Of a DNA stretch of 64,000 nucleotides, positions 1 to 64,000 are shown piece after piece (within the stretch, counting starts at the first letter, position 1; each line of letters opens with the position of its first letter). Source of the stretch: Epidermidibacterium keratini (GTDB lineage: Bacteria > Actinomycetota > Actinomycetes > Mycobacteriales > Antricoccaceae); assembly GCF_009834025.1 (NCBI RefSeq), contig NZ_CP047156.1, positions 930,001 to 994,000 of the forward strand. The letters are read 5' to 3'. The notes beneath the pieces were generated by a model. That model searched no databases. It saw only the letters and a list, made by a program, of their open reading frames with translations, and had not been told where the DNA came from. Position numbers and translations under genes: made by a program.

Positions 1-614
1 TCGGGCAGTGTCGCGACCGCGGCTGCAGCCTCTTCGGACGTCAGGGTGATGGGCACGTCGAAATGCGGGATGCGCACCGCTCCGGCGAAGAGTACGGCGA
101 TCGTGATCGGTCCGAGCCGCTGCTCGACGTCGGCGATGTGGTCGGGATTGGCGTTGTCGCCGGAGATGTAGACGGCCGGAGCGCCGGGTGCACGCAGCAC
201 GAACCCGGTCACGGCTCCGGTGACCGATTCCGCGCCCTCCGGTCCATGGCGGGCCGGGACGGCGGTGATGGTGACGTCGCGGACCTCGGCGGTGGCCCAC
301 GGCGCCAGGCCGGTGACCGAGTCGATCCGCTCGGCCGCGTCCGGGGTCGACAGGGTGAGGGGTACGTCGGCCAGCAGCGCACGGCCGCGCTGGTCGAGAT
401 TGTCGGCGTGCTGGTCGTGCGAGAGCAGCACTGCATCGATGGGACCGATATCGCCGGCATCGACCCCCGGCCCGTGCAGCTTGGTGAGCTTGCGGCCGTC
501 AGGCAGCGGGTAGTCGCCGGGCTCGTCGAAGGTCGGGTCCGTCAACAGGCGGGTGCCGGCGTACTCGAGTACGGCGGTCGGGCCGCCGACGTACTGCAGC
601 TTCAGCGTCGTCAT
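1..614 (-). CDS. MBL-fold metallo-hydrolase, C-terminus cut by window edge
   Basis: The start codon is an ATG at 614 and the frame is open to position 1, so the C-terminal end lies outside the window. The product begins MTTLKLQYVGGPTAVLEY and continues with a strand/turn pattern and SHDQHADNLD near residue 65, which is the metal-binding signature region of metallo-beta-lactamase-fold hydrolases. A second motif, VYISGDN, lies near residue 150 and fits the strand carrying the bridging metal-ligand Asp. The family covers UlaG-like and general soluble hydrolases, so no substrate can be named. The gene is in tandem with mshB (18 bp gap) and may be cotranscribed with it. Family confidence is high, function unknown. 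Confidence 0.8.
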   Translation of the reverse strand, partial: MTTLKLQYVGGPTAVLEYAGTRLLTDPTFDEPGDYPLPDGRKLTKLHGPGVDAGDIGPIDAVLLSHDQHADNLDQRGRALLADVPLTLSTPDAAERIDSVTGLAPWATAEVRDVTITAVPARHGPEGAESVTGAVTGFVLRAPGAPAVYISGDNANPDHIADVEQRLGPITIAVLFAGAVRIPHFDVPITLTSEEAAAAVATLP

Positions 615-632
615 GGGCCTATCTTGGCCGAG

Positions 633-1541
633 CTAGGCGCGCAGGTCGATCCCCGCGAAGAGGTCGGTCTCCTTGCCCGACTCGGGATCCACCGGCCCGC
701 GGTCGCCGCGGGCGAGCTGGTAGAAGTCGTGCCTGGCCTCCGGTCCGATGTTGTCCATGAAGGTGAACATCGGATGGTTGGGGTCGATCTGCGTGCGGTG
801 TGCCGCGAGCGCGCGCTTGGCCTGCTCGGCGTACGCCGAACCGTCGATCTCGGTCGTGACGAGCTCGTCGTCGGTGGCGAAAGTCGCGTCCTTGGCATCG
901 GTGATCCCGAAGAGGTCCGGCTGGCCCATCTCCTTCAGCATCTCGATGCCGCGGGCGATCATCGAGCGCGGAAACGCCATGTAGTAGACCTTCGCGACCT
1001 CCCACGGATCGCCGACCGCCGGCTGGTAGTCAGCATCCGCGGCCAGCTCGACCGCCCGCATCGCGACCCGGTGCGCCTGGATGTGGTCGGGGTGTCCGTA
1101 GCCGCCGTTCTCGTTGTAGGTCAGCAGCACCTGCGGGCGGTTGGCGCGGATGATCGGCACGAGGTACGCCGCGGCCTCGTCGAGATCGGCCTGCCAGAAC
1201 GCCCGCGGGTGGTCGTTGGAGGGCTCGCCCATCATGCCGCTGTCGCGATAGCGACCGGGACCGCCGAGGAAGTGCTGCTCGGCCACGTCGAGCTCGCGGC
1301 ATGCCTCGGCGAGCTCCCACATGCGGTAGCCGCCGAGCTGGTCGGCCTGGTCGGCGCCGAGCTGGGCCAGCTCGGGTACGACGATCTCGCCCTCCTCGCC
1401 GAGCGTGCACGTGACGAGGGTGATGTGGGTGCCTTCGTCGGCGTACTTCGGGAAGGTCGAGCCGTTGCTGGACGACTCGTCATCGGGATGGGCGTGTACG
1501 GCGATCAGCCGGCGCTCCGCGGCCGGGCTCTGACTAGTCAC
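633..1541 (-). CDS. mshB: Mycothiol biosynthesis deacetylase MshB
   Basis: A zinc-dependent LmbE-family deacetylase that removes the acetyl group from GlcNAc-inositol in mycothiol synthesis. Zinc ligands are visible in HAHPDDE near the N-terminus and GGYGHPDH mid-protein. The blocks CTLGEEGEI, QLGGYR and GGPGRYRDSGM match MshB better than the paralogous mycothiol S-conjugate amidase Mca, which has a TGGERGEI-type block, although the tail TDLFAGI is shared by both. I chose GTG at 1541 because CAGGAT lies exactly 6 nt upstream (1548-1553), the leaderless spacing repeated across this window. An in-frame GTG at 1562 would add 7 residues. About 302 residues, normal for the family. It marks the organism as a mycothiol producer. 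Confidence 0.88.
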   Translation of the reverse strand: MTSQSPAAERRLIAVHAHPDDESSSNGSTFPKYADEGTHITLVTCTLGEEGEIVVPELAQLGADQADQLGGYRMWELAEACRELDVAEQHFLGGPGRYRDSGMMGEPSNDHPRAFWQADLDEAAAYLVPIIRANRPQVLLTYNENGGYGHPDHIQAHRVAMRAVELAADADYQPAVGDPWEVAKVYYMAFPRSMIARGIEMLKEMGQPDLFGITDAKDATFATDDELVTTEIDGSAYAEQAKRALAAHRTQIDPNHPMFTFMDNIGPEARHDFYQLARGDRGPVDPESGKETDLFAGIDLRA

Positions 1542-1581
1542 GTCACCATCCTGCCGCAGCACCCTGACGTGCGGTGATCGG

Positions 1582-3480
<1,899 letters not shown>

Positions 3481-3804
3481 GCAAGGCTCCTTGAGAGATC
3501 AGACGGGGCGGCGTACGGCGCATCACGGCGCGGCTCGAGCCCAAACCAGTCAAGCGTAGTGCCCGTGGCCGCGGCGCGATGCCGATCGGGGGCAAGATCA
3601 CTGGGCTTTGGATGAAAATCACCAGAAATTGCGTTGACCTGTCGCTGGGTCACGCCGCTACCGTCAACAGGCGTAGGCGCGACCCGCCTCGCAGGGCTCC
3701 GGCAAAGAGCGGCCCATGGAATGTCGGCGCCCATCGATACGTTCGATTTCTGCCGACAGGCCATCGTCTGCCGGTCCATCTTGCACAGAGAGTCCCTCAC
3801 CCCC
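3481..3804. other. Intergenic region between divergent typA and DHA2 exporter
   Basis: This 324 bp region holds the promoters of typA (leftward) and the MFS exporter (rightward). I see no convincing gene. It contains an inverted repeat GTTGAC (3633-3638) and GTCAAC (3663-3668) separated by 24 bp, which could be a repressor site, but no regulator gene is adjacent. No T-tract terminator is present. Confidence 0.4.
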
Positions 3805-5346
3805 ATGACACAAACCAGCGACAAGCTGGATGGCCGGGTACTGAAGATCGCAGGCGTCGTCGTCCTCGGCGCGATCATGTCGATCCTCGACGTCACCGTC
3901 GTCGGGATCGCCCTCCCCACCTTCCAACAAGACTTCGCCACGTCCCCGGCCACGGCCGCCTGGACCATGACCGGCTACACGCTGGCGTTGGCCAGCATCA
4001 TCCCGGTCACCGGCTGGGCAGCCGACCGGTTCGGCACCAAGCGCCTCTACATGGCCGCGCTCATCATGTTCGTGGCCGGATCCGTCCTCTGCTCGACCGC
4101 CACGTCCATCGGCCAGCTGATCGTCTACCGCGTCCTGCAGGGGCTCGGCGGCGGCATGCTGATGCCGCTGGGCATGACGATCATGACCCGGGCGGCCGGC
4201 CCGGAACGCATCGGTCGCGTGATGGCCGTGCTGGGCATCCCGATGCTGCTTGGCCCGATCGGCGGCCCGATCCTCGGCGGCTGGTTGATCGATATCGCGA
4301 GCTGGCACTGGATCTTCCTGATCAACGTCCCGGTCGGTATCGCCGCGCTGATCTACGCGCAGCTGGTGCTGCCGAAGGATCAGCCGCATCCGTCGGAGCG
4401 TTTCGACTTCATCGGTATGGCGCTGCTGTCGCCAGGCCTCGCGGCGTTCCTGTTCGGCGTCTCCTCGATCCCCGAGGAAGGCACCGTCGCCGCACCGAAG
4501 GTGCTGATTCCCGCACTCGCCGGGCTCGCGCTGATCATCGCGTTCGTCTTCCACTCGCTGCGTAAGGCCAACCCGCTGATCGACCTGCACCTGTTCAAGA
4601 ACCGCCAGATGTCGACCGCGGTGGTAGCGATGTCGCTCTTCGCGGTCGCGTTCATGGGCGCCGGCAGCATCCTGTTCCCGTCGTACTTCATCCAGGTGCG
4701 CCACGAGGACACGCTGACCGCCGGCCTGCTGCTGGCCCCGCAGGGGCTCGGCGCGATGGTGACGATGCCGATCGCCGGCGCGATCGCGGACCGCAAGGGT
4801 CCCGGGCGCGTCGTCATTCCCGGCCTGGTGCTGATCGCCCTCGGCATGTTCACCTTCACCCAGATGGACGACCAGACGCCGTACTGGCTGCTGCTCGGCT
4901 CGCTGTTCGTGATGGGTCTGGGCCTCGGCGCGACCATGATGCCGATCATGGCGGCCGCGATCCGGACGCTGAAGGACCACGCGATCGCGCGCGGCTCGAC
5001 GCTGATGAACATCGTGCAGCAGATCGCCGCATCGATTGGTACGGCGGTCATGTCCGTCGTACTGACCAACCAGTTCCTGAACCGCCCCGAGATCGGGCAG
5101 GCACGCGCAGCGGCCGCTGACGAGGCCGTTGCCGGCCAGCTCGCCGCGCAGCTTGGCGGGCCGGATCAGCTGCAGGCGTTCTTCGCGCAGGCCAATGCCG
5201 CTGCTGGGGAGGCGTTCGCCAACACCTTCGTGGTGGCTTTGGTGCTCGTCGTACTCACGCTGATCCCGGCGCTGATGCTTCCGCGCCGGCCCAAGCCGCT
5301 GACCGATGAGCCGGCCACCGAGGCGCCTCCGGCGATGATGCACTAG
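3805..5346 (+). CDS. DHA2-family MFS multidrug-type exporter
   Basis: Integral membrane protein of 513 residues with about 14 hydrophobic segments, matching the DHA2 (14-TM) drug:H+ antiporter branch. Near the N-terminus SILDVTVVGIALP is the motif D1-like first helix, followed by WAADRFGTKRLY (motif A between TM2 and TM3) and LQGLGGGMLMPLG in the next helices. Mid-protein PIGGPILGGWLID resembles antiporter motif C. The reading frame is open upstream to 3634, but the first ATG before the hydrophobic core with sensible homology is MTQTSDKLDG at 3805. The substrate cannot be deduced. The C-terminus is followed by a T-tract terminator at 5383. Confidence 0.9.
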   Translation: MTQTSDKLDGRVLKIAGVVVLGAIMSILDVTVVGIALPTFQQDFATSPATAAWTMTGYTLALASIIPVTGWAADRFGTKRLYMAALIMFVAGSVLCSTATSIGQLIVYRVLQGLGGGMLMPLGMTIMTRAAGPERIGRVMAVLGIPMLLGPIGGPILGGWLIDIASWHWIFLINVPVGIAALIYAQLVLPKDQPHPSERFDFIGMALLSPGLAAFLFGVSSIPEEGTVAAPKVLIPALAGLALIIAFVFHSLRKANPLIDLHLFKNRQMSTAVVAMSLFAVAFMGAGSILFPSYFIQVRHEDTLTAGLLLAPQGLGAMVTMPIAGAIADRKGPGRVVIPGLVLIALGMFTFTQMDDQTPYWLLLGSLFVMGLGLGATMMPIMAAAIRTLKDHAIARGSTLMNIVQQIAASIGTAVMSVVLTNQFLNRPEIGQARAAAADEAVAGQLAAQLGGPDQLQAFFAQANAAAGEAFANTFVVALVLVVLTLIPALMLPRRPKPLTDEPATEAPPAMMH

Positions 5347-5382
5347 TCACCCCGGAGTGCTCTTTCGGGCACAAAGACGAAG

Positions 5383-5418
5383 AAGCGGGCAGTCGTGGTG
5401 ACGCGACTCCCGCTTTTT
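5383..5418 (+). terminator. Intrinsic terminator of the DHA2 exporter gene
   Basis: AAGCGGGcAGTCG (5383-5395) pairs with CGACTCCCGCTT (5404-5415) with one bulged C, and a T run (5414-5418) closes the right arm. It lies 37 bp after the exporter stop. This is the only classical T-tract terminator I recognise in the window; other hairpins here lack the T run. Confidence 0.75.
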
Positions 5419-5479
5419 CGCTTAGATGGAGGGGTAGTACTCATACGAGTCTGACCGCCGACCATGGAGGCACAGCGAC

Positions 5480-6250
5480 ATGACCGACCCGACGAACACT
5501 GCGGGCGCCCCCGGACCGGACGAGCACGCGCGACCCGCGGGCACACCCGGTCCCGAGCGGGACGGCACGGAGAAGGGGATCGATGAGATCCGCGACAAGG
5601 CCGAGGAGCTCTTCTCGCTGATCAAGCAGAAGGCCGGCCCGATGTGGACCGACCTGCGCGAGAAGGTTGAGCCGGTGATCAACGACCTGCGCGACAAGGC
5701 TCAGCCCTACGTCGAGCAGGCGAAGGAGAAGGCCCAGCCGTACGTCGAGCAGGCCCGCGAGAAGGCGCAGCCCTACGTGGACCAGGCCAAGGAGAAGGCT
5801 CAGCCGTACGTCGACCAGGCCAAGGAGAAGGCTCAGGAGGCGCGCGGCCGCGAGAGCGGTACCGGCGCCGATGGCCTGGCGGATGCGACCTCGGAGAACA
5901 CCGAGAGCACCCTCGCCGGCCAGGAGCGCAACGGAGTCGCCCAGCCGGGGACCGCCGCGTCGCGGCCTACCCCGCCGCATGCACCGACAAGCGGCCCGAC
6001 TCCCCCGCCGACGTCATCGACGCCGCCGGCCACCGCGCCCCCGACGGCGCCGGGTGTCTCCGGTGACACGGTCGTTCCGGGGACCCCGTCGGGTGCGCCG
6101 TCGACGCCGCCGAGCAACCCGTCGGGCAATCCGGCTGGCACCCGCAATACGCGGGTGCAGCGGCCGGGCACCCCGCCCACGACACCGGGCGGCTCGCCGA
6201 CCGGTGGCCCGAGCACTCCGTCGAGCCCGCCGGACTCCTCCGGGCGCTAA
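5480..6250 (+). CDS. Repeat-rich amphipathic protein with Pro/Thr/Ser-rich tail
   Basis: A 256-residue soluble protein with no signal peptide or membrane segment. Residues about 30-72 are predicted helical and charged. Residues 73-116 are four tandem 11-residue units of the form KAQPYV(E/D)QA(K/R)E followed by a partial fifth, an 11-mer periodicity as in apolipoprotein or LEA-type amphipathic helices. Residues about 130-256 are low complexity, dominated by Pro, Thr, Ser and Gly. No catalytic motif is visible. Likely roles for such architecture are membrane-surface, lipid or desiccation-related, but that is inference. It stands alone between two terminators. Confidence 0.72.
   Translation: MTDPTNTAGAPGPDEHARPAGTPGPERDGTEKGIDEIRDKAEELFSLIKQKAGPMWTDLREKVEPVINDLRDKAQPYVEQAKEKAQPYVEQAREKAQPYVDQAKEKAQPYVDQAKEKAQEARGRESGTGADGLADATSENTESTLAGQERNGVAQPGTAASRPTPPHAPTSGPTPPPTSSTPPATAPPTAPGVSGDTVVPGTPSGAPSTPPSNPSGNPAGTRNTRVQRPGTPPTTPGGSPTGGPSTPSSPPDSSGR
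5696..5827 (+). repeat. Four tandem 33-bp in-frame repeats
   Basis: Units at 5696-5728, 5729-5761, 5762-5794 and 5795-5827 each encode KAQPYV(E/D)QA(K/R)E. Differences between copies are mostly silent third-position changes plus Glu/Asp and Lys/Arg swaps, so the protein pattern is conserved more strictly than the DNA. The copy number could vary between strains by slippage. Confidence 0.9.
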
Positions 6251-6269
6251 CGCTCGGCGTACTCCAGCG

Positions 6270-6313
6270 GAATGGAGCGTTGGTTGCAGTCTTCTGCAAC
6301 CAACGCTCCATTC
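6270..6313. terminator. 20-bp perfect hairpin between convergent genes
   Basis: Left arm 6270-6289 and right arm 6294-6313 are perfect reverse complements of 20 bp around a 4-nt loop (TCTT). It lies between the repeat-rich protein gene and the convergent ACT-domain gene, so it could terminate transcription from both sides. There is no T-tract. It belongs to a set of similar long hairpins in this window (8490, 10874, 24418, 35211, 61552). Confidence 0.7.
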
Positions 6314-6324
6314 TGCGTTTACGG

Positions 6325-6783
6325 CTAGGAGGCGAGCGCGCCCTGCTCTAGCCGGTCGGCGGCCGCCTGGCTCACGTCCCTGATGACCTCGATTGCGTCC
6401 TCGCGCTGTTTCCACGGCACGAGCAGGTGGTCGTGGTTGAGTCCGGCCAGCACGTTGCAGCTGATCCCCGCTTCGGCGAACGCCGAGCTGACGACGGCGG
6501 TGACCCCGACGACGTGCAGTCCGGTCTGAGCGCTCAGGGTGATCCACGCGGCGACGTACTCGTAGTCCAGGTTTTGCTCGCTGGCGATGTCCTTGGAGAT
6601 CACCGCGGTGATCCCTTCGTCCTCGGTGATGACGGCGTCCGCGCGACGCAGCAGTTCCAGCTTCGTCGGCTTGATCGCGGCGAAGACGAACTTCCCGGAG
6701 CGCATCCGCGGAGTCAGTGTCGCGAGTAGCTCATCGACCGAGCGGGCCTCGTCGGTATCGGCCTGCGCATGCTTCGCGCCCAT
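6325..6783 (-). CDS. ACT-domain protein
   Basis: A protein of 152 residues. The N-terminal part, LATLTPRMRSGKFVFAAI, followed by a VITEDEGITAVIS block and a second beta-alpha-beta unit (VGVTAVVSSAFAEAGISCNV, then HDHLLVPW) is the pattern of a pair of ACT-like units as in small stand-alone ACT proteins. ACT domains usually bind amino acids and regulate enzymes, but no partner is adjacent. I chose ATG 6783 because GAGGGG sits 8 nt upstream. An open frame continues to 6837 without a ribosome site. Ligand unknown. Confidence 0.78.
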   Translation of the reverse strand: MGAKHAQADTDEARSVDELLATLTPRMRSGKFVFAAIKPTKLELLRRADAVITEDEGITAVISKDIASEQNLDYEYVAAWITLSAQTGLHVVGVTAVVSSAFAEAGISCNVLAGLNHDHLLVPWKQREDAIEVIRDVSQAAADRLEQGALAS

Positions 6784-6888
6784 TGGCAGCACCCCTCTCT
6801 GGATGCGTCCCGGTCGGGACGGAAATAGCCAGACCACAGACTAGACGAGGCCGCTGAACGCGACGCAAACTTCCGGTGGCCGGCCCTG

Positions 6889-7251
6889 CTAACTCTCGTC
6901 CTCCCGCTGCGAGAGGTAGTCGGCGAGCACCTTCAGATGACTTTGCTCGGGATCCTTCGATGCGGTGATGAGGGTGACCGTGTCGTGGGCGAGGATCTGT
7001 GCGGCGAACTCGTCGGTGTGCGGGTTGGCATCGAGTTCGGCGTCGTACTGCCTGGTGAAGTCGCCGAAGCTTTCGCCGTCGTGGTGAAACTCCTTGCGCA
7101 GCTCGTTGGAGGGCGCGATGTCCTTGGCCCAGAGGTCAAGACCGGCGTCTGCTTTGCGGATCCCGCGCGGCCAGAGTCGGTCGGCAAGCACCCGGTAGCC
7201 GTCCTTCGCCGTCGGCGAGTCGTAGATGCGGCGCAGCCGGAAAGTCGTCAT
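6889..7251 (-). CDS. DUF488 family protein
   Basis: A 120-residue protein with the hallmark DUF488 motifs: RRIYDSP at the N-terminus, VLADRLWPRGI around residue 22, WAKDIAPS around residue 41 and a C-terminal LITASKDPEQSHL. The family is small, soluble and widespread with no settled function. AACAAT ends 6 nt before the ATG, compatible with a leaderless mRNA. It is divergent from the MFS gene at 7318, with only 66 bp between the start codons, so the two promoters must be close together. Confidence 0.88.
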   Translation of the reverse strand: MTTFRLRRIYDSPTAKDGYRVLADRLWPRGIRKADAGLDLWAKDIAPSNELRKEFHHDGESFGDFTRQYDAELDANPHTDEFAAQILAHDTVTLITASKDPEQSHLKVLADYLSQREDES

Positions 7252-7317
7252 GGCGCGATTGTTGCACCCGTCTCATGCGCGGTCGCGCTGTCGCGCTTGC
7301 TGGGATCATCGACAGGC

Positions 7318-8466
7318 GTGACTACCGCCCCGACAGCCGACCCGCGCGCCCTCGCCCGCGCCGCCGTCGGCTACTTCGGCGTCAACGGGCTGATGGTCGG
7401 AACGTGGGCGGCATCGCTCGCGGGACTGCGCCAACGAGTCGCGACCAACGACCAAGGCGTCGCCATCGCGTTGATCGCCTGCGGTCTGGCGGCAATCGTG
7501 ACGATGCAGATCGGCGGCCGGTACGCCGATCGGTACGGCGCGATGCTGCCGTGCCAAGTTGGTGGCGCGGTAATGGTCGTGGCCTCCGGCGTACTCGGCT
7601 GGGCGCCGTCGTACCCGGTGCTGCTGGGCGCGGCGATCGTCCTCGGCGCGGGCAACGGCGCGCTCGATGTCGCGATGAACTCACTCGGTGTGCAGGCCGA
7701 GACGGAGCGCTCGCGGCCGGTCATGAGCCGTCTGCATGCCTGCTTCTCCATCGGCTCGCTGGGTGGGGCGGGGCTGGTGCTGCTCACGTCGCCGCTGGCC
7801 GGCGACCCGTGGCCGGCGCTCGCGCTCGCTGCCGTCGTGGGCACGGTGGTGCTGGTGCTGATCGCGCGCTGGCACGTTTCCAGCCCGCCGCGGCGGGTTT
7901 CTGAGGAAGCCGGTTCAGGCCGCCGCGGTCTGCCGCCGATCGCGTGGGCATTGGGGCTGATGGCGCTGTGCTTCGGGCTGAGCGAGGGGACGGCGATGGA
8001 CTGGTCGGCCATCCACGTCACCGACGTCACCGGGGTCTCGCCGGGTGTCGGCGCGGCCGGGCTCGCTGCGGTGTCGGCGTCGATGGTGGCGATCCGGCTC
8101 GCCGGCGACGCGATCGTGGCGCGTGTCGGACGCGCCCGAGTCGTGCAGGTGGGCGCCCTCGCGGCTGCCGGTGGGTACGCCGGGATCGTGTTTGTGCAGC
8201 CGTTGTGGCTGGTGCTGCTGTGCTGGCTCGTCGTCGGGTTCGGCGTGGGCCTTGTTGCCCCGCAGATCTACGCCGTGGCAGGACATCTCGGCGGCGGCCG
8301 GGTGCTCGCGGTCGTCACCGGCTTCGGCTACACCGCCTTCCTCGCCGGACCGGCGCTGATCGGCTTCGCGTCACACGAGTTCGGCATACAACGCGCGATG
8401 GTGATCCCGCTCGTCACCGCGCTCGCCCTGTCGGCACTCGCCTTCACCCGCCTGCTGCACCGCTGA
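7318..8466 (+). CDS. MFS transporter, about 12 TM segments
   Basis: A 382-residue membrane protein. It begins VTTAPTADPRALARAAVGYF, contains the MFS motif A loop GGRYADRYGA between TM2 and TM3, and GAGNGALDVAMNSLG in TM4, a pattern typical of YbjJ/fucose-permease-like MFS members. A second half with a related fold follows (AWALGLMALCFGLSEGTAMDW). The frame is open far upstream, but the protein-like sequence starts at the GTG 7318 and earlier codons are antisense to DUF488. Substrate unknown. A 24-bp hairpin at 8490 follows. Confidence 0.82.
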   Translation: MTTAPTADPRALARAAVGYFGVNGLMVGTWAASLAGLRQRVATNDQGVAIALIACGLAAIVTMQIGGRYADRYGAMLPCQVGGAVMVVASGVLGWAPSYPVLLGAAIVLGAGNGALDVAMNSLGVQAETERSRPVMSRLHACFSIGSLGGAGLVLLTSPLAGDPWPALALAAVVGTVVLVLIARWHVSSPPRRVSEEAGSGRRGLPPIAWALGLMALCFGLSEGTAMDWSAIHVTDVTGVSPGVGAAGLAAVSASMVAIRLAGDAIVARVGRARVVQVGALAAAGGYAGIVFVQPLWLVLLCWLVVGFGVGLVAPQIYAVAGHLGGGRVLAVVTGFGYTAFLAGPALIGFASHEFGIQRAMVIPLVTALALSALAFTRLLHR

Positions 8467-8489
8467 GGCCTGCCCCGCCGCTTAGCCCG

Positions 8490-8552
8490 CGACCTGCGGT
8501 GGAACCTGTAACGGTAATCGTCCCGCAGCGTTACAGGTTCCACCGCAGGTCG
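8490..8552. terminator. 24-bp perfect hairpin downstream of MFS gene
   Basis: Arms 8490-8513 and 8529-8552 are perfect 24-bp reverse complements around a 15-nt loop. It lies 23 bp after the MFS stop and ends 14 bp before the next start codon, so it also overlaps the expected promoter region of the epoxide-hydrolase-like gene. The outer part, GACCTGCGGTG, is identical to the outer part of the hairpin at 61552. No T-tract. Confidence 0.65.
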
Positions 8553-8566
8553 GGTTGGATGGGGGC

Positions 8567-9415
8567 ATGGATCAGTTCTCGCGCGGTGACCTGCGCTTCG
8601 ACGTACGTGATCAGGGACCGGCAGACGGCGAGCCGGTGGTCTTGCTGCACGGCTTCCCACAGTCCTCGGCGGCGTGGGAGTACGTCGCTCCGCTGCTGCA
8701 TGAGGCGGGGCTACGAACCCTCGCGCCGGACCTGCGCGGCTACTCCCCCGGCGCTCGCCCGACGCAGGCGTCGGCGTACCGCCTCGACGTGATGGACGGC
8801 GACGTACTCGCGCTGCTTGATGCCGCGGGGCTGGAGTCGGCACACGTGGTCGGGCACGACTGGGGCGGGGCGCTCGCGTGGCAGCTCGCTGCGGCCCATC
8901 CCGATCGGGTGCGGACCGCGACGGTGCTTTCGACGCCGCATCCCGCAGCGATGCAGTGGGCGACGACGCACTCGACGCAGCTGTTGCGCAGCTGGTACAT
9001 GCTCGCGATCCAGATCCCCGGCCTGCCCGAGGCTGTGCTGCAGGCGGGGATGCGTCGCCGGGGGCTGTCGTCGTTGGGCCTGCCGCGCGAGCAGTCCCGC
9101 GAGTACGCCGACCTGCTGCAGCAGCCAGGAGCGCTGCGCGGAGCCCTGAACTGGTATCGCGCGGTGCGCACCCGGCCAAATGCGCTGGCTGCCGCTGAGC
9201 AGCAGACGGTCTCGGTGCCGGTCACCTACGTGTGGGGTGAGCGCGACCCCTACCTCGGCCGCGCGGCTGCTGAGCGGACGGCGGCGTACTGCTTCGGGCC
9301 CTATCGGTTCATCGCGGCTGATGCCGATCACTGGCTGCCGGAGAAGCATCCCGAGCTGGTCGCCTCCGCCGTACTCGACCGCATCACCACCGGGTCATCG
9401 CCGGCGGCCGGCTAA
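8567..9415 (+). CDS. Alpha/beta hydrolase, epoxide-hydrolase-like
   Basis: A 282-residue soluble alpha/beta-hydrolase. HGFPQ (oxyanion-hole loop, about residue 29) and GHDWGG (nucleophile elbow with Asp, about residue 98) are the diagnostic motifs of the epoxide hydrolase/haloalkane dehalogenase branch. WGERDPYLG carries the acidic residue and ADADHWLPEKHP the catalytic His. ATG 8567 was chosen because TTGGAT lies 6 nt upstream and the preceding ATG at 8555 is inside this promoter-like region. The physiological epoxide or ester is unknown. In tandem with the SMR pump gene. Confidence 0.85.
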   Translation: MDQFSRGDLRFDVRDQGPADGEPVVLLHGFPQSSAAWEYVAPLLHEAGLRTLAPDLRGYSPGARPTQASAYRLDVMDGDVLALLDAAGLESAHVVGHDWGGALAWQLAAAHPDRVRTATVLSTPHPAAMQWATTHSTQLLRSWYMLAIQIPGLPEAVLQAGMRRRGLSSLGLPREQSREYADLLQQPGALRGALNWYRAVRTRPNALAAAEQQTVSVPVTYVWGERDPYLGRAAAERTAAYCFGPYRFIAADADHWLPEKHPELVASAVLDRITTGSSPAAG

Positions 9416-9456
9416 TTACGCTCAAGACCTGCCGTTTTGCTTTGTGAGGAGCTTCT

Positions 9457-9783
9457 GTGTCGCCGTACCTGCTGCTTGCCGTCGCCATCGTCGCCGAGGT
9501 CATCGGCACGAGTCTGCTGAAGTCGACCGAGGGCTTCACCCGGCTCTGGCCGACCCTTGGCACCATCGCGGCGTACGGCGTGGCCTTCTACGCGCTCGCC
9601 GTGGCGATCCAGAAGGGCATGAACGTGGGGCTTGGCTATGCGATGTGGGCCGGGTTGGGTACGACGCTGATCGTCATCATCAGCGTGCTCGTGCTCGGCG
9701 AGCCGATCACCGCGGTCAAGATCCTCGGGGTCGGGCTGATCATCGGAGGCGTCGTACTGCTCAACCTCGGCGGCGCGCACTGA
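9457..9783 (+). CDS. mmr: Small multidrug resistance (SMR) efflux protein, Mmr-like
   Basis: A 108-residue protein with four hydrophobic helices, the size of the SMR family that exports quaternary ammonium and other cationic compounds as a dimer coupled to protons. The essential glutamate is in AEVIGTSLLKSTEGFTRLWP (residue about 13), a stretch almost the same as in mycobacterial Mmr, and the end VVLLNLGGAH is also typical. The start is GTG 9457 with GAGGAG 6 nt upstream. I looked for a guanidine riboswitch in the 41-bp gap before it and saw none. A guanidinium exporter subtype cannot be ruled out. Confidence 0.9.
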   Translation: MSPYLLLAVAIVAEVIGTSLLKSTEGFTRLWPTLGTIAAYGVAFYALAVAIQKGMNVGLGYAMWAGLGTTLIVIISVLVLGEPITAVKILGVGLIIGGVVLLNLGGAH

Positions 9784-9810
9784 CGCAGTGCCAGGTGGCA
9801 TGATGTGGCC

Positions 9811-10056
9811 ATGGCCGACCGCGATATTCACCAGCACATCGATGAGCTCATCCAGCGCGAGAAGGATTTGCGCGCGGCCCTCGGCCGCGGCGAGTTGAGC
9901 CGCGAGGACGAGCAGAAGCAGCTGCGCGAGACCGAGGTCGAGCTCGACCGGCTGTGGGATCTGCTGCGCCAGCGCGCGGCCAAGCGCGAGTTCGGCGAAA
10001 ACGCGAACGAGGCACAGATGCGCTCGGGCAAGACCGTCGAGGACTACCTCGACTAG
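9811..10056 (+). CDS. DUF2630 family protein
   Basis: An 81-residue, highly charged, mostly helical protein beginning MADRDIHQHIDELIQREKDL and ending GKTVEDYLD, matching the actinobacterial DUF2630 family. The function is unknown and a coiled coil is likely for residues 5-55. ATG 9811 is preferred over GTG 9805 because CATGAT lies 6 nt upstream. It ends 5 bp from the stop of the convergent SMI1/KNR4 gene, leaving no room for a separate terminator. Confidence 0.85.
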   Translation: MADRDIHQHIDELIQREKDLRAALGRGELSREDEQKQLRETEVELDRLWDLLRQRAAKREFGENANEAQMRSGKTVEDYLD

Positions 10057-10060
10057 TCGC

Positions 10061-10624
10061 TCAGTCGTTTTCGAGCCAGAGGCCGAGATCGTCGATCTGG
10101 AATGCTCCCGCGTCGAGCTTCTGCGCGAGGTGTGACAGCCACGCGGCGTACGACGCAAATTCCGGCGCCGGGGTAGGACCGTCGATCGGCAGCCAGATCA
10201 CCTGACCCACCTCCCCCGCTGGCAGCGGGTCGAGGTCAAGGGCGAAGCCGGTGGCGTCCGAGGCGGTGAACTGCACCCACGCCCGCAGGTTCGAGACCGG
10301 TCGGACCTTGTCCGGGATCATCCAGCCGATCGTGTCGGATGGGTCGTCGCCCAGCACGTCACGTCGCAGCTCGGAACTCTCGATCATCGCCTCGACGCTC
10401 AGCAGCGTCTGATGGTTATAGAGGTCGACCAACTGCGTGGGGTTGTCCTGCCCATCGTGGATCCGCAGACTCTCAACGAAGTCCGCTGGAAGCGGGCGCC
10501 CGACCGCCTCGACGAGCCGGTCCAGGTCAGCGTCCGAAGCAGGGCCTCGAAGCGTGTCCGCGACGACCGGAGCGTGCTCGCGTAGCACCCGCTCGATGAC
10601 TTCCCACGAGCGCCCAACATCCAT
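10061..10624 (-). CDS. SMI1/KNR4 (SUKH) family protein
   Basis: A 187-residue soluble protein. The pattern LDRLVEAVGRPLPADFVESLRIHDGQ (residues about 34-59, quoted in part) with a following YNHQTLLSVEAM and WVQFTASDATGFALDLDP is the SMI1/KNR4 or SUKH fold. Bacterial members often act as immunity proteins against polymorphic toxins, while others are metabolic regulators. No toxin gene is adjacent, so it is an orphan and either an isolated immunity gene or a non-toxin member. GGAGG lies 6 nt upstream of ATG 10624. Family assignment is good, role open. Confidence 0.75.
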   Translation of the reverse strand: MDVGRSWEVIERVLREHAPVVADTLRGPASDADLDRLVEAVGRPLPADFVESLRIHDGQDNPTQLVDLYNHQTLLSVEAMIESSELRRDVLGDDPSDTIGWMIPDKVRPVSNLRAWVQFTASDATGFALDLDPLPAGEVGQVIWLPIDGPTPAPEFASYAAWLSHLAQKLDAGAFQIDDLGLWLEND

Positions 10625-10701
10625 TCGCAGCCTCCGCGCATCCTCGCCGGCGTCTCGCCCGAGTGTTCCGCAGAGGTGGCCCGCGTTCCTAGGATGAAGC
10701 G

Positions 10702-10875
10702 ATGAGCGCGCAGCTGAACAACGTCGGAATTGTCGTCGATGACCTCGATGGTGCGATCGAGTTCTTTGGCGGGATCGTGCTGATCACCGAGCACGGCTGG
10801 GCCGACTTCATGAGCAAGCGCGGCGCGCTCACACCAGCGCTTGCCTTGCGACCGGTCCCGTTGCGGCGGTCGTAG
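10702..10875 (+). pseudogene. Truncated VOC/glyoxalase-family remnant
   Basis: The frame encodes 57 residues. The first 24 (MSAQLNNVGIVVDDLDGAIEFF) are the first beta-alpha unit of a vicinal-oxygen-chelate (glyoxalase/bleomycin-resistance) protein, which normally needs 110-140 residues. After that the sequence continues GGIVLITEHGWADF and then loses similarity, and a stop follows at 10873-10875. It keeps a good leaderless promoter (TAGGAT at 10690-10695, 6 nt before ATG). The best reading is an internal deletion that removed most of the domain. A sequencing error is less likely because the missing part is not present in another frame. Confidence 0.6.
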
Positions 10876-10916
10876 ATGTGGTGTGGCTGTCACCTGGTGA
10901 CAGCCAGGCCACATCT
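10874..10916. terminator. Long hairpin after the VOC remnant
   Basis: Arms at 10874-10894 and 10896-10916 are complementary over about 19 of 21 positions, with a tiny loop centred on 10895. It lies at the stop of the VOC remnant and upstream of the convergent GNAT stop at 10980, so it could serve both. No T-tract. Confidence 0.6.
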
Positions 10917-10979
10917 AAGCCATCCAGCGCCGGTGCTTCCTCGCGCCGGACGTCGTTGCCGACCACCGGGGTACGCCGC

Positions 10980-11531
10980 TCAGCCGGCCCAGTCGCAGCG
11001 AAGCAGCCCATAGACCCACGAGTCGGAGACATCACCGTTGACGATGCAGTCTTCGCGCAACGTCCCTTCGAGCACGAAGCCCAGCTTTTCCAGCACTCGC
11101 GCGGATGCGCCGTTGCGGGTGTCGCACTCGGCCTGGACGCGGTTGAGGTCAAGCGACTCGTAGGCCCACCCGAGCAGCGCGTGAGCTGCCTCGGTGGCAT
11201 AACCGCGTCCCCATGCGGACTCGTTGAGGCAGAAGCCCAATGACCCGCTTCGGAAGTCGGGATTCCAGCTGTTGAAGGTGCACCAGCCGAGAAATGTCCG
11301 ATCGCTGGTGCGCTCGATGACCACTCGCGCGCCGGTGCCGTCATCGGCCATGCGCCGCGAGCTGTCCAGGAACCGCGCAGTCGCGCTCCGGTCGGTCCAC
11401 GGTGGCGAGTCCCAGTAGCGCAGGACATGAGCATCGCTCTGTAACGCGAAGAGGTCGTCGCCATCGGCGTCGGTGAAGGGGCGGAGCGTCAGGCGACTGG
11501 TCGTCAGTCTCGGGGTGGGCAGCTGCACCAC
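10980..11531 (-). CDS. GNAT acetyltransferase, RimJ/RimL type
   Basis: A 183-residue GNAT enzyme. It starts with LPTPRLTTSRLTLRPFTDAD, the N-terminal strand of the RimJ/RimL group (Acetyltransf_3). The acetyl-CoA-binding motif A is ESAWGRGYATEAAHALLGWA (residues about 104-123), and motif B follows as RVQAECDTRNGASARVLEKL. Such enzymes acetylate ribosomal protein N-termini or small amines. The substrate is not predictable. Two adjacent GTG codons (11531 and 11528) can start it. No linked gene. Confidence 0.85.
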   Translation of the reverse strand: MVQLPTPRLTTSRLTLRPFTDADGDDLFALQSDAHVLRYWDSPPWTDRSATARFLDSSRRMADDGTGARVVIERTSDRTFLGWCTFNSWNPDFRSGSLGFCLNESAWGRGYATEAAHALLGWAYESLDLNRVQAECDTRNGASARVLEKLGFVLEGTLREDCIVNGDVSDSWVYGLLRCDWAG

Positions 11532-11699
11532 GTCACTGTGGCACGCGTCCTCGGCCTATCGCACGCGCTTTGTTGAGCATCCCGCACAACGCAGGTCAAC
11601 TCGCACATGCACGGGCGGCGGTCATCGGAGATCCAGCGTCGCGATCGGCTGCTCGGTAATCTCGGTATCGCGATATCTAGTCCGGACGGGGTCGAGCGA

Positions 11700-12320
11700 T
11701 CAGCGCATCTCCAGAAACGCACGGACCGCGCCGAGGAGTGCGGCCACGCCGAAGAGCGCGACAATAACCGCCGCGAACCGGATCCAGGGAAGCGATCGGG
11801 CAAGAACCCCTTGGTGACGTGACACACCTATGAGCGCTGCGACCAGCAGGTCCCACGCCAGCACGACCGAGAACATCCACACGCCGTACAAGGTCTTCGC
11901 CGCCGGAGTCGACGTCGAGGTCGCGGCCGCGAGGCTTACGTAGAACAACAGGTTCTTCGGGTTGAGAAGCCCCGATGCCAGCCCGAGCCCGAAGTTCCTC
12001 CCCCATGACGCGCGCGACGCCGGCCCGGGTTCGTCGGAGGTGACGCTCACCCGCGCTCGCCAGAACGCGACCCCCATCCAGATAAGGAAGAGCCCACCCG
12101 CAAGTTCGACGATGGCGAGCACGAGATCATTGGCGATCAAAGACAACCCGACGAACGCCGTCGCGATAAAGATCGCGTTCGCGCACGCGATGCCGATGCA
12201 CACGCCGCTCGCCATCCGCCATCCACCCACCGCAGCGGTCCGGACGATCAGGAAGAAGTCGACGCCCGGAATGAGCAACGCGAGAAAGTGGGCAAGCGCG
12301 ATGGCGACGAACTGTTCCAT
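11700..12320 (-). CDS. LysE/RhtB-family amino-acid exporter
   Basis: A 206-residue membrane protein with five to six hydrophobic segments. The N-terminal ALIPGVDFFLIVRTAAVGG resembles the GPxxxxV region of LysE/RhtB exporters, and GLASGLLNPKNLLFYVSL (middle) is the highly conserved NPK motif of the family. It exports amino acids or related compounds. It lies 75 bp downstream of an AraC-type regulator on the same strand, which likely controls it, a common arrangement. Start ATG 12320 with GAAGG a few bases upstream. Confidence 0.87.
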   Translation of the reverse strand: MEQFVAIALAHFLALLIPGVDFFLIVRTAAVGGWRMASGVCIGIACANAIFIATAFVGLSLIANDLVLAIVELAGGLFLIWMGVAFWRARVSVTSDEPGPASRASWGRNFGLGLASGLLNPKNLLFYVSLAAATSTSTPAAKTLYGVWMFSVVLAWDLLVAALIGVSRHQGVLARSLPWIRFAAVIVALFGVAALLGAVRAFLEMR

Positions 12321-12395
12321 GGGACCTTCGTAGGGCGAGGAATGACTCCCTCACCTTCTCGGTCGACCAGGCTGCGCTTCTTGTACGAAATTGCG

Positions 12396-13178
12396 TCAGT
12401 GTCGATAGCGTCCAGGCGTCGCGGCGACGTGGTCGCGGAACACTCGATGGAAGTGGCTTTGGTCGGCGAAGCCCAGCGCGTATGCGACCGACGAGATGGG
12501 CTCACCGCCGCGCAGCATGGCGCGCGCTCGCGCAACCCGCGCGTCGTTCCGCCAGGCGATCGGCGTCAGCCCCGTGGCGGATCGAACAGCGCGGATCAGC
12601 TGAAAGCGACTTACCCCAATCATCGATGCGAGGTCATCGAGGCGGGGGTCACTCACCTGCTCGGCCAGCACCTCCAACACCGGCCGAAGGCTTTGTGCCG
12701 ATCCCGCATCGGGTGCCGGTTCAAGGACTTCTCCGGTGCCGACCAGGGAGAACGCTCGGCTCAGGCGCGCGGCGAACGTCTCGCGGTCATCCCCTGCATA
12801 CAGCGCCGCGTTCGCAGCGTCGAAAGCCTCGTGCGTTTCGTCGTCTCGGTGCACCTGAATCGCTCCGGCGTACGACTCCCCATCGACCCAGATCTCATCT
12901 CTAAGCCATGCTTCATCCGCAAGCATCATCTGATAGACCCAACGTCCGTCCACGGGATTGCACTGATGCAGATGGCCGGTCGGAATGAAGACGACATCCC
13001 CCGCTTCGAGGACGACGGGCGCCCCGGAGCGTCCGATGAACTCGCTGCGCCCCTCATCGATGATCCCGATGGCGAACCGGTCATGGGTGTGCGACCGGTA
13101 ACAGCTGTTCTCTCGCGCGGAACGCCGGGACTCGACCTCGGGGAAGCTCGGGTCGTGCCAGAACTCAGGCGTTGTCAC
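12396..13178 (-). CDS. AraC-family regulator with N-terminal cupin domain
   Basis: A 260-residue regulator. Residues about 20-90 form a cupin-type sensor (SHTHDRFAIGIIDEG, then GDVVFIPTGHLHQCNP) and residues about 160-258 the two-helix-turn-helix AraC domain (DDLASMIGVSRFQLIRAVRS, then ISSVAYALGFADQSHFHRVF). The His-rich cupin loop may bind a small ligand. Its position directly before the lysE-type gene suggests that it senses an amino acid or analogue and activates export. It starts at GTG 13178, with no good ribosome site seen. Confidence 0.87.
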   Translation of the reverse strand: MTTPEFWHDPSFPEVESRRSARENSCYRSHTHDRFAIGIIDEGRSEFIGRSGAPVVLEAGDVVFIPTGHLHQCNPVDGRWVYQMMLADEAWLRDEIWVDGESYAGAIQVHRDDETHEAFDAANAALYAGDDRETFAARLSRAFSLVGTGEVLEPAPDAGSAQSLRPVLEVLAEQVSDPRLDDLASMIGVSRFQLIRAVRSATGLTPIAWRNDARVARARAMLRGGEPISSVAYALGFADQSHFHRVFRDHVAATPGRYRH

Positions 13179-13374
13179 GGCTCAGCTCGATGCGAGCAGA
13201 GCGCCTCGCTTTGCGCTTCTCAAGCACGGCGCGAATGTCCGCGATAAAGCGTGCGCGTCTCAGCAGTCACGGCGTATATGACCCCAAGGGTACGGTGTCG
13301 CGCCAGCTGCATCGTGCGCTCGGCAGGTCGTATCGAGCGTGACTGAGCGCGCTCTGCTCACGGGCTGCGCCGCA

Positions 13375-13776
13375 TCATCTAGAACAGGAATTCGGCCGAA
13401 GGGCGGCAGTTAGCTTGTGCATCGCCGACGCCGCCGATGCGCTGACACTGGGGCCGAGCGCGGAAAGGCTGGCGAGGAGTGCCGCGATCTCGGGGGCGTC
13501 GAGCGCCACCGGCGAGATCGCACCGGTGTGCTCGATGGCCGCGCCGCCATGGCGGCCCGGTGTCACGATGATCGGGACGCCGGAATGACGCAATCGATCG
13601 ATGTCGCGGGCGATGGTGCGCTCGGCCACCCCGAGTTCATCGGCGAGTTGCCCGAACGTGACCCGGCCCCGGCCGGCGTGGAGCCGTTCGATGAGAAGCT
13701 GCTGGCGCTCGACCCGGCGCAAGGTCAGCGGGGAATCGCGCGATGCCGCCGATGCGGACCCGGTGGGTGCATCCAT
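13375..13776 (-). CDS. Short HTH_11 (DeoR/YafY-type) regulator, WYL domain absent
   Basis: A 133-residue protein. Residues 20-75 are an HTH_11 domain (RVERQQLLIERLHAGRGRVT, LADELGVAERTIARDIDRLR, then a wing VPIIVTPGRHGGAAI), as at the N-terminus of YafY-type WYL regulators of about 320 residues. The C-terminal half has only a helix (EIAALLASLSALG) and then stops, so the WYL ligand domain is missing. It could be a genuine short family or a truncation. Its mRNA is predicted leaderless (TACCAT at 13783-13788). It is divergent from the NTF2-like gene, which it may control. Confidence 0.75.
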   Translation of the reverse strand: MDAPTGSASAASRDSPLTLRRVERQQLLIERLHAGRGRVTFGQLADELGVAERTIARDIDRLRHSGVPIIVTPGRHGGAAIEHTGAISPVALDAPEIAALLASLSALGPSVSASAASAMHKLTAALRPNSCSR

Positions 13777-13831
13777 GGTTTCATGGTAACCACGACATGA
13801 GCTTGTCCAGGTTTCTGCCTACGCTGATCGC
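13777..13831. promoter_or_regulatory. Compact divergent promoter pair
   Basis: Only 55 bp separate the two start codons. The leftward -10 box TACCAT (13783-13788, minus strand) and the rightward -10 box TACGCT (13820-13825) each end exactly 6 nt before their start codons. Both transcripts would be leaderless, and the two promoters overlap, so binding by the adjacent HTH protein would affect both genes. Confidence 0.6.
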
Positions 13832-14194
13832 ATGGATGAAAGCCAGATTGCGGAATCCTTCTTTGACGCCTATCAGAGCGCGCTGCTCGACCGTGACGCC
13901 GAGGCGGTCGCGAGGATGTACGCGGTGCCCGCCCTCATCGCGTTCCCGGGCCAGGTGATCGCCGTCTCCGACGCCCGACAGACCGAGGACTTCTTCACCG
14001 GAGCGTTCGGCCAATACGCAGGTGTCACCGCCGCGGACACGACCATCAGAATCGTCGCGGCGACCGCACACAGCATTTGGGCCGACGTCGCCTGGGACAA
14101 TCACGGCGGCGCACCGGACGAACGGAACATGTATCAGCTCATCCATACGGACGCGGACTGGAAGATCGCCGTCCTGACACCGCTCGACGCCTGA
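13832..14194 (+). CDS. NTF2-like (SnoaL/DUF4440-type) small protein
   Basis: A 120-residue protein, MDESQIAESFFDAYQSALLDRD at the start, with alternating strands (RMYAVPALIAFPGQVIAVSD, IRIVAATAHSIWADVAWDNH, YQLIHTDADWKIAVL) in the cone-shaped NTF2-like arrangement. Family members include steroid isomerases, polyketide cyclases and non-catalytic ligand binders, and no catalytic Asp/His set can be assigned. It is divergent from the short HTH regulator with overlapping promoters. The 257 bp that follow hold no gene I can support. Confidence 0.72.
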   Translation: MDESQIAESFFDAYQSALLDRDAEAVARMYAVPALIAFPGQVIAVSDARQTEDFFTGAFGQYAGVTAADTTIRIVAATAHSIWADVAWDNHGGAPDERNMYQLIHTDADWKIAVLTPLDA

Positions 14195-14451
14195 ACGCCC
14201 GAGTCGCGAGGGAGAGAAGTAATCCTCACTTGTCCGCGTCCTCCCCAAGGATCCGGGCATGACACTGTCGCGGTCTGCAACGTCACCGAAAGCAAGTGCG
14301 ACAGCGACCTCCATCACCTCCATCACCGCCATCGTCACCGCCTGGCCGCTCGCCAGCACCACTTACCCACTCGTCCGGAAACGACGACTGTTCGGCGCTT
14401 GCGCCGACCTGGCCTCGGTGCAACATGTCAGTTCGAAAACCCGAACTCCAC

Positions 14452-14934
14452 CTAATCGCGCTCAGCAGTCGCCGCAGTAAGCGCCAGATGGAGGATCGGG
14501 TAGGGGCGACCCTGGTCGTCCAGTTCGCTCCTGCCGACCTGCACGAAGTCGCGCCGACGATAGAACTCGGCGGCCTGCACGTTCTGCTCATTCACGTCAA
14601 CGGTCGCCACGCCACAGTCAGCCACAACATGCGCCAACAGCGCGGTGCCGATCCCATGGCCGCGCCGTCCGGCATCGACGAAGAGCATCTCGAGGCTTTC
14701 TCCGGCAACTCCTGCAAATCCGATCGGGGCGCCATCGAGCTCTGCCACGTGCAGCTGGACGTGCGGGAAGTAGTCCGAAGCCAGGTGCGCCTCGATCTCA
14801 ACACGGTGTTCGTCGGCAAGGAAGTCATGCGTGGCATCGACTGCACTCCGCCAGATCTGCACCAGCTGCGGGTATTCCGCAGGCCCGCTCGACGGACGAA
14901 TGGTCAGGCCAGGCTCGACGCTACCGGCGCTCAT
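14452..14934 (-). CDS. GNAT acetyltransferase, YjaB-like
   Basis: A 160-residue GNAT enzyme. The opening TIRPSSGPAEYPQLVQIWRS and SAVDATHDFLADE are typical of the YjaB-like single-domain group. Motif A is LFVDAGRRGHGIGTALLAHV (residues about 87-106), with the QxxGxG/A-type acetyl-CoA pyrophosphate loop RRGHGIG, and motif B is NVQAAEFYRRRDF. Substrate unknown. ATG 14934 is preceded by a GGGGGAAGAA ribosome site. It stands alone, unlike the first GNAT at 10980, to which it is not closely similar. Confidence 0.85.
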   Translation of the reverse strand: MSAGSVEPGLTIRPSSGPAEYPQLVQIWRSAVDATHDFLADEHRVEIEAHLASDYFPHVQLHVAELDGAPIGFAGVAGESLEMLFVDAGRRGHGIGTALLAHVVADCGVATVDVNEQNVQAAEFYRRRDFVQVGRSELDDQGRPYPILHLALTAATAERD

Positions 14935-14994
14935 TTCTTCCCCCAGACGTTCCTCGGTGCCCGAACTCCACCGCGCTCCGATGGATATAGCCCA

Positions 14995-15435
14995 TCACAC
15001 AGTCGGCGACTGTGCCTCCCCCGTCCACGGGTCGATGAGCGCGATGCCCGTGTGCACGAAGTCCTTCACGTTGCGCGTCGCGCAGGTCGCGTCGTGGGCT
15101 CGGCAGATCGCCGCGATCTGCGCGTCCCCAGTCGAGATCGGCAGACCGCCGCGCTCGCGGGCCGCCAAGATCTCTGCATACCGAGGTGCTGCCAGTACAT
15201 CGAAGGCGATGATCGCCCGGGTGTCACGGTAGGGCCTGATAGCGGTTTCCACCGCGGCCGCAAGATCGGTCTTGCGCTTGTCATTGGGCAACCTTCGGAG
15301 CCCGGCCAGCAGTTCGGCGAGGGTGACCGCAGTGATTGCGACGTCAGCGGTCAGTGATTCCATCCAGGCGACGACCCGTGCGTCGGGCTGAGGTTTCAAC
15401 ACCTCGGACACGACGTTGGTGTCGAGGATGATCAC
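14995..15435 (-). CDS. PIN-domain toxin, FitB/VapC type
   Basis: A 146-residue PIN-domain ribonuclease. It starts MIILDTNVVSEVLKP (first acidic residue Asp5), has the conserved Glu in TLAELLAGL (residue about 41) and a third acidic cluster in ISTGDAQIAAICRAHD (residues about 100-115), giving the metal-binding acidic triad of VapC/FitB endoribonucleases. It overlaps the antitoxin stop by 4 nt (ATGA), so translation is coupled. It is expected to cleave RNA when free of antitoxin. No truncation is visible. Confidence 0.88.
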   Translation of the reverse strand: MIILDTNVVSEVLKPQPDARVVAWMESLTADVAITAVTLAELLAGLRRLPNDKRKTDLAAAVETAIRPYRDTRAIIAFDVLAAPRYAEILAARERGGLPISTGDAQIAAICRAHDATCATRNVKDFVHTGIALIDPWTGEAQSPTV

Positions 15436-15665
15436 GAGAAGTCAGCAGCCCGAGCGGTGTCGGCACGTTCCGGCACCGGCAGTTCCTCGACACCACCCGT
15501 CGCCTGCCCCGCCTCGAGGAGCGCGAGGCCGATGTTGGGGCGGGTCGCGGCCTTGGTCAGGATGTCCCGGACTTCGGCCTCCATGGACCGACCGTGCTTC
15601 TTCGCCTGCGCGGCAAGCCTGGCCTTGACGGACTCGTCGAGCCCGCGAACGACGATGGACGACAC
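15432..15665 (-). CDS. FitA/VapB-type ribbon-helix-helix antitoxin
   Basis: A 77-residue protein. Residues 1-40 (MSSIVVRGLDESVKARLAAQ, then HGRSMEAEVRDIL) form an Arc/MetJ-type ribbon-helix-helix DNA-binding domain typical of FitA. The C-terminal 35 residues would wrap the PIN toxin. The frame is open to 15743, but GTG 15665 has GGAGG 8 nt upstream and gives the usual 75-80 residue length. Expected to neutralise the downstream PIN toxin and autorepress the pair. Confidence 0.85.
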   Translation of the reverse strand: MSSIVVRGLDESVKARLAAQAKKHGRSMEAEVRDILTKAATRPNIGLALLEAGQATGGVEELPVPERADTARAADFS

Positions 15666-15819
15666 GTCAATCACCTCCGACCTGATTGCATCGATGCTAG
15701 CACTCGCTGAAGACAACCCCAATGGCCTCGCGACTCCCGACACAGGTCGTGCACCACCGACATCGGTGGATCCTGGCGCAGGTCAGCCATCTGCACGAAC
15801 GCCAACACGGCCGGCGTCG

Positions 15820-16905
15820 CTAGACGTTGAAGCGGAACTCCACGACGTCGCCGTCGGCCATGACGTAGTCCTTACCTTCGATGCGGACCTTGCCGGCCGC
15901 CTTCGCTGAGGCCATCGACCCGGCCGCGATCAGATCGTCGAACGAGACGACCTCGGCTTTGATGAAGCCCTTCTGGAAGTCGGTGTGGATGACACCGGCG
16001 GCCTCGGGCGCCGTCGCTCCGATCGGGATCGTCCAGGCGCGCGACTCCTTCGGTCCCGCGGTCAGATAGGTCTGCAGTCCTAGGGTGCGGAAGCCGGCGT
16101 GCGCGAGCTGGTCGAGCCCGGACTCCTCCTGACCGATCGACTCGAGCAGCTCAGCAGCGTCATCGGGGTCGAGCTCGATCAGCTCCTCTTCAGTCTTGGC
16201 ATCGAGGAAGATCGCCTCAGCCGGCTCGACGATCGCCGATAGCTCGGCCTTGCGTGCGTCGTCGGAGAGTACGTCGGTGTCGACGTTGAAGACATAGAGG
16301 AACGGCTTGGCGGTCAGCAGGTGCAGCTCGCGCAGCTCGTCCATGTCGATGCCCGCCTTGGCGGCACCCGCGAACAGCGTCGTACCGCTCTCAAGCAACT
16401 CTTGCGCCTGCTTCGCGGCGGCCAGCTGCGGCTGCAGCTCCTTGCGGTTGCGCGCGTCCTTTTCTAGACGTGGCAGTGCTTTTTCGATCGTCTGCAGATC
16501 GGCGAGGATCAGTTCGGTGTTAATCGTCTCGATATCCGAGCGGGGATCGACCCGGCCGTCAACGTGGACGACGTTGTCATCGCTGAACGCCCGCACCACC
16601 TGGCAGATCGCGTCGGCCTCGCGGATGTTGGCCAGGAACTTGTTGCCCAACCCCTCCCCTTCGCTCGCGCCTTTGACGATGCCGGCGATGTCGACGAACG
16701 ACACCGTGGCCGGCAGCTCGCGCGCCGAGCCGAAGACCTTGGCGAGCTCGCCGAGCCGCGGATCGGGTACGCCGACCACCCCGACGTTGGGCTCGATCGT
16801 GGCAAACGGGTAGTTCGCCGCGAGCACGTTGTTTCGGGTGAGGGCGTTGAAGAGGGTGGACTTGCCGACGTTGGGCAATCCGACGATGCCGATGGTGAGA
16901 CTCAC
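15820..16905 (-). CDS. ychF: Redox-regulated ATPase/GTPase YchF (Obg family)
   Basis: A 361-residue P-loop protein. The G1 motif is [15 protein letters not shown] at residues about 8-22, G3 [20 protein letters not shown] near residue 71, and NVDTD occupies the G4 position, consistent with YchF/OLA1 proteins that prefer ATP because the canonical NKxD is altered. The C-terminus carries the TGS domain ([17 protein letters not shown]). YchF binds ribosomes and affects translation and oxidative stress. Start GTG 16905 is 8 nt downstream of TAGGAT (16914-16919, minus strand), so the mRNA is nearly leaderless. Confidence 0.96.
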
Positions 16906-16959
16906 GATCGACCATCCTAGGCGGTCGCCCGCATCACCAGCCCGGCGGAGAACTTTCGC

Positions 16960-16989
16960 TCACTAATTTAGTCTGCTAATATCCTCGCC
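16960..16989 (+). promoter_or_regulatory. Predicted leaderless promoter and AT-rich operator of marR
   Basis: An AT-rich island in GC-rich DNA carries TAATAT at 16977-16982, which ends 7 nt before the ATG at 16990. Transcription would start at or next to the start codon. The region also holds CTAAT twice (spaced 12 bp), a plausible site for autoregulation by the MarR protein. No ribosome-binding site is present. Confidence 0.6.
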
Positions 16990-17433
16990 ATGGATCTCGC
17001 ATACGAGCTGCACGACCTCGTGCGCACGCTGGACCGCGAAGCCGACCAGCTGCTGCGCACCGAATCGCTCAGCTATAACCGCTACCTCGCGCTGGTGATC
17101 CTGGCCGAGCATCCGGGCCTGACCAGTCGCCAGCTGGCCGGTGCGGTCGGCATCAGCGAGCCGTCGATGAGCACCATCGTGCGCGGACTGCGCGAAGGCG
17201 GGCTGGTCGAGGATGCTCGCTCCCCCGGCAGCGGCAATGTGCGCGCGCTGCATGCGACTGCCGCGGGCAAGCGCAAGGTCCGCGCTGCCGGCAAGCTGCT
17301 GGGCGGCACGCTCGATACGACTGCGCGGCGCCTCGGGATCGACCCCGCAGAGCTGGCCGCCACCATCCACCGACTACATCTCGCCGTTCGCGGCACACCC
17401 CAAGACACCACCGAACAGGAGCCCCACAAATGA
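16990..17433 (+). CDS. MarR-family transcriptional regulator
   Basis: A 147-residue winged-helix protein beginning MDLAYELHDLVRTLDREADQ. The helix-turn-helix is in LTSRQLAGAVGISEPSMSTI (residues about 48-67), with the wing in LVEDARSPGSGNVRALHATA. It forms a dimer with N- and C-terminal helices. It overlaps the next gene by 4 nt (ATGA), so it probably regulates the DUF998 membrane protein operon. The inducer is unknown. Confidence 0.88.
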   Translation: MDLAYELHDLVRTLDREADQLLRTESLSYNRYLALVILAEHPGLTSRQLAGAVGISEPSMSTIVRGLREGGLVEDARSPGSGNVRALHATAAGKRKVRAAGKLLGGTLDTTARRLGIDPAELAATIHRLHLAVRGTPQDTTEQEPHK

Positions 17434-18017
17434 CGATCCTCGCTCTCATCGCCGCGATTGCGCTAGTCGTGCGACTCGCGCTCTTCGTCGCCCTGCATGT
17501 GATGCGCAGCGACTACAACGTCGTCGAGCATGCGGTCAGCGACTACGCCGTGGGCCGCACGAGCAAGGTTGCGACGGCGATGACATGGGTGACCGCGCTG
17601 TCGTGGGCAGCACTCGGGGGCGCCGTACTCGTCGGACTCGGCGACTGGAGCGAGCAACGCAGCGCCATCGCGCAGCTCATCATGCTGGCCATCATCTTTG
17701 TCGCGCTGCCCTTCACCCCGACCGACGTCGAGGGCAAGGCCCGCACCCGGGTCGGGGTCATCCACTACATCCTGGCGATCGCATGGTTCGCGCTGAGCTA
17801 CAACCTCTCTGGTGACTTCACCCGGTTGCTCGCCGATGAACCGGTGGGCGGCGTGCTCAACGTGCTGCACTGGGCCGCGCTCGTCTCGCTCATCGTGCTG
17901 GTGATCGCGCTGCTGCCGGCTCTTCGTCGCCGCCTCTTCGGTATCGCAGAGCGCGTCTTCATCGTGGTGATCAGCGCATTCTTCCTGATCGTGGCCGTGC
18001 AGCTCGTGCTCAGCTGA
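17430..18017 (+). CDS. DUF998 membrane protein
   Basis: A 195-residue protein with six hydrophobic segments, the DUF998 layout. Conserved features seen are SDYNVVEHAVSDYAVGRTSK (residues 28-47), in which HAVSDYAVG is the hallmark, and LPFTPTDVEGKARTRVGVIH on a cytoplasmic or periplasmic loop. The function of the family is not known. Translationally coupled to the MarR gene and in tandem with the alkA-type gene 16 bp further on. Confidence 0.85.
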   Translation: MTILALIAAIALVVRLALFVALHVMRSDYNVVEHAVSDYAVGRTSKVATAMTWVTALSWAALGGAVLVGLGDWSEQRSAIAQLIMLAIIFVALPFTPTDVEGKARTRVGVIHYILAIAWFALSYNLSGDFTRLLADEPVGGVLNVLHWAALVSLIVLVIALLPALRRRLFGIAERVFIVVISAFFLIVAVQLVLS

Positions 18018-18033
18018 GTGGGAGCATGGCGCC

Positions 18034-18924
18034 ATGACCCTCGAGTACGCCGAACCGCGCACCCGCCGCTACCGGCTGCGCGCGCCGTACCACCGCGCCC
18101 ACCTCTTCGGGTTCCTCGCCAGCCGTGCGATCCCGGGCGCCGAAGTGGTCAGCGCCGATGGCGAGGCGTGGTGTTACGCGCGCACGCTTCGCCTGCCCGG
18201 CGGCCCGGCGGTATTCCAGGCGCGCGCCACCGGCCGCACCCTGGCGGTCTGCGCATGGTCAGCGCCGGGCGATCAGGCAGCCGTCGACGCCGCCGTCCGA
18301 CGCGTCTTCGACCTCGATGCCGACTCCGCCGAGGTCGACGCCGAGCTCAGCGACCACCCCGAGCTCGCACCGCTGGTCGCCGCGCGTCCTGGCCTGCATC
18401 TGCCCGGCGCCGCCGACCCCCACGAGCTCGTCGTGCGCGCGCTCGTCGGTCAGCAGATCTCGGTGGCCGGCGCCTCAACCATCTGCGGACGCATCGCGAG
18501 TGAACACGGCGAACCGCTCTCGACGCCGGTAGCTGGCCTCACTCACCTCTTCCCCACCGCTGACGCTCTCGCCGCCATCGACCCAGGCACCCTCCCCATG
18601 CCCCGAAACCGCGGCCGGGCGATCGCTGCCGTCAGCGCCCAGCTCGCTGACAGCACGATAAACCTGCACCCGGACAACGACCGTGACGGCGTACGACGTG
18701 CGCTGCTCGCCGCCCCCGGAATCGGACCATGGACCGCCGACTACGTCCTGATGCGTGCACTCGGCGACCGCGACGTCTTGCTCAGCTCAGACCTCATCAT
18801 CCGCCGCGCCGCGGCACAGCATGCGATGCCTGAGCCGCCACGCGAACTCGCCGAGTACGCCGCCCGGTTTGCCCCGCTGCGCAGCTACGTCAACCACCAC
18901 TTGTGGGCGGCGTACTCGGCGTAA
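18034..18924 (+). CDS. alkA: DNA-3-methyladenine glycosylase II, AlkA type
   Basis: A 296-residue base-excision-repair glycosylase that removes alkylated purines. The N-terminal 110 residues match the AlkA_N fold without the Ada methyl-acceptor domain. The HhH-GPD part has the helix-hairpin-helix LLAAPGIGPWTADYVLMRAL (residues about 227-246) and the catalytic Asp in LLSSDLIIRRA (residue about 254), in the position of Asp238 of E. coli AlkA. It follows the MarR-DUF998 pair by 16 bp and may be part of that transcript, although GAGCAT 6 nt upstream also fits its own leaderless promoter. Confidence 0.9.
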   Translation: MTLEYAEPRTRRYRLRAPYHRAHLFGFLASRAIPGAEVVSADGEAWCYARTLRLPGGPAVFQARATGRTLAVCAWSAPGDQAAVDAAVRRVFDLDADSAEVDAELSDHPELAPLVAARPGLHLPGAADPHELVVRALVGQQISVAGASTICGRIASEHGEPLSTPVAGLTHLFPTADALAAIDPGTLPMPRNRGRAIAAVSAQLADSTINLHPDNDRDGVRRALLAAPGIGPWTADYVLMRALGDRDVLLSSDLIIRRAAAQHAMPEPPRELAEYAARFAPLRSYVNHHLWAAYSA

Positions 18925-18961
18925 CCGGGCGATGTCGGTGCCATGCGTCATGCTCGGGCTC

Positions 18962-20083
18962 ATGAATGCCACCACCGTGTTCGTCATCGTCATCGCACTG
19001 CTGTGCCTCGCGCTTGGGGCGCTAGCCGGGCTGTGGGCAGGTCGGCGCATGACCCCGGCCCCCGGTTCAGACGACGCGGAGCAGACGACATTGCCGATCG
19101 CAGAGTCCCTGCGACGAGTGGAGCGATTCTTGCAGTCCAGCGAGGCCGAACGCGCCGAGGCGCACGGTGAGCTGCGGGAGCAGGTGCGCGCGATGCACGA
19201 GCAGCAGGCCGCGCTGGGCACGCACACGACCAGTCTCATCAACGCCTTGCGCGCCCCGCACGTCCGTGGCCGGTGGGGCGAGATGCAGCTGCGCCGGATC
19301 GTCGAGTCGTCGGGGATGATCGATCACTGCGACTTCAGCGAGCAGCACCGCACCAGCGGAGTCGACGGTGAGCTGCGCCCGGACCTCGTCGTCCATCTCA
19401 CCGGCGGACGCGCCGTCGTTGTCGATGCGAAGGTGCCGTTTACCGCGTTCATTGCGGCATTGGAGGCCGACGATGCCTCGCGGACCCGGCTCTATCGCGA
19501 GCATGCCAAGCAGGTGCGCTCACACATGGAGACCCTCTCCGCGCGCGCGTACCCGTCAGCCGTGACCGAGTCACCGGAGTTCACGGTCATGTTCTTGCCC
19601 TCGGACGCCTTCTTGCAGCTGGCACTGCAGCACGAGCCGGCGCTGCTGGAGTTTGGTTTCGACCGCGACATCGTCATCGCTACTCCGTCGACCCTGCTCG
19701 CCCTGCTGCGCACCGTCGCGCACACGTGGCGCCAGGACACGATCAGTCGGGAGGCACAGCAGATCCTGCAACTGGGCCAGCAGCTGCACCAGCGCCTCGG
19801 CACGTTTGCCGGACATCTGAGCAAGCTTGGAGCGTCGCTGGGCAGCGCCGTGGGCCGCTACAACGACGCCGTCGGTTCACTCGAGCGCAGCGTCATGGTG
19901 CCCGCCCGCAAGATGCAGGAGGCCGGCATCGCACGCACCGCACTCGACGCGCCAGGTCCAATCGACCGTGCGGTGCGCGAGCTGCACGTCGCCGACCCGC
20001 CCGATCGGGCAGACCCGCCTGGCCGGGGCGGCCTGCGTGAGCTGCCGGCCACAGGAGAGGAGCGGCATCGACGCACGTCCTAG
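18962..20083 (+). CDS. rmuC: DNA recombination protein RmuC
   Basis: A 373-residue protein. Residues 1-30 form a membrane anchor (TVFVIVIALLCLALGALAGL), followed by a short coiled-coil region and the RmuC domain with RGRWGEMQLRRIVESSGMID (about residues 97-116) and VVDAKVPFTAFIAALEADD, the core of the restriction-endonuclease-like fold, and later ATPSTLLALLRTVAHTWRQD. RmuC limits inversions at short repeats. Reading is open upstream to 18755, but there it overlaps alkA and lacks similarity. ATG 18962 and ATG 18950 are both possible. Confidence 0.92.
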   Translation: MNATTVFVIVIALLCLALGALAGLWAGRRMTPAPGSDDAEQTTLPIAESLRRVERFLQSSEAERAEAHGELREQVRAMHEQQAALGTHTTSLINALRAPHVRGRWGEMQLRRIVESSGMIDHCDFSEQHRTSGVDGELRPDLVVHLTGGRAVVVDAKVPFTAFIAALEADDASRTRLYREHAKQVRSHMETLSARAYPSAVTESPEFTVMFLPSDAFLQLALQHEPALLEFGFDRDIVIATPSTLLALLRTVAHTWRQDTISREAQQILQLGQQLHQRLGTFAGHLSKLGASLGSAVGRYNDAVGSLERSVMVPARKMQEAGIARTALDAPGPIDRAVRELHVADPPDRADPPGRGGLRELPATGEERHRRTS

Positions 20084-20206
20084 ATCTCGATATGCGGCGC
20101 GACCAGCGGGGATCACGCGCCGATGGCGCGCGGGCAGCGGACCGCTTCACCGCGGCGCCATAGGAGGGTGGCTATCCTGGAGTGGTAGGTCTCCCCCGAC
20201 TCAAGG

Positions 20207-20917
20207 ATGTATGTGAACGACGACGACGTCTCGGCCGACGCTGCGCCGAAGTCTCGCTGGAGCATCGCCCCTGGCTCGGTCTCGGAGAACTTCACTGCAC
20301 GCGGAGCGCAGGATGACACCCGCTCCCGCTCACGCGGGCGCCAGACGAACGAGCGTAGCGCCGCGACCGTGGCTGCTCCGAGCCTTCCCGCCGTACCGGC
20401 TGGCAGCGACGAGCGCGACGAGATCCCGACGAAGGCGACTCCGAAGAGGCCCGCCGTACCAAGCACCGGGACCGGACGTCGGCCGACGAACGCGCCCACC
20501 CTCGGGGCCAAACGAGACATGCGCTCGCCCGAAGGCCTAGGACACTCCCCCGCAGCGATTCTGGCCGGCTTCGGCGGCGTACTGCTGATCATCATCGCGA
20601 CCGCGGTCGGGGCGATCATCGACTGGCTGGTCTCCGGGGCGATCGGCCTGTTTGGCGCCATCGGGCTAGCCGCCGGCACCGCGTTCGCGGCCCTGATCAC
20701 CCGCAAACGAGACCTGCTGTCGATCCTCGTCGCGCCACCGATCGTCTACGCCGTCATCGGCGGGCTGGTGCTGCTGGCCTCATCGCGGCCGGTCAACGTC
20801 ACCAGCGTCGCGCAGCTAGCGATCAACGGCTTCCCTGCGATGGCGATCGCCACGGGGCTCGCCGCCGTCATCATCGGCATCAAGCTACTCACCACCCGCG
20901 TCGGCGAGCGCCGCTAA
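20207..20917 (+). CDS. DUF6542-type membrane protein
   Basis: A 236-residue protein. Residues 1-120 are hydrophilic and low complexity, rich in Arg, Ser, Pro and Thr. Residues about 120-230 hold four hydrophobic helices (ILAGFGGVLLIIIATAVGAI, AIGLFGAIGLAAGTAFAALI, then LLSILVAPPIVYAVIGGLVL), a layout and sequence (RKRDLLSILVAPPIVYAV) typical of the DUF6542 proteins found beside ispH in actinobacteria. Function unknown. It is convergent with ispH, with 20 bp between the stops. Confidence 0.75.
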   Translation: MYVNDDDVSADAAPKSRWSIAPGSVSENFTARGAQDDTRSRSRGRQTNERSAATVAAPSLPAVPAGSDERDEIPTKATPKRPAVPSTGTGRRPTNAPTLGAKRDMRSPEGLGHSPAAILAGFGGVLLIIIATAVGAIIDWLVSGAIGLFGAIGLAAGTAFAALITRKRDLLSILVAPPIVYAVIGGLVLLASSRPVNVTSVAQLAINGFPAMAIATGLAAVIIGIKLLTTRVGERR

Positions 20918-20937
20918 GGCACCGCCGAGGCGGCGAG

Positions 20938-21939
20938 CTACGAGGCGCCAGCGGCGCGCAGGTCGCGGCGCAGCTCCTGCGGCAGCGAGAAGGTCAGCCG
21001 CTCCTCGGCTTCAGTCACGAACTCGACGGTGTCAAAGCCGTTGACTGCGAGCAGGTCGAGTACGCCGCGCACCAGGTCGTCCGGCACCGACGCTCCGGAC
21101 GTCACGCCGACGGTCTCGGCGCCCTCTAGCCAGGCGAGGTCGATGTCCTCGGGATAGTCGATCAGGTACGACGCGCCAGCGCCGGACTCGAGCGCGACCT
21201 CGACGAGGCGCACCGAGTTAGACGAGTTGCGCGAACCGACGACCAGCACGAGATCGCAGTCGGCGGCGAAGCGCTTGACCGCCAGCTGACGGTTCTGCGT
21301 GGCGTAGCAGATGTCATCGCTCGGCGGGGCAATCATGCCGGGGAACCGCTCGCGAAGGGCATCGACCGTGCGCATCGTCTCGTCGACCGACAGCGTGGTC
21401 TGCGAGAGCCACACGACCTTCTCCGGGTCGCGGACCTGCACATTGGCCACGTCGTCCGGGCCGTCAATGAGGTGGATGTGCTCGGGAGCCTCACCGGACG
21501 TGCCGATGACCTCCTCGTGTCCCTCGTGCCCGATCAGCAGGATGTCGTAGTCGTCCTTGGCAAACCGGCGCGCTTCCATGTGCACCTTGGTCACCAGCGG
21601 GCAGGTCGCGTCGATCGTCTTGAGGTTTCGCGTCTTCGCTTCCTCGTGGACGACAGGTGCGACACCGTGCGCCGAGAAGACGACGATCGCGCCCTCGGGA
21701 ACTTCCTCGGTCTCCTCGACGAAGATCGCGCCGCGCTGCTCCAGGGTGCGTACCACGTGGACGTTGTGCACGATCTGCTTGCGCACGTATACCGGAGCGC
21801 CGTACAGCTCCAGCGCCTTCTCCACGGTGATCACTGCGCGGTCGACGCCCGCGCAATAACCGCGCGGGTTAGCCAGCAACACCTTCTTGCCAGTGCCCTG
21901 CGTCTCGTGAATCTGCGCCTTCGGGGAGGTGGATTCCAT
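20938..21939 (-). CDS. ispH: 4-hydroxy-3-methylbut-2-enyl diphosphate reductase IspH
   Basis: A 333-residue enzyme that makes IPP and DMAPP in the last step of the MEP isoprenoid pathway. The three cysteines that ligate the 4Fe-4S cluster are in [20 protein letters not shown] and [10 protein letters not shown]. Substrate-site features HGV (SAHGVAP) and [10 protein letters not shown] are present. ATG 21939 is preferred because TACCCT lies exactly 6 nt upstream on the minus strand (21946-21951), giving a leaderless mRNA. The longer frame to 21966 would overlap that promoter. Divergent from the lipid-droplet protein. Confidence 0.96.
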
Positions 21940-22018
21940 GACACCAGGGTACGGGGAGTACGACATGATGGAGGAAGTCCCCGCGCGTGAACTAAGTCAG
22001 ATAGGGCACTCTAAAGAC

Positions 22019-22882
22019 ATGACAGAGCCGCAGATCCCACCCGCTCTCGCCGCGTTCCTGACCACCGACTTGCCCGAGCCGCTCAAGGCACTGGCCGGGA
22101 TCGCCGTGTCTGCCGTCGAGGAGACGCGCGATCTGCCGCACCGAATCGGGTCACTGCCGACCTCGCTGGTCACGATGGTTGCCTCGAAGTCGCTGCGCGT
22201 GCAGCAGCAGTACGCCGACTGGGTCGCCAAGGGTGAGGACTTCCTGTCCTCGCTAAGCGAACCGGCCGACGACATTCCCGAGTGGGCGACCTTCGACGAA
22301 GACCTGCCACGACCCCCGGCTGCCGACATGGCCGCCGCCGCGACGGTCGCGGCGACCGTGGCCGACCTTGAGCCAGCACCGGGCAGCTGGCCCGGCGAGG
22401 GTGCTGCCGCACCGGCGAAGAAGGTGCCGCCGGTGAAGAAATCGGCGCCAGCAAAGAAGACCGCTCCGGCCAAAAAGTCGGCGCCGGCTAAGACAGCGCC
22501 GCCCGCGAAACGGGCGCCAGCGACCGTCACCGACGCGTCGGTGACACCTGCCACGACGCTGCCCACAAAGCTGCCGACACACAAGGGCCCCGCAAAGAAG
22601 TCCCCGGCGAAGAAGGCACCCGCCAAGAAGGCCCCGACAACGGCGAGCTCTGCCGACGCCGTCGCACCGCTGCTTCCTCCGCGCCGCAGCGCCCCCGCGA
22701 CCCGCACCGGACCAGAGGTCATGCCCGAGTTCGACACGCTCACGATCCCGCAGCTGCGGGCGCGGCTCAAGACGCTCAAGGTCGACGAGCTGCGTGAGCT
22801 GGTCGAGCACGAGCAGGGTGCCGGCGGCCGCAAGCCGATCATCAACATGCTGCAGGCGCGCATCGAGACGCTCACCTCGTAG
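22019..22882 (+). CDS. Lipid-droplet-associated-type protein with Lys/Ala/Pro repeats
   Basis: A 287-residue protein. Residues 1-100 match the actinobacterial lipid-droplet-associated family (AVEETRDLPHRIGSLPTSLV and PEWATFDED are diagnostic). Residues about 125-215 are a basic low-complexity stretch of KKSAPAKKTAPAKK-type repeats, like histone H1 tails. The last 50 residues (FDTLTIPQLRARLKTLKVDE) form a SAP-like helix pair. The basic tail suggests binding to nucleic acid or anionic membranes, in line with the Rhodococcus MLDS protein, which tethers DNA to lipid droplets. ATG 22019 is 6 nt after CACTCT. It overlaps xseA by one nucleotide. Confidence 0.8.
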   Translation: MTEPQIPPALAAFLTTDLPEPLKALAGIAVSAVEETRDLPHRIGSLPTSLVTMVASKSLRVQQQYADWVAKGEDFLSSLSEPADDIPEWATFDEDLPRPPAADMAAAATVAATVADLEPAPGSWPGEGAAAPAKKVPPVKKSAPAKKTAPAKKSAPAKTAPPAKRAPATVTDASVTPATTLPTKLPTHKGPAKKSPAKKAPAKKAPTTASSADAVAPLLPPRRSAPATRTGPEVMPEFDTLTIPQLRARLKTLKVDELRELVEHEQGAGGRKPIINMLQARIETLTS

Positions 22883-24174
22883 TGACCAGCGATTCCGCCG
22901 CCAGCAACAGCGGCGAAGCACCGCAGCGCGGCAAGCGGCCCGAGGACCCCTACTCGGTCCGGGTGATCTCCGGAAAGATCAGCGCCTGGATCGGCCGGCT
23001 CGGTGCCGTCTGGCTCGACGGTGAGGTCGCCCAGCTCAACGTCCGCGCCGGATCACGCACCGCCTTCATCACGTTGCGCGACACCGAGGCCAACTACTCC
23101 CTGCCGATCGTGTGCTCGACCGACACCCTTCGCGCCGTGCCCGGCGAGCTCACCGAGGGCGCGCGGGTAGTCGTGCACTGCCGTCCGGAGTTCTATGCCC
23201 AGCGCGGCAGCTTCGCGATGCGCGCCCGGGAGATCAGGCAAGTCGGGCTCGGCGAGCTGCTCGCTCGAATCGAGCGGCTGCGTCAAGCGTTGGAGGCCGA
23301 GGGACTCTTCGCGGTCGAACGCAAAAAACGCCTGCCGTTCTTGCCATCCTGCGTCGGTCTGATCACCGGCGCGGCGAGCGCCGCCGAAAAAGACGTCCTG
23401 GAAAATGCGCGGATCCGTTGGCCCGCAGTGCGTTTTGAGATCGTGCACACCGCCGTGCAGGGGCACGCTGCGGCGTACGAGGTGACGCGCGCCGTACGCC
23501 GGCTCGACGAGCACCCGACCGTCGAGGTCATCGTGATCGCTCGCGGCGGCGGTTCGGTCGAGGACCTGCTGCCCTTCAGCGACGAGACCCTGCTGCGCAC
23601 GGTCGCCGCGGCGCGTACGCCGATCGTCAGTGCGATCGGGCATGAGCCCGATACCCCGCTGCTGGACTATGTCGCCGACCTGCGTGCCTCGACGCCGACC
23701 GATGCCGCAAAGCGCATCATCCCTGACGTAGCAGAGGAAATCGAGCGGATCGCCGCTGCGCGAGAGCGGTTGCGTGGCGCCGTACAACGCCGCATCGACC
23801 AGGGCTATGCGCTCATCGAGCAGCTCACCTCGCGCCCCAGCCTGGCCGATCCGCACTCGATGATCGTCGGCCGGCGCGATGACATCGAGCGAGGGCGCGA
23901 GCGCATCCGACGCGCCATGACCCACTCGCTGTCGATGGAGCGCTCGGCACTGCACAGCCTCAGCGCTCGCGTCGTCGCACTGTCACCTACGGCGACGCTG
24001 GCTCGCGGGTACGCCGTACTCCAGCGTGAGGACGGCCACGTCGTCACCTCGGTCGACGAGCTCACCGCGGGCCAGCGGCTGTCGGCGCGGGTGACCGACG
24101 GCCGCGCGGAGCTCACCGTCGACGACGTGCACCAAAGTGCCGCCCCGACCGAGAACGAGAGCGAGACGACATGA
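22882..24174 (+). CDS. xseA: Exodeoxyribonuclease VII large subunit
   Basis: A 430-residue protein. The N-terminal OB-fold (SVRVISGKISAWIGRLGAVW, VAQLNVRAGSRTAFITLRDT) is followed by the catalytic region with LPFLPSCVGLITGAASAAEK, VIVIARGGGSVEDLLPFSDE and PIVSAIGHEPDTPLLDYVAD, all typical of XseA. The enzyme degrades single-stranded DNA with XseB. The GTG at 22882 overlaps the previous stop (TAGTG). The C-terminal helical region ends before a 4-nt overlap with xseB. Confidence 0.96.
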   Translation: MTSDSAASNSGEAPQRGKRPEDPYSVRVISGKISAWIGRLGAVWLDGEVAQLNVRAGSRTAFITLRDTEANYSLPIVCSTDTLRAVPGELTEGARVVVHCRPEFYAQRGSFAMRAREIRQVGLGELLARIERLRQALEAEGLFAVERKKRLPFLPSCVGLITGAASAAEKDVLENARIRWPAVRFEIVHTAVQGHAAAYEVTRAVRRLDEHPTVEVIVIARGGGSVEDLLPFSDETLLRTVAAARTPIVSAIGHEPDTPLLDYVADLRASTPTDAAKRIIPDVAEEIERIAAARERLRGAVQRRIDQGYALIEQLTSRPSLADPHSMIVGRRDDIERGRERIRRAMTHSLSMERSALHSLSARVVALSPTATLARGYAVLQREDGHVVTSVDELTAGQRLSARVTDGRAELTVDDVHQSAAPTENESETT

Positions 24175-24407
24175 CCGAGTCCACCAAGCTGACCTACGAG
24201 CAGGCTCGCGAGGCGCTCGGCGAGGTCGTGCAGAAGCTCGAGGCCGGCGGGATCAGCCTCGAGGAGTCGATTGCGCTGTGGGAGCGCGGCGAGCAGCTCG
24301 CCGCCGAGTGCCAGCGCCTGCTCGATGGCGCGCAGGCTCGCCTGGACGAGGCGATCGAGCGCAGCGAGCAGGCGGGGTTCGACGAAGACGAGTCCGACCA
24401 CGGGTAG
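24171..24407 (+). CDS. xseB: Exodeoxyribonuclease VII small subunit
   Basis: A 78-residue helical protein, LTYEQAREALGEVVQKLEAG at residues 6-25 and LEESIALWERGEQLAAECQR next, matching XseB. Several copies coat one XseA. ATGA overlap with xseA shows translational coupling. It is followed by a hairpin at 24418. Confidence 0.95.
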   Translation: MTESTKLTYEQAREALGEVVQKLEAGGISLEESIALWERGEQLAAECQRLLDGAQARLDEAIERSEQAGFDEDESDHG

Positions 24408-24417
24408 AACCGCCGAC

Positions 24418-24458
24418 AGTGTGGACTTTCAGCCACCGGGCGACTGAAAGTCCACACT
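24418..24458. terminator. 15-bp hairpin between xseB and convergent DUF4245 gene
   Basis: Arms 24418-24432 and 24444-24458 are perfect complements (AGTGTGGACTTTCAG and its reverse complement) with an 11-nt loop. It lies 11 bp after the xseB stop and 21 bp from the convergent gene, so a bidirectional terminator is likely. No T-tract. Confidence 0.68.
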
Positions 24459-24478
24459 CGGTTTGCTCACGCCCAGGC

Positions 24479-25066
24479 TTAACGCCCGGCGGCTGGTGCA
24501 AGCGAGCCTGCGAGCTCACGCAGCTCGGCCGCGTCCGCCGTACCCGACAGCACGATGACAACCGCGGTCTCGCCCTCACCACTCACGTTGACGTAGCCGT
24601 CGCCTTCGCTCGTGGTGATTGGCGTCCACTCGCGACCAGCGATCTCGACCGGGTCGCCAGCGGGATCCTTGGTGACGTCTGCCGGATCGACCGCGGCCGA
24701 CAGCATTTCGGCGCGCAGGCCCTGGCGGATCGTGAAGAGCGCATAGTCTTCGGCGGGACTGATGTAACCGATCGACAGCCCGTTCGGCTGGCCCGATTCG
24801 GCGTCCCCGGCACGAAGCAGCTTTGAGGAGGTCGGCACCCACTCGTCGGATAGCCCATCCGGAGCAACGACCTCGAAATCAACGGCCTGGGCGGCCGACG
24901 TGATGTCGACGGAGGGATCGATCCGGGGATCGCGCTGACTACCGCGAGGCACGCAGAACGCGGCAAACACCAGCACGATAATCACGATCGGCAGCATCGA
25001 GCGAAGCATGTCGCCCGCGGTCTCGTATCCGCGCTTCTTCGGTCGGTAGGGCTGGGTGTCGGCCAC
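24479..25066 (-). CDS. DUF4245 membrane-anchored protein
   Basis: A 195-residue protein with one N-terminal membrane helix (SMLPIVIIVLVFAAFCVPRG) and an exported domain of about 150 residues (EVVAPDGLSDEWVPTSSKLL; GLSIGYISPAEDYALFTIRQ), matching the DUF4245 family of actinobacteria. No catalytic motif is visible. GTG 25066 is used because CACCAT lies 6 nt upstream. An in-frame GTG at 25087 would extend it by 7 residues. Divergent from glpX. Confidence 0.82.
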   Translation of the reverse strand: MADTQPYRPKKRGYETAGDMLRSMLPIVIIVLVFAAFCVPRGSQRDPRIDPSVDITSAAQAVDFEVVAPDGLSDEWVPTSSKLLRAGDAESGQPNGLSIGYISPAEDYALFTIRQGLRAEMLSAAVDPADVTKDPAGDPVEIAGREWTPITTSEGDGYVNVSGEGETAVVIVLSGTADAAELRELAGSLAPAAGR

Positions 25067-25133
25067 CGGACAATGGTGCCTCACCACTGCGTGAGCCCGG
25101 TCGCGGCCCCCGAGGGCACCACCACGTCGGGGG

Positions 25134-25171
25134 CGGATGTGCCAGGCCCCACATCCGGCCAGGCCCTAGGA
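25134..25171 (+). promoter_or_regulatory. Inverted repeat and -10 box before glpX
   Basis: CGGATGTG (25134-25141) and CACATCCG (25150-25157) are inverted with an 8-nt spacer. Directly after it TAGGAT (25166-25171) fits a -10 box, with GAGGAGG upstream of the GTG at 25206. The position between two divergent genes makes an operator more likely than a terminator. No regulator can be named. Confidence 0.5.
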
Positions 25172-25205
25172 TGAGGCCACGCCGCCGATCTGAGGAGGAC
25201 CCGCC

Positions 25206-26213
25206 GTGCCCAAACCCACCGCGCCTGCCCGCAAGATGCCAGTCACGCCGGATCGCAACATCGCGCTCGAGCTGGTCCGCGTGACCGAGGCCGCCGCGCT
25301 GGCCGCCTCCCGCTGGGTGGGGCGCGGCCGCAAGAACGACGGCGACGGGGCTGCGGTCGACGCGATGCGCGCGCTCATCTCCACGGTGGACATGCAGGGC
25401 GTCGTCGTCATCGGCGAGGGCGAAAAAGACAACGCCCCCATGCTCTACAACGGCGAGGAGGTCGGGACCGGGATCGGCCCGGCGTACGACGTGGCGGTTG
25501 ATCCGATCGACGGTACGACGCTGATGGCCAAGGGCATGCCTAACGCGATCGCGGTCATCGCGCTCGCCGAGCGCGGCCACATGTTTGACCCGTCAGCGGT
25601 CTACTACATGGAAAAGCTGGTCGTCGGCCCGGACGCGGTCGACGCCATCGACATCACCGCCTCCACCGAGGAAAACCTCGTCAACATCGCCGCTGCCAAG
25701 AAGCGCGCCGTACGCGACCTGACCGTGTGCGTGCTCGACCGGCCGCGACACAAGAACCTCGTCAGCGAGATCCGGGCGGCCGGCGCGAGGATCAAGTTCA
25801 TCACCGACGGCGATGTCGCCGGCGCGATAGCGGCGGCCAGCGACGGCAAGTCCGTCGACGTACTCATGGGCATCGGCGGTACGCCGGAGGGCATCATCGC
25901 CGCGTGCGCCCTAAAGTGCATGGGCGGTGCGATCCAGGCCCGGCTATGGCCGCGCGATGACGAAGAGCGCGCCAAGGCCGTCGCTGCCGGACACGACATC
26001 GACCTGGTGCTCAACACCGACGACCTCGTCTCTGGCGACAACGTCTTCTTCTGCGCCACCGGCATCACCGATGGCGAGCTGCTCGATGGCGTGCGCTACG
26101 ACGCCGGCCTCGCGCGCACCCAGTCCCTGGTGATGCGTGGGCGCTCGGGCACCATCCGCCAGATCGACAGCCGCCACCGCTCGCACAAGCTGATGCACGA
26201 GGTGGGTGCCTGA
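25206..26213 (+). CDS. glpX: Fructose-1,6-bisphosphatase class II (GlpX)
   Basis: A 335-residue metal-dependent phosphatase that makes fructose 6-phosphate for gluconeogenesis, of the lithium-sensitive GlpX type used by actinobacteria in place of class I Fbp. Motifs: [19 protein letters not shown] (residues about 73-91), [12 protein letters not shown] (about 101) and [14 protein letters not shown] (about 200), then [23 protein letters not shown] start with a strong SD. The truncated response-regulator remnant follows 8 bp downstream. Confidence 0.96.
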
Positions 26214-26221
26214 GCACGCCG

Positions 26222-26530
26222 ATGCGTGTCCTGGTCGCTGAAGACCAGCTGCTGCTGCGCCAGGGCCTGGTGCAGGTGCTAGAAGCGGGCGGCTGCGACG
26301 TGGTGGCCCAGGTCGAGCGCGGGGACGAGATCGTCGCCGCGGTATCCGAGCATCGACCGGACCTTGCACTGCTGGATATCCGCATACGGCTGTCGGCGTT
26401 CGACGGGGGCGTCGCGGTGAGCAGCCCGCCGGGCGGGCCAACGCACGTCGCGATCGACGTACCGCTGCCCAACCCGGGCGGACTGGCACCGAGCCCGGCT
26501 AAAAGGGCACGTCCTCCAGCATCGAGGTGA
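26222..26530 (+). pseudogene. Truncated response-regulator receiver domain
   Basis: Residues 1-60 read as a receiver domain: MRVLVAEDQLLLRQGLVQVL with the acidic pocket, and HRPDLALLDIRI with the phospho-acceptor Asp (about residue 52). Homologues continue with the rest of the domain and an HTH of LuxR/NarL type. Here the sequence turns into unrelated Pro/Gly-rich residues (SSPPGGPTHVAIDVPLPNPG) after position about 26400, and the frame then runs into phoH on the opposite strand (26499). No sensor kinase or HTH is present nearby. A decayed remnant is the best interpretation. Confidence 0.65.
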
Positions 26531-27857
26531 CGAGTGCCGCGATGGGCGAACGCTCGCTGCGGGTGAGCGTGTAGTGGGCAAACAGTGGGTGGCCCTTCAG
26601 CGACTCGATCACCGCGTTGATGCCGTCATGCCGGCCGACGCGCAGGTTGTCGCGCTGCGCGACGTCGTGGGTGAGCACGACGCGGGAGTTCTGGCCCATG
26701 CGGCTCAGCACGGTGAGCAGCACGTTGCGCTCGAGCGACTGCGCCTCGTCGACGATCACGAACGCATCGTGCAGCGAGCGCCCGCGGATGTGGGTCAGCG
26801 GCAGCACCTCGAGCATGTCGCGCTGCAGGATCTCGTCGATCACCTGCCGCGAGGTGACCGCCGACAGGGTGTCGAAGACGGCCTGTGCCCACGGCGACAT
26901 CTTCTCGCCTTCGGTGCCGGGCAGGTAGCCGAGCTCCTGTCCTCCGACGGCATACAGCGGGCGGAACACGATGACCTTCTTGTGCAGCCGACGCTCCAGC
27001 ACGGCCTCCAGGCCGGCGCATAGCGCGAGCGCCGACTTGCCGGTGCCGGCGCGTCCGCCGAGCGAGACGATGCCGACCGACTCATCGAGCAGCGTGTCGA
27101 GCGCAACCCGCTGCTCGGCTGAGCGGCCCCGGATTCCGAACGCCTCGGTGTTGCCGCGAATCAGCCGCACCTGCTTCTCCGGGGTGATCCGGCCGAGCGC
27201 GGAGTTGGTGCCGGACTGCATGATGACGCCGGTGTGGCAGGGCAGCTCGCGGGCCGCGTCGTTGTCGACGACGTGAGACTCATACAGGTCGTCGACTTCC
27301 TCGGGGCTCAGGTCGAGCTCGGCGAAGCCGGTCCACCCGGTCTCCGGCACGCCGATCGCGCGGTACTCCTCCGCGGGCAGGCCGACCGAGGCAGCTTTGA
27401 CGCGCAGCGGCATGTCCTTGGTGACGAGTACGACGTCCTGGCCCTCGGCTTGCAGGTTGAGCGCGACGGCGAGGATGCGCGTGTCGTTGGCCCCGTCTCG
27501 AAAGCCGCTGGGCAGTACGGCGGAGTCGATGTGGTTGAGCTCGACCCGCACGGTGCCACCCTCGTCGGTGATCGGGGTCGGGCCATCGAGGCGACCGAAC
27601 TCGGCGCGCAGGTCATCGAGCGTGCGCAGCGACTCGCGGGCAAACCACCCGAGCTCGGGGTGGTGTCGTTTGGCTTCCAGCTCGCTGATCACCACAACGG
27701 GGAGCACGATCTCGTGCTCACCGAAGCGCCGCAGTGCGGTGGGATCCGACAGCAGCACGCTCGTGTCGAGCACGTAGCACTTGGCGGCTGTCTCCCTCCC
27801 CTCGCTGCGCTTGGATGCGGACGCGGTGGTCGGGGTGCTGCTCGCTCGTGCTGCCAT
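26499..27857 (-). CDS. PhoH family protein (PIN plus PhoH ATPase)
   Basis: A 452-residue protein. The N-terminal PIN domain ([20 protein letters not shown], residues 27-46, with the acidic residues) is joined to a C-terminal PhoH-type ATPase domain with the Walker [18 protein letters not shown] and the Walker [14 protein letters not shown]. This PIN-PhoH form (PhoH2) couples RNA unwinding or cleavage to ATP in actinobacteria. The 263 bp before the divergent HMG-CoA lyase gene hold a twice-repeated CGGTTGTGG but no gene. Confidence 0.92.
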
Positions 27858-28120
27858 GTGAAGTTCTCCTAGAGACCTACAAGGGGATGCCTTCGCCGCG
27901 TGATGGCGACGGCGTACTGCATGTCCTATGCGGTTGTGGCGGAGCTATTCGGTTGTGGCATTGCAGGTAGTGCTAGCTCGACGCTATGCCAGTGGCGGAC
28001 GCACCCGAGTGAGGACACGCAACCAATCGCGTGTCGCGCAGGTAAATTCCCAGCGCCAGATCGGTGCGCCGGCGAGGTTAAGATCGGGCGCACGAGCCGG
28101 TAAGCGTGAAGGTGGAGAAG

Positions 28121-29032
28121 ATGAGCGAGCAGCTGAGCATCGTCGAGGTAGCGCCGCGCGACGGGCTGCAAAACGAGAAGACGCTGATGACGACCGGTGC
28201 CAAAGTGTCGCTGATCGAGCAGCTGGTCGACGCCGGCGTACGCCGCATCGAGGCCGCGTCATTTGTGCATCCGAAGCTCGTGCCGGCGATGGCCGACTCC
28301 GAGGCGGTCATGGAGGCTGTGCCGCGCCGAGACGGGGTCTCCTACATCGGGCTGGTGCTCAACGAGCGCGGCTGGGTGCGGGCACAGGCGGCAGGCGTAG
28401 ACGAGGTCAACGTCGTCGCGAGCGCGTCCGAGGCCTTCGCCGAGCGCAACCAGAACTCAACGGTCGAAAAGCTGATCTCTGAGGCCGAGTCGGTCATCGC
28501 AGACGTGAAGGCGGCCGGCCTGCCGGTCTCCATCACCTTGACGACCTCGTTTGGCGACCCGTTCACCGGCGAGGTCGACCCGGACGTGGTGGTCTCGCTG
28601 GCAAAGCGCGCCGCCGCGGCGGGCGTCGACGAGATCGCACTCGGTGACACCATCGGGGTCGCCGTACCGACCCAGGTGACCGACCTCTTCACCACCATTG
28701 CCGGCGAGGTCGGCGGCGACATCCGACTGCGCGGGCACTTCCACAACACCCGAAACACCGGCTACGCCAACGCGGTGGCCGCGATCAACGCGGGCGTGCG
28801 CGTCCTCGACGCGTCGGCCGGCGGCATTGGTGGGTGCCCGTTTGCGCCCGCCGCGACGGGCAACATCGCCACCGAGGACCTGCTCTACCTCGTGCATCGG
28901 ATGGGCTTCACCACCGGCATCGATCTGGACAAGATCGTCGCGATCTCCGGCTTTTTGGCCGGTCACCTGCAGCACGACACGCCGGCAATGCTGGGCAAGG
29001 CGGGCAATTTCCCAGGCAGTCTAGGAAACTAG
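28121..29032 (+). CDS. mvaB: Hydroxymethylglutaryl-CoA lyase
   Basis: A 303-residue TIM-barrel lyase that splits HMG-CoA into acetoacetate and acetyl-CoA in leucine breakdown. The catalytic motif EVAPRDGLQNEK near the N-terminus and the family signature GGIGGCPFAPAATGNIATED (residues about 230-249), with its catalytic Cys, are both present. The DRE-TIM metal ligands include RGHFHNTRNTG. The frame is open to GTG 28106, but ATG 28121 has GGAG upstream. A -10-like TAAGAT lies at 28079-28084. Leucine-pathway partners are not in this window. Confidence 0.92.
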   Translation: MSEQLSIVEVAPRDGLQNEKTLMTTGAKVSLIEQLVDAGVRRIEAASFVHPKLVPAMADSEAVMEAVPRRDGVSYIGLVLNERGWVRAQAAGVDEVNVVASASEAFAERNQNSTVEKLISEAESVIADVKAAGLPVSITLTTSFGDPFTGEVDPDVVVSLAKRAAAAGVDEIALGDTIGVAVPTQVTDLFTTIAGEVGGDIRLRGHFHNTRNTGYANAVAAINAGVRVLDASAGGIGGCPFAPAATGNIATEDLLYLVHRMGFTTGIDLDKIVAISGFLAGHLQHDTPAMLGKAGNFPGSLGN

Positions 29033-29036
29033 GGGC

Positions 29037-29672
29037 ATGCGACTTCGCCCTGCTTTGTGTCTCGTCACGTCCGCATTGCTCGTCGGCCTCGCCGGTTGCG
29101 CTGCCGAGCCAGAGTCTGACGCAGCGTCGTCTTCCTCCTCCGAGCCCACATCGTCCGCCCCGTCGTCGTCATCGTCCTCGCCCAGCTCATCGTCACAGCC
29201 GCCGACCTCGTCGGCGCCGCAAACATCGCCGGGCGGGCCGACGTTCCCCGCGCAGCCGGCCCCCACGTCAGGCGAACCGAGCCCGGACGCGGCCGCCGTA
29301 CTCACCTCGATCAGTGTCACTGCCGAGTCCGGCTACGACCGCGTCGTGATCTCCTTCGAAGGGCCAGGCGCACCAGGCTTTGTCGCGCAGTACGCCGAGC
29401 AGGCCTCGCGACAGGGAATCGGCGAGCCGATCGAGCTGCCAGGCGAGGCGATGATCGACATCCGGATCTCAGGGACGGCGATCCCCAGCGCCGGCGGTGG
29501 TCTCGTCGCCGGCGACGTCGCCGGTGCGACCGGCACGGTCGTGCAGGCCGTCTTCAACGACGGCACGTTCGAAGGCCAGACCCACGTGGTGATCGGCACG
29601 ACCGGCCAGCAGCCGTTCGTGGTGACCGCACAGGCGAACCCCGCGCAGGTCATCGTCGACATCCAGGCCTAG
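29037..29672 (+). CDS. AMIN-like domain lipoprotein
   Basis: A 211-residue exported lipoprotein. The signal peptide ends in the lipobox LAGC (Cys21). Residues about 22-85 are a Ser/Pro/Thr-rich linker. Residues 86-211 form a beta-rich domain (VLTSISVTAESGYDRVVISF, GTAIPSAGG, VVQAVFNDGTFEGQTHVVIG) matching the AMIN-like domain of actinobacterial surface proteins. It probably binds peptidoglycan or glycans at the cell surface. The stop overlaps the convergent oppF-type stop by 4 bp with no terminator. Confidence 0.8.
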   Translation: MRLRPALCLVTSALLVGLAGCAAEPESDAASSSSSEPTSSAPSSSSSSPSSSSQPPTSSAPQTSPGGPTFPAQPAPTSGEPSPDAAAVLTSISVTAESGYDRVVISFEGPGAPGFVAQYAEQASRQGIGEPIELPGEAMIDIRISGTAIPSAGGGLVAGDVAGATGTVVQAVFNDGTFEGQTHVVIGTTGQQPFVVTAQANPAQVIVDIQA

Positions 29673-30562
29673 GCGTCGGACTCCAGCGTGGTGCGGCGCC
29701 GCTCGCGCGCCGTCGGGCTCACCTCGGGAACCGCCGACAGCAGGCGGCGCGTGTACGCCTCACGCGGATGGGTGAAGACCTCGTCCGCCGTCCCCTCCTC
29801 CACGACCTTGCCGCGAAACATCACCGAGATCCGGTCGGCGACCTGGCGTACGACGCCGAGGTCGTGGGTGATGAACAGGAACGACAGGCCACGATCATGC
29901 TGGATGTCGCGCAGCAGATTGAGGATCTGCGCCTGCGTCGACACGTCGAGTGCCGACACGGCTTCGTCGGCGATCACGATCTCCGGGTCGGCCGCCAGCG
30001 CTCGTGCGATCGCGATGCGCTGGCGCTGCCCTCCGGAGAACTCGTAGGGATAGCGGTGCAAGGCGCTCGAGGGCAGGCCAACCTGGTCGAGCAGGCTCAG
30101 CACCTTGCGGTCAAGGGCCGCCCCACGCAGGCCGTCGTGCACCATGAGCGGCTCGCCGACCGCGTACACGACCATCTTCATCGGGTTGAGCGAGGCAAAC
30201 GGATCCTGAAAGACCATCTGCATGCGCCGGCGACGGCTACGCAGCTCGGAGCGCGACAGCGACACCCAGTCCTCACCGAAGACCTCGACGCGTCCGGCAT
30301 CGGGCACCTCAAGCTGCACGAGCAGCCTCGCTGTCGACGACTTACCCGAGCCCGACTCACCAACCAGGGCAAGCGTTTCACCGTGTCGCAGCTCGATGGA
30401 CACATCGTCGACCGCGTGCACGTGATCGACCGGTCGGCCGATGAAGTTGCGTTTGGTCACGAACCGCTTCGACAGTCCTTCGGCGCGTAGCACTACATCA
30501 CCACGCTCGAACGTCGTCCGGGCCGATCCGACGTCTTGGGTCACCGTTGACTGGACGCTCAT
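29669..30562 (-). CDS. Oligopeptide/dipeptide ABC transporter ATPase (OppF type)
   Basis: A 297-residue ATPase of the peptide/nickel importer class. Walker A GESGSGKSSTARLL (residues about 50-63), Q-loop QDPFASLNP, signature FSGGQRQRIAIARALA and Walker B EIVIADEAVSALD are intact. The C-terminal VVEEGTADEVFTHPREAYTR is the OppF-type oligopeptide extension. It overlaps oppD by 4 nt. It is the last gene of a five-gene leftward operon. Confidence 0.92.
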   Translation of the reverse strand: MSVQSTVTQDVGSARTTFERGDVVLRAEGLSKRFVTKRNFIGRPVDHVHAVDDVSIELRHGETLALVGESGSGKSSTARLLVQLEVPDAGRVEVFGEDWVSLSRSELRSRRRRMQMVFQDPFASLNPMKMVVYAVGEPLMVHDGLRGAALDRKVLSLLDQVGLPSSALHRYPYEFSGGQRQRIAIARALAADPEIVIADEAVSALDVSTQAQILNLLRDIQHDRGLSFLFITHDLGVVRQVADRISVMFRGKVVEEGTADEVFTHPREAYTRRLLSAVPEVSPTARERRRTTLESDA

Positions 30563-31581
30563 CGCACGCCCTCCAGCGTCAGCTCGTCGTGGCGCACGCA
30601 GCGCACCTCACGCAGTGCTCCGGCCGGCTCAAGAGCCACTGGGCTCTGGCACCCGGCTTCGGCGTAAACGCACCGTGGCGCGAAGCGGCAGCCCTCGGGC
30701 ATGTCCTGCAGCATCGGCACTTTTCCAGGAATCGCATGCAGCCGCGACGACCGCACCTCGGTGGATGGAACGGAGGCAAGAAGTCCTGCGGTGTAAGGAT
30801 GTTGCGGGTTCTCGACGAGCTCGCTCGTCGGTCCGGACTCGATGACCTGCCCGGCATACATCACGACGAGATCGTCGGCGTACTCGCTCATCACGCCCAT
30901 GTCGTGCGTGACGAGGAGTACGGCGAGCCCCTCCGAGGCGAGGTCGCGCAGCAGACCCATGATCTGCTTTTGCACGGTGACATCGAGTGCCGTCGTCGGC
31001 TCATCGGCGATCAAGACCTTTGGCCCGCAGCTGATCGCCATTGCGATCAGCACTCGCTGCAGCATGCCGCCGGACATCTGGAAGGGGTAAGCCTCAAAGC
31101 GTTCCGCCGGATTCGGGATGCCGACCCGATCAAGCAGCTCGATGGTCCGCCGCTTGGCTTCGGCTCGACTGACACCGAGGTGGGTGCGGATGACCTCGCT
31201 GATGCTGAAACCGACGGTGAACATCGGGTCGAGGCTGGTCATCGGCTCCTGGAAGATCATCGATACCTTCCCGCCGCGCAGCGACCGCAGCGCAGACCGG
31301 CCAAGTCGCAGAATGTCGGCGCCGTCCTGCTCGATCCGCCCAGCCTCCACTCGCAGCACGCGAGGCTCGAGCAGCCGCATGATCGTGAGTGCGGTGACCG
31401 TCTTGCCCGATCCGGACTCGCCGGCCAAGCCGGTCACTCGCCCCGGGCGGAGCGTGAGCGAGACGTCTTGGATGACGGGGATTCTGCCGTACTCGGTGGC
31501 AGCCGACACGGTCAGCTCCGACACTCGAAGCGCTACTGGCGCGGCGGTCTGCGGCGATTCGGTCACCGTCTTACTTGGCAT
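30559..31581 (-). CDS. Oligopeptide/dipeptide ABC transporter ATPase (OppD type)
   Basis: A 340-residue ATPase. Walker A is GESGSGKTVTAL, the Q-loop is FQEPMTSLDP, Walker B is VLIADEPTTALD, and the signature reads MSGGMLQRVLIAMAI, a tolerated variant of LSGGQ. A Cys-rich tail (CRFAPRCVYAEAGCQ) is the OppD/DppD C-terminal region that carries an iron-sulfur cluster in some members. It overlaps oppC by 11 nt. Works with the OppF-type ATPase. Confidence 0.92.
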   Translation of the reverse strand: MPSKTVTESPQTAAPVALRVSELTVSAATEYGRIPVIQDVSLTLRPGRVTGLAGESGSGKTVTALTIMRLLEPRVLRVEAGRIEQDGADILRLGRSALRSLRGGKVSMIFQEPMTSLDPMFTVGFSISEVIRTHLGVSRAEAKRRTIELLDRVGIPNPAERFEAYPFQMSGGMLQRVLIAMAISCGPKVLIADEPTTALDVTVQKQIMGLLRDLASEGLAVLLVTHDMGVMSEYADDLVVMYAGQVIESGPTSELVENPQHPYTAGLLASVPSTEVRSSRLHAIPGKVPMLQDMPEGCRFAPRCVYAEAGCQSPVALEPAGALREVRCVRHDELTLEGVR

Positions 31582-32494
31582 TGCGGATCTCCTTGCCTAG
31601 CGAGTCGCGCATCCCGTCGCCGAGGAACTGGGTAGCCAGGATCAGCAAAGTGATCGCCAAGCCAGGTCCGAGCGACTGGAACGGCACGTCGTTGATCGCA
31701 TCGAAGGTACGTCGCAGTACGACGCCCCACGAGGCGTCCGGAGGCTGGACACCGATCCCGAAGAACGAGAGCGCGGCCTCGACGAGTACGCCGTACCCGA
31801 GCAAGATGGTGCACTGCACGATCAGCGAGGGCGCGACGTTGGGCAGGATGTGGCTGCGGATGATGCGCAACGGCGAGGTGCCGATCGTCTTGGCGGCATC
31901 GACAAACATCGCCGTGCGCACCGCCATCGCTTCGCCGCGCATGACTCGGAAAAACCTTGGGGCAAACAGGATCCCGACGGCAATCATCACGTTGACCGTC
32001 GACTGGCCGCGGATCGCGACAACCGCCATCGCGAGGATGATCCCTGGGAGCGCAAACAGCGCGTCGGCCACGCGCGAGGTGAGCCAGTCAAACCAGCCAC
32101 CGAAATAGCCGGCGATCAGCCCGAGCGGTACGCCGAGCACCAGGCCGACCGCGACCGCGATCACCGGTGCGAGCAACGTGATCCCGGTGCCGTCGATCAT
32201 CCGACTGAAGATGTCGCGACCAAGGTCGTCGGTGCCCATGAGGTGGCCGTCGTGCGCCGGAAGGTTACGGGCGAGCAGGTCCTGCGCGTAGGGGTCGTAG
32301 GGCACGATCAGGTCGGCAAAGATCGCCACCAGCACAAGCAGCATCAAGAACGCGAGCGAGATCATCGCCAGCTTCTGGCGCACGAGTCGTCGCCAGAACC
32401 GGCGCAGCGGGCTGCCGGTAGAGCCGACCGGGCCAGCCGGTGTGGCCTCGGGCTCCGGCTCTGCGGTGGTCGTCAGGTCAGGCTGGCTGCTCAT
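31571..32494 (-). CDS. Peptide/nickel ABC transporter permease (OppC/DppC type)
   Basis: A 307-residue permease with an N-terminal cytoplasmic tail, a first TM segment (MISLAFLMLLVLVAIFADLI) and five more helices. The conserved HLMGTDDLGRDIFSRMI (residues about 88-104) is typical of OppC/DppC. The EAA-type loop is EAMAVRTAMFVDAAKTIGTS. It lies 4 bp after the OppB stop. Confidence 0.93.
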   Translation of the reverse strand: MSSQPDLTTTAEPEPEATPAGPVGSTGSPLRRFWRRLVRQKLAMISLAFLMLLVLVAIFADLIVPYDPYAQDLLARNLPAHDGHLMGTDDLGRDIFSRMIDGTGITLLAPVIAVAVGLVLGVPLGLIAGYFGGWFDWLTSRVADALFALPGIILAMAVVAIRGQSTVNVMIAVGILFAPRFFRVMRGEAMAVRTAMFVDAAKTIGTSPLRIIRSHILPNVAPSLIVQCTILLGYGVLVEAALSFFGIGVQPPDASWGVVLRRTFDAINDVPFQSLGPGLAITLLILATQFLGDGMRDSLGKEIRNAK

Positions 32495-32498
32495 CGTT

Positions 32499-33443
32499 TC
32501 ACCGCTTCCGCAGGCGCGGGTTGATCCACGCGTATGACATGTCGACGATCAGGTTGACCACGATGACAATGACCGCGATCAAGATGACGACGCCCTGGAT
32601 TGCTGGTATATCTCGAGTTTGTACGCCGATCAGCGCCATTTGGCCGAGGCCCGGCATCGCGAAAAGCAGCTCGACGACGACGGCCGCACCGATCAGCCGC
32701 TCGACCTGCAAACCGGCGACCGTCGCGATCGAGACACCCGCGTTGCGCAACACGTGCCGCATCGTGATCGATGAGTTACGCACCCCCATCGCGCGAGCTG
32801 TGCGGATGTAGTCCTGACCGACGACGGTGGCGACCGAGGATCGCGTCTGCCGGGCGATGTCGGCCGCGGACGTTGACGCCACCGCCGCGGCAGGCAGGAT
32901 CAGCGAGGCCAGCCACGGCCCGAACCCCTCGGTGATCGGCCGGTAGCCGGTCGCGTTAAACACGTTCAGCTGAATCGCGAACAGCCCGATCAGCAAGATC
33001 GCAAGCCAGAAAGCCGGGACCGCGATCCCGATCGTGGTGAGCGCCGTGATGATTCGATCGGTCTTCGACCCGGGACGCATTCCGGCGACGATGCCCGCCG
33101 GAACACCGACCAGGAGCGCCATCACGAGGCCGACGACCACGATCGACAGCGTGATGCCGATCCGCTGTCCGATCACTGTGCTGACTGACTCGTCGTAGTA
33201 GAAGGAATGACCCAGGTCTCCGGTCAGCGCCGAGGCGGTCCAGTCGAAGAACTGCACGAAGATGTTGCGGTCAAGGCCGAGGTCCGAGCGCACCTGGTCG
33301 ATCTCTTCGGCCGACGCGCCCTCACCGGCGATCGACACGGCGGCGTCCCCAGGCATCAGGTACACCAGCCCGAACGTGCCGAACGCGACGATCAAGATCA
33401 GCGGTCCGGCAACAGCAAGCCGGCGCAGTGCGTAGCCGATCAT
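32499..33443 (-). CDS. Peptide/nickel ABC transporter permease (OppB/DppB type)
   Basis: A 314-residue permease with six membrane segments. The first TM segment is near the start (LAVAGPLILIVAFGTFGLVY), and the loop DLGLDRNIFVQFFDW followed by GDLGHSFYYDESV is diagnostic of OppB/DppB. The EAA-type loop is VVGQDYIRTARAMGVRN. It overlaps the substrate-binding gene by 4 nt. Confidence 0.93.
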   Translation of the reverse strand: MIGYALRRLAVAGPLILIVAFGTFGLVYLMPGDAAVSIAGEGASAEEIDQVRSDLGLDRNIFVQFFDWTASALTGDLGHSFYYDESVSTVIGQRIGITLSIVVVGLVMALLVGVPAGIVAGMRPGSKTDRIITALTTIGIAVPAFWLAILLIGLFAIQLNVFNATGYRPITEGFGPWLASLILPAAAVASTSAADIARQTRSSVATVVGQDYIRTARAMGVRNSSITMRHVLRNAGVSIATVAGLQVERLIGAAVVVELLFAMPGLGQMALIGVQTRDIPAIQGVVILIAVIVIVVNLIVDMSYAWINPRLRKR

Positions 33444-35026
33444 GAGAGCGCCACCCCGCGGAGGTCCTGCATGCCCAGCGTGTTCATGGACACGCTCGAG
33501 ACGTTGTCGCTGAAGGCATCGATCGCATACAGGGAGCAGATCGGCATGAGGTGCGTCGGGTTGTCGATCATCGCCTGCATCATCTGGGCATAGAGCGGCG
33601 CCCGCTCCTGCGGGTCGACCGGCGTCGCTGCCTGCAGCGCAAGATCGGTGATCTGCTGCGAGACCGGCGCACCGACGTCGTACGTCGCGCCGGGCAGCAG
33701 ATGCCGCGAGGCCACGCCGTGCGGGTCGGCGACCCCGGAGTACGGGTTGATGTTTGCCTGCACCGACTTCTGCACCGAGAAGGTCTCGATCACCTGCGGT
33801 GTCGGCACAGCCTGGATCGTCATGTCGATTCCGACCTGTCCCAGCTGATACTGGATGGCTTCAGACAGCTGCATGTACGCCGTCACGTTGGTCGTCACCG
33901 CAGTCATCTCGATGCCATCCGGGTAGCCGGCATCGGCCAGCAGGGCCCTGGCCTTCTCCGGGTCGTAGGCCCACACATCGAGGCCGTCACCGATCTCGTC
34001 GCTGTAAGCGAAGCTGTCTTCGGGCCAGGGCTGGATCTGCGGCCGGCACATCCCCTCGTAGAAGCCGTTGCCGATGGCTTCGCGGTCGATCGCGTAGTTC
34101 AGTGCCTCAAGCACCAAGGGGTTGTCGAAGGGCGCCTGCGCGGAGTTGACCGTCAGGTAGGCAAAGAGCGAGGTGGGCCGCGACACCATGTTGAACCCGG
34201 CCCGGTCGGCGGCGTTCATCTGGAAGGCACGCACCGACGCCCCATCGACCTGCCCCGAGAGCAGAGCGTTGAGCCGAGTCTGGTCGTCGGTCATGAGTTG
34301 AAAGGTCATCGTGGCTACCCGCTGCACGGACGGATCCCAGTAGCCCTCGCGCTTGGCGAAGTCGGTGTAATTGGCGGCCACGGTCTCGGTGACGACGTAG
34401 ACGCCCGCTCCGACCGGCTGCTGGCCGAGCGTCCCGGATTCAATCGCCGCCGGCGAGGCCATCATGCCTGCGCGCTGGGACAGCGAGCCAACAAGCGCAC
34501 CGGCACCGGTGGGCGCGACGAGCCTGACGGTGTACTCGTCGATGATCTCGACCGACTCCAGCTGCGCGATCTCCGTGGCGATGCGGCTGCCCTCGCCGAC
34601 CGCGCGATCGAGATTGATCTTTACCGCCTCGGCGTTGAACGGGGTGCCGTCGGAAAACGTGACCCCCTCGCGCAATGTCAGATCGACGGCGGTTCCGTCG
34701 GCGGTCGGCGTCCAGCTCGTCGCCAGCATCGGCTCGAGGTCACCGTTCGGCGAGGACCACACGAGACGGTCGTAGACCGGGGCGAGGAAGACGAAGTCGT
34801 AGCCGGAGACGCTTTGGGTGGGATCCCAGCTGGAGGTCGCCACCGAGTACGCGTAGTCGAAGTGCGCCTCCGGGTCGAAGTCGTCCTGGAGCGGAATCTC
34901 ATCGACGTACTGCCCTTGGTGGCCCTCGGTGCGGTTGGGCGCAGAACCACAGGCGGCCAGCACCAGTAGCGCAACAGTCAAAAGGGCACCGAGCGGCACA
35001 CACCGTCGGGAGAGGGTCAGGGTCAT
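33440..35026 (-). CDS. Peptide/nickel ABC transporter substrate-binding lipoprotein
   Basis: A 528-residue family-5 solute-binding lipoprotein. It starts MTLTLSRRCVPLGALLTVAL, with the lipobox LAAC (Cys24), followed by the SBP_bac_5 fold: WTPTADGTAVDLTLREGVTF, FSDGTPFNAEAVKINLDRAV and an ALNYAIDREAIG block. The frame is open to 35059, but ATG 35026 puts the signal peptide correctly. It is the first gene of the oppABCDF-type operon. The ligand may be peptides, nickel or other solutes. Confidence 0.92.
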   Translation of the reverse strand: MTLTLSRRCVPLGALLTVALLVLAACGSAPNRTEGHQGQYVDEIPLQDDFDPEAHFDYAYSVATSSWDPTQSVSGYDFVFLAPVYDRLVWSSPNGDLEPMLATSWTPTADGTAVDLTLREGVTFSDGTPFNAEAVKINLDRAVGEGSRIATEIAQLESVEIIDEYTVRLVAPTGAGALVGSLSQRAGMMASPAAIESGTLGQQPVGAGVYVVTETVAANYTDFAKREGYWDPSVQRVATMTFQLMTDDQTRLNALLSGQVDGASVRAFQMNAADRAGFNMVSRPTSLFAYLTVNSAQAPFDNPLVLEALNYAIDREAIGNGFYEGMCRPQIQPWPEDSFAYSDEIGDGLDVWAYDPEKARALLADAGYPDGIEMTAVTTNVTAYMQLSEAIQYQLGQVGIDMTIQAVPTPQVIETFSVQKSVQANINPYSGVADPHGVASRHLLPGATYDVGAPVSQQITDLALQAATPVDPQERAPLYAQMMQAMIDNPTHLMPICSLYAIDAFSDNVSSVSMNTLGMQDLRGVALS

Positions 35027-35210
35027 GCTGCATCCTTCATATGCTTGGGATGCCCGCAATGGCCGCGACGGTCAGCCGATCGCGATCATAGAATGGGACT
35101 CTAGAAGAGGACTAGGTAACGGGACAGCGCCCATGCAACCATCGATCGGTAGGAACGGGCGCCGCGAGCACTGATCGACATGTTTTCGTTACCAACTGTC
35201 CGCCACACGA

Positions 35211-35253
35211 CTGTGGCGTTCGACATCCGCACGCGGGATGTCGAACGCCACAG
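35211..35253. terminator. 18-bp perfect hairpin downstream of the monooxygenase gene
   Basis: Arms 35211-35228 and 35236-35253 are perfect 18-bp complements with a 7-nt loop. On the minus strand it follows the stop of the ABM-domain gene (35270) by 17 bp, so it is a probable terminator insulating the downstream opp operon. No T-tract. Confidence 0.7.
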
Positions 35254-35269
35254 GTGGTGATGACGGAAG

Positions 35270-35578
35270 CTAGATCGTGCCCTTCTGCGGGTCACCGGAC
35301 GGCGCCGGTCGCAGCGGCGTGATCGAGGCCTGCTCGGCCAGCAGATCCTGGGTCGCAGCACGCAGCGCCTTGATCGGCTCACCATTTGCGTGGGCCTCCA
35401 GGGCGTCCTTGTCGGCCCACGACTCGATCAGATAGACCTTCTCCTTCGTGGAGTGGAAGGCATACTTCTCACACCCGGCTTCGGCATGAACCGCTGCGGC
35501 GCCGGACGTCAACGCTTCCAGCAGCTCGTCCTTCTTGCCCTCCAGCGGGGTGTACTCCACCAGCAACACAATCGACAC
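35270..35578 (-). CDS. Antibiotic-biosynthesis-monooxygenase (ABM) domain protein
   Basis: A 102-residue ferredoxin-like protein, VSIVLLVEYTPLEGKKDELL at the start with CEKYAFHSTKEKVYLIESW in the middle, matching the ABM/quinol monooxygenase (YgiN-like) family. These act as dimers on quinols or polyketides. GTG 35578 is preferred over the longer frame because GGAGG is 6 nt upstream. It lies 44 bp after the PPK2 stop on the same strand and could be cotranscribed with it. Confidence 0.82.
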   Translation of the reverse strand: MSIVLLVEYTPLEGKKDELLEALTSGAAAVHAEAGCEKYAFHSTKEKVYLIESWADKDALEAHANGEPIKALRAATQDLLAEQASITPLRPAPSGDPQKGTI

Positions 35579-35622
35579 GTCGTTCCTCCAACTAGCTTGG
35601 GACGGATGGGGCACGCCCCACG

Positions 35623-36660
35623 CTACTGGTTAGGGATCTGCGGGAAGATGTTTGCCGCCTGCTCGCCCTCGTCGTACTGCTCAGAGCCCTTGCCGACGAT
35701 AAGCGGGTCCGGGGCGCCGACGACGTCGCGATCCTTGCTCGGGTAGTCGAACTGCGACAGCACAAAGCGCATCGCTTCGATCCGCGCCCGCTTCTTGTCA
35801 TTGGACTTGATGACCGTCCACGGCGCTTCAGGGGTGTCGGTGTAGAAGAACATCGCCTCCTTCGCCGCCGTGTAGTCATCCCACTTGTCGATGCTCGCGA
35901 GGTCGGTCGGTGACAGCTTCCACTGCTTGACCGGGTCAGTACGCCGAGCGGCGAAGCGTTCGGCCTGCTCGGCGCGACCGACCGAGAACCAGAACTTGAT
36001 GATCGTGATCCCGGCATTGACCAGCATCCGCTCGAACTCGGGGCAGGAGCGGGTGAATTCCAGATATTGCAGCGGAGTGCAGTAGCCCATCACGCGCTCG
36101 ACCCCGGCCCGGTTGTACCAGGACCGGTCGAACATCACGATCTCGCCGGCGGCCGGCAAATGCGCGGCGTACCGCTGGAAGTACCACTCGGACTGCTCGC
36201 GCTCGGTCGGTTTCTCCAGCGCCACCACTCGGGCACCGCGCGGGTTGAGGTGCTCGGTGAAGCGCTTGATCGCCCCGCCCTTGCCCGCCGCGTCACGGCC
36301 CTCGAAGATGATGACGACCTTCTGCCCGGTCTCCTTGACCCAGCTCTGCCACTTCAGCAGCTCGATCTGCAGCTGGCGTTTGAGCTTCTCGTATTCCTTG
36401 CGCGGCATCTTCTCGTCGTACGGATAGCCGTGCCGCCAGGCGGGCAACTCATCCGGCGCGGACTGCGGCGCAGGCTCGTCGATGCGGCGAAGCTCTGCGA
36501 TCTCGTCGATCTCCGGGGTGATGTCGCGCGCACCGGGCGGCTCGTCGGCCACGAGCTCGACCACTTCGCCGCGCTGGTCCTTCACCTTGTGTGGGCTGGT
36601 CGCCTTTGGGTTCTTCGGCCGGTTTCCTTCTGGTTTGGCATTGTTGCTGCGCGTAGCCAT
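35623..36660 (-). CDS. ppk2: Polyphosphate kinase 2 (PPK2)
   Basis: A 345-residue P-loop kinase that transfers phosphate between polyphosphate and nucleotides. The first 85 residues are charged and variable. Walker A is IIFEGRDAAGKGGAIKRFTE, the lid region includes RGARVVALEKPTEREQSEWY, and Walker B is VMFDRSWYNRAGVERVMGYC. The single PPK2 domain of about 230 residues with an N-terminal extension fits class I. ATG 36660 has GGGGAAG upstream. Confidence 0.93.
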   Translation of the reverse strand: MATRSNNAKPEGNRPKNPKATSPHKVKDQRGEVVELVADEPPGARDITPEIDEIAELRRIDEPAPQSAPDELPAWRHGYPYDEKMPRKEYEKLKRQLQIELLKWQSWVKETGQKVVIIFEGRDAAGKGGAIKRFTEHLNPRGARVVALEKPTEREQSEWYFQRYAAHLPAAGEIVMFDRSWYNRAGVERVMGYCTPLQYLEFTRSCPEFERMLVNAGITIIKFWFSVGRAEQAERFAARRTDPVKQWKLSPTDLASIDKWDDYTAAKEAMFFYTDTPEAPWTVIKSNDKKRARIEAMRFVLSQFDYPSKDRDVVGAPDPLIVGKGSEQYDEGEQAANIFPQIPNQ

Positions 36661-36729
36661 CGCTTCCCCGCACGGTCGGTCTCGACTCGGACACCGCCAG
36701 CCTAAACCGCCAGCCGGGTGCACTGGGGG

Positions 36730-37614
36730 TCAGCCGGATGCCGCTTCGACCTCGCGGATGAACTGCCGGTGAACGGCGCTGGCATCGAGTACGCCGGACG
36801 CTCCGAACGCGGCAATGTCGGCCGCGTCCGACGTACCCGGCCAGGTGTGCTCGGCCGTCTCGTCGACCAGCAGGCGCACCGCAGCGAAGCCGTCGGCTCG
36901 CTCAAAGCGCAGCTCCCGAACGGAGGGAGCCGGACTCGTTGCCCGTTCGCGTACGCCGCCAGCGTGCGCGGCCCAGCGGCGGACGGCATCGTCGACGGAC
37001 TCACCCCAGCGCGGGCTCGTCCCGCCGGCGTACGGGTTGATCTGGTCTCGGGCGCCGTGGATCGCCAGCACCGGCGGCACCTGGCCGGCAAGATCCTCTG
37101 GATAGCGCACCCCGCTCACGAACGTGACCGACGCGAGCCGCCTGTCGACCGCGGCAACGAACGGCGCGAGAAGGCGCGCGCCGCCGGAGTAGCCGCGCAG
37201 GTGGATGCGCTCCGCGTTGATCCCGAGCTCTGCAACGACGTGACCGATCAGCCGATCGAGAAAGTCGATGTCGTCCGGCCCGGAGCGTGGCGTCGACTCG
37301 CCCGGCAGAGGCGCGCCTGGGATGTTCCAGGCCCATCCGGCTCCGATGCGCTTGTCCATCGTGAAGTCGATCGCCGCTTGCGGCGCGATCACCACTGCCT
37401 CGCCAGCCGCGACGAGCTCGTGCGCGCCCGTGACGGCAAGATGATGCGCTGGCGTCAGCCCGCTGCCGTGTAGGTCAACGATCGCTGGCACGTCAGCAAG
37501 GTCAACGTCGGTACGCCGCACCACGGTGAAGCGCCTGGTGTCTGCACCGGATCGGAGCTCGCGGCGTTCGTGCACGACACCGTTGTCGTGACGGCTGCCG
37601 GACCCCGACACCAC
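36730..37614 (-). CDS. PHB-depolymerase/feruloyl-esterase-type hydrolase
   Basis: A 294-residue alpha/beta hydrolase of the LpqC-like esterase branch. IVDLHGSGLTPAHHLAVTGA holds the oxyanion loop (residues about 45-64), GYSGGARLLAPF the nucleophile Ser (about residue 140), PVLAIHGARDQINPY the acid, and ETAEHTWPGT the catalytic His. No signal peptide, so it is predicted to be intracellular. Its start codon overlaps the oxidoreductase stop by one nucleotide (shared 37614), so the two are cotranscribed. Confidence 0.82.
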   Translation of the reverse strand: MVSGSGSRHDNGVVHERRELRSGADTRRFTVVRRTDVDLADVPAIVDLHGSGLTPAHHLAVTGAHELVAAGEAVVIAPQAAIDFTMDKRIGAGWAWNIPGAPLPGESTPRSGPDDIDFLDRLIGHVVAELGINAERIHLRGYSGGARLLAPFVAAVDRRLASVTFVSGVRYPEDLAGQVPPVLAIHGARDQINPYAGGTSPRWGESVDDAVRRWAAHAGGVRERATSPAPSVRELRFERADGFAAVRLLVDETAEHTWPGTSDAADIAAFGASGVLDASAVHRQFIREVEAASG

Positions 37615-38624
37615 TAGATGGACTCGCTGCCGTGCGGGAGCAGGACCGCCCTGCCGCGGGCATTCGGTCCGAGAGTCCCGAAGGCCGTCGCCGCCTCGGC
37701 AAGCGGGTAGGTGCGGTCGACTCGCACGGGAGGCAGCGACCCGTCCTCGATCCGCGGAGTGAGCTCCCGCAGCATCTCGGCGGCATCCGCAGCCGAGACC
37801 CGCCCGGTATAGAGACCTTTCACCACCAGCGACTTGCGATACAGATCCAACAGGTCGACCTCCGAGGGCACCTCGTCCGGCGGCGTACTCAGCAGGACGT
37901 AGCGGCCATTTTGTCCCATCGCACGCAGCAGGTGACCGGCGAGCTTGCCTCCCACGGCGTCCACTGCCGCGGCCGCACCGTCAGTCCCGACCGCCTCCGC
38001 GATGTCGGTGGCGATGTCGGGGCCGTCGATCACGACCGTGTCAAAGCCGGCCTCACGAACCAGCGCGGCCTCATCGTCGTTGCGCACCACAGCGACGACG
38101 TGCGCGCCATCGCCTCGTGCGATCGCGGCTGCTGCGCCGCCCACACCCCCGGCGGCTCCGGTGGCGATGAACGTCGAACCGGACTCGATCTGCCCGGTCA
38201 GCCGCAAGGCATAGGCCGCGGTGAAGAAGGCGAGCGCCGACGCCGCGGCGTCGACGAACGACAGGCCCTGCGGCAGCGCGGTAAGAGCATCGCGCGATAC
38301 CGCTAGATACTGGGCATAGGTTCCGTCGCGGTCCAGACCCAGGTCTCCCCCTCCCGAGCCCCACACCGAGGTGCCGACGAGCGACTCGGGACCCTCGATG
38401 ACAACCCCGGCGAAGTCGCGGCCGAGGATGCGCGGAAACGGTCCGGGCAGCACACCACGGCAGGCGAGCATGTCGCTGCGGTTGATGGAGGCGGCACGGA
38501 CTTCGACGAGGACGTCGTCGGCGCCGATCGCGGGCACGTCGACGACGGTTTCGCGAAGATCTGCCGGATCACCGGCTGCATCGGGGCGCAACGCCCGCAT
38601 CGTCGTACTCGAGCGCGTAGTCAT
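37614..38624 (-). CDS. Quinone-oxidoreductase-like MDR dehydrogenase
   Basis: A 336-residue medium-chain reductase. The N-terminal GroES-like part has RAASINRSDMLACRGVLPGP and ILGRDFAGVVIEG, and the NAD(P) Rossmann part has FIATGAAGGVGGAAAAIARG. The cysteine ligands of zinc-dependent alcohol dehydrogenases are absent, so it is a zinc-free quinone/enone reductase. It is the first gene of a two-gene unit with the esterase. The 124-bp region before it is AT-rich (38659-38682, with TTATCAAATATCA), a probable promoter or operator. Confidence 0.88.
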   Translation of the reverse strand: MTTRSSTTMRALRPDAAGDPADLRETVVDVPAIGADDVLVEVRAASINRSDMLACRGVLPGPFPRILGRDFAGVVIEGPESLVGTSVWGSGGGDLGLDRDGTYAQYLAVSRDALTALPQGLSFVDAAASALAFFTAAYALRLTGQIESGSTFIATGAAGGVGGAAAAIARGDGAHVVAVVRNDDEAALVREAGFDTVVIDGPDIATDIAEAVGTDGAAAAVDAVGGKLAGHLLRAMGQNGRYVLLSTPPDEVPSEVDLLDLYRKSLVVKGLYTGRVSAADAAEMLRELTPRIEDGSLPPVRVDRTYPLAEAATAFGTLGPNARGRAVLLPHGSESI

Positions 38625-38748
38625 CGATCGATCCCCTCGTCCGGCCGTCGCGACCTACTGTTATCAAATATCAGGATAGTGTGGTTTGTGGGCGACCGAC
38701 TGTCAACGCTCCAGCGAAATGTGCGGGTCCGGCCGCGCAGAGCGGGGA

Positions 38749-39942
38749 CTACCCCGCGACCACTCCGGTGCTGCGCAAGGCAGCGACGTCGGCCTCGGAG
38801 TAGCCGAGCTCGGCGAGTACGCCGTCGGTGTGCTCACCCAGCAGCGGACCGGCCGTGCGCACCGTCGGCGTGGTTGCCGACAGCTTGGCCACTGGACCCA
38901 GCACGTTGATCTCACCCATGACCGGATGGACGACAGTCGCGGCCATCGCGCGCTGCGCGACCTGGGGTTGCGCCATCGCTTCGGCGTACGTAAGCACCGG
39001 GCCGCCGGGCACTCCTGCGGCGTCGAGGCGCTGCGCCCAGTAGTCGGTCGGGTGCTCTCGCAGCAGCACCGACAGCTCATCCTCAAGCTGGTCGACGCGA
39101 GCGATCCGATCTGCGGACGCGGCGTACTCCGGACGCGTGATGAGATCGGGACGCTCGAGCACGTCGCGGCAGAGGATCTCCCACAGCTTCTGGTTGTTGG
39201 CGCCGATCGTCACGTAGCCATCTTTGGTCGGAAACGCTTGGTACGGCGCGATCTTTCGATGCCTCGAACCCGTGGCGACCGCGTCCTCGCCGGCGCCGAA
39301 GTAGGCACCTGCTTCCCACACCGTGAGCCCGATTCCGGCATCAAGTAGCGACACGTCGATGTACTGCCCCTCGCCCCCACGGAGCCGATGCACGTAGGCC
39401 ATCGTGATCGCGAGCGCGGCGTTGAGGCCGGCGGCGAGATCGGTGACGGCTACGCCCATCTTGGCCGGCTGGCCCTCCGGCGCGCCGGTCATCCGCAGGA
39501 ACCCGGCCATCCCTTGCGCGATGATGTCGAAGCCGGGCCGTCGGCTGATCGGACCGGTCTGCCCGAAGCCGCTGATCGAGCAGTAGATGAGGTTGGGGTT
39601 GGACCCCGCGACACTGGCGTAGTCGACGCCAAGACGGGCGGTGACTCCCGGGCGGAAGTTTTCGACGACGACATCGGCGCGGTCGATGAGCTCACGAACG
39701 ATCCGGACACCGTCGTCGCTGCGTAGATCGACTGCGATAGAGCGCTTGTTGCGGTTGGGCTGCTGGAACGGGAAGCTCTCACCGCCGGACTGCGGGCCCA
39801 TCGCGCGCGAGTCGTCGCCGGTGCCGGGCCGCTCGATCTTGATGACGTCGGCACCGTAATCGGCGAGCTGCATCGTGCAGTAGGGACCGGCGAGGAACTG
39901 GCTGAAGTCGACGACGCGTACGCCGTCCAGCGGCAGCGGCAC
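38749..39942 (-). CDS. CaiB/BaiF (class III) CoA-transferase
   Basis: A 397-residue enzyme of the formyl-CoA transferase family that moves CoA between carboxylic acids. The N-terminal DGVRVVDFSQFLAGPYCTMQ and DYGADVIKIERPGTGDDSR are typical, and the catalytic Asp is in VAVTDLAAGLNAALA. Reading is open to 39996, but GTG 39942 overlaps the upstream stop (TAGTG) with GGAG 8 nt upstream, which marks coupling, and matches the family N-terminus. It is the last gene of the leftward SDR operon. It probably activates an acid intermediate for breakdown. Confidence 0.9.
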   Translation of the reverse strand: MPLPLDGVRVVDFSQFLAGPYCTMQLADYGADVIKIERPGTGDDSRAMGPQSGGESFPFQQPNRNKRSIAVDLRSDDGVRIVRELIDRADVVVENFRPGVTARLGVDYASVAGSNPNLIYCSISGFGQTGPISRRPGFDIIAQGMAGFLRMTGAPEGQPAKMGVAVTDLAAGLNAALAITMAYVHRLRGGEGQYIDVSLLDAGIGLTVWEAGAYFGAGEDAVATGSRHRKIAPYQAFPTKDGYVTIGANNQKLWEILCRDVLERPDLITRPEYAASADRIARVDQLEDELSVLLREHPTDYWAQRLDAAGVPGGPVLTYAEAMAQPQVAQRAMAATVVHPVMGEINVLGPVAKLSATTPTVRTAGPLLGEHTDGVLAELGYSEADVAALRSTGVVAG

Positions 39943-40823
39943 TACTTGGCTCCGGTTGTCGATGCCGACAGCGACCTCGGATCGCGGGGACCCCAACCGC
40001 CATGCCCGACCTGGCTGAAGAACTGGTCAAGCAGCAGGTTGTAGAGCTCGGGCTCCTCGAGGTTGGTGACGTGCCCGGACTTCGGCAGCACTGCCAACCC
40101 GCAGCGCGGAACGATCCGCTTGAGCATCAGGTCGGTCTCCAGCACCCCGTCGTCCTCGTCGCCGGCGATCACCAGCAGCGGCGCGTCCATCGCGGCAAGC
40201 TCGTCCTGCAGTGCATACAGCGACGGACGCGACTTCTGCACTGCGCGCATCGTGAGGCTGGCTCCCAGATCGCTGTGCTCAGCGAGCACCTGCACGTGCT
40301 CGGCGTGTCCCTCGGGGTCCTTCGCTGCATACTGCACCCGGGCCGGACCGATGCCGTACCACGTCGCCATCGTCGCCGCTCCCTCGTTTTCGAAGGCCTG
40401 CGCGATGGTCTCGCTCTCCTCGCGGAACTTCTCCTGCTTCTCCGGGTGGGCGCCATACCCCGCACCAGAGGCGACGAGGCCGAGGACTCGGTCCGGATGG
40501 CGCATACCCACGTGCAGTACGGCGAACCCGCCCATCGAGTTGCCGACGAAGTAGGCCTTCTCGGCGCCGATCGCGTCGAGTACGGCGACCGCGTCATCTG
40601 CCGCCCGATGCTGGCCGTAGGCCGTCGGGTCTTCCGGGACGTCGGAGGGCGGGTAGCCGCGCGCACCGTAGGTGATGCACCGGAACCGGCGCGAGAAGTA
40701 GCGCAGCTGGTGCGGCCAGGATCGGTGGTCGCCGGCGAACTCGTGCACGAAGACGATCGGCGTACCGCTGCCGCGCTCCTCGTAGTAGAGACGTACGCCG
40801 TCGTCGGTGGTCGCGTAGGGCAT
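39942..40823 (-). CDS. Alpha/beta hydrolase (enol-lactonase/C-C hydrolase type)
   Basis: A 293-residue hydrolase of the 3-oxoadipate enol-lactonase and ring-cleavage hydrolase branch. IVFVHEFAGDHRSW gives the oxyanion loop, FVGNSMGGFAVLHVG the Ser nucleophile, VIAGDEDDGVLE the acid and PKSGHVTNLEEPEL the His. The last 25 residues (after FFSQVGHGG) are an unusual tail. AGGAGG lies upstream of ATG 40823. It is coupled to the CoA-transferase. A role in opening a ring product is inference from the neighbours. Confidence 0.88.
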   Translation of the reverse strand: MPYATTDDGVRLYYEERGSGTPIVFVHEFAGDHRSWPHQLRYFSRRFRCITYGARGYPPSDVPEDPTAYGQHRAADDAVAVLDAIGAEKAYFVGNSMGGFAVLHVGMRHPDRVLGLVASGAGYGAHPEKQEKFREESETIAQAFENEGAATMATWYGIGPARVQYAAKDPEGHAEHVQVLAEHSDLGASLTMRAVQKSRPSLYALQDELAAMDAPLLVIAGDEDDGVLETDLMLKRIVPRCGLAVLPKSGHVTNLEEPELYNLLLDQFFSQVGHGGWGPRDPRSLSASTTGAK

Positions 40824-40849
40824 GGCTCCTCCTGAGTCCTTCGGTCAGG

Positions 40850-41440
40850 CTATCTCCGGCGCAGCAGCCGGATCAGCGCGTACGTAGCGATGGCGCTCGC
40901 TGCGGCTGCCACAACAGCGGCGGCCGATACGGCTGGCGACACAGTGCGCGACTCGGTGATGCGCTCCGGCACCGGTGGTGTGATGTCGTCCGGCGGCGGG
41001 CTGGACAGAGCTTGCTCGACGTTGGCCGCGAAGCGTATGAGTGTCTGAGTACTGGCCTCGGTGAGCGCACCGGCGCCGAACTTCGCAGCCATACCGCGGA
41101 TGCTGAGATCGGTCTCGACCTGCAGCCACGTCCGATCGTCGCGCGGAGTCAGCCGCACCGAGACGAGTGCGTCTGCGCGGCCGCCGCCCTCGCGCTCACG
41201 CCCATAGGCGCGGACCCGCAACATCATTTGCTGCCGGTCGATTTCCCTCAGGGACGCGACGCCGGTGTAGTCGGCGGTGTAGGGACCGAGGCGCAACGTC
41301 AGCGCCCCCTCGGCGCCATTGCCTTGCCGCCGGGTCACCGAGGCCCCCGGCAGGCACGCCGCGACGCGCTCGGGATCCTGCAGCAAGGCGAAAACTTCGT
41401 CTATGCCGCAGGCAATCTCGACGTCATCGCACAGCTGCAT
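40850..41440 (-). CDS. CoxG-like SRPBCC protein with C-terminal membrane anchor
   Basis: A 196-residue protein. Residues 1-150 match CoxG/SRPBCC (MQLCDDVEIACGIDEVFALL; DPERVAACLPGASVTRRQGN; ADYTGVASLREIDRQQMMLR), proteins associated with CO-dehydrogenase-like molybdenum hydroxylases. Residues about 165-196 form a membrane helix (SAAAVVAAAASAIATYALIR) and a basic end, so it may hold the enzyme complex at the membrane, as proposed for CoxG. ATG 41440 is the first in-frame ATG after the SDR gene. It lies in the SDR operon, not in the hydroxylase operon. Confidence 0.85.
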   Translation of the reverse strand: MQLCDDVEIACGIDEVFALLQDPERVAACLPGASVTRRQGNGAEGALTLRLGPYTADYTGVASLREIDRQQMMLRVRAYGREREGGGRADALVSVRLTPRDDRTWLQVETDLSIRGMAAKFGAGALTEASTQTLIRFAANVEQALSSPPPDDITPPVPERITESRTVSPAVSAAAVVAAAASAIATYALIRLLRRR

Positions 41441-41448
41441 AGACTCGC

Positions 41449-42246
41449 TCAGCGCTCCATCAGGGGTTTGCGCTGGGCACCGTCGATCGGGATGTGCGCG
41501 CCGTGCACCGCGCCGACCCGGTCCGAGCACAGCATCGTCACCAGAGCGGCGACCTCCTCGGGCTGCGTGATGCGACCGATCGGCACAGAGCGCTCGGCGG
41601 CCTTGCGCGCCTCGTCTTGGCTGACGCCCATGTCCCGGGCGAAGGCCTTCTCCAGGGTGTCCCATCGATCGGTATCGACCGGGCCGGGGTTGACGGTGTT
41701 GACGCGCACGCCCTTAGGCCCGTACTGGTCGGCGATCGAGGAGGCGAAGTTGAGGTCGGCCGCGTTCGCCGCTCCGGCGGTCATCTCCCAGAAGCTGGGC
41801 TTCAGCCCATCGTTACCCACGACCAAGATGATGGTGCCCTTGCCTTGCTTGACCATCTGGGGCACGACTGCCCGCACCGAGCGCACGTAGCCCATGAACT
41901 TCAGGTTCAGCGAGGAGTGCCACTGCTCATCGGTGAGCTCCTCAAGCAGGCCGCCTGGCGAGCTGCCCGCGCAGGTGACGAGGATGTCGATCTTGCCGAA
42001 CTTCTCCAGTGCGGCCTGCACGCAGCGCTCGACGTCCTCGCTCTTGCTCATGTCGCCGGCATACCCGACGACCTCCTGGCCGGTGGCCTCACTGAGCTCT
42101 TTCGCGGCCTTCTGGAGGTTGTCGTCGTCGCGCCCGGTGATCACGCAGGTGACACCTTCGTCGCCGAGGTGCTTTGCGACCTGGTAGCCGATGCCCTTGC
42201 TTGCTCCGGTGATGAAGGCAACCTGCCCAGCGAGGTTGAGATCCAT
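41449..42246 (-). CDS. SDR-family protein lacking the canonical catalytic Tyr/Lys
   Basis: A 265-residue Rossmann protein. The cofactor loop FITGASKGIGYQVAKHLGDE is intact. The usual active-site Ser-Tyr-xxx-Lys is not: after TIILVVGNDGLKP the segment reads SFWEMTAGAANAADLNFASS, with no Tyr-xxx-Lys at the expected place (Asn replaces Lys). The C-terminus VGAVHGAHIPIDGAQ is normal. It may be a non-classical dehydrogenase or hydratase-like SDR. ATG 42246 is preferred over the longer frame to 42327, which would run through the operator. First gene of the operon with coxG-like, hydrolase and CoA-transferase genes. Confidence 0.88.
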   Translation of the reverse strand: MDLNLAGQVAFITGASKGIGYQVAKHLGDEGVTCVITGRDDDNLQKAAKELSEATGQEVVGYAGDMSKSEDVERCVQAALEKFGKIDILVTCAGSSPGGLLEELTDEQWHSSLNLKFMGYVRSVRAVVPQMVKQGKGTIILVVGNDGLKPSFWEMTAGAANAADLNFASSIADQYGPKGVRVNTVNPGPVDTDRWDTLEKAFARDMGVSQDEARKAAERSVPIGRITQPEEVAALVTMLCSDRVGAVHGAHIPIDGAQRKPLMER

Positions 42247-42274
42247 GATGCGCTCCGATTTCGACGGGTTCGGA

Positions 42275-42297
42275 TGGTATACCAAGTTGGTATACCA
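42275..42297. promoter_or_regulatory. Tandem GntR-type operator before the SDR operon
   Basis: Two perfect palindromes TGGTATACCA at 42275-42284 and 42288-42297 are set 13 bp apart, 29 bp before the SDR start. The same word occurs at 43048 and, with small changes, at 49167, 57651 and 57663. The gntR gene at 49208 is the obvious candidate binder. GGTATA repeats are known targets of the FCD-type regulator NanR, a useful parallel but not proof. Confidence 0.75.
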
Positions 42298-42330
42298 GAT
42301 CGAAACATCCGCGGCGGCAAAGCGCAAGGC

Positions 42331-43005
42331 CTAGAAGGTCGCCTTGCCGTCCCAGCCGGCGTTGCGAGTGCGCTCTCGCGAGAGCTGCTCAACGAGCCCG
42401 GGAGCCGAGGTCACCGTCTTGAAGTCGGCGACGGCCCGAGGATCCAGACAGAGCAGGTGCTTCACAAGCACACTCGCCGCCTCCCAAGGATCCGGCGCGA
42501 TCTGTGGAATCAGCCCATACGCCAGTAGCTGCTCGGCATCGAGCCACCGCGAGCTCAGTGCGAGATCGGTAGCGACCGAGCGGCCCACCAGCTCTGGCAG
42601 GATCCACGCACCCACGACAAGGCCATGGCCCGCACCGACCCAACGCATGCGGGCGCCTCCGCCGGCCACCCGCAGATCGGCCGCCGCCATCAGCTGCGCT
42701 CCCCCTCCGACCGCGAGACCCTCGACGACGGCGACGACCGGTCCTGGCCGCGTCACCATCAGCTCGTAGATCGCATAGAGGGTGTCGCTGACCTGCGCGC
42801 GATCGTCGTCACTCGCGCGCAGATCCGCCCCAGCGCTAAAGACATCCGGACTCGTGCTGCCGAGCACGAAGACGGCTTCGGGGTCTCGCTGGAGCTCGGC
42901 GTACAGCGCAGTCACCGTGTCGAGGCCGATGGCGTTCTTGCGTGCCGGATCGGCGAACCGGAAGCGACGTGCACCTGCCCAGTCGTCGATCTCCCCCTGT
43001 GCCAT
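42331..43005 (-). CDS. Enoyl-CoA hydratase/isomerase homologue lacking both catalytic Glu
   Basis: A 224-residue crotonase-fold protein. FSAGADLRASDDD (CoA/oxyanion loop, residues about 61-73) and VVAVVEGLAVGGGAQLMAAA are recognisable. In rat mitochondrial hydratase the second region reads GGGCE and a later block PE; here the positions are Gln (GGGAQ) and no Glu (RMRWVGAGHGLVVGAW), so hydration as in classical enzymes is unlikely. Another crotonase reaction or a non-enzymatic role is possible. ATG 43005 gives the normal N-terminus; the frame beyond it runs over the operator and FAD-subunit gene. It is divergent from the molybdenum-hydroxylase operon. Confidence 0.82.
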   Translation of the reverse strand: MAQGEIDDWAGARRFRFADPARKNAIGLDTVTALYAELQRDPEAVFVLGSTSPDVFSAGADLRASDDDRAQVSDTLYAIYELMVTRPGPVVAVVEGLAVGGGAQLMAAADLRVAGGGARMRWVGAGHGLVVGAWILPELVGRSVATDLALSSRWLDAEQLLAYGLIPQIAPDPWEAASVLVKHLLCLDPRAVADFKTVTSAPGLVEQLSRERTRNAGWDGKATF

Positions 43006-43047
43006 CACGGCCCTTTCGATCGTCGCCCCATATGCGTATGGTGCGTA

Positions 43048-43057
43048 TGGTATACCA
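43048..43057. promoter_or_regulatory. GntR-type operator in the divergent region
   Basis: TGGTATACCA, flanked as ATGGTATACCAA, lies 35 bp before the FAD-subunit start (43093) and 42 bp before the hydratase start (43005). It could control both directions. It is preceded by two copies of TGCGTATGG, which may be degenerate half-sites. Confidence 0.72.
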
Positions 43058-43092
43058 AATTTCGATCTGAAATCTTCCCGTGAGGGGACGGC

Positions 43093-43965
43093 ATGAAGCC
43101 CGCATCGTTCGAGTATCACCGCGTGTTTACCGCCGATGAGGCCGTCACGCTGCTGGCCGAGCTCGACGACGAGGCGAAGGTGCTTGCCGGCGGTCAAAGC
43201 CTCGCGCCCATGATGAACTTCCGGTTGGCCCGTCCGAGCGCCCTCGTCGACATCAACCCGGTAGGTGAGCTCGACTATGTGCGCCGCGACGGCGACGTAC
43301 TGAAGATCGGCGCGCTCACCCGGCACCGCACCATCGAGCTGCTTGATGATCCCTCGATCATCGATGGGTACGGCGTACTTCCTAGTGCTGCTAGGCATAT
43401 CGGCCACTTCCCCATCCGCACCCGGGGCACTGTCGGCGGCAGCATCGCGCACTCCGACCCATCGGCCGAATGGTGCCTACTGGCACTGCTGCTCGATGCC
43501 CAGATCGTCACGCTCGGACCGCAGGGACGCCGCGAGACGGCGGCGCGTGACTGGTTCACCGGCTTCTTGACAACAAGCATCGAGCCGGGCGAGATCGTCG
43601 TCGAGACCGCATTTCCGCGTCCACGGGCACGTGCCGCACTCACCGAGTATGCGCAGCGCAAAGGTGACTTCGCGATCTGCTCCGCCGCAGTCGCCTACGA
43701 CGACGCAGACGGCGTGATGAGCGATCCGGCGATCGTCCTAGGCGGCGTCGCCTCCGAACCGTTCCGCAGCTCCGAGCTTGACGAGATCGCCTCCGGCCTT
43801 CCTGCCGAGCCGTCGAGCTTCACCCGGATCGCCCGCGCCGCAGCCGATCTCATTGACCCGCCGTCTGACCTGCATGGCGACTCGGCGTACCGAAAAGATC
43901 TGGCACAGACCATGATCGAGCGGGCCTTCGCTGAAGCCGCCGACGGACCGGTGAGCGCTCGATGA
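43093..43965 (+). CDS. Molybdenum hydroxylase FAD-binding (medium) subunit
   Basis: A 290-residue subunit of the CoxM/XdhB type. FAD motifs are LAGGQSLAPMMNFRLARPSA (residues about 33-52) and TRGTVGGSIAHSDPSAEW (about 111-128), followed by the CO-dehydrogenase flavoprotein C-terminal domain. It passes electrons from the 2Fe-2S subunit to an acceptor. GAGGGG precedes the ATG, and the gene overlaps the large subunit by 4 nt. First gene of a four-gene operon. Confidence 0.92.
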   Translation: MKPASFEYHRVFTADEAVTLLAELDDEAKVLAGGQSLAPMMNFRLARPSALVDINPVGELDYVRRDGDVLKIGALTRHRTIELLDDPSIIDGYGVLPSAARHIGHFPIRTRGTVGGSIAHSDPSAEWCLLALLLDAQIVTLGPQGRRETAARDWFTGFLTTSIEPGEIVVETAFPRPRARAALTEYAQRKGDFAICSAAVAYDDADGVMSDPAIVLGGVASEPFRSSELDEIASGLPAEPSSFTRIARAAADLIDPPSDLHGDSAYRKDLAQTMIERAFAEAADGPVSAR

Positions 43966-46316
43966 CCGACCCCGCGCGCCCGTTTACCTGGGTCGGTCAA
44001 CGCGTGCCGCGCCACGAGGACCCACGCTTCTTGCGCGGCGCTGGGGCCTATACCGACGACATCGCGGTCGTCGGGGCGCTGCATGCGTCGTTCGTGCGCT
44101 CCCCCGTCGCCGCCGGCCGAATCGTCTCGGTTGATCTCGAAGAGGCTCGCAACATCCCCGGCGTGGTTGACATTCTCACCGCTGATGACCTCGGCCGACC
44201 GGCTCTTCGCGCCGTCCTAGAGCGCGATGGGTTCGTCGCCACAGACATGCCGTTACTTGCCGCCGACCGGGTGCGCTACTGCGGCGAGCCGGTTGCCGTC
44301 GTCATCGCTGAAGACGCCTACTCAGCAGAGGACGGCGCCGAGTCCGTCATCGTGGAGATTGCCGACGAAGCGGCGCCGGTCGATATCGACTCCGCCGCCG
44401 GCAACCCGCTGCATGAGGAGGCGCCCGACGGGGTGCTTGTCGACCTGCAGATGTTCGACGACCCGTCGATCGAGCAGGTGCTCGACGAGTCGCACGTGGT
44501 CCTCGACGAGCAGTTCACCTCGGCACGAGTCAACGCAGCGCCCATGGAGTGCCGCGCCGTCGTCGCCGAGCTCGACCGTCGTGCTGGACAGCTGGTGGTA
44601 CACACCTCCACGCAGGTGCCCCACCAGGTGCGGTCGGGAATCGCCCAGGCGCTTGGCATGGCCGAGGGCGAGATCCGGGTCATCGCACCGGATGTCGGTG
44701 GCGGTTTCGGGCTCAAGTGCGTGGTCGGGCGCGAGGAGGTCGTCGTAGCGGCGGCCGCCCGCAGGCTCGGTCGGCCGGTGCGATGGAGCGAAGACCGACG
44801 CGAAAGTCTGATGGCCTCGTTCACCGGTCGTGAGCAGCGATACCACGTGCGCGCCGGCTTCACCGAGGACGGCGTACTCACCGGAATCGACGCCGACATC
44901 CAGGTGGACGTCGGGGCGTACTCGGCCTATCCGTTTACCTGCGGGGTCGAGCCGCTGATGGCGTGCACCGAGCTGCCCGGCGTCTACCGGGTCGGTGCCT
45001 ACTCCGCTCGTGGGCGCGGGTACGCGACGGCAAAATGCCCCACCGCCCCATACCGCGGAGTCTCGCGACCGCAGATCGTGATGGTCATGGAGCGGCTGAT
45101 GGACAAGGCTGCGACCCTTCTTGGCATCGACCCGATAGAGATACGGCGTCGCAACCTCATCACTGACTTTCCTTACACCGGGCCGAATCTGATCACCTAC
45201 GAGCCTGGCTCGTATCTGCAGTCGCTAGATGACTGCGAGCGGGCGATTGACGCGGCCGGCTGGCGTGAGATCACCGCCAACGCGCAGGAACCGTACCGAT
45301 ACGGCATCGGGATCTGTTGCTTTTCGGAGCGTTCGGCGTACGGGACACCGACGATGGGCGCCCGGCGCATGGGCATGACGCCCGGCTACGACGTGGCACA
45401 CGTCCGGATGGACCCGAGCGGTCATGTCACGGTCACCACTGGCACCTGCGGGCATGGGCAGGGCCACGAGACGACGTTCGCCCAGATCGTCGCCGACCAA
45501 CTCGGTATCGAGCCGGCTCAGGTGCGGCTACGCCAGGGCGACACCGATCTTTCTAGCTATGGCTGGGGAACTTTCGCCAGCCGCAGTTTGGTGATTGGCG
45601 GCACGGCGATCCGCGCGGCCTCTGTGCGGCTGGCCGAGACGCTAAAGCAGGTTGCCTCCGATGTGCTTGAAGCCGACCCGGCGGACGTCCGGCTACGCGA
45701 CGGCGCTGCGTGGGTTGACCGGGTCAGCGTTCCGGTAAGCGACCTCGCGCAACGGGTTCACTTCCGCGCCCATGAGCATCCCGACCTGCCCGAGCAGCTG
45801 CTCGAGGCTCGCGGCGAGTCCGATCCCGATGGCTGCTTCTCAAACGCGACGCATGCCGCCCTCGTGCGGATCGACACGCAGACCGGCGATGCCCACGTGG
45901 CGGACTACATCGTCGTCGAGGACTGCGGCGTGGTGGTCAACCCGATGATCGTCGACGGACAGGTTCGCGGCGGAGTCGCCCAAGGTATCGCTGCCGGGCT
46001 TCTCGAACGCCTGGAGTACGCCGAGGACGGGCAGCCGATGTCTGCCACCTTCATGGACTATCTCGTGCCAACGGCGAGCGAGATCCCGAATGTGGCGATC
46101 CACCACCTCGAGACCCGAAACGAACAAAACCCCTTAGGAGCCAAGGGAATGGGCGAAGGCGGCACCATCGGCGCACCCACCGCCGTACTCGGTGCAGTCA
46201 ACGACGCGCTGCGCGACACCGGCACGCAGTTCGACCACATTCCCGTGTTGCCAGCGCAGATTCGCGCCGCGTTCCGCGGCGTCGCGAGTCCCGCAGGGCG
46301 TAAGGAGATCGCGTGA
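43962..46316 (+). CDS. Molybdopterin-binding (large) subunit of molybdenum hydroxylase, copy 1
   Basis: A 784-residue xanthine-oxidase-family large subunit. N-terminal VGQRVPRHEDPRFLRGAGAY and the VRYCGEPVAVVIAEDAYSAE block begin the ald_xan_dh domain. The molybdenum-site loop reads APYRGVSRPQIVMVMERLMD, unlike form I CO dehydrogenases (AYxCSFR) and form II enzymes (AYRGAGR). The catalytic Glu is in AKGMGEGGTIGAPTAVLGAV near the C-terminus. It is a hydroxylase of unknown substrate. Shares only the general pattern with copy 2 (46795). Confidence 0.9.
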   Translation: MTDPARPFTWVGQRVPRHEDPRFLRGAGAYTDDIAVVGALHASFVRSPVAAGRIVSVDLEEARNIPGVVDILTADDLGRPALRAVLERDGFVATDMPLLAADRVRYCGEPVAVVIAEDAYSAEDGAESVIVEIADEAAPVDIDSAAGNPLHEEAPDGVLVDLQMFDDPSIEQVLDESHVVLDEQFTSARVNAAPMECRAVVAELDRRAGQLVVHTSTQVPHQVRSGIAQALGMAEGEIRVIAPDVGGGFGLKCVVGREEVVVAAAARRLGRPVRWSEDRRESLMASFTGREQRYHVRAGFTEDGVLTGIDADIQVDVGAYSAYPFTCGVEPLMACTELPGVYRVGAYSARGRGYATAKCPTAPYRGVSRPQIVMVMERLMDKAATLLGIDPIEIRRRNLITDFPYTGPNLITYEPGSYLQSLDDCERAIDAAGWREITANAQEPYRYGIGICCFSERSAYGTPTMGARRMGMTPGYDVAHVRMDPSGHVTVTTGTCGHGQGHETTFAQIVADQLGIEPAQVRLRQGDTDLSSYGWGTFASRSLVIGGTAIRAASVRLAETLKQVASDVLEADPADVRLRDGAAWVDRVSVPVSDLAQRVHFRAHEHPDLPEQLLEARGESDPDGCFSNATHAALVRIDTQTGDAHVADYIVVEDCGVVVNPMIVDGQVRGGVAQGIAAGLLERLEYAEDGQPMSATFMDYLVPTASEIPNVAIHHLETRNEQNPLGAKGMGEGGTIGAPTAVLGAVNDALRDTGTQFDHIPVLPAQIRAAFRGVASPAGRKEIA

Positions 46317-46792
46317 AAGACCTGCATCTGATCACAGTCATCGTCAACGGTCGCGAACACGAGCTGGTCATCGAGTCGCGGCGGACCCTTGCCGACATGC
46401 TCCGCCAGGACCTCGGGCTCACCGGCACGCACCTCGGCTGCGAACATGGCATCTGCGGCGCCTGCACCGTCTTGCTCGACGACGAGCCGGTGCGTGCCTG
46501 TCTCATCTTCGGGGTGCAGGCCGACGGCCGGTCGGTTCGTACCGTTGAGGATCTCGCCGACGGCGACTCGCTTTCTGAGTTGCAGCAGGCATTCTCGAAA
46601 CATCACGGACTCCAGTGCGGCTTCTGCACCCCTGGGTTCTTGATGCTGGCCGAGTCCTATCTCGCGAGCCGTCCTGAGCCGGACAAGGACGAGATCCGCG
46701 ACGTCGTCGCCTCCAACCTGTGTCGCTGCACCGGCTACCAGGGGATCGTCGAGGCGATCCACGAGGTCGCCGCGGCACAGCAGGGCGGCTGA
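46313..46792 (+). CDS. Molybdenum hydroxylase 2Fe-2S (small) subunit
   Basis: A 159-residue CoxS/XdhA-type subunit. The plant-ferredoxin-type cluster is bound in GCEHGICGACTVLLDD (residues about 43-58) and the second cluster in CGFCTPGFLM and NLCRCTGYQGIVEAI (about 101-146). It carries electrons between the molybdenum centre and FAD. It lies between the two large-subunit genes, overlapping the first by 4 nt, and could serve both. Confidence 0.93.
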   Translation: MKDLHLITVIVNGREHELVIESRRTLADMLRQDLGLTGTHLGCEHGICGACTVLLDDEPVRACLIFGVQADGRSVRTVEDLADGDSLSELQQAFSKHHGLQCGFCTPGFLMLAESYLASRPEPDKDEIRDVVASNLCRCTGYQGIVEAIHEVAAAQQGG

Positions 46793-46794
46793 GC

Positions 46795-49146
46795 ATGACT
46801 GCCACGAGTACCGACCGATCGACCCTAGGCTCGTACGTCGGAAGTCGCGTGGGACGCAAGGAAGATCAGCGACTGTTGCGCGGCGAGGGCCGCTTCGGAC
46901 ACGACGTGCAGCGGCCGCGGATGCTGCACGCTCGTGTCGTTCGCTCCAACGTCGCGCACGGCCGCATCGTCGACATCGACGTCGGCGAGGCCAAGGCGCT
47001 CCCCGGTGTCATCGACGTCGTCACCGGTCATGACTTGCCGCGACCGGTGACGATCCCGGTGCGACTTGCGGTGCAAGACGTCGATCTCACCGACTATCTC
47101 CAACCGATCCTGCCTACCGACGAGGTGCGATACGTCGGCGAGCCGATCGCCGTCGTAGTCGCCGAAGACGCCTATGTCGCAGAGGATGCCGCCGAGCTCG
47201 TCATCGTTGAAACCGAGGAGCTGCCCGTCGTCCTCGACACGACCAGCGGTGATGAGTCCGTCACGATCGCGGCTGATTTCGGCATGGGGTACGGCGATAT
47301 CGCTGAGGCATTTTCCCAGGCCGACCATGTCACCGAGCTCGTCTTCGACATCGGCAGACACAGCGCGGTGCCGATGGAGCCACGCACCCTCGTCGTGGAT
47401 CCGAGCGGTGGCGAGCTAGAGATCTTCGGGACGACGAAGGTGCCGGTCTTCAACCGCCAGGTGCTCGCGACACTGCTCGGCATCGACGAGCAGCAGATCC
47501 GCATGCATGCGGTCGATGCGGGAGGCGGCTTCGGCGTGCGGGGCGAGTTCTACCCCGAGGACTTCCTCATCCCGTGGCTCGCGCAGCGGACCAGCCATCC
47601 GGTCAGCTGGGCCGAGGACCGACAGGAACACATGGTCGCGGTCAACCACAGCCGCCAGCAGCAGCACCGACTCTCGCTGGCACTCAAGAACAATGGCGAG
47701 ATCCTCGGCTTGCGCGCCGATGTGATTCACGACAACGGCGCCTATGCCCGCACCCACGGCATCATCGTTCCCGAGCTGACGATCGCGATGCTCCCTGGGC
47801 CATACCGGGTCCCGGCGTACGACGCGCGGGTGCGGGTCGCTCTGTCTCACAAGACCCCGTGCGGCACCTACCGGGCACCCGGCCGTTTTGAGGGAACGAC
47901 CAGCCGCGAGCAGCTGCTCGACAAGGCGGCGGACGAGCTCGGCATCGATCGAGTCGAGCTGCGGCGTACCAACCTGCTCGTGCCCACCGAGCTCCCCCAT
48001 GCCCGCGAGCTGGGCACGCTAGGCACCGACATGCTGATCGACAAAGGCGACTTTCCCGGCTTGTTTGCCACGGCGCTTGATCGCGCGGCCGAGCTGGGCT
48101 GGGTCGATACGGTTGCGGAGATGCGATCAACGGGCCGGGTAGGCGGCATCGGGATCGCGATGTTCATGGAGAAGAGTGGCCTCGGACCGTACGACACCGC
48201 CGATGCCGAGATCACCAGTACCGGCCGGCTGAGGATCTATTCCGGCGGCACGTCTCTCGGGCAAGGGATCGAGACGGCATTGGCTCAGATCGCCGCCGAC
48301 GTGATTCCCGTGGGCCTCGATCGGGTTGACGTCATTAACGGCGACACCGCCGAACAGCCCTTCGGCACGGGATCCTGGGCGAGCCGCTCCACCGTCGTTG
48401 CCGGCAATGCGGTGCGTGGCGCGTGTCAGCAGGTCGCGGACCGGATGATTGGGCTGGGCGCGCGCGTGTTGGAGGTGGCGCCGGATGACCTCGTGCTCGA
48501 CGAGTTCGGCGTACGACACCGGCAGGAAGCGGACAAAGCCTGCAGCTATTGCGATCTCTCCCGATTTGCCGGTCCCGGATCGCCGCACCTACGAGCCGAC
48601 GAGCCCGCCGGTTTGCGACGACGTACTCGCTTCACCGTCGACCACATGACGTATCCGTACGGCGCGCACGTGTGTCTGGTCGAGATCGACCCTGGGACCG
48701 GCGGGGTTCAGGTGCACGGATATCTCGTGGCCTATGAAGTCGGGGTCGCGGTCAACCCGACGATGATCGAGGGTCAGCTGTACGGCGGGATCGCCCAAGG
48801 CATCGGCGGAGCGCTGCTTGAGGAGTTTCGCTACGACGAGGCAGGACAACCGCAAAGCGCCACGTTCATGGACTACCTCATGCCAACGGCGGCCGAGGTT
48901 CCGCCGATGGAGCTGGCGGTGCTCTCCAACCACCCGGCGTCGACCAATCCCCTCGGGGTTCGTGGTGCCGGCGAAGGCGGGTTGACCGCGGCGGGCGGGT
49001 GCCTGGCCAGCGCGGTGCGCGACGCGCTCGCCCATGTCGCACACGCTGAGCGAGATATCGTGCGGCTGCCGATTACGCCCGCCGAGCTACGGCGACGGCT
49101 GAGATCGGCGTACTCGCCCGACGCGAAACCGGTTGCTGACATGTAG
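46795..49146 (+). CDS. Molybdopterin-binding (large) subunit of molybdenum hydroxylase, copy 2
   Basis: A 783-residue xanthine-oxidase-family large subunit of a different sequence from copy 1. It starts SYVGSRVGRKEDQRLLRGEG. The molybdenum-site loop is CGTYRAPGRFEGTTSREQLL, again not the form I or II CO-dehydrogenase motif. The catalytic Glu is in VRGAGEGGLTAAGGCLASAV. The presence of two large subunits with one FAD and one 2Fe-2S gene is unusual. ATG 46795 follows the small-subunit stop by 2 bp. The upstream frame to 46720 is antisense to nothing and overlaps that gene, so I reject it. Confidence 0.9.
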   Translation: MTATSTDRSTLGSYVGSRVGRKEDQRLLRGEGRFGHDVQRPRMLHARVVRSNVAHGRIVDIDVGEAKALPGVIDVVTGHDLPRPVTIPVRLAVQDVDLTDYLQPILPTDEVRYVGEPIAVVVAEDAYVAEDAAELVIVETEELPVVLDTTSGDESVTIAADFGMGYGDIAEAFSQADHVTELVFDIGRHSAVPMEPRTLVVDPSGGELEIFGTTKVPVFNRQVLATLLGIDEQQIRMHAVDAGGGFGVRGEFYPEDFLIPWLAQRTSHPVSWAEDRQEHMVAVNHSRQQQHRLSLALKNNGEILGLRADVIHDNGAYARTHGIIVPELTIAMLPGPYRVPAYDARVRVALSHKTPCGTYRAPGRFEGTTSREQLLDKAADELGIDRVELRRTNLLVPTELPHARELGTLGTDMLIDKGDFPGLFATALDRAAELGWVDTVAEMRSTGRVGGIGIAMFMEKSGLGPYDTADAEITSTGRLRIYSGGTSLGQGIETALAQIAADVIPVGLDRVDVINGDTAEQPFGTGSWASRSTVVAGNAVRGACQQVADRMIGLGARVLEVAPDDLVLDEFGVRHRQEADKACSYCDLSRFAGPGSPHLRADEPAGLRRRTRFTVDHMTYPYGAHVCLVEIDPGTGGVQVHGYLVAYEVGVAVNPTMIEGQLYGGIAQGIGGALLEEFRYDEAGQPQSATFMDYLMPTAAEVPPMELAVLSNHPASTNPLGVRGAGEGGLTAAGGCLASAVRDALAHVAHAERDIVRLPITPAELRRRLRSAYSPDAKPVADM

Positions 49147-49166
49147 CTTTGGGTATTCTTTCTCGT

Positions 49167-49176
49167 TGGTATATCA
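49167..49176. promoter_or_regulatory. GntR-type operator before gntR
   Basis: TGGTATATCA, in the context TTGGTATATCAA, lies 31 bp before the chosen gntR start. It differs from the other sites by one base (C to T in the second arm). It suggests autoregulation. Confidence 0.7.
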
Positions 49177-49207
49177 AAATCGACGCGAGATGGGCTGCCG
49201 GTACTCG

Positions 49208-49816
49208 ATGAGCTACACCTCCAAGGCGGACATGGTGACCGCCAAGCTGCGCGAGATGATCGTCGCCGGTGATCTCAAGCCCGGTGCCGCGCTCCGGCAG
49301 CGCGACCTCGCTGGCGAGTTCGGCGTAAGTCAGACGCCAGTCCGCGAAGGCTTGCGCCGCTTGGAGGCCGAAGGACTCGTCTCCAACGACCCGCACAAAG
49401 GCTCCATCGTGGCCGAAGCCCGTGCCGGGCGGTGGAGCGAAAACTTTGCAATCCGTGCGGCACTTGAGTCGCTGGCCGCCGAGCTCGCGTGCGACACGAT
49501 CACCGACGATCAGGTCCGCGAGCTGCAAGAGCTCGACAACCAGATGCGGGCGATAGGTGTCATCAACGACGAGTACCGGGCCTTGAACCAGCGCTTCCAC
49601 ATGCAGATCTGCACGATCGCTGACAGTCCACTGCTGATGTCATTTATCAAGCTCCTGTGGCGCGCGCTCGGCGACGGACCGCATGTCGTGCGAACCCACT
49701 CTGAGTCGGCACGCCAACATCGGCAGATCATCGCGGCATTGCGCGCCGGCGACAAGGAGAAGGTCACTGCGGTGATTCGCCGGCACATCCTCGGCGCCAC
49801 CATCGAACAGGAATAG
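49208..49816 (+). CDS. GntR/FCD-family transcriptional regulator
   Basis: A 202-residue regulator of the FadR (FCD) subfamily. Winged HTH residues 8-65 include LRQRDLAGEFGVSQTPVREG and LRRLEAEGLVSNDPHKGSIV. The FCD effector domain (residues about 75-200) has the metal-ligand His set in NQRFHMQICT, ARQHRQIIAALR and RRHILGA. An acid or CoA ester is the usual ligand class. ATG 49208 was chosen to fit the family; the frame is open to 49133. An operator-like palindrome lies upstream, and five more copies lie before genes of this block. Confidence 0.9.
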   Translation: MSYTSKADMVTAKLREMIVAGDLKPGAALRQRDLAGEFGVSQTPVREGLRRLEAEGLVSNDPHKGSIVAEARAGRWSENFAIRAALESLAAELACDTITDDQVRELQELDNQMRAIGVINDEYRALNQRFHMQICTIADSPLLMSFIKLLWRALGDGPHVVRTHSESARQHRQIIAALRAGDKEKVTAVIRRHILGATIEQE

Positions 49817-49891
49817 CGTTCTCCTATCAGCGCAGCGGTGGTGTGGGTCACGACCAGTTGACCGTCGCGCGGCAGCGATCGTAGATTATTC

Positions 49892-50015
49892 AAAGGTCAT
49901 GAGTTCCAGCATCAAGCCCCGGCTTGCTGGACGGCAACCCTCCGACGCGGTGGGGTGCTCCGGGTGAAGACCTGGCGGTTTTGTCCGAAAGCCGCAAGCG
50001 CGCGCCCGGAAGGGC
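49892..50015 (+). ncRNA. SAM riboswitch (SAM-I/SAM-IV superfamily)
   Basis: The core AGGTCATGAGTTCCAGC at 49894 onward, CAAGCCCCGGCTTGCTGG, CGGCAACCCTCC and GGTGGGGTGCTCCGGGTGAAGACCT has the shared SAM-I/SAM-IV core sequence. The P1 stem is AGGTC (49894-49898) with GACCT (49969-49973). Beyond P1 two further hairpins (GCGG/CCGC from 49976, and GCCCGGAAGGGC) fit the SAM-IV-type 3' extension seen in actinobacteria. It controls the downstream sulfur operon. Class I versus IV cannot be settled by eye. Confidence 0.85.
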
Positions 50016-50032
50016 CCAACAAAGAAGGCAAC

Positions 50033-50152
50033 ATGAGCAGCGATCTTTCGCTTCATCAGCTCAGTGACACCGAACTGTCCCATGCCTTGACCTGCCGTCG
50101 GCATGTCGATCTGCTGCGCGTCTCCAGCGCACTGTGTCTGGCTGCGCTCTAA
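50033..50152 (+). CDS. Small leader peptide for sulfur attenuation
   Basis: A 39-residue peptide, MSSDLSLHQLSDTELSHALT then CRRHVDLLRVSSALCLAAL. The RRHVDLLRVSSALC part is the conserved signature of actinobacterial leader peptides found before sulfur and amino-acid genes, in which ribosome stalling at Cys codons is thought to control the genes after it. AGAAGG lies upstream of the ATG. Here it follows a SAM riboswitch and precedes a hairpin at 50180. Confidence 0.78.
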   Translation: MSSDLSLHQLSDTELSHALTCRRHVDLLRVSSALCLAAL

Positions 50153-50179
50153 CCGCACCGCGCCCCCAAGCTTCACTCA

Positions 50180-50225
50180 CCACCCACGTCCGCTGTCTGC
50201 GGAAGCGGTGGTAGTTCGCGAACTT
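50180..50225 (+). promoter_or_regulatory. Attenuator-like hairpin plus 12-bp palindrome
   Basis: ACCACC (50180-50185) pairs with GGTGGT (50208-50213), and inside it TCCGC (50190-50194) pairs with GCGGA (50200-50204). Directly after it AGTTCGCGAACT (50214-50225) is a perfect 12-bp palindrome. The region lies between the leader peptide stop and the permease SD, where an attenuator or SD-sequestering fold is expected. No T-tract. Confidence 0.5.
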
Positions 50226-50247
50226 TGCTGACACACAAGGAAACTTC

Positions 50248-51294
50248 ATGCCTTCCGTGCCTACATCGTTGGCATCTCCAGCCTCCGGTCCCGGTACCGC
50301 CGAAGCCCCACCTCCGCCTCACGGCTCAACCCCGCACCTCGAGTCCGCGCAGCGCGACGACGACTCCAACCTCTCCGTCGTCCCGGTTCGTCACCCGTGG
50401 CGCTGGGCCGGTGTGGCTGTGGTCGTCGTACTACTCGCCCAGTTCGTGCACGGCCTCATCACCAACCCCGGCTGGGACTGGCCGACCTTCGGCGCCTGGT
50501 TCGCTTCCAAGTCCATCGTCACCGCGCTCGGGACCACCATCCAGCTGACCGCGTTCGGCACCGTTCTCGGTTTTGCACTCGGCGTGGTGCTCGCAGCAAT
50601 GCGCATGTCGCGCAGCCCGTTCCTGCAGATCGTGTCGTGGGGCTACGTTTGGGCCTTCCGGTCGATCCCACTCATCGTGCAGCTGCTGTTCTGGTTCAAC
50701 ATCGCCTACCTGTATCAGACGTTGCAGTTCGGCGTCCCATTCGGACCAGGCTTCTTCAGCGTCGAGACGAATGACGTCCTCGGTCCGCTCGGCGCCGCCG
50801 TGCTCGGACTTGCCCTCCATCAAGCTGCGTACGCCGCCGAGATCATCCGCGGCGGGATCCTCTCGGTCGACCATGGTCAGCTCGAGGCTGCGGCCGCCCT
50901 CGGAATCCCACGGCTGCGGCAGTTTCGACGAATCGTGCTTCCCCAGGCGATGCGCTCGATCCTGCCTAACGCGGCCAACGAGGTCATCTCGCTGTTCAAG
51001 GGCACGTCGATCGTCTCGGTCATGGCAATCCCTGAGCTCTTCTACCAGGCGCAGGTGATCTATGGCCGCAACGGTCGCGTAGTTCCGTTGCTGATGGTCG
51101 CGACGGTCTGGTACATCGTCCTCACGAGCGTCCTGTCCATCGTGCAGTACTACCTCGAGCGGCACTACGCCAAAGGCGCGAACCGTACGCCGCCGCCGAC
51201 TCCGTGGCAGCGCGCCCGGGACGGCATGGGACGAGTACGCCGTGCTGCGGCACCAGATGCCTCAACCCAGCTGCGTCAGGGGGTCAGCCAGTGA
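50248..51294 (+). CDS. Amino-acid ABC transporter permease (His/Glu/cystine type)
   Basis: A 348-residue permease of the polar-amino-acid HisM/GlnP family. Residues 1-50 are a Pro/Ser-rich extension, then five to six TM segments with the family motif LGTTIQLTAFGTVLGFALGV and the EAA loop GQLEAAAALGIPRLRQFRRI, followed by LPQAMRSILPNAANEVISLF. AAGG lies upstream of the ATG. It overlaps the ATPase by 4 nt. The gene neighbours favour a cystine- or S-alkyl-cysteine-type substrate. Confidence 0.9.
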   Translation: MPSVPTSLASPASGPGTAEAPPPPHGSTPHLESAQRDDDSNLSVVPVRHPWRWAGVAVVVVLLAQFVHGLITNPGWDWPTFGAWFASKSIVTALGTTIQLTAFGTVLGFALGVVLAAMRMSRSPFLQIVSWGYVWAFRSIPLIVQLLFWFNIAYLYQTLQFGVPFGPGFFSVETNDVLGPLGAAVLGLALHQAAYAAEIIRGGILSVDHGQLEAAAALGIPRLRQFRRIVLPQAMRSILPNAANEVISLFKGTSIVSVMAIPELFYQAQVIYGRNGRVVPLLMVATVWYIVLTSVLSIVQYYLERHYAKGANRTPPPTPWQRARDGMGRVRRAAAPDASTQLRQGVSQ

Positions 51295-52085
51295 GCATCA
51301 CGACCGAAGACCCCGCCGCGCATCCGCCGCTGATGATCGACGCGCGAGGCGTGCACAAGTCCTACGGCGACCACGACGTCCTACGCGGCATCGACCTCCA
51401 GATCAAGCCTGGATCGGTCACGGCCATCCTCGGACCTTCCGGATCAGGAAAGTCGACCCTGCTGCGGGTCATCAACCACCTTGAAAAACTCGACCGCGGC
51501 ACCATCCGCGTCGACGGTGACCTGATCGGCTACCGCCGCAAGGGTCAGCGTCTGCACGAGCTCTCCGAACGGGAGATCCTGCACCAGCGCTCGAAGATCG
51601 GCTTCGTCTTTCAGAACTTCAACCTCTTCGGGCACCTGACGGTTCTCGACAACATCATCGAGGCACCGATATCGGCACAACGCCGACGCCGTAAGGAAGT
51701 CGAGCCTCTCGCCCGAGACCTGCTGAAGCGAGTGGGCGTGGCCGACAAGGCGAATGAATACCCGCGCCGCCTGTCCGGCGGCCAGCAGCAGCGCGTCGCG
51801 ATTGCTCGCGCACTCGCGATCAAGCCGCAGCTGATCCTCTTCGACGAGCCCACCAGCGCACTGGACCCTGAGCTCGTCGGTGAGGTCCTCGATGTCATCG
51901 CCGAGCTCAGCACCTCCGGCGTCACCCTCGTCATCGTGACCCACGAGATCGGCTTCGCCCGGCGGATCTCCGACACGGTCATCTTCATGGATCAAGGCCA
52001 GATCATCGAGGGCGGCCCGCCGGACCAGGTCATCGACAACCCCGAGCATCCCCGGACCCGCTCCTTCATCTCAAAGGTTCTTTAA
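51291..52085 (+). CDS. Amino-acid ABC transporter ATPase
   Basis: A 264-residue ATPase of the GlnQ/HisP/TcyC type. Walker A LGPSGSGKSTLLRVINHLEK, the Q-loop FVFQNFNLFGHLTVLDNIIE, signature RLSGGQQQRVAIARALAI and Walker B LILFDEPTSALDPELVGEVL are intact. GTG 51291 overlaps the permease stop (GTGA). The longer frame to 51204 is inside the permease gene and rejected. Confidence 0.93.
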   Translation: MSITTEDPAAHPPLMIDARGVHKSYGDHDVLRGIDLQIKPGSVTAILGPSGSGKSTLLRVINHLEKLDRGTIRVDGDLIGYRRKGQRLHELSEREILHQRSKIGFVFQNFNLFGHLTVLDNIIEAPISAQRRRRKEVEPLARDLLKRVGVADKANEYPRRLSGGQQQRVAIARALAIKPQLILFDEPTSALDPELVGEVLDVIAELSTSGVTLVIVTHEIGFARRISDTVIFMDQGQIIEGGPPDQVIDNPEHPRTRSFISKVL

Positions 52086-52088
52086 CAC

Positions 52089-53144
52089 ATGCCAGTCATC
52101 ACGCACGCTTCGCTTATATATCCAGAGATCCACGAAAACCATCGGTCGACAGCCGCTCGGCGTACGCCGCTGCTCGCGCTATTGACCATGGCCACGCTCG
52201 TCTTTGCCAGCGGCTGCGCCGACCCGACAAACGAGTCGTCGCAGAAGGGCGCGCAGCCGGCGGCCGACGGTGTCGCCGAGGTCAACGTGCCGACGACCTT
52301 CAACACCTCACCCGAGCAGGACCGGATCAGTGCCAAGCCCGACCCCGACGCCGTCGCGCTGCTGCCCGATGACCTCAAGGCCTCAGGCACGCTCGTCGTC
52401 GGTGGCGGCTTCGCCGGTGGCGGCCTGCCACCGCTGGGATTCTTAGCCGACGACAACGCGACACCAATCGGCGTTGAGGTCGACTTCGCCTACCTCTTCG
52501 CCGACAAGCTCGGACTAGAGCCCCAGGTCGACGTGACGAGCTGGGAAAACATCTTCCTCGGCTTGGATTCCGGCAAGTACGACGTCGCGATCTCCAATGT
52601 CGGAGTTTCCGAGGAGCGCAAGGAGAAGTACGACTTCGCGACCTACCGACTGGGCCTGCACGCCTTCGAGGCGAAGAAGGGCTCCGGGCTGAAGGTCGAG
52701 GGCCCAGCAGACGTCGCGGGCAAACGGGTGGCGGTCAGCTCCGGAACACTGCAGGAGGGCATCCTGCTCGCCTGGGACGCCGAAAACAAGGCTGCCGGCC
52801 GCGAACCGATCGACATCGCCTACTACCAGTCCCCCACCGAGTACTACCTCGCGTTGCAAAGCGGTCAGCTTGATCTCTACCTGGGGCCCAACCCGACGGC
52901 GACGTACCACGTCGTCACGGCCGGGCAGACCGAGATCGTCGGAACGGTCTCGTCGTCGTACCCGATCGACGGCAAGGTCGCGGTGATGACGCAGAAGGGC
53001 GACGGCACGGTCGAAGCCCTCTCCGCGGCGATTGACAGCGCCATCGCCGACGGGACCTACCAGGACGTGCTCGACCGTTGGGGCCTCGGCGCGGAGGCAG
53101 TCACCGAGTCCGAGATCAACCCGCCCGGCCTGCCCAAGAAGTAA
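52089..53144 (+). CDS. Amino-acid ABC transporter substrate-binding lipoprotein
   Basis: A 351-residue type-3 solute-binding lipoprotein. The signal peptide (residues about 20-40) ends in the lipobox ASGC (FASGC). The mature domain has LVVGGGFAGGGLPPLGFLAD, PIGVEVDFAYLFADKLGLEP and VAISNVGVSEERKEKYDFAT, the SBP_bac_3 fold of amino-acid importers. An in-frame ATG at residue 34 or so (MATLVFASGC) is too short for a signal, so the ATG at 52089 is preferred. It lies 3 bp after the ATPase. Confidence 0.9.
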   Translation: MPVITHASLIYPEIHENHRSTAARRTPLLALLTMATLVFASGCADPTNESSQKGAQPAADGVAEVNVPTTFNTSPEQDRISAKPDPDAVALLPDDLKASGTLVVGGGFAGGGLPPLGFLADDNATPIGVEVDFAYLFADKLGLEPQVDVTSWENIFLGLDSGKYDVAISNVGVSEERKEKYDFATYRLGLHAFEAKKGSGLKVEGPADVAGKRVAVSSGTLQEGILLAWDAENKAAGREPIDIAYYQSPTEYYLALQSGQLDLYLGPNPTATYHVVTAGQTEIVGTVSSSYPIDGKVAVMTQKGDGTVEALSAAIDSAIADGTYQDVLDRWGLGAEAVTESEINPPGLPKK

Positions 53145-53173
53145 CAGATGGCCGACCACACAAGGAGACCTCG

Positions 53174-54304
53174 ATGAGCACGTTCTACACGGCACTGTCG
53201 CTCACCGCGACCGGCACTCACCCCGGCTCATGGCGCGATCGGCAGGCACGACCGCATGACGCGTTCGATGCCGCCAGCTGGGTCGCCCATGCGCGATCGG
53301 CAGAGCAGGCCGGAATTGACCTGCTCACGTTGCCGGACGCATTCACCCACGAACCGGAGTACGGCGCGCTGCACGCCCGCCTTGACGCGGTCGGACTCGC
53401 GGCGAGGATCGCACCTCAGACGAGCACGATCGGTCTCGTACCGACGGTCACCACGACCCACACCGAGCCGTTCCACCTTCAGGCCGCGATCGCCACCGTC
53501 GACTGGGTGTCACGCGGGCGAGCCGGTTGGCAGCTGGAGGTCTCCAACTCAGCCGCCGATGCCGAGATCGTCGGCCGGCGCGCCCCTGCACCGCCGTCGG
53601 AGCTATGGCGCGAGGCCGGCGAGGTCGCCGACGTCGGTCGTCGACTGTGGGACTCGTGGGAGGACGACGCGGAGATACGCGATATCGAGACCGGCCGGTT
53701 CGTTGACCGCGATAAGCTGCACTACGTCGACTACAAGGGCAGCACCTTCTCCGTCAAGGGTCCCTCGATCGTGCCGCGTCCGCCGCAGGGCCACCCGGTG
53801 ACGGTCATAGCGATCCGTGACCGACACACGTTGGCTGTCGCAGCCGAGTCGGCAGATGTGGTGCTCCTGCGGGCCTCGGATGTTGAGACTCTCCGCGGTG
53901 ACGTCGCCGATTTCGAGCACGCCCTCGATGCGGCCGGTCGCCGCCGCGAGGACGTGCGGTTGTTTGCCGACTGGAATGTCGTCCTCGGCGACAACAACGA
54001 GCAGGCCCAGCAAAGATGGCAAGCGCTGCAAGCGAGTACGCCGACCTCGACGTACTGGCACGTGCTCGCCGTCGATGAGCTTGCGCATCGGATCGCCGCC
54101 CTCCCGGGAGCTGGGCTCGACGGTATCCACCTACGCCCGGCGGTGATCGCGACCGACCTCGATCTGATCACCGGCCTGCTGCTCGACAGGCTGCGCCACA
54201 CCGGCGTACTCGACCGCCTCGCCGCGCAGGCCACGCCGCTGACGTTGCGCGAGCGGCTCGGGCTGGCGCATCCGGCCAACCAGTACGCGGCGGTACAGGG
54301 CTAA
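53174..54304 (+). CDS. Luciferase-like (LLM) flavin-dependent monooxygenase
   Basis: A 376-residue bacterial luciferase-like TIM-barrel oxygenase. It has DLLTLPDAFTHEPEY and TIGLVPTVTTTHTEPFHLQA, and the FMN-binding VSRGRAGWQLEVS block at residues about 112-124. These enzymes need FMNH2 and O2, often to split C-S or C-N bonds. GGAG is upstream of ATG 53174, while the open frame to 53078 lies inside the previous gene. The counterpart in the Bacillus operon is YtmO. Confidence 0.87.
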   Translation: MSTFYTALSLTATGTHPGSWRDRQARPHDAFDAASWVAHARSAEQAGIDLLTLPDAFTHEPEYGALHARLDAVGLAARIAPQTSTIGLVPTVTTTHTEPFHLQAAIATVDWVSRGRAGWQLEVSNSAADAEIVGRRAPAPPSELWREAGEVADVGRRLWDSWEDDAEIRDIETGRFVDRDKLHYVDYKGSTFSVKGPSIVPRPPQGHPVTVIAIRDRHTLAVAAESADVVLLRASDVETLRGDVADFEHALDAAGRRREDVRLFADWNVVLGDNNEQAQQRWQALQASTPTSTYWHVLAVDELAHRIAALPGAGLDGIHLRPAVIATDLDLITGLLLDRLRHTGVLDRLAAQATPLTLRERLGLAHPANQYAAVQG

Positions 54305-54336
54305 GCACCGCAATCCCTTGGCATTTAAGGAGAGTT

Positions 54337-55698
54337 ATGGCATCCCGACGTAAGCAGCTTCATCTCGCGGCACACTTCCCAGGCGTCAATAACACGACGG
54401 TGTGGACAGACCCGCAGTCCCGCTCACAGATCGACTTCAGCTCCTTCGAGGCATTGGCCCGCTCAGCCGAAGCCGCGACCTTCGATTTCTTCTTCCTCGC
54501 CGAAGGTCTGCGGCTGCGTGAGTCACACGGCAAGATCCACGATCTCGACGTGGTGGGCCGTCCCGAGTCGATCACGGTGCTCAACGCACTCGCGGCTGTG
54601 ACCGACCGCCTCGGGCTGGCTGCGACGGTGAACGCGACCTTCAACGAGCCATACGAGATCGCCCGCCGGTTTGCCACCCTCGACCACCTGTCCGGTGGGC
54701 GGGCCGCGTGGAACGTCGTCACGACCTCGGATGCGTTCACTGGCGAGAACTTCCGTCGTGGCGGGTACCTCGACCACGCAGACCGCTACACGCGCGCCCA
54801 GGAGTTCGTCGACGCCACCCGGACGCTATGGGACAGCTGGGACAGCGACGCTCTGGTGCTCGACCAGCAGACGGGGCGTGTCGCAGAGCCCGGTGCCGGG
54901 CGCTTCGGTCATCGGGGCGCCCAATTTGAGATCTCCGGGCAGTTCGGCGTCCCTCGCTCGCCGCAGGGCCATCCGGTGATCATCCAGGCTGGCGACTCGT
55001 CGGCGGGGCGTGACTTTGCGGCCCGCGACGCCGACGTCATCTTCACCAGGCACGGCACATTGCAAGCAGGCCAGGAGTTCTACCACGACGTCAAACGCCG
55101 CCTATCTGACTTCGGCCGCCAACGAGATGACCTCAAGATCATGCCCGGGGTCACGGTCGTGGTGGCCGATACCGACGCGGAGGCCGAAGAGAAGGCCGCT
55201 CACATTCGCCGGCAGCAGGTCTCCGGCGCGACGGCACTGCATCTGGCCGAGCTGCTCTGGGGTATCGATCTGTCGGACCGCGATCCCGACGGACCGCTGC
55301 CGGCCGAGGACCCGGTCGTGGGATCGGCGGTCGTGCAAGGCCGGGTCCAGCACAGCAAGGATCCCCTCGCGACAGCAAAGAAGTGGCGCGAGGCAGCGGA
55401 AGCCAACGGGTGGTCGCTGCGCGAGACAGTGATCGCGCAGCAGAATCGCCAGTCGTTCATCGGCTCGCCGCAGACTGTCGCGACGGCGCTGGATGAGTAC
55501 GTGCAGGCGGACGCCGCAGATGGCTACATTCTCGTGCCACACCTAACGCCCGGCGGCCTCGATGACGTCTTCGAGCGGGTTGTGCCATTGCTGCGCGAAC
55601 GCGGAGTGTTTCGCACCGAGTACGACGGAGCCACGCTGCGTGAGCACCTTGGCCTGCCGACTCCGGCTCCTGGCCGGGTGCGCACGGGGGCGGCGTGA
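54337..55698 (+). CDS. NtaA/DmoA-family FMN-dependent monooxygenase
   Basis: A 453-residue flavin monooxygenase of the NtaA/SnaA/DszA/DmoA group. It starts KQLHLAAHFPGVNNTTVWTD, has FDFFFLAEGLRLRESHGKIH, then RFATLDHLSGGRAAWNVVTT (residues about 109-128) and GHPVIIQAGDSSAGRDFAAR. The group oxidises N- and S-containing compounds, among them S-alkyl-cysteine derivatives (Bacillus CmoJ/YtnJ). AAGGAGAG lies before ATG 54337. It overlaps the following gene by 4 nt. Confidence 0.9.
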   Translation: MASRRKQLHLAAHFPGVNNTTVWTDPQSRSQIDFSSFEALARSAEAATFDFFFLAEGLRLRESHGKIHDLDVVGRPESITVLNALAAVTDRLGLAATVNATFNEPYEIARRFATLDHLSGGRAAWNVVTTSDAFTGENFRRGGYLDHADRYTRAQEFVDATRTLWDSWDSDALVLDQQTGRVAEPGAGRFGHRGAQFEISGQFGVPRSPQGHPVIIQAGDSSAGRDFAARDADVIFTRHGTLQAGQEFYHDVKRRLSDFGRQRDDLKIMPGVTVVVADTDAEAEEKAAHIRRQQVSGATALHLAELLWGIDLSDRDPDGPLPAEDPVVGSAVVQGRVQHSKDPLATAKKWREAAEANGWSLRETVIAQQNRQSFIGSPQTVATALDEYVQADAADGYILVPHLTPGGLDDVFERVVPLLRERGVFRTEYDGATLREHLGLPTPAPGRVRTGAA

Positions 55699-57596
55699 GC
55701 CACCGCCCAGTCTCCGTCGCGTTTGTCGGGGCTGGACCACGCACCGTCGTACTCCTGGAGAGGATGGCCGCGAGCTTCGACGAGCTCGTGGCTTCTGGCA
55801 CGCCGGTCGAGATTCAGCTGATCGATCCCTACCCGATCGGCGCGGGGCGAATTTGGCGTGACGACCAGTCACCGCTGCTGTGGATGAACTCAGTTGCTCG
55901 GGACGTCACGGTCTTTACCGACGAGTCGGTGCAGTGCGAGGGTCCTATCCGCCCTGGGCCTTCGCTCGCCGACTGGCTTAGCTCCGAGGGCGTCGACGCG
56001 TTGCGGGCAGCCGGACTTTCCCACCATATCGGCGCTTTTGGCCCCGATGACTTTGTGCCGCGCGAAGTGCAATCGGTCTATCTGCAATGGGCCTTTCGTC
56101 GCGCGCTCGCCACCCTCCCGGCAAATGTGTCGGTCTGGGAGCACCGGCAGCAGGCGATTGCGGTGTACGACGAACCCGACGGGCAACAGAGTGTGGAGCT
56201 CATCGACGGACACATGGTCCGCGCCGATGTGACTGTGCTCGCGCAGGGATACCTCGACCGGCACCTGGATGCCCAACAGCAACGTCTTGCAAGCGACGCC
56301 GCCGCTGCCGGGCTGCGGTACATACCGGCCGGATATACCGCAGATCTGGACTTTTCGGCTATCCGGCCGGGTGAGGACGTCGTTGTCCGCGGCTTCGGCC
56401 TGGCGTTCATCGACCTGATGGCACTGCTGTGTGAGGGGCGAGGCGGGCGCTTCATCGAGCAGACAGACGGAACTCTGCGATACGACCCGTCCGGCCTTGA
56501 GCCCGTGCTGCACGTCGGCTCGCGCCGCGGCGTGCCGTATCACGCCAAGCTCGGCTACGACATCAGTGCCGCCGTACCGCGCCCGCCACAGTATTTGAGC
56601 ACCGCCGCGATTGACGCGATGCCGGCGCACATCGACTTCGAGCGTGACCTGCGTCCGCTCATCACCACCGAGCTCGCCGCTGCTCACTACGAGCGTCTGG
56701 CCACCGCACATCCCGAGCGGATCCATGCGACCTGGCCGGAGATTCGCGCCGTACTCAACCTTGGCGGCGCCGATACCGAGGCTTTTGCCGACTATATCTA
56801 CAGTGTTGTGCCCGACGAAGGCGATCGGTTTGAGCTGGGCCAGATTGACCGACCCCTGCGCGGCCTGCATTTCGAGTCCGCCGAAGACGTTGACGCGGCG
56901 GTCGCCCACTACGTCGATGCCGATCTGCGCCGCCGGGCCGATCCGAACTACTCGGCAGATCGCGCCGTCTTCGATGCCCTTCTCGGGGTGTACGGCGTAC
57001 TCGCCTACGCGGTGACCACCGGCCGACTGAGCGGCATCGACCGCATCACCCGCGTCGAAGGCAGCTTTCACAGCCTCTTCTCCTTCCTTGCCAGCGGCCC
57101 ACCGCCGCGCCGGCTCAGGGAGCTGCTCGCGCTGCATCGGGCCGGCCTCGTGCGCTTCGGTGGCCCGGACTGGCAGGTGCACATCGCAGACAACCAGTTC
57201 ATCGCCCAGAGCGCGGCCGTTGACGCCTCAGCCACCAAGGCGAAGGTGCTGATCGACGCGTGGCTGCCGCGGCCGGACGTCGCGGCGACCACCGATCCGC
57301 TCATCCGCGGGCTCCTGCTAGCCGGCGAGCTCGCCGTCGAGGATCTCGGCGGCGACCTGCCCGGTGGACAGCTGCTCGCTGACGCGCAGTCCCGCGCTAT
57401 CCGTGCGGACCGATCGGTGCACCCGCGGCGTTTTCTGCTCGGCCCGTCGGTCTCCGGATCGGCCGGCTCGTCCGGCTTTGCACGGCCCCATTTCAACGCT
57501 CCTGGGCTACGGCAGAATGACCGTGTGGCCAGGCAGATCCTCGCGGTGCTGGGCTCGCGCGTGACCGAAGATGCCCTGGCCTCCGAGCGAGTCTGA
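55695..57596 (+). CDS. Large FAD/NAD(P)-binding protein
   Basis: A 633-residue flavoprotein. The N-terminal VSVAFVGAGPRTVVLLERMA is a Rossmann FAD/NAD loop, followed by IDPYPIGAGRIWRDDQSPLL and VVRGFGLAFIDLMALLCEGR (residues about 228-247), matching FAD_NAD_bind proteins of the HpxO/lysine-monooxygenase-like superfamily. The substrate is unknown. GTG start overlaps the monooxygenase stop (GTGA), so it is the last gene of the sulfur operon. It may reoxidise a carrier or oxidise the acyl or alkyl part of the substrate, but this is inference. Confidence 0.82.
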   Translation: MSHRPVSVAFVGAGPRTVVLLERMAASFDELVASGTPVEIQLIDPYPIGAGRIWRDDQSPLLWMNSVARDVTVFTDESVQCEGPIRPGPSLADWLSSEGVDALRAAGLSHHIGAFGPDDFVPREVQSVYLQWAFRRALATLPANVSVWEHRQQAIAVYDEPDGQQSVELIDGHMVRADVTVLAQGYLDRHLDAQQQRLASDAAAAGLRYIPAGYTADLDFSAIRPGEDVVVRGFGLAFIDLMALLCEGRGGRFIEQTDGTLRYDPSGLEPVLHVGSRRGVPYHAKLGYDISAAVPRPPQYLSTAAIDAMPAHIDFERDLRPLITTELAAAHYERLATAHPERIHATWPEIRAVLNLGGADTEAFADYIYSVVPDEGDRFELGQIDRPLRGLHFESAEDVDAAVAHYVDADLRRRADPNYSADRAVFDALLGVYGVLAYAVTTGRLSGIDRITRVEGSFHSLFSFLASGPPPRRLRELLALHRAGLVRFGGPDWQVHIADNQFIAQSAAVDASATKAKVLIDAWLPRPDVAATTDPLIRGLLLAGELAVEDLGGDLPGGQLLADAQSRAIRADRSVHPRRFLLGPSVSGSAGSSGFARPHFNAPGLRQNDRVARQILAVLGSRVTEDALASERV

Positions 57597-57650
57597 GGAC
57601 CTTTCGGTCACCGTCGACGCGGCGTCGAGGACCTGAATGGCCTAGCCATT

Positions 57651-57672
57651 TGGTATATCACTTGGTATACCT
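57651..57672. promoter_or_regulatory. Tandem GntR-type operator before the MFS importer
   Basis: TGGTATATCA (57651-57660) and TGGTATACCT (57663-57672) are set 12 bp apart, close to the 13-bp spacing of the double site at 42275. They lie 39 bp before the MFS start and link that gene to the GntR block although 7.8 kb of sulfur genes lie between. Confidence 0.72.
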
Positions 57673-57710
57673 AGAGGCGGTTGCGTCCATCACACAGGAG
57701 GCTCACACCC

Positions 57711-59069
57711 ATGAGCACTGCCACCCCGGTCCAGACCGGCTCCCACGTCATCCAGAACCTGCCTTGGAAATGGGGCGTGCAGGGCAAGATCTTCATCATC
57801 GGCGGGCTCGGCTTCATGTTCGACGCCTGGGATGTGCTCCTCAACGCCTTCATCTTTCCGCTGCTGAAGGACGAGTGGGGCCTGACGCCCGGACAGCTCG
57901 GGCTGCTCGCGACGATGAACATCGTCGGCATGGCGATCGGCGCGATCGTGCTCAGCAGCCTGGCTGATGTCTACGGGCGCAAGAAGATCTTCACCTACTG
58001 TCTGCTCGCGTTCTCCATCCTCTCGCTGTTGAGCGCTGCAGCGCCGAACTATGAAGTGTTCCTGCTGCTGCGCTTCCTCACCGGTATCGGCCTCGGCGGC
58101 ACGATCCCTGTCGACTACGCGATCGTCGGCGAGTTCACGCCGGCAAAGGTCCGCGGCCGGGTGCTCACCGCGATGGACGCATGGTGGCCGGTCGGCGGCA
58201 CGATCTGTGGTCTCGTGGCTGCGTTCCTTACCGCGCAAGGCATCCAGAACTGGCGCTACCAGCTGCTCTTCATGGTGCTGCCGGCGTTGCTCGTGGTGTG
58301 GGTACGCCGCGGCATCCCCGAGTCACCGATGTATCTGCAACGTCGCGGCCGTGAGCCAGAGGCCCGCGCGGTCATCGACGACCTGATCGCCCGCACCGGG
58401 ACTCCACCGCAGCAGTACACGATCGACGAGCCCGCCGACGTCGAGAAGCTCAGCGTGACCTCGGCCGCCGACAAGGTTCGGCAGCTGTGGGCGTTCAGCG
58501 CCCGGCGCACGTTCGTGTCGTGGATGCTCTTTGCCTCAGTGCTTTTCGTCTACTACGGCGCGTTGATCTGGCTGCCGTCGATCCTGCGCAGCGACCCGCA
58601 GTACAGCGAGTACCTCGCCTTCATGGTCACCGTTGGCGTGACCGCCGTCGGCATCCCCGCCGTACTCGCCTCCGCATTCCTGGTCGACTGGTTTGGCCGC
58701 AAGCCGGTCATCATGGGATCGGCCGTGCTGACCGCGATCACCCTCGTGCTCTTCGCGGTGTATCTCGACGTACCGGCGGCGGCGAAGTTCTGGGTGCTGT
58801 CCTTCGGCATCGTCATCGAGTTCTGCATCCCGGCGATCTACGCCTACGTCTCAGAGCTCTACCCCACCGAGCTGCGCGCATCCGGATTTGGCTGGGCCTC
58901 CAGCATGAGCCGCGTGTCGGCGGCGATCGTGCCGCTGGCGTTCGGCGCCTGGCTGTTCCCGCAGCTCGGGTACGTCGGAACCTTCATCTTCGCGACCGGC
59001 TTCCTGGTGGTCTCCGCCGTGCTCATGATGGTCCTGACCCCCGAGACCAAGGGCAAAGAGATCCACTGA
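57711..59069 (+). CDS. MFS importer, sugar-porter/AAHS-like
   Basis: A 452-residue 12-TM transporter. FMFDAWDVLLNAFIFPLLKD in TM1 is like the DxxD region of aromatic-acid:H+ symporters, with LADVYGRKKIFTY (motif A), and the end PETKGKEIH is a sugar-porter-type signature also found in the niacin transporter NiaP. The likely solute is an organic acid or aromatic/heteroaromatic acid. AGGAGG precedes ATG 57711. Two GntR-type operators lie upstream. Confidence 0.88.
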   Translation: MSTATPVQTGSHVIQNLPWKWGVQGKIFIIGGLGFMFDAWDVLLNAFIFPLLKDEWGLTPGQLGLLATMNIVGMAIGAIVLSSLADVYGRKKIFTYCLLAFSILSLLSAAAPNYEVFLLLRFLTGIGLGGTIPVDYAIVGEFTPAKVRGRVLTAMDAWWPVGGTICGLVAAFLTAQGIQNWRYQLLFMVLPALLVVWVRRGIPESPMYLQRRGREPEARAVIDDLIARTGTPPQQYTIDEPADVEKLSVTSAADKVRQLWAFSARRTFVSWMLFASVLFVYYGALIWLPSILRSDPQYSEYLAFMVTVGVTAVGIPAVLASAFLVDWFGRKPVIMGSAVLTAITLVLFAVYLDVPAAAKFWVLSFGIVIEFCIPAIYAYVSELYPTELRASGFGWASSMSRVSAAIVPLAFGAWLFPQLGYVGTFIFATGFLVVSAVLMMVLTPETKGKEIH

Positions 59070-59127
59070 CCTTCCAGACGCGCGGTGGCCTCAGCACCCG
59101 CACAGCCAAAGTTGGCATGCTGGTGCG

Positions 59128-60294
59128 GTGACCGTCTCCGCCCCGACTCCCTCACAAGCCGCAGCGCCGACCGGTGACCGAGCGTCCGAACAGCGCCTGG
59201 TCGGCGTTGACATCGCCCGTGCGCTGGCGATCTTTGGCATGTTCGCCGCGCACGTGCTGGTCAACGTCGGAGAGCTCGGCTGGGAGCCGCGCACGTGGGA
59301 CGCGATCGTCACCGGTCGCTCGTCGATTCTCTTTGGAGTCCTCGCGGGCGTCTCCGTGGCACTGATGACCGGGCGCACGCTGCCGCCGAGCGGAGCCGCG
59401 CTCGTGCAAGCTCGAATCCGGCTGATGGTGCGCGGTGTGCTGATCTGGGTGATCGGCGGCGTACTCGACGCGTTTGTCCATCCGGTCGCGATCATCTTGC
59501 AGGTGTATGGCGTGACGTTCTTCCTGCTCGTGCCAATGCTGCGGTGGCGGGTCCGCACGCTCGTCACGACCGCTCTCGGGCTGATCGTGCTCGGACCGCT
59601 CGTCGGGGTCGGGCTGCGGTGGCTGGCGACCAAGTGGGACCGATGGACGCCTGACTCCAGCCAGCTCTTCACGATGATGGTCGATGGGCCGTACGCCGGG
59701 TTCCTGTGGCTAGGGCTGGCATGCCTCGGCCTTGCCGCCGGCCGTGCCGACCTGACCGCCCGACGTACCCAGCTCGCCCTGCTCGGTGGCGGCGTGCTCG
59801 GGATGATCGTCGGCTACGGCGGATCGGCCTGGCTCGGCGCCGGGGTCACCGCCGAGGCGTACACCGCACCGCCAGCACCGCGCGACGGCCCGCCGGTCGA
59901 CTTCGACGTGCAGGACGCGCTGGCTGCGCTGCTGGTCGCCGAGCCGCACTCTGGCTCGCCTACCGAAGGACTCGGCTCGAGTGGGTTCGCGCTCACCGTG
60001 CTGGCGATCTGCCTGCTGCTGCCGCCGGCGGTCGCCCGCGCGCTGCGGCCGGTCGCGGCCGTCGGAAGCATGGCCTTGACGGTGTACGTCGTGCAGATCC
60101 TCACGTTGGTCTGGGTCGACCCGCTCACCACCGCCGACAACGATGTCCTCGTGCTGGCGACGTTCGCAGTAGTCGCGATGCTGCTCGCTACGTTCTGGAG
60201 CACGTTTGTCGGCCGGGGCCCGCTGGAGTCGCTGCTGCGTATGGCGGCCAACGCCGCAGCCTCGCTGGGCCCTCGTCCGAGCAGGGTGACCTAG
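59128..60294 (+). CDS. DUF418/DUF1624-type membrane protein
   Basis: A 388-residue membrane protein with about ten hydrophobic segments. VGVDIARALAIFGMFAAHVL (residues about 24-43) followed by GRSSILFGVLAGVSVALMTG is the hallmark of the DUF418/heparan-alpha-glucosaminide acetyltransferase-like superfamily. The catalytic role is unknown. Start is GTG 59128, 6 nt after CATGCT. It overlaps the convergent DUF2000 gene by 4 bp. Confidence 0.83.
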   Translation: MTVSAPTPSQAAAPTGDRASEQRLVGVDIARALAIFGMFAAHVLVNVGELGWEPRTWDAIVTGRSSILFGVLAGVSVALMTGRTLPPSGAALVQARIRLMVRGVLIWVIGGVLDAFVHPVAIILQVYGVTFFLLVPMLRWRVRTLVTTALGLIVLGPLVGVGLRWLATKWDRWTPDSSQLFTMMVDGPYAGFLWLGLACLGLAAGRADLTARRTQLALLGGGVLGMIVGYGGSAWLGAGVTAEAYTAPPAPRDGPPVDFDVQDALAALLVAEPHSGSPTEGLGSSGFALTVLAICLLLPPAVARALRPVAAVGSMALTVYVVQILTLVWVDPLTTADNDVLVLATFAVVAMLLATFWSTFVGRGPLESLLRMAANAAASLGPRPSRVT

Positions 60295-60716
60295 CGATAG
60301 AGCTGCGCGCCCTTTGTCGTCTTGTCAACCGCGTTCTTCGGCCCGACCAGTCCCAGCCCAACAATGCTGAGCGCCTCGCTCGGCACGGCGGCGACCGCGG
60401 CCCGGTTGTCGGTGTCGTTTCCAGTGGCGAAGATGTCATCGATGAAGATCGATACCCCAAGGCCGCGACCGACCGCGCGCTCGCGAATCGTGCGCAACAG
60501 GTCGGCAGGTGCGCTCATCACCATCACCGGCTGGCCGAAGACCGCCAGATAACGCTGGTCCGAGCCGTCGACGTACTCCTCGCCAATGAGGTCCGGCCGG
60601 CCCGCGGCCAGGCCGCTGGACAGGAACGCAGTCGCGTTGAGCGCCTGCCATCCGGCGAGGCCCTCACGCAGTACGACGACGAGCTTGTGGTTCGTAGGGA
60701 AACGGGGTTCATCCAT
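60291..60716 (-). CDS. DUF2000 family protein
   Basis: A 141-residue protein. The pattern NHKLVVVLREGLAGWQALNA (residues 8-27), with GQPVMVMSAPADLLRTIRER and IFIDDIFATGNDTDNRAAVA, matches DUF2000, a small family with a peptidyl-tRNA-hydrolase-like fold. Function unknown. ATG 60716 has GGAGG upstream; the longer frame to 60986 is antisense to the AraC gene. Divergent from that gene with 51 bp between. Confidence 0.82.
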   Translation of the reverse strand: MDEPRFPTNHKLVVVLREGLAGWQALNATAFLSSGLAAGRPDLIGEEYVDGSDQRYLAVFGQPVMVMSAPADLLRTIRERAVGRGLGVSIFIDDIFATGNDTDNRAAVAAVPSEALSIVGLGLVGPKNAVDKTTKGAQLYR

Positions 60717-60767
60717 CACGCCTCCAGCATCGGCGGCCGACAGCGAGAACTCTTGTACATTCCTGAC

Positions 60768-61553
60768 ATGCCCGAAGGCAGCGCGATCCGCGCGTGGCGT
60801 CCCACGATCGACGGCGTACACGAGGTGTTGCACGCGCGGTTCACCGACCACGCGTACCCGGCGCACGCGCATGACGTCTGGACGGTCTTGATCGTCGACG
60901 ACGGCGTTATCGGCTACGACCTCGATCGCCATGACCACGCCGCGCTCCCCCAGCAGGTGACGATCCTGCCGCCGCATGTCGCGCACGACGGAGCGAGCGT
61001 CACCAGCGGCGGCTTCACCAAGCGCGTGCTGTACGTCGACGACCGGATACTTCCGCCGCAGTGGGCGGGCCGAGCCGTCGATACTCCCGCGCTCGCCGAC
61101 CGGGACCTACGCCGGCTCATCGCGCGCACCCATACGGCGATCGAGAACCACGACGACCTCGAAGCACAGTCGCGGCTTGCCCTGATGCGCGATCGGATCG
61201 GCTCGCACCTGACCGGCGCTGCACCGCGCGAGACCGACCAGGCGGGCGCCGTACGCCGCATCCGCGACGAGCTTGAGCGGCACCTGCTCGACCCGACGCC
61301 GCTGTCGCAGATCGCCGGCTCCGTAGGGCTTTCCGAAGGTCATCTGATCCGCACGTTCACCCGGCATGTCGGGCTGCCGCCACACCAGTACGTCATCGGC
61401 CGGCGCATCGAGCAAGCCCGCGGGCTGCTGCTGTCCGGCGTACCCGCGGCCGACGTCGCAGCGGCGACGGGCTTTCACGACCAGGCGCACCTGACGCGGC
61501 ATTTCAAGCGCATGCTCAGCGTGACGCCCGCGGCGTACGCCCGCCGCACCTGA
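60768..61553 (+). CDS. AraC-family regulator with cupin-type sensor
   Basis: A 261-residue regulator. The sensor (HAYPAHAHDVWTVLIVDDGV; VTILPPHVAHDGASVTSGGF) is cupin-like. The AraC domain (residues about 155-260) has LSQIAGSVGLSEGHLIRTFT and AADVAAATGFHDQAHLTRHF. TACATT (60756-60761) lies exactly 6 nt before ATG, so a leaderless mRNA is predicted. It is divergent from DUF2000, a possible target. Unrelated in sensor sequence to the AraC at 12396. Confidence 0.86.
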   Translation: MPEGSAIRAWRPTIDGVHEVLHARFTDHAYPAHAHDVWTVLIVDDGVIGYDLDRHDHAALPQQVTILPPHVAHDGASVTSGGFTKRVLYVDDRILPPQWAGRAVDTPALADRDLRRLIARTHTAIENHDDLEAQSRLALMRDRIGSHLTGAAPRETDQAGAVRRIRDELERHLLDPTPLSQIAGSVGLSEGHLIRTFTRHVGLPPHQYVIGRRIEQARGLLLSGVPAADVAAATGFHDQAHLTRHFKRMLSVTPAAYARRT

Positions 61554-61612
61554 CCTGCGGTGCCTTTCACCCCGCTCTGGAGCCAATAGCGGGGTGAAAG
61601 GCACCGCAGGTC
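61552..61612. terminator. 25-bp perfect hairpin
   Basis: Arms 61552-61576 and 61588-61612 are perfect 25-bp complements with an 11-nt loop. The left arm begins on the penultimate base of the AraC stop codon. The outer 11 bp, GACCTGCGGTG, are the same as in the hairpin at 8490. No T-tract. Terminates the araC transcript most likely. Confidence 0.72.
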
Positions 61613-61673
61613 GTGGGGGCTGTGGATAAGTCGACGCCGGGCCCGCGCGGCGCCCACGCCCCGCGAGTACGAC

Positions 61674-61711
61674 GAAGGCGCCGGCCCCACCGAGGTGGGA
61701 CCGGCGCCTTC
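61674..61711 (-). terminator. rpoC terminator hairpin
   Basis: Arms 61674-61691 and 61694-61711 pair over 18 bp around a 2-nt loop. The only mismatch on the plus strand (C:A) becomes a G:U pair in the minus-strand RNA, so the hairpin is complete for rpoC, which ends 20 bp away. No U-tract follows. Confidence 0.75.
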
Positions 61712-61730
61712 AACAGACCCGAGCGAGTGG

Positions 61731-64000
61731 CTAGTAGGTGTAGCCCTCGTCGAAGGTGTCCAGCGGGACGGCCTGGCCAGAGCCCTGGCCGAACACGCTG
61801 TCGTCGTAGTACGAGCCATCGTCGAAGCCGGACATCGAGTACATCGATGCGCGGGCCTCCTCGGTCGGCTCGACCTTGATGTTGCGGTAGCGGGAGATGC
61901 CCGTGCCGGCCGGGATGAGCTGGCCGATGATGACGTTCTCCTTCAGGCCGACGAGCGAGTCGCTCTTGCCCTGGATCGCCGCGTCGGTGAGCACCCGGGT
62001 GGTCTCCTGGAAGGAGGCCGCCGACAGCCACGACTCGGTCGCGAGCGAGGCCTTGGTGATGCCCATCAGCACCGGACGACCGGAGGCCGGATCGCCGCCT
62101 TCGCCGACCACGCGCCGGTTCTCGGCCAGGAAGGTCGAGTTCTCCGGCAGCGAGCCCGGCAGGAAGTCGGTCGAGCCCGAGTCGATGACCGTGGTGCGCT
62201 TGAGCATCTGGCGCACGATGACCTCGATGTGCTTGTCGTGGATCTGCACACCCTGGTTGCGGTACACCTCCTGGACCTCACGGACCAGGTGCAGCTGCAC
62301 CTCGCGCGGACCCATGATGCGCAGCACCTCGTGCGGATCGACCGCACCGTCGGTCATCTGCTGACCGATCTCGACGTGATCGCCCTCGTTTACCCGCAGG
62401 CGAACGCGCTTGGAGATCTTGTCGTAGACGATGTCATCGCCGCCGTCATCGGGGGTGATGATGATCTTGCGCAGCTTGTCGGAGTCCTCGATGCTGATGC
62501 GTCCGGCGGACTCGGCGATTGGCGCCTTGCCCTTCGGCACGCGAGCCTCGAAGAGCTCGACCACACGCGGCAGACCGTGCGTGATGTCGCCGCTGTCGGA
62601 GACCGCACCACCGGTGTGGAAGGTACGCATCGTCAGCTGGGTGCCCGGCTCGCCAATGGACTGGGCGGCGATGATGCCGACCGCCTCGCCGACGTCGACC
62701 GTCTTACCGGTCGCCAGCGAACGTCCGTAGCACGCCGCGCAGGTGCCGACCGCCGACTCGCAGGTGAGCACGTCGCGCACCCGGATCGTCTTGATGCCGG
62801 CCGCGATCATCGCGTCGATCGCGGTGTCACCGAGGTCGTCGCCCTTCTTGGCGATGACGTTGCCATCGGCATCCACAGCGTCCTCAGCGAGGATGCGCGC
62901 GTACGTCGAGGTCTCAGCGTGCTGGTCCTTGACGAGTACGCCGTCCGGACCCTCCTCCGCGATCGGCATGACGACCGACCGGTCGGTGCCGCAGTCTTCC
63001 TCGCGGATGATGACGTCCTGGCTGACATCGACCAGACGACGGGTCAGGTAACCCGAGTCCGCCGTACGCAGCGCCGTGTCGGCCAGGCCCTTGCGCGCAC
63101 CGTGGGTGGCGATGAAGAACTCCAGCACCGACAGGCCCTCGCGGTAGGAGGACTTGATCGGACGCGGGATGATCTCGCCCTTCGGGTTGGCCACGAGGCC
63201 ACGCATACCGGCGATCTGGCGCAGCTGCAGCCAGTTACCACGCGCACCGGAGTTGACCATGACGAAGACCGGGTTGGACCGGTCGAAGTTCGCCTCGGTC
63301 GCCTTGGCAACCTCCTCGGTCGCGCGGGTCCACACCTCGATGAGCTCCTGACGGCGCTCGTCCGGGGTGATCTGGCCACGCTGGAAGGCCTTCTCGATCT
63401 TGTCCGCGTCACCCTCGTGACGGGCCAGGATCTCCGGCTTGCTCGGCGGCGTCGAGACATCCTCGATGCCGATGGTGATGCCGGCGCGGGTCGCCCAGTA
63501 GAAGCCCTTGGACTTCAGCTCGTCCAGCGACGCGGCGACCTGAACCTTCGGGTAGCGCTCGGCGAGATCGTTGACGATCACACCCAGCTCCTTCTTGGAC
63601 ACCGGGAAGTTGACGAACCGGTAGTCCGCCGGCAGCGTCTCGTTCAGGATGACCCGGCCGAGGCTGGTCTCCAGCAGCAGCGGCTCGCCCGGCTCCCAGC
63701 CCTCAGGGGCTTCCCACTGGGTCGCGCCGTTGTCGACGGTCTCGATGTCGCGCAGGCGGATCTTGATCTTGGCGTTCAGATCCAGCAGCCCACGGTCGTA
63801 GGCCATCAGAGCCTCGGCGTACGACGAGTAGACATCGCCCTCGCCCTTGGCACCCTCCACGATGTTGGAGAGGTGGTAGAGGCCGATGATCATCTCGTGC
63901 GACGGCGCGGTGATCGGGCGGCCCGATGCCGGCGAGAGGATGTTGTTGCTCGACAGCATCAGGATGCGGGCCTCGGCCTGCGACTCCGCCGACAGCGGCA
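61731..64000 (-). CDS. rpoC: RNA polymerase beta-prime subunit, C-terminal part (cut by window edge)
   Basis: The minus-strand frame is open from the right edge of the window to TAG at 61731, giving about 756 C-terminal residues. It begins inside the [20 protein letters not shown] segment, which lies just after the NADFDGD active-site motif of the full protein. Trigger-loop and bridge-helix regions ([25 protein letters not shown]-type [20 protein letters not shown]) and the second zinc site cysteines ([24 protein letters not shown]) are present. The end [20 protein letters not shown] is the usual acidic actinobacterial tail. Confidence 0.97.

Follow-up and report, generated by a model that had tools for sequence, protein, structure and literature searches.

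A candidate GntR-controlled catabolic regulon for an N-heteroaromatic carboxylic acid in Epidermidibacterium keratini

A stretch of 64,000 nucleotides from the Epidermidibacterium keratini genome (the window) carries genes for CoA chemistry next to those of a molybdenum hydroxylase, raising the question of which compound the two would break down together and how its ring would be opened. An earlier note on this DNA described a leftward operon of SDR, CoxG-like, alpha/beta hydrolase and CaiB/BaiF genes, and the coordinates agree (Table 1). The SDR and CoxG-like genes are 8 bp apart and the CoxG-like and hydrolase genes 26 bp, while the GTG start of CaiB/BaiF at 39942 overlaps the hydrolase stop by one base (TAGTG). 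Pfam backs each gene, with the matches of these four and of the crotonase homologue all above the family cut-offs. The functional unit reaches past 38749-43005, to the CoxM-L1-S-L2-GntR genes (43093-49816) and to an MFS transporter gene (57711-59069) that lies 8 kb from the rest. The resulting regulon has eleven genes: the four-gene operon, the crotonase homologue, CoxM, L1, S, L2, GntR/FCD and MFS. With a probability of about 0.6, we read it as a regulon under GntR control for the breakdown of an N-heteroaromatic carboxylic acid of pyridine type, a reading drawn from sequence.

Table 1. Genes and operator copies of the regulon, in window positions.
Feature	Positions	Strand	Best match or remark
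CaiB/BaiF type III CoA-transferase, 397 aa, GTG start	38749..39942	-	Pfam CoA_transf_3, 427 bits
Alpha/beta hydrolase, Ser96/His251 conserved	39942..40823	-	Pfam Abhydrolase_1, 81 bits
CoxG-like/SRPBCC protein	40850..41440	-	Pfam COXG, 56 bits
SDR without Ser-Tyr-Lys, putative AerF-like C=C reductase type	41449..42246	-	Pfam adh_short, 165 bits
Operator copy 1, SDR promoter, ATGGTATACCAA	42274..42285		
Operator copy 2, SDR promoter, TTGGTATACCAG	42287..42298		
Crotonase homologue, both catalytic Glu replaced	42331..43005	-	Pfam ECH_1, 76 bits
Operator in divergent crotonase/CoxM promoter, ATGGTATACCAA	43047..43058		Equivalent position in relatives
CoxM-type FAD subunit	43093..43965	+	Pfam FAD_binding_5, 136 bits
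Mo-binding large subunit L1, quinoline 2-oxidoreductase-like	43962..46316	+	PDB 1t3q_B, 510 bits
CoxS-type [2Fe-2S] subunit	46313..46792	+	Pfam Fer2_2, 103 bits
Mo-binding large subunit L2, 6-hydroxypseudooxynicotine dehydrogenase (Kdh)-like	46720..49146	+	PDB 7dqx_A, 596 bits; true start probably downstream of 46720
Operator ahead of gntR, TTGGTATATCAA	49166..49177		
GntR/FCD regulator	49190..49816	+	Pfam FCD, 83 bits; GntR, 65 bits
Operator copy 1 ahead of MFS, TTGGTATATCAC	57650..57661		
Operator copy 2 ahead of MFS, TTGGTATACCTA	57662..57673		
MFS transporter	57711..59069	+	Nearest subfamily aromatic acid:H+ symport, TIGR00895

That these genes form one catabolic unit tied to the hydroxylase, as the earlier note had it, is borne out by a common operator and by conservation of the set in other genera. 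Across the 4.02 Mb genome, the decamer TTGGTATAYC has exactly six exact matches, each at a promoter of the eleven-gene set, and TGGTATACCA has three sites genome-wide, all within the regulon. Allowing up to two mismatches, the operator 12-mer is found 6 times in the window, where 0.14 occurrences are expected. Because the genome has no further copy of the decamer and the set is kept in other genera, the cluster is more than a chance arrangement. The two copies at the SDR promoter sit in the 84 bp past the crotonase stop; since the SDR gene thus has its own promoter region, the crotonase gene and the SDR-CoxG-hydrolase-CaiB operon are probably two transcription units. Both domains of the GntR/FCD protein are present, and it is the presumed binder of the palindromic operators, which are confined to the regulon promoters. 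Its gene is present in the loci of relatives, where the operators are also conserved; the 12-mer, at up to two mismatches, was not found in Saccharopolyspora or in genomes G333 and G639, so control there must differ.

Several neighbours were left out of the regulon. The Opp transporter, PPK2, an ORF without a Pfam match and a quinone-reductase-like gene (29669-38624) have no operator ahead of them and are not found in the compact clusters of two related genomes, G665 and G662. In these two genomes an HMG-CoA lyase gene adjoins the cluster. Its homologue in the window (28106-29032) lies beside PhoH with no matching operator, and the opposite flank is taken by rpoC, both in the window and, as judged by eye, in G662; the adjacency is read as chromosomal context, and the lyase was rejected as a pathway gene. 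The absence of an aromatic ring-cleavage dioxygenase, pointed out earlier, was confirmed by a Pfam scan covering 58 ORFs of the window (8 short ORFs of the 65 listed lie outside this set).

The earlier note had proposed checking co-occurrence in other genomes, and the set recurs in 14 others examined, including other genera (the best 11 of 52 loci were taken; the remaining 41 show 24-39% identity in the best segment). The CoxG-like protein is found in 11 of 15 core genomes, and alpha/beta hydrolase orthologues (53-84%) occur in seven other loci, with S96 and H251 invariant in 8/8. The MFS gene adjoins gntR in G665, G662 and two Kibdelosporangium-type loci. Two MAGs (L053, L054) combine the SDR and the hydrolase with hydroxylases that have diverged, and they give no crotonase match. 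CaiB orthologues are confined to G665 and G662 among the other genomes; in most relatives an AMP-forming CoA ligase stands in place of CaiB, and the two were never together in any locus examined. This supports CoA activation as a part of the pathway, by CaiB here and by the ligase in most relatives. The relatives' loci add AS-type amidases and/or KynB-type cyclases, which are amide or cyclic-amide hydrolases, and amidase and ligase share a single open frame in the two loci checked (L049, L125); the window's own cluster contains no dedicated amidase or ligase. A glutaryl-CoA dehydrogenase (GCDH) gene adjoins the cluster in G333, G639 and G454, all of one family, so that these cases may be a single event, and a 60% homologue lies elsewhere in the window's own genome.

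The hydroxylase has the parts of an MCD hydroxylase of the xanthine oxidase family, with a FAD subunit, a [2Fe-2S] subunit and Mo large subunits with the catalytic Glu. In L1, the loop PYRGVS and the catalytic Glu are present in 15/15 sequences (L114-L116 excluded). In L2, whose loop is TYRAPG, the Glu is present in 11 of 13 sequences, with a gap at the position in the remaining two (this table was made without L040, L114-L116 and L047, where L2 is in two pieces). The active-site loop of form I CO dehydrogenase is given as AYRCSF in PMC8305194; neither L1 nor L2 has it, and CO oxidation was rejected on this ground, in keeping with the earlier note, which saw no match to CO oxidation gene sets. 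The same source describes Kdh as acting on an already hydroxylated pyridine ring, with Glu345 binding the substrate amine and an E345A mutant inactive (PMC8305194). While L2 retains F269, R383 and W551 of Kdh (13/13 each), E345 is replaced by G and A344 by H in all 13, so that L2 is not Kdh itself and its substrate differs from Kdh's. With two different catalytic large subunits, two hydroxylations are probably carried out.

At the positions of the SDR catalytic Ser, Tyr and Lys, the protein has G144, A157 and N161 in 12/12 orthologues (alignment A4, without L043, whose SDR has an internal stop, L051, L052 and L116), unlike classical ketoreductases. Its nearest sequence is AerF (172 bits, 36-37% identity), of a reductase type that acts on C=C bonds with NADPH and that also lacks the Tyr-Lys pair. 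The top VIA-align matches of its AF2 model are to AerF as well (Z 32.2-32.8, rmsd 2.3-2.6, 252-253 aligned), but their lead over ordinary ketoreductases is only some 1.4 Z. With so small a margin in fold, the reading as a C=C reductase rests on the missing residues and the sequence, and these point to an AerF-like reductase type rather than an ordinary alcohol dehydrogenase. The crotonase homologue has Q104 and G124 in place of the catalytic glutamates in 12/12 orthologues and an invariant H127 (alignment A3, without L040, which has a run of N, L052, a near-duplicate of L051, and the duplicate stretches L114-L116). Among five other crotonases aligned, three have both glutamates and two have a single one. 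With both lost, ordinary enoyl-CoA hydration appears unlikely. A fold search confirmed the crotonase fold and gave no functional pointer, as many crotonases lie within 1-3 Z of one another; a methylmalonyl-CoA-decarboxylase-like role, weighed on residues, found no support in the analysis. For CaiB, the best of the matched NCBIfam models is succinate-glutarate CoA-transferase (305 bits, below the equivalog cut-off of 750) and the best PDB match is 9br7, a succinate-hydroxymethylglutarate CoA-transferase (315 bits), making it distantly SUGCT-like by sequence and no more. The best of the models matched by the MFS protein, TIGR00895, scores 242 bits, below its cut-off of 418.55.

From these parts, the ring of a nitrogen-containing aromatic acid is most likely opened without oxygen on the ring, and we tentatively propose the following aerobic, ring-oxygenase-free order of steps for a pyridine-carboxylic acid. 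The MFS protein would import the acid. In a two-headed hydroxylase, the M and S subunits would serve both large subunits, with L1 hydroxylating one of the two carbons that flank the ring nitrogen and L2 the other, using oxygen from water. The product would be a 2,6-dihydroxypyridine acid (a cyclic imide in its other tautomer), of which the AerF-like SDR would reduce one C=C bond. The alpha/beta hydrolase could then open the imide hydrolytically, as a KynB-type cyclase and/or amidase would in relatives. CaiB or the AMP ligase would form the CoA thioester either of the ring acid or of the diacid left by ring opening, and the altered crotonase would act on the CoA ester, perhaps by decarboxylation or rearrangement, with the product entering central metabolism, probably through glutaryl-CoA and GCDH. 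Nicotinate is the leading, if doubtful, guess for the substrate; isonicotinate comes next and is the less likely. The earlier outline, a CoA-dependent unit with a hydroxylase, is thus retained, but with probably two hydroxylations, an SDR of putative C=C reductase type and a crotonase that is unlikely to be an ordinary hydratase; the regulation, the transporter and the spread among genomes are additions to it.

The earlier note had suggested N-heteroaromatics or steroid or terpenoid acids as substrates. The amide hydrolases in relatives favour the former, and the latter found no support. It is improbable that the substrate is an acid lacking nitrogen, of furoate, thiophene or terpenoid type, which would be hydroxylated on the ring as a CoA ester while the hydrolases cleave esters or thioesters. 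CoA activation and a crotonase are in the set, and the hydroxylase family does have members that act on CoA esters (L1 and L2 match 4-hydroxybenzoyl-CoA reductase alpha at 356-360 bits, below the cut-off), but among solved structures both large subunits are nearest to N-heteroaromatic hydroxylases, and the amidases and cyclases recur in orthologous loci. A divergent form of a known nicotinate, purine, quinoline, nicotine or CO oxidation set is less probable still. While L2 is homologous to Kdh of the nicotine pathway and L1 to quinoline 2-oxidoreductase, the CO loop and the Kdh glutamate are missing, no ring-cleavage dioxygenase was recognised among the 58 window ORFs scanned, and the bacterial nicotinate routes listed in PMC9304392 employ other enzymes.

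The isonicotinate (citrazyl-CoA) pathway of Mycobacterium sp. INA1, with the SDR as citrazyl-CoA reductase, is a somewhat stronger contender, though unlikely. That organism reportedly performs two Mo hydroxylations to citrazinate, followed by CoA ligation, a reductive step on the ring thioester and hydrolysis. With this chemistry, both the number and the order of the enzyme classes agree, and a ligase or CaiB is present, with amidase and ligase sharing one frame in two loci. The GCDH gene by the cluster in three genomes that belong to a single family, however, suits a glutaryl rather than a tricarballylyl product. In the open-licence PMC literature, no gene set for isonicotinate or CoA-dependent pyridine-acid breakdown matching the cluster was found.

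If the regulon reading is right, the cluster would supply the genes of a branch of aerobic pyridine-acid degradation that is both reductive and CoA-dependent, and one short operator would serve as a tag for recognising the pathway in actinobacterial genomes. The AerF-like SDR would represent a candidate for a new class of reductases of the pyridine ring and the crotonase a subfamily with an altered active site.

Compared with known systems, the cluster appears as a coherent variant of N-heterocycle catabolism, not a categorically new one. The INA1 pathway, likened here by its reported chemistry, shares two hydroxylations, CoA ligation, reduction and hydrolysis, but the GCDH neighbour suggests another end product. 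AerF is the closest SDR in structure and sequence; its context is peptide biosynthesis, whereas here it is a catabolic Mo hydroxylase. L1 and QorL of quinoline 2-oxidoreductase share the loop class YRGV, but the partner genes differ and the window has no recognised ring-cleavage dioxygenase. Arthrobacter nicotinovorans, in its pyridine pathway for nicotine, relies on a Kdh-type large subunit and its M and S partners for the second pyridine-ring hydroxylation. Here the Glu345 that holds the amine tail is replaced by Gly, a single M and a single S appear to be shared by L1 and L2, and CoA chemistry and an AerF-like SDR are added. Nicotinate pathways are described for Pseudomonas, Bacillus, Eubacterium/Azorhizobium and Aspergillus in PMC9304392, and in these bacterial and fungal routes Mo hydroxylation comes first, as it would here. 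The Aspergillus route also has ring reduction followed by hydrolytic opening of a piperidinedione, as proposed here, while two Mo large subunits, a candidate reductase of SDR rather than OYE type and CoA activation set this cluster apart (PMC9304392). The parts of the predicted route differ from the known gene sets compared.

The leftward operon is arranged as the earlier note described it, with coordinates and Pfam matches confirming the gene order, the gaps of 8 and 26 bp and the one-base stop/start overlap. Palindromes resembling TTGGTATACCAA lie upstream of the SDR gene and within the divergent crotonase/CoxM promoter; allowing up to two mismatches, the window holds six of them versus 0.14 expected from shuffles. 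Across the 4.02 Mb genome, TGGTATACCA has three sites and TTGGTATAYC, at zero mismatches, has six, every one within this regulon. GntR and FCD domains were both confirmed in the regulator, which is the predicted binder of these operators.

Features of the regulon and its surroundings
Feature	Position	Strand	Remark
Crotonase homologue	43005-42331	minus	Pfam above curated cut-off
SDR	42246-41449	minus	Pfam above curated cut-off
CoxG-like	41440-40850	minus	Pfam above curated cut-off
Alpha/beta hydrolase	40823-39942	minus	Pfam above curated cut-off
CaiB	39942-38749	minus	Pfam above curated cut-off
TTGGTATAYC, SDR promoter			2 sites
TTGGTATAYC, crotonase/CoxM			1 site
TTGGTATAYC, before GntR/FCD gene			1 site
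TTGGTATAYC, before MFS gene (57711)			2 sites
SAM-IV riboswitch (RF00634)	49895-50006	plus	104.8 bits
PhoH and HMG-CoA-lyase-like genes	26499-29672		cluster flank
rpoC	61731-63959		cluster flank

In the window, gntR and the MFS gene are 8 kb apart, separated by a stretch that opens with the SAM-IV riboswitch, which precedes an amino-acid-type ABC transporter and two luciferase-like monooxygenases. No such block separates the two genes in G665 and G662, two genomes of the same family, where MFS directly adjoins gntR in a compact MFS-GntR-L2-S-L1-M / crotonase, SDR, (CoxG), hydrolase, CaiB arrangement with similar operators (L1 and L2, Mo-binding large subunits; S, [2Fe-2S] subunit; M, FAD subunit). 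Operators recur in the crotonase/CoxM promoters of Nonomuraea, four Kibdelosporangium-type genomes, G665, G662 and G668, and in the SDR promoters of all these except G668. The divergent promoter of G023 has a weaker copy, TGGTATATCA, which escaped the 12-mer scan at two mismatches; the same scan found no operators in Saccharopolyspora, G333 or G639. The cluster in G662 is flanked by an HMG-CoA-lyase-like gene and, as judged by eye, by genes like PhoH and rpoC. The flanking genes common to G662 and the window suggest a single chromosomal position for the cluster in this family.

The closest match of L1 is quinoline 2-oxidoreductase (510 bits) and that of L2 is 6-hydroxypseudooxynicotine dehydrogenase (Kdh; 596 bits), which in the excerpt of PMC8305194 puts a second hydroxyl on the pyridine ring. 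The CODH loop AYRCSF is absent from L1 and L2, bearing out the claimed mismatch with CO oxidation. The catalytic Glu is present in 15/15 L1 sequences and 11/13 L2 rows, the remaining two having a gap at that position. L2 conserves Kdh F269, R383 and W551 but has Gly for E345 and His for A344 (13/13 each); E345 is described as the essential amine-tail binder of Kdh (PMC8305194, in part). The pairing of two active large subunits with a single M and a single S points to a ring that lacks the nicotine tail and is hydroxylated twice in succession.

The crotonase fold was confirmed (pLDDT 88, Z up to 28.7). The two catalytic glutamates of enoyl-CoA hydratase, Glu144 and Glu164, are replaced by Q104 and G124 in 12/12 orthologues, whereas five other crotonases aligned have Glu at both positions (3/5) or at one (2/5). 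H127 is invariant among the orthologues (12/12) and not seen in those five, and an ordinary hydratase role is unlikely. In the SDR, the Ser, Tyr and Lys positions of canonical reductases align with G144, A157 and N161, which are invariant (n = 12). AerF, an SDR-type C=C reductase, is the best match by sequence and by structure and also lacks the Tyr-Lys pair. It leads ketoreductases by a Z of only ∼1.4, too little for structure by itself to decide; we infer C=C reduction.

Looked for in other genomes, as the earlier note proposed, the core is present in 15 tabulated genomes (the window's included), listed with two outliers. L1, S and L2 occur in 15/15, M and the crotonase in 14, the SDR in 13 and CoxG in 11, although absences carry little weight, several loci being truncated where a contig or stretch ends. 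CaiB is confined to three (the window's and two of its family); ten further core genomes have an AMP ligase, none with CaiB, and in one of these ten, G459, the ligase is a 49-bit fragment only. The hydrolase slot holds an alpha/beta hydrolase in the window, G665, G662, two Kibdelosporangium-type genomes and Saccharopolyspora, and elsewhere an AS-family amidase with a GGSSGGS motif or a Pfam Cyclase protein. Ligase and amidase share one stop-free frame, possibly a fusion enzyme, in Kibdelosporangium philippinense (L049, 7519-9987) and G668 (L125, 6985-9618); in L048 their frames differ. At E ≤ 1e-20, crotonases were found in 6/296 class genomes, of which the window's own and that of G023 (54%) look orthologous and four are 34-40% identical. 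The SDR was found at E ≤ 1e-60 in 4/41 relatives (own genome counted) and in 2/39 genomes in the class of G333. The gene set is rare and scattered.

The outlier loci, from Chloroflexota and Dormibacterota MAGs (L053, L054), have an SDR at 66-67%, an alpha/beta hydrolase at 54% and diverged hydroxylase subunits; the crotonase was found in neither, and in L053 a PF04909 amidohydrolase follows CoxS. Related Cox-type clusters in G370 and G420 (L044, L045) combine three large subunits with a Pfam Cyclase protein, have isochorismatase-type or nitrilase-type hydrolases close by, and probably serve another N-heterocycle pathway. A locus closely like that of Kibdelosporangium (L051, JOAA01000011.1) comes from a 12.4 Mb genome labelled Rhodococcus rhodnii NRRL B-16535, a label that is probably wrong.

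Two orders of steps can be proposed. CoA could be attached first to the ring acid, easing hydride addition, with reduction, opening and decarboxylation to follow; alternatively, CaiB or the ligase would make glutaryl-CoA only after reduction, opening and deamidation. The common amidase-ligase frame agrees with both orders alike. A glutaryl product fits as a candidate: the sequence of the acyl-CoA dehydrogenase adjoining the G333 cluster marks it as a glutaryl-CoA dehydrogenase (547 bits against 3sf6), and it is also matched in G639 and G454, all three genomes being of one family. Outside the cluster, the window's own genome carries a 60% homologue, and the 20 kb around that gene gave no match to the window's CaiB. 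CaiB itself, which has nine other family members in this genome, is nearest to succinate-glutarate CoA-transferases, with a score far under cut-off. Since nicotinate minus one carboxyl would give a glutaryl skeleton and isonicotinate a tricarballyl one, nicotinate is ranked first as substrate, with low confidence.

No gene set matching the regulon was found among the open-licence papers searched. The nicotinate routes in the excerpt of PMC9304392 run without it, in line with the mismatch claimed earlier. We rate the regulon as probable N-heterocycle catabolism by a route whose gene set was not met in the literature searched, set apart from those nicotinate routes.

Follow-up and report, generated by a model that had tools for sequence, protein, structure and literature searches.

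The leader RNA described here shares features with several known systems. SAM-IV riboswitches (RF00634) resemble it in the complete aptamer, the actinobacterial host and the sulfur-related genes downstream, but in the present case the first open reading frame (ORF) behind the aptamer encodes a Cys-type leader peptide rather than a structural gene. Cys-rich upstream ORFs (uORFs) were described in front of nirA/Msmeg_4527 and cysA2/Msmeg_5788 (Shell 2015), and PMC13236596, citing Canestrari 2020, reports Cys-responsive attenuation in M. smegmatis. These mycobacterial Cys-responsive leaders (Ms4527A, Ms5788A; NF042934, NF042936, NF042933) share with the present one the sequence motif, a Cys near the stop codon and sulfur genes downstream. 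They differ in that the present leader has one closing, UGU-encoded Cys and no Cys run and, whereas the published leaders are leaderless, is a leadered ORF located behind a SAM aptamer.

Combinations of a riboswitch with a uORF are known from M. tuberculosis. The M-box riboswitch controls a uORF with Rho-dependent termination (PMC12810186) and has the same order of riboswitch, uORF and structural genes, with Rho proposed as output, but it senses Mg2+ and its uORF is no known amino-acid sensor, resulting in one input instead of two. In case of the B12 riboswitches with uORFs at metE and ppe2 (PMC11260477), uORF translation within the riboswitch leader likewise alters gene expression, but the uORF lies inside the aptamer or overlaps the gene and carries no amino-acid signature. 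Serial coupling of a SAM aptamer to a sensor of amino-acid starvation, in front of sulfur amino acid genes, is represented by the SAM-I/T-box(Met) gates listed in a review on tandem riboswitches; in the accessible part of that review, however, an RNA that binds uncharged tRNA serves as second sensor, the cases number only nine, and none is seen with leader peptides or SAM-IV. No description of SAM-IV or SAM-I paired with a Cys leader was found in the open-access literature, in a search falling short of some key papers.

Most known tandem RNA logic gates join two aptamers, or one aptamer and a T-box. Here, the role of second sensor would fall to a ribosome translating a peptide ORF, and this kind of combination is common. 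Riboswitches, Cys leaders and riboswitch–uORF–Rho leaders are each already known; the pairing of a SAM aptamer with a Cys leader is well supported.

Aptamer, leader peptide and operon in the window

Across the window (the whole stretch of 64 kb analyzed; features in Table 1), the SAM-IV aptamer at 49895–50006 (+) is the only Rfam match; it covers the entire RF00634 model and, at 104.8 bits, scores far above the gathering score of 38. A preceding sequence-only reading had recognized a riboswitch, left its class undecided (SAM-I/IV-type) and proposed a covariance-model search, which assigns the element to SAM-IV. Upstream of the aptamer, one promoter-like pair of the sigma-70 type is found as compared to 0.1 in shuffled sequences, and a transcript from this pair would begin at about the first bases of the aptamer.

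The leader ORF, preceded by AAGAAGG, begins 26 nt 3' of the aptamer and encodes a peptide of 39 amino acids (MSSDLSLHQLSDTELSHALTCRRHVDLLRVSSALCLAAL), bearing out the 39-codon ORF within 60 bp of the aptamer noted in the earlier reading. It is located on the same strand as a sulfur/transport-type operon, with its stop codon 95 nt before the permease gene. The peptide passes the cut-off (27 bits) of the NCBIfam model NF042934, 'putative leader peptide', and is the sole match above this cut-off in the genome (4.02 Mb). Membership in the Ms4527A family (NF042936) was rejected, since the score of 22 bits stays below the curated cut-off of 45 and the single closing Cys is not part of a Cys run; the leader is thus similar to this family, not a member. 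Relatives of the window leader also match Ms5788A. Across the leaders, about 14 residues up to the closing Cys are conserved, while N-terminus and tail are variable.

The series of riboswitch and leader in front of a monooxygenase operon, as read from the sequence before, is confirmed, the operon encoding ABC transport proteins and FMN monooxygenases. Aptamer class and neighbouring genes fit sulfur scavenging as the predicted role of this operon. The GntR/FCD-family regulator gene upstream is probably not part of the leader. Just upstream of it, genes for a molybdopterin hydroxylase (xanthine/aldehyde oxidase type) and a 2Fe-2S subunit are located at 43962–49146, unrelated to the leader.

Table 1. 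Features of the leader region and adjacent genes (positions in the window)
Feature	Position	Strand	Basis and remarks
GntR/FCD-family regulator gene, upstream neighbour	49133..49816	+	PF00392/PF07729; TTG-start ORF
Sigma-70-like promoter TTGACC-18-TAGATT	49858..49887	+	Consensus match only
SAM-IV riboswitch aptamer	49895..50006	+	RF00634, 104.8 bits, E 3e-18, model positions 1–116 of 116
Short hairpin GCCC-GGAA-GGGC, touching aptamer 3' end	50004..50015	+	Folding vs shuffles across SAM-IV loci
Shine-Dalgarno (SD) GAAGG of leader ORF	50024..50028	+	Sequence
Leader peptide ORF (39 codons), RRHVDLLRVSSALC type	50033..50152	+	ATG 50033, TAA 50152; NF042934, 29.3 bits
UGU codon of the motif's closing Cys	50135..50137	+	UGU in 41/42 and 56/57 leaders vs 14–16 % in genes
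C-rich, G-poor stretch directly after leader stop, candidate rut site for Rho	50153..50192	+	Composition only
Nested hairpin (inner stem 50189–50203)	50175..50215	+	Forms in MFE, z about -0.9; role unproven
12-bp palindrome AGTTCGCGAACT	50213..50224	+	Sequence; role unproven
Amino-acid/cystine-type ABC transporter permease, first structural gene	50248..51294	+	PF00528; among NCBIfam models closest to cystine permease, score short of that cut-off; SD AAGGA 50237–50241
ABC transporter ATPase	51204..52085	+	PF00005; among NCBIfam models closest to cystine ATPase TcyN, score short of that cut-off; coordinates of the longest ORF, GTG 51291 being the likely start
Extracellular solute-binding protein family 3	52089..53144	+	PF00497
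FMN-dependent luciferase-like monooxygenase	53078..54304	+	PF00296; TIGR03860 at 219 bits, short of the cut-off; coordinates of the longest ORF, the true start lying later
FMN-dependent monooxygenase, NtaA/DmoA family	54337..55698	+	TIGR03860, 426 bits, above cut-off of 279.7
FAD/NAD(P)-binding protein, NAD_binding_9	55695..57596	+	PF13454

Recurrence of the pair and exchange of the aptamer class

The survey set comprised 31 genomes from the window's own and neighbouring families, in which Rfam yielded 117 SAM-IV places and NF042934 yielded 83 leader places. In these genomes, 27 NF042934 leaders follow a SAM-IV aptamer on the same strand at a distance of 52–295 nt, whereas random placement predicts 0.01 such tandems, or 0.2 if both elements are limited to 5 % of the genome. 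A relaxed search for the RRHVDLxRVSSALC type motif retrieves a leader in 42 of the 117 SAM-IV loci; a stricter pattern retrieves it in 37 of 116 downstream regions, with no match on the reverse strand and none in the 300 nt upstream. The serial arrangement of aptamer and leader is not due to chance, and a fortuitous juxtaposition or annotation artefact, for which nothing but the short length of the ORF speaks, has a negligible probability in view of the number of tandems and the empty reverse strand. The first gene after the 27 tandems is usually an orthologue of the window permease (46–85 % identity) or of its first monooxygenase; the arrangement noticed in the sequence-only reading thus recurs in many genomes and before orthologous operons. 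Among the surveyed SAM-IV loci, no leader was found where the aptamer directly precedes a cysteine-desulfurase-like gene.

Orthologous loci were located by scanning named genomes with the window permease and subsequently analyzed with Rfam, since a sequence pattern for SAM-IV recovers only 92 of the 117 aptamers. SAM-IV and leader are found at the corresponding position in Humibacillus, Terrabacter, a Micrococcales MAG and Nakamurella, while relatives from Nocardia and Rhodococcus carry SAM-I (RF00162) in place of SAM-IV. In nine of the latter loci (eight from Nocardia and one from Rhodococcoides; L256, L268, L272, L275, L288, L289, L293, L298, L319), the same type of leader, with closing UGU, lies behind SAM-I. 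The orthologous operon of Kribbella has the leader without an aptamer, and in some Nocardia orthologues SAM-I is located directly before the gene without a leader, indicating that neither input is obligatory. Together with the exchange of SAM-IV for SAM-I, these lone modules indicate that each module can be lost and the aptamer class exchanged, with the order aptamer, leader and operon being kept. The exchange at orthologous operons represents a natural experiment, suggesting that the pairing, and not one particular RNA, is retained.

The occurrence of either element without the other at orthologous operons would also be compatible with only one of them being active, e.g., with the riboswitch controlling the operon and the leader being a side effect of translation close to the aptamer, or vice versa. 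This is very unlikely, considering that aptamer and leader of the window both score above their model cut-offs and that the pairing is found far more often than expected by chance and persists when the aptamer class is exchanged.

Among the 74 other SAM-IV loci, 12 contain a short ORF with a Cys pair or run at its end (poly-Cys leader), as compared to 0.3 in shuffled sequences. Such poly-Cys uORFs (e.g., MARSPMRCCCQ) are located after SAM-IV and before O-acetylhomoserine sulfhydrylase-like genes in relatives from the Mycobacteriaceae and Nakamurella (L024, L027, L043, L033, L047). Behind the second SAM-IV aptamer of the window's own genome (L184, G000:C1:2576881-2583296), a short ORF containing three Cys codons and ending RCCCPLTR likewise precedes a lipoprotein-like gene, and an equivalent arrangement is present in a relative of the family (L202). 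In some genomes (e.g., G032, G005, G085, G121, G086; L113, L115, L111, L108 and similar loci), several units of SAM-IV and leader, some of them divergent, lie within a few kilobases, which looks like regulon duplication.

The closing cysteine codon

The Cys closing the conserved motif is encoded by UGU in 41 of 42 SAM-IV-linked leaders (19 of 20 when one leader per genome is counted) and in 9 of 9 SAM-I-linked leaders. In a sample drawn from the whole class Actinomycetes, the same codon is found in 56 of 57 leaders; this sample includes leaders lacking a riboswitch and overlaps in part with the 42 SAM-IV-linked ones. By contrast, UGU accounts for only 14–16 % of the Cys codons in long genes at the same loci, and the remaining Cys codons inside the leaders are mostly UGC. 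Ribosome stalling had been assigned to UGC codons in the sequence-only reading; the conserved codon is UGU instead, and the UGC of the window leader, at Cys-21, is not conserved. Since the codons next to the closing UGU vary, the constraint rests on the codon itself. However, the Asp of the HVD motif also prefers GAU (28/45 vs 18 %), so that the UGU bias may have a nucleotide-level cause.

A single tRNA-Cys reads both UGU and UGC, the former by wobble, and the use of a slow codon at the site of control is known from the leu leader of E. coli. The near-invariance of a wobble-read codon therefore supports cysteine as the sensed amino acid; as already suggested in the earlier reading, it is the likely second signal. 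We know of no description of this family-wide UGU rule for NF042934-type leaders (L071–L097, L215–L244; window 50135–50137). It renders the tuning of leader peptides to tRNA charging, an old question, testable by a single synonymous base change.

Alternatively, the peptide may be a true arrest peptide, with the nascent RRHVDLxRVSSAL chain in the exit tunnel stopping the ribosome at the UGU or stop codon when a small sulfur metabolite is sensed, and not through tRNA charging alone. About 14 conserved residues ending at the Cys exceed the needs of a simple attenuator, and usually a single Cys closes the motif. Nevertheless, we consider such an arrest rather improbable, because members of the family grade into poly-Cys leaders (AVDLCRVAGCCCCCCSC), fitting tRNA-Cys sensing, and because the UGU bias points towards the codon rather than the residue alone.

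Proposed two-input gate and output step

The pair of aptamer and leader looks like a real two-signal sulfur switch and not a coincidence. Building on what is directly established, namely the elements and their recurrence, the bias in codon use and the C-rich tract, we regard it as quite probable that the leader RNA is a two-input OFF/OFF sulfur gate, responding to SAM via the riboswitch and to cysteine via ribosome stalling at UGU, with Rho as the presumed output. The following steps are envisaged: (i) the SAM-IV aptamer, as first element of the transcript, would bind SAM and thereby lower expression, most likely through interference with translation of the leader ORF starting 26 nt later; (ii) at low SAM, the leader would be translated and the ribosome would reach the UGU codon after the conserved RRHVDLLRVSSAL stretch; (iii) if Cys-tRNA is scarce, the ribosome would stall there, as suggested by the kinship with leaders reported to be Cys-responsive and by the UGU bias; (iv) a ribosome held at the end of the leader would allow RNA polymerase to reach the operon, whereas with a ribosome leaving fast or never arriving, the C-rich RNA after the stop codon would invite Rho termination. 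ABC uptake system and FMN monooxygenases would consequently be formed only when SAM and cysteine are both low. More tentatively, one may speculate on a hierarchical sulfur NOR gate widespread in Actinomycetes, in which initiation at the leader is gated by a SAM aptamer whose class (SAM-IV or SAM-I) can be exchanged, while the nascent RRHVDLxRVSSAL chain and the invariant wobble-read UGU make the ribosome unusually sensitive to Cys-tRNA shortage. If so, one transcript would report SAM and then cysteine status in sequence.

The region does not match a classical attenuator with intrinsic terminator, since no hairpin with U-tract was found after the leader in the window or after any of 42 comparable leaders. 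The nested hairpin and the 12-bp palindrome pointed out in the sequence-only reading are both present as written; the attenuator role attached to them, however, is not supported, because their region folds no better than shuffled sequences (z -0.94 and -0.84), lacks a U-tract and does not generally sequester the SD of the gene.

The output step is probably Rho-dependent, as suggested by the very C-rich stretch following the leader stop. In the window, C exceeds G by 17 over these 40 nt, a value reached by only 0.03 % of the plus-strand 40-nt windows, and by composition the stretch at 50153–50192 is rut-like in the sense of tnaC-like Rho-dependent leader attenuation. C exceeds G in all 23 comparable post-leader regions, the mean excess being 0.225 vs 0.10 in other same-strand gaps (p 4e-4), with a small control set (22 regions) and with C>G being frequent upstream of genes generally. 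The tract suits Rho, which has been proposed for mycobacterial cys leaders by Seliverstov et al. (PMC1262725) and described for riboswitch-uORF leaders of M. tuberculosis. Against this explanation, UGU sits 12 nt before the leader stop in the window, so that part of the C-rich tract would stay uncovered by a stalled ribosome.

Rho would not be needed in case of translational attenuation, with the RNA at the leader end pairing with the ribosome-binding site of the gene unless prevented by a ribosome stalled at the Cys codon. This mechanism is reported, as cited in PMC13236596, for the nearest characterised leaders, i.e., the poly-Cys leaders of M. smegmatis. In the window, predicted accessibility of the gene SD is indeed lower with the leader than without (0.40 vs 0.58; shuffled leader 0.52, z -2.4). 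However, 23 comparable leaders display no overall effect on the gene SD (p 0.10 vs no leader; p 0.31 vs shuffled leader), and leader–gene gaps vary from 64 to 265 nt. Thus, the window alone leans towards sequestration of the gene SD in these folding predictions, the tests overall being negative, and translational attenuation appears unlikely as compared to the Rho-dependent gate.

With respect to the SAM input, folding provided no support for sequestration of the leader SD by the aptamer–leader linker or the 3' side of the aptamer. Windows downstream of the region from -6 to +26 around the aptamer end are not more stable than shuffled sequences at SAM-IV loci with or without leader. The region itself folds more stably than shuffled sequences, both in the 42 leader loci (mean z -0.84, p 5e-4) and in the 74 other SAM-IV loci (mean z -1.05, p 3e-11), pointing towards the hairpin at the aptamer 3' end as a candidate expression-platform element common to loci with and without leader. 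Many SAM-IV aptamers (L098–L214), whether or not a leader is present, have at their 3' end a GC-rich hairpin whose sequence varies.
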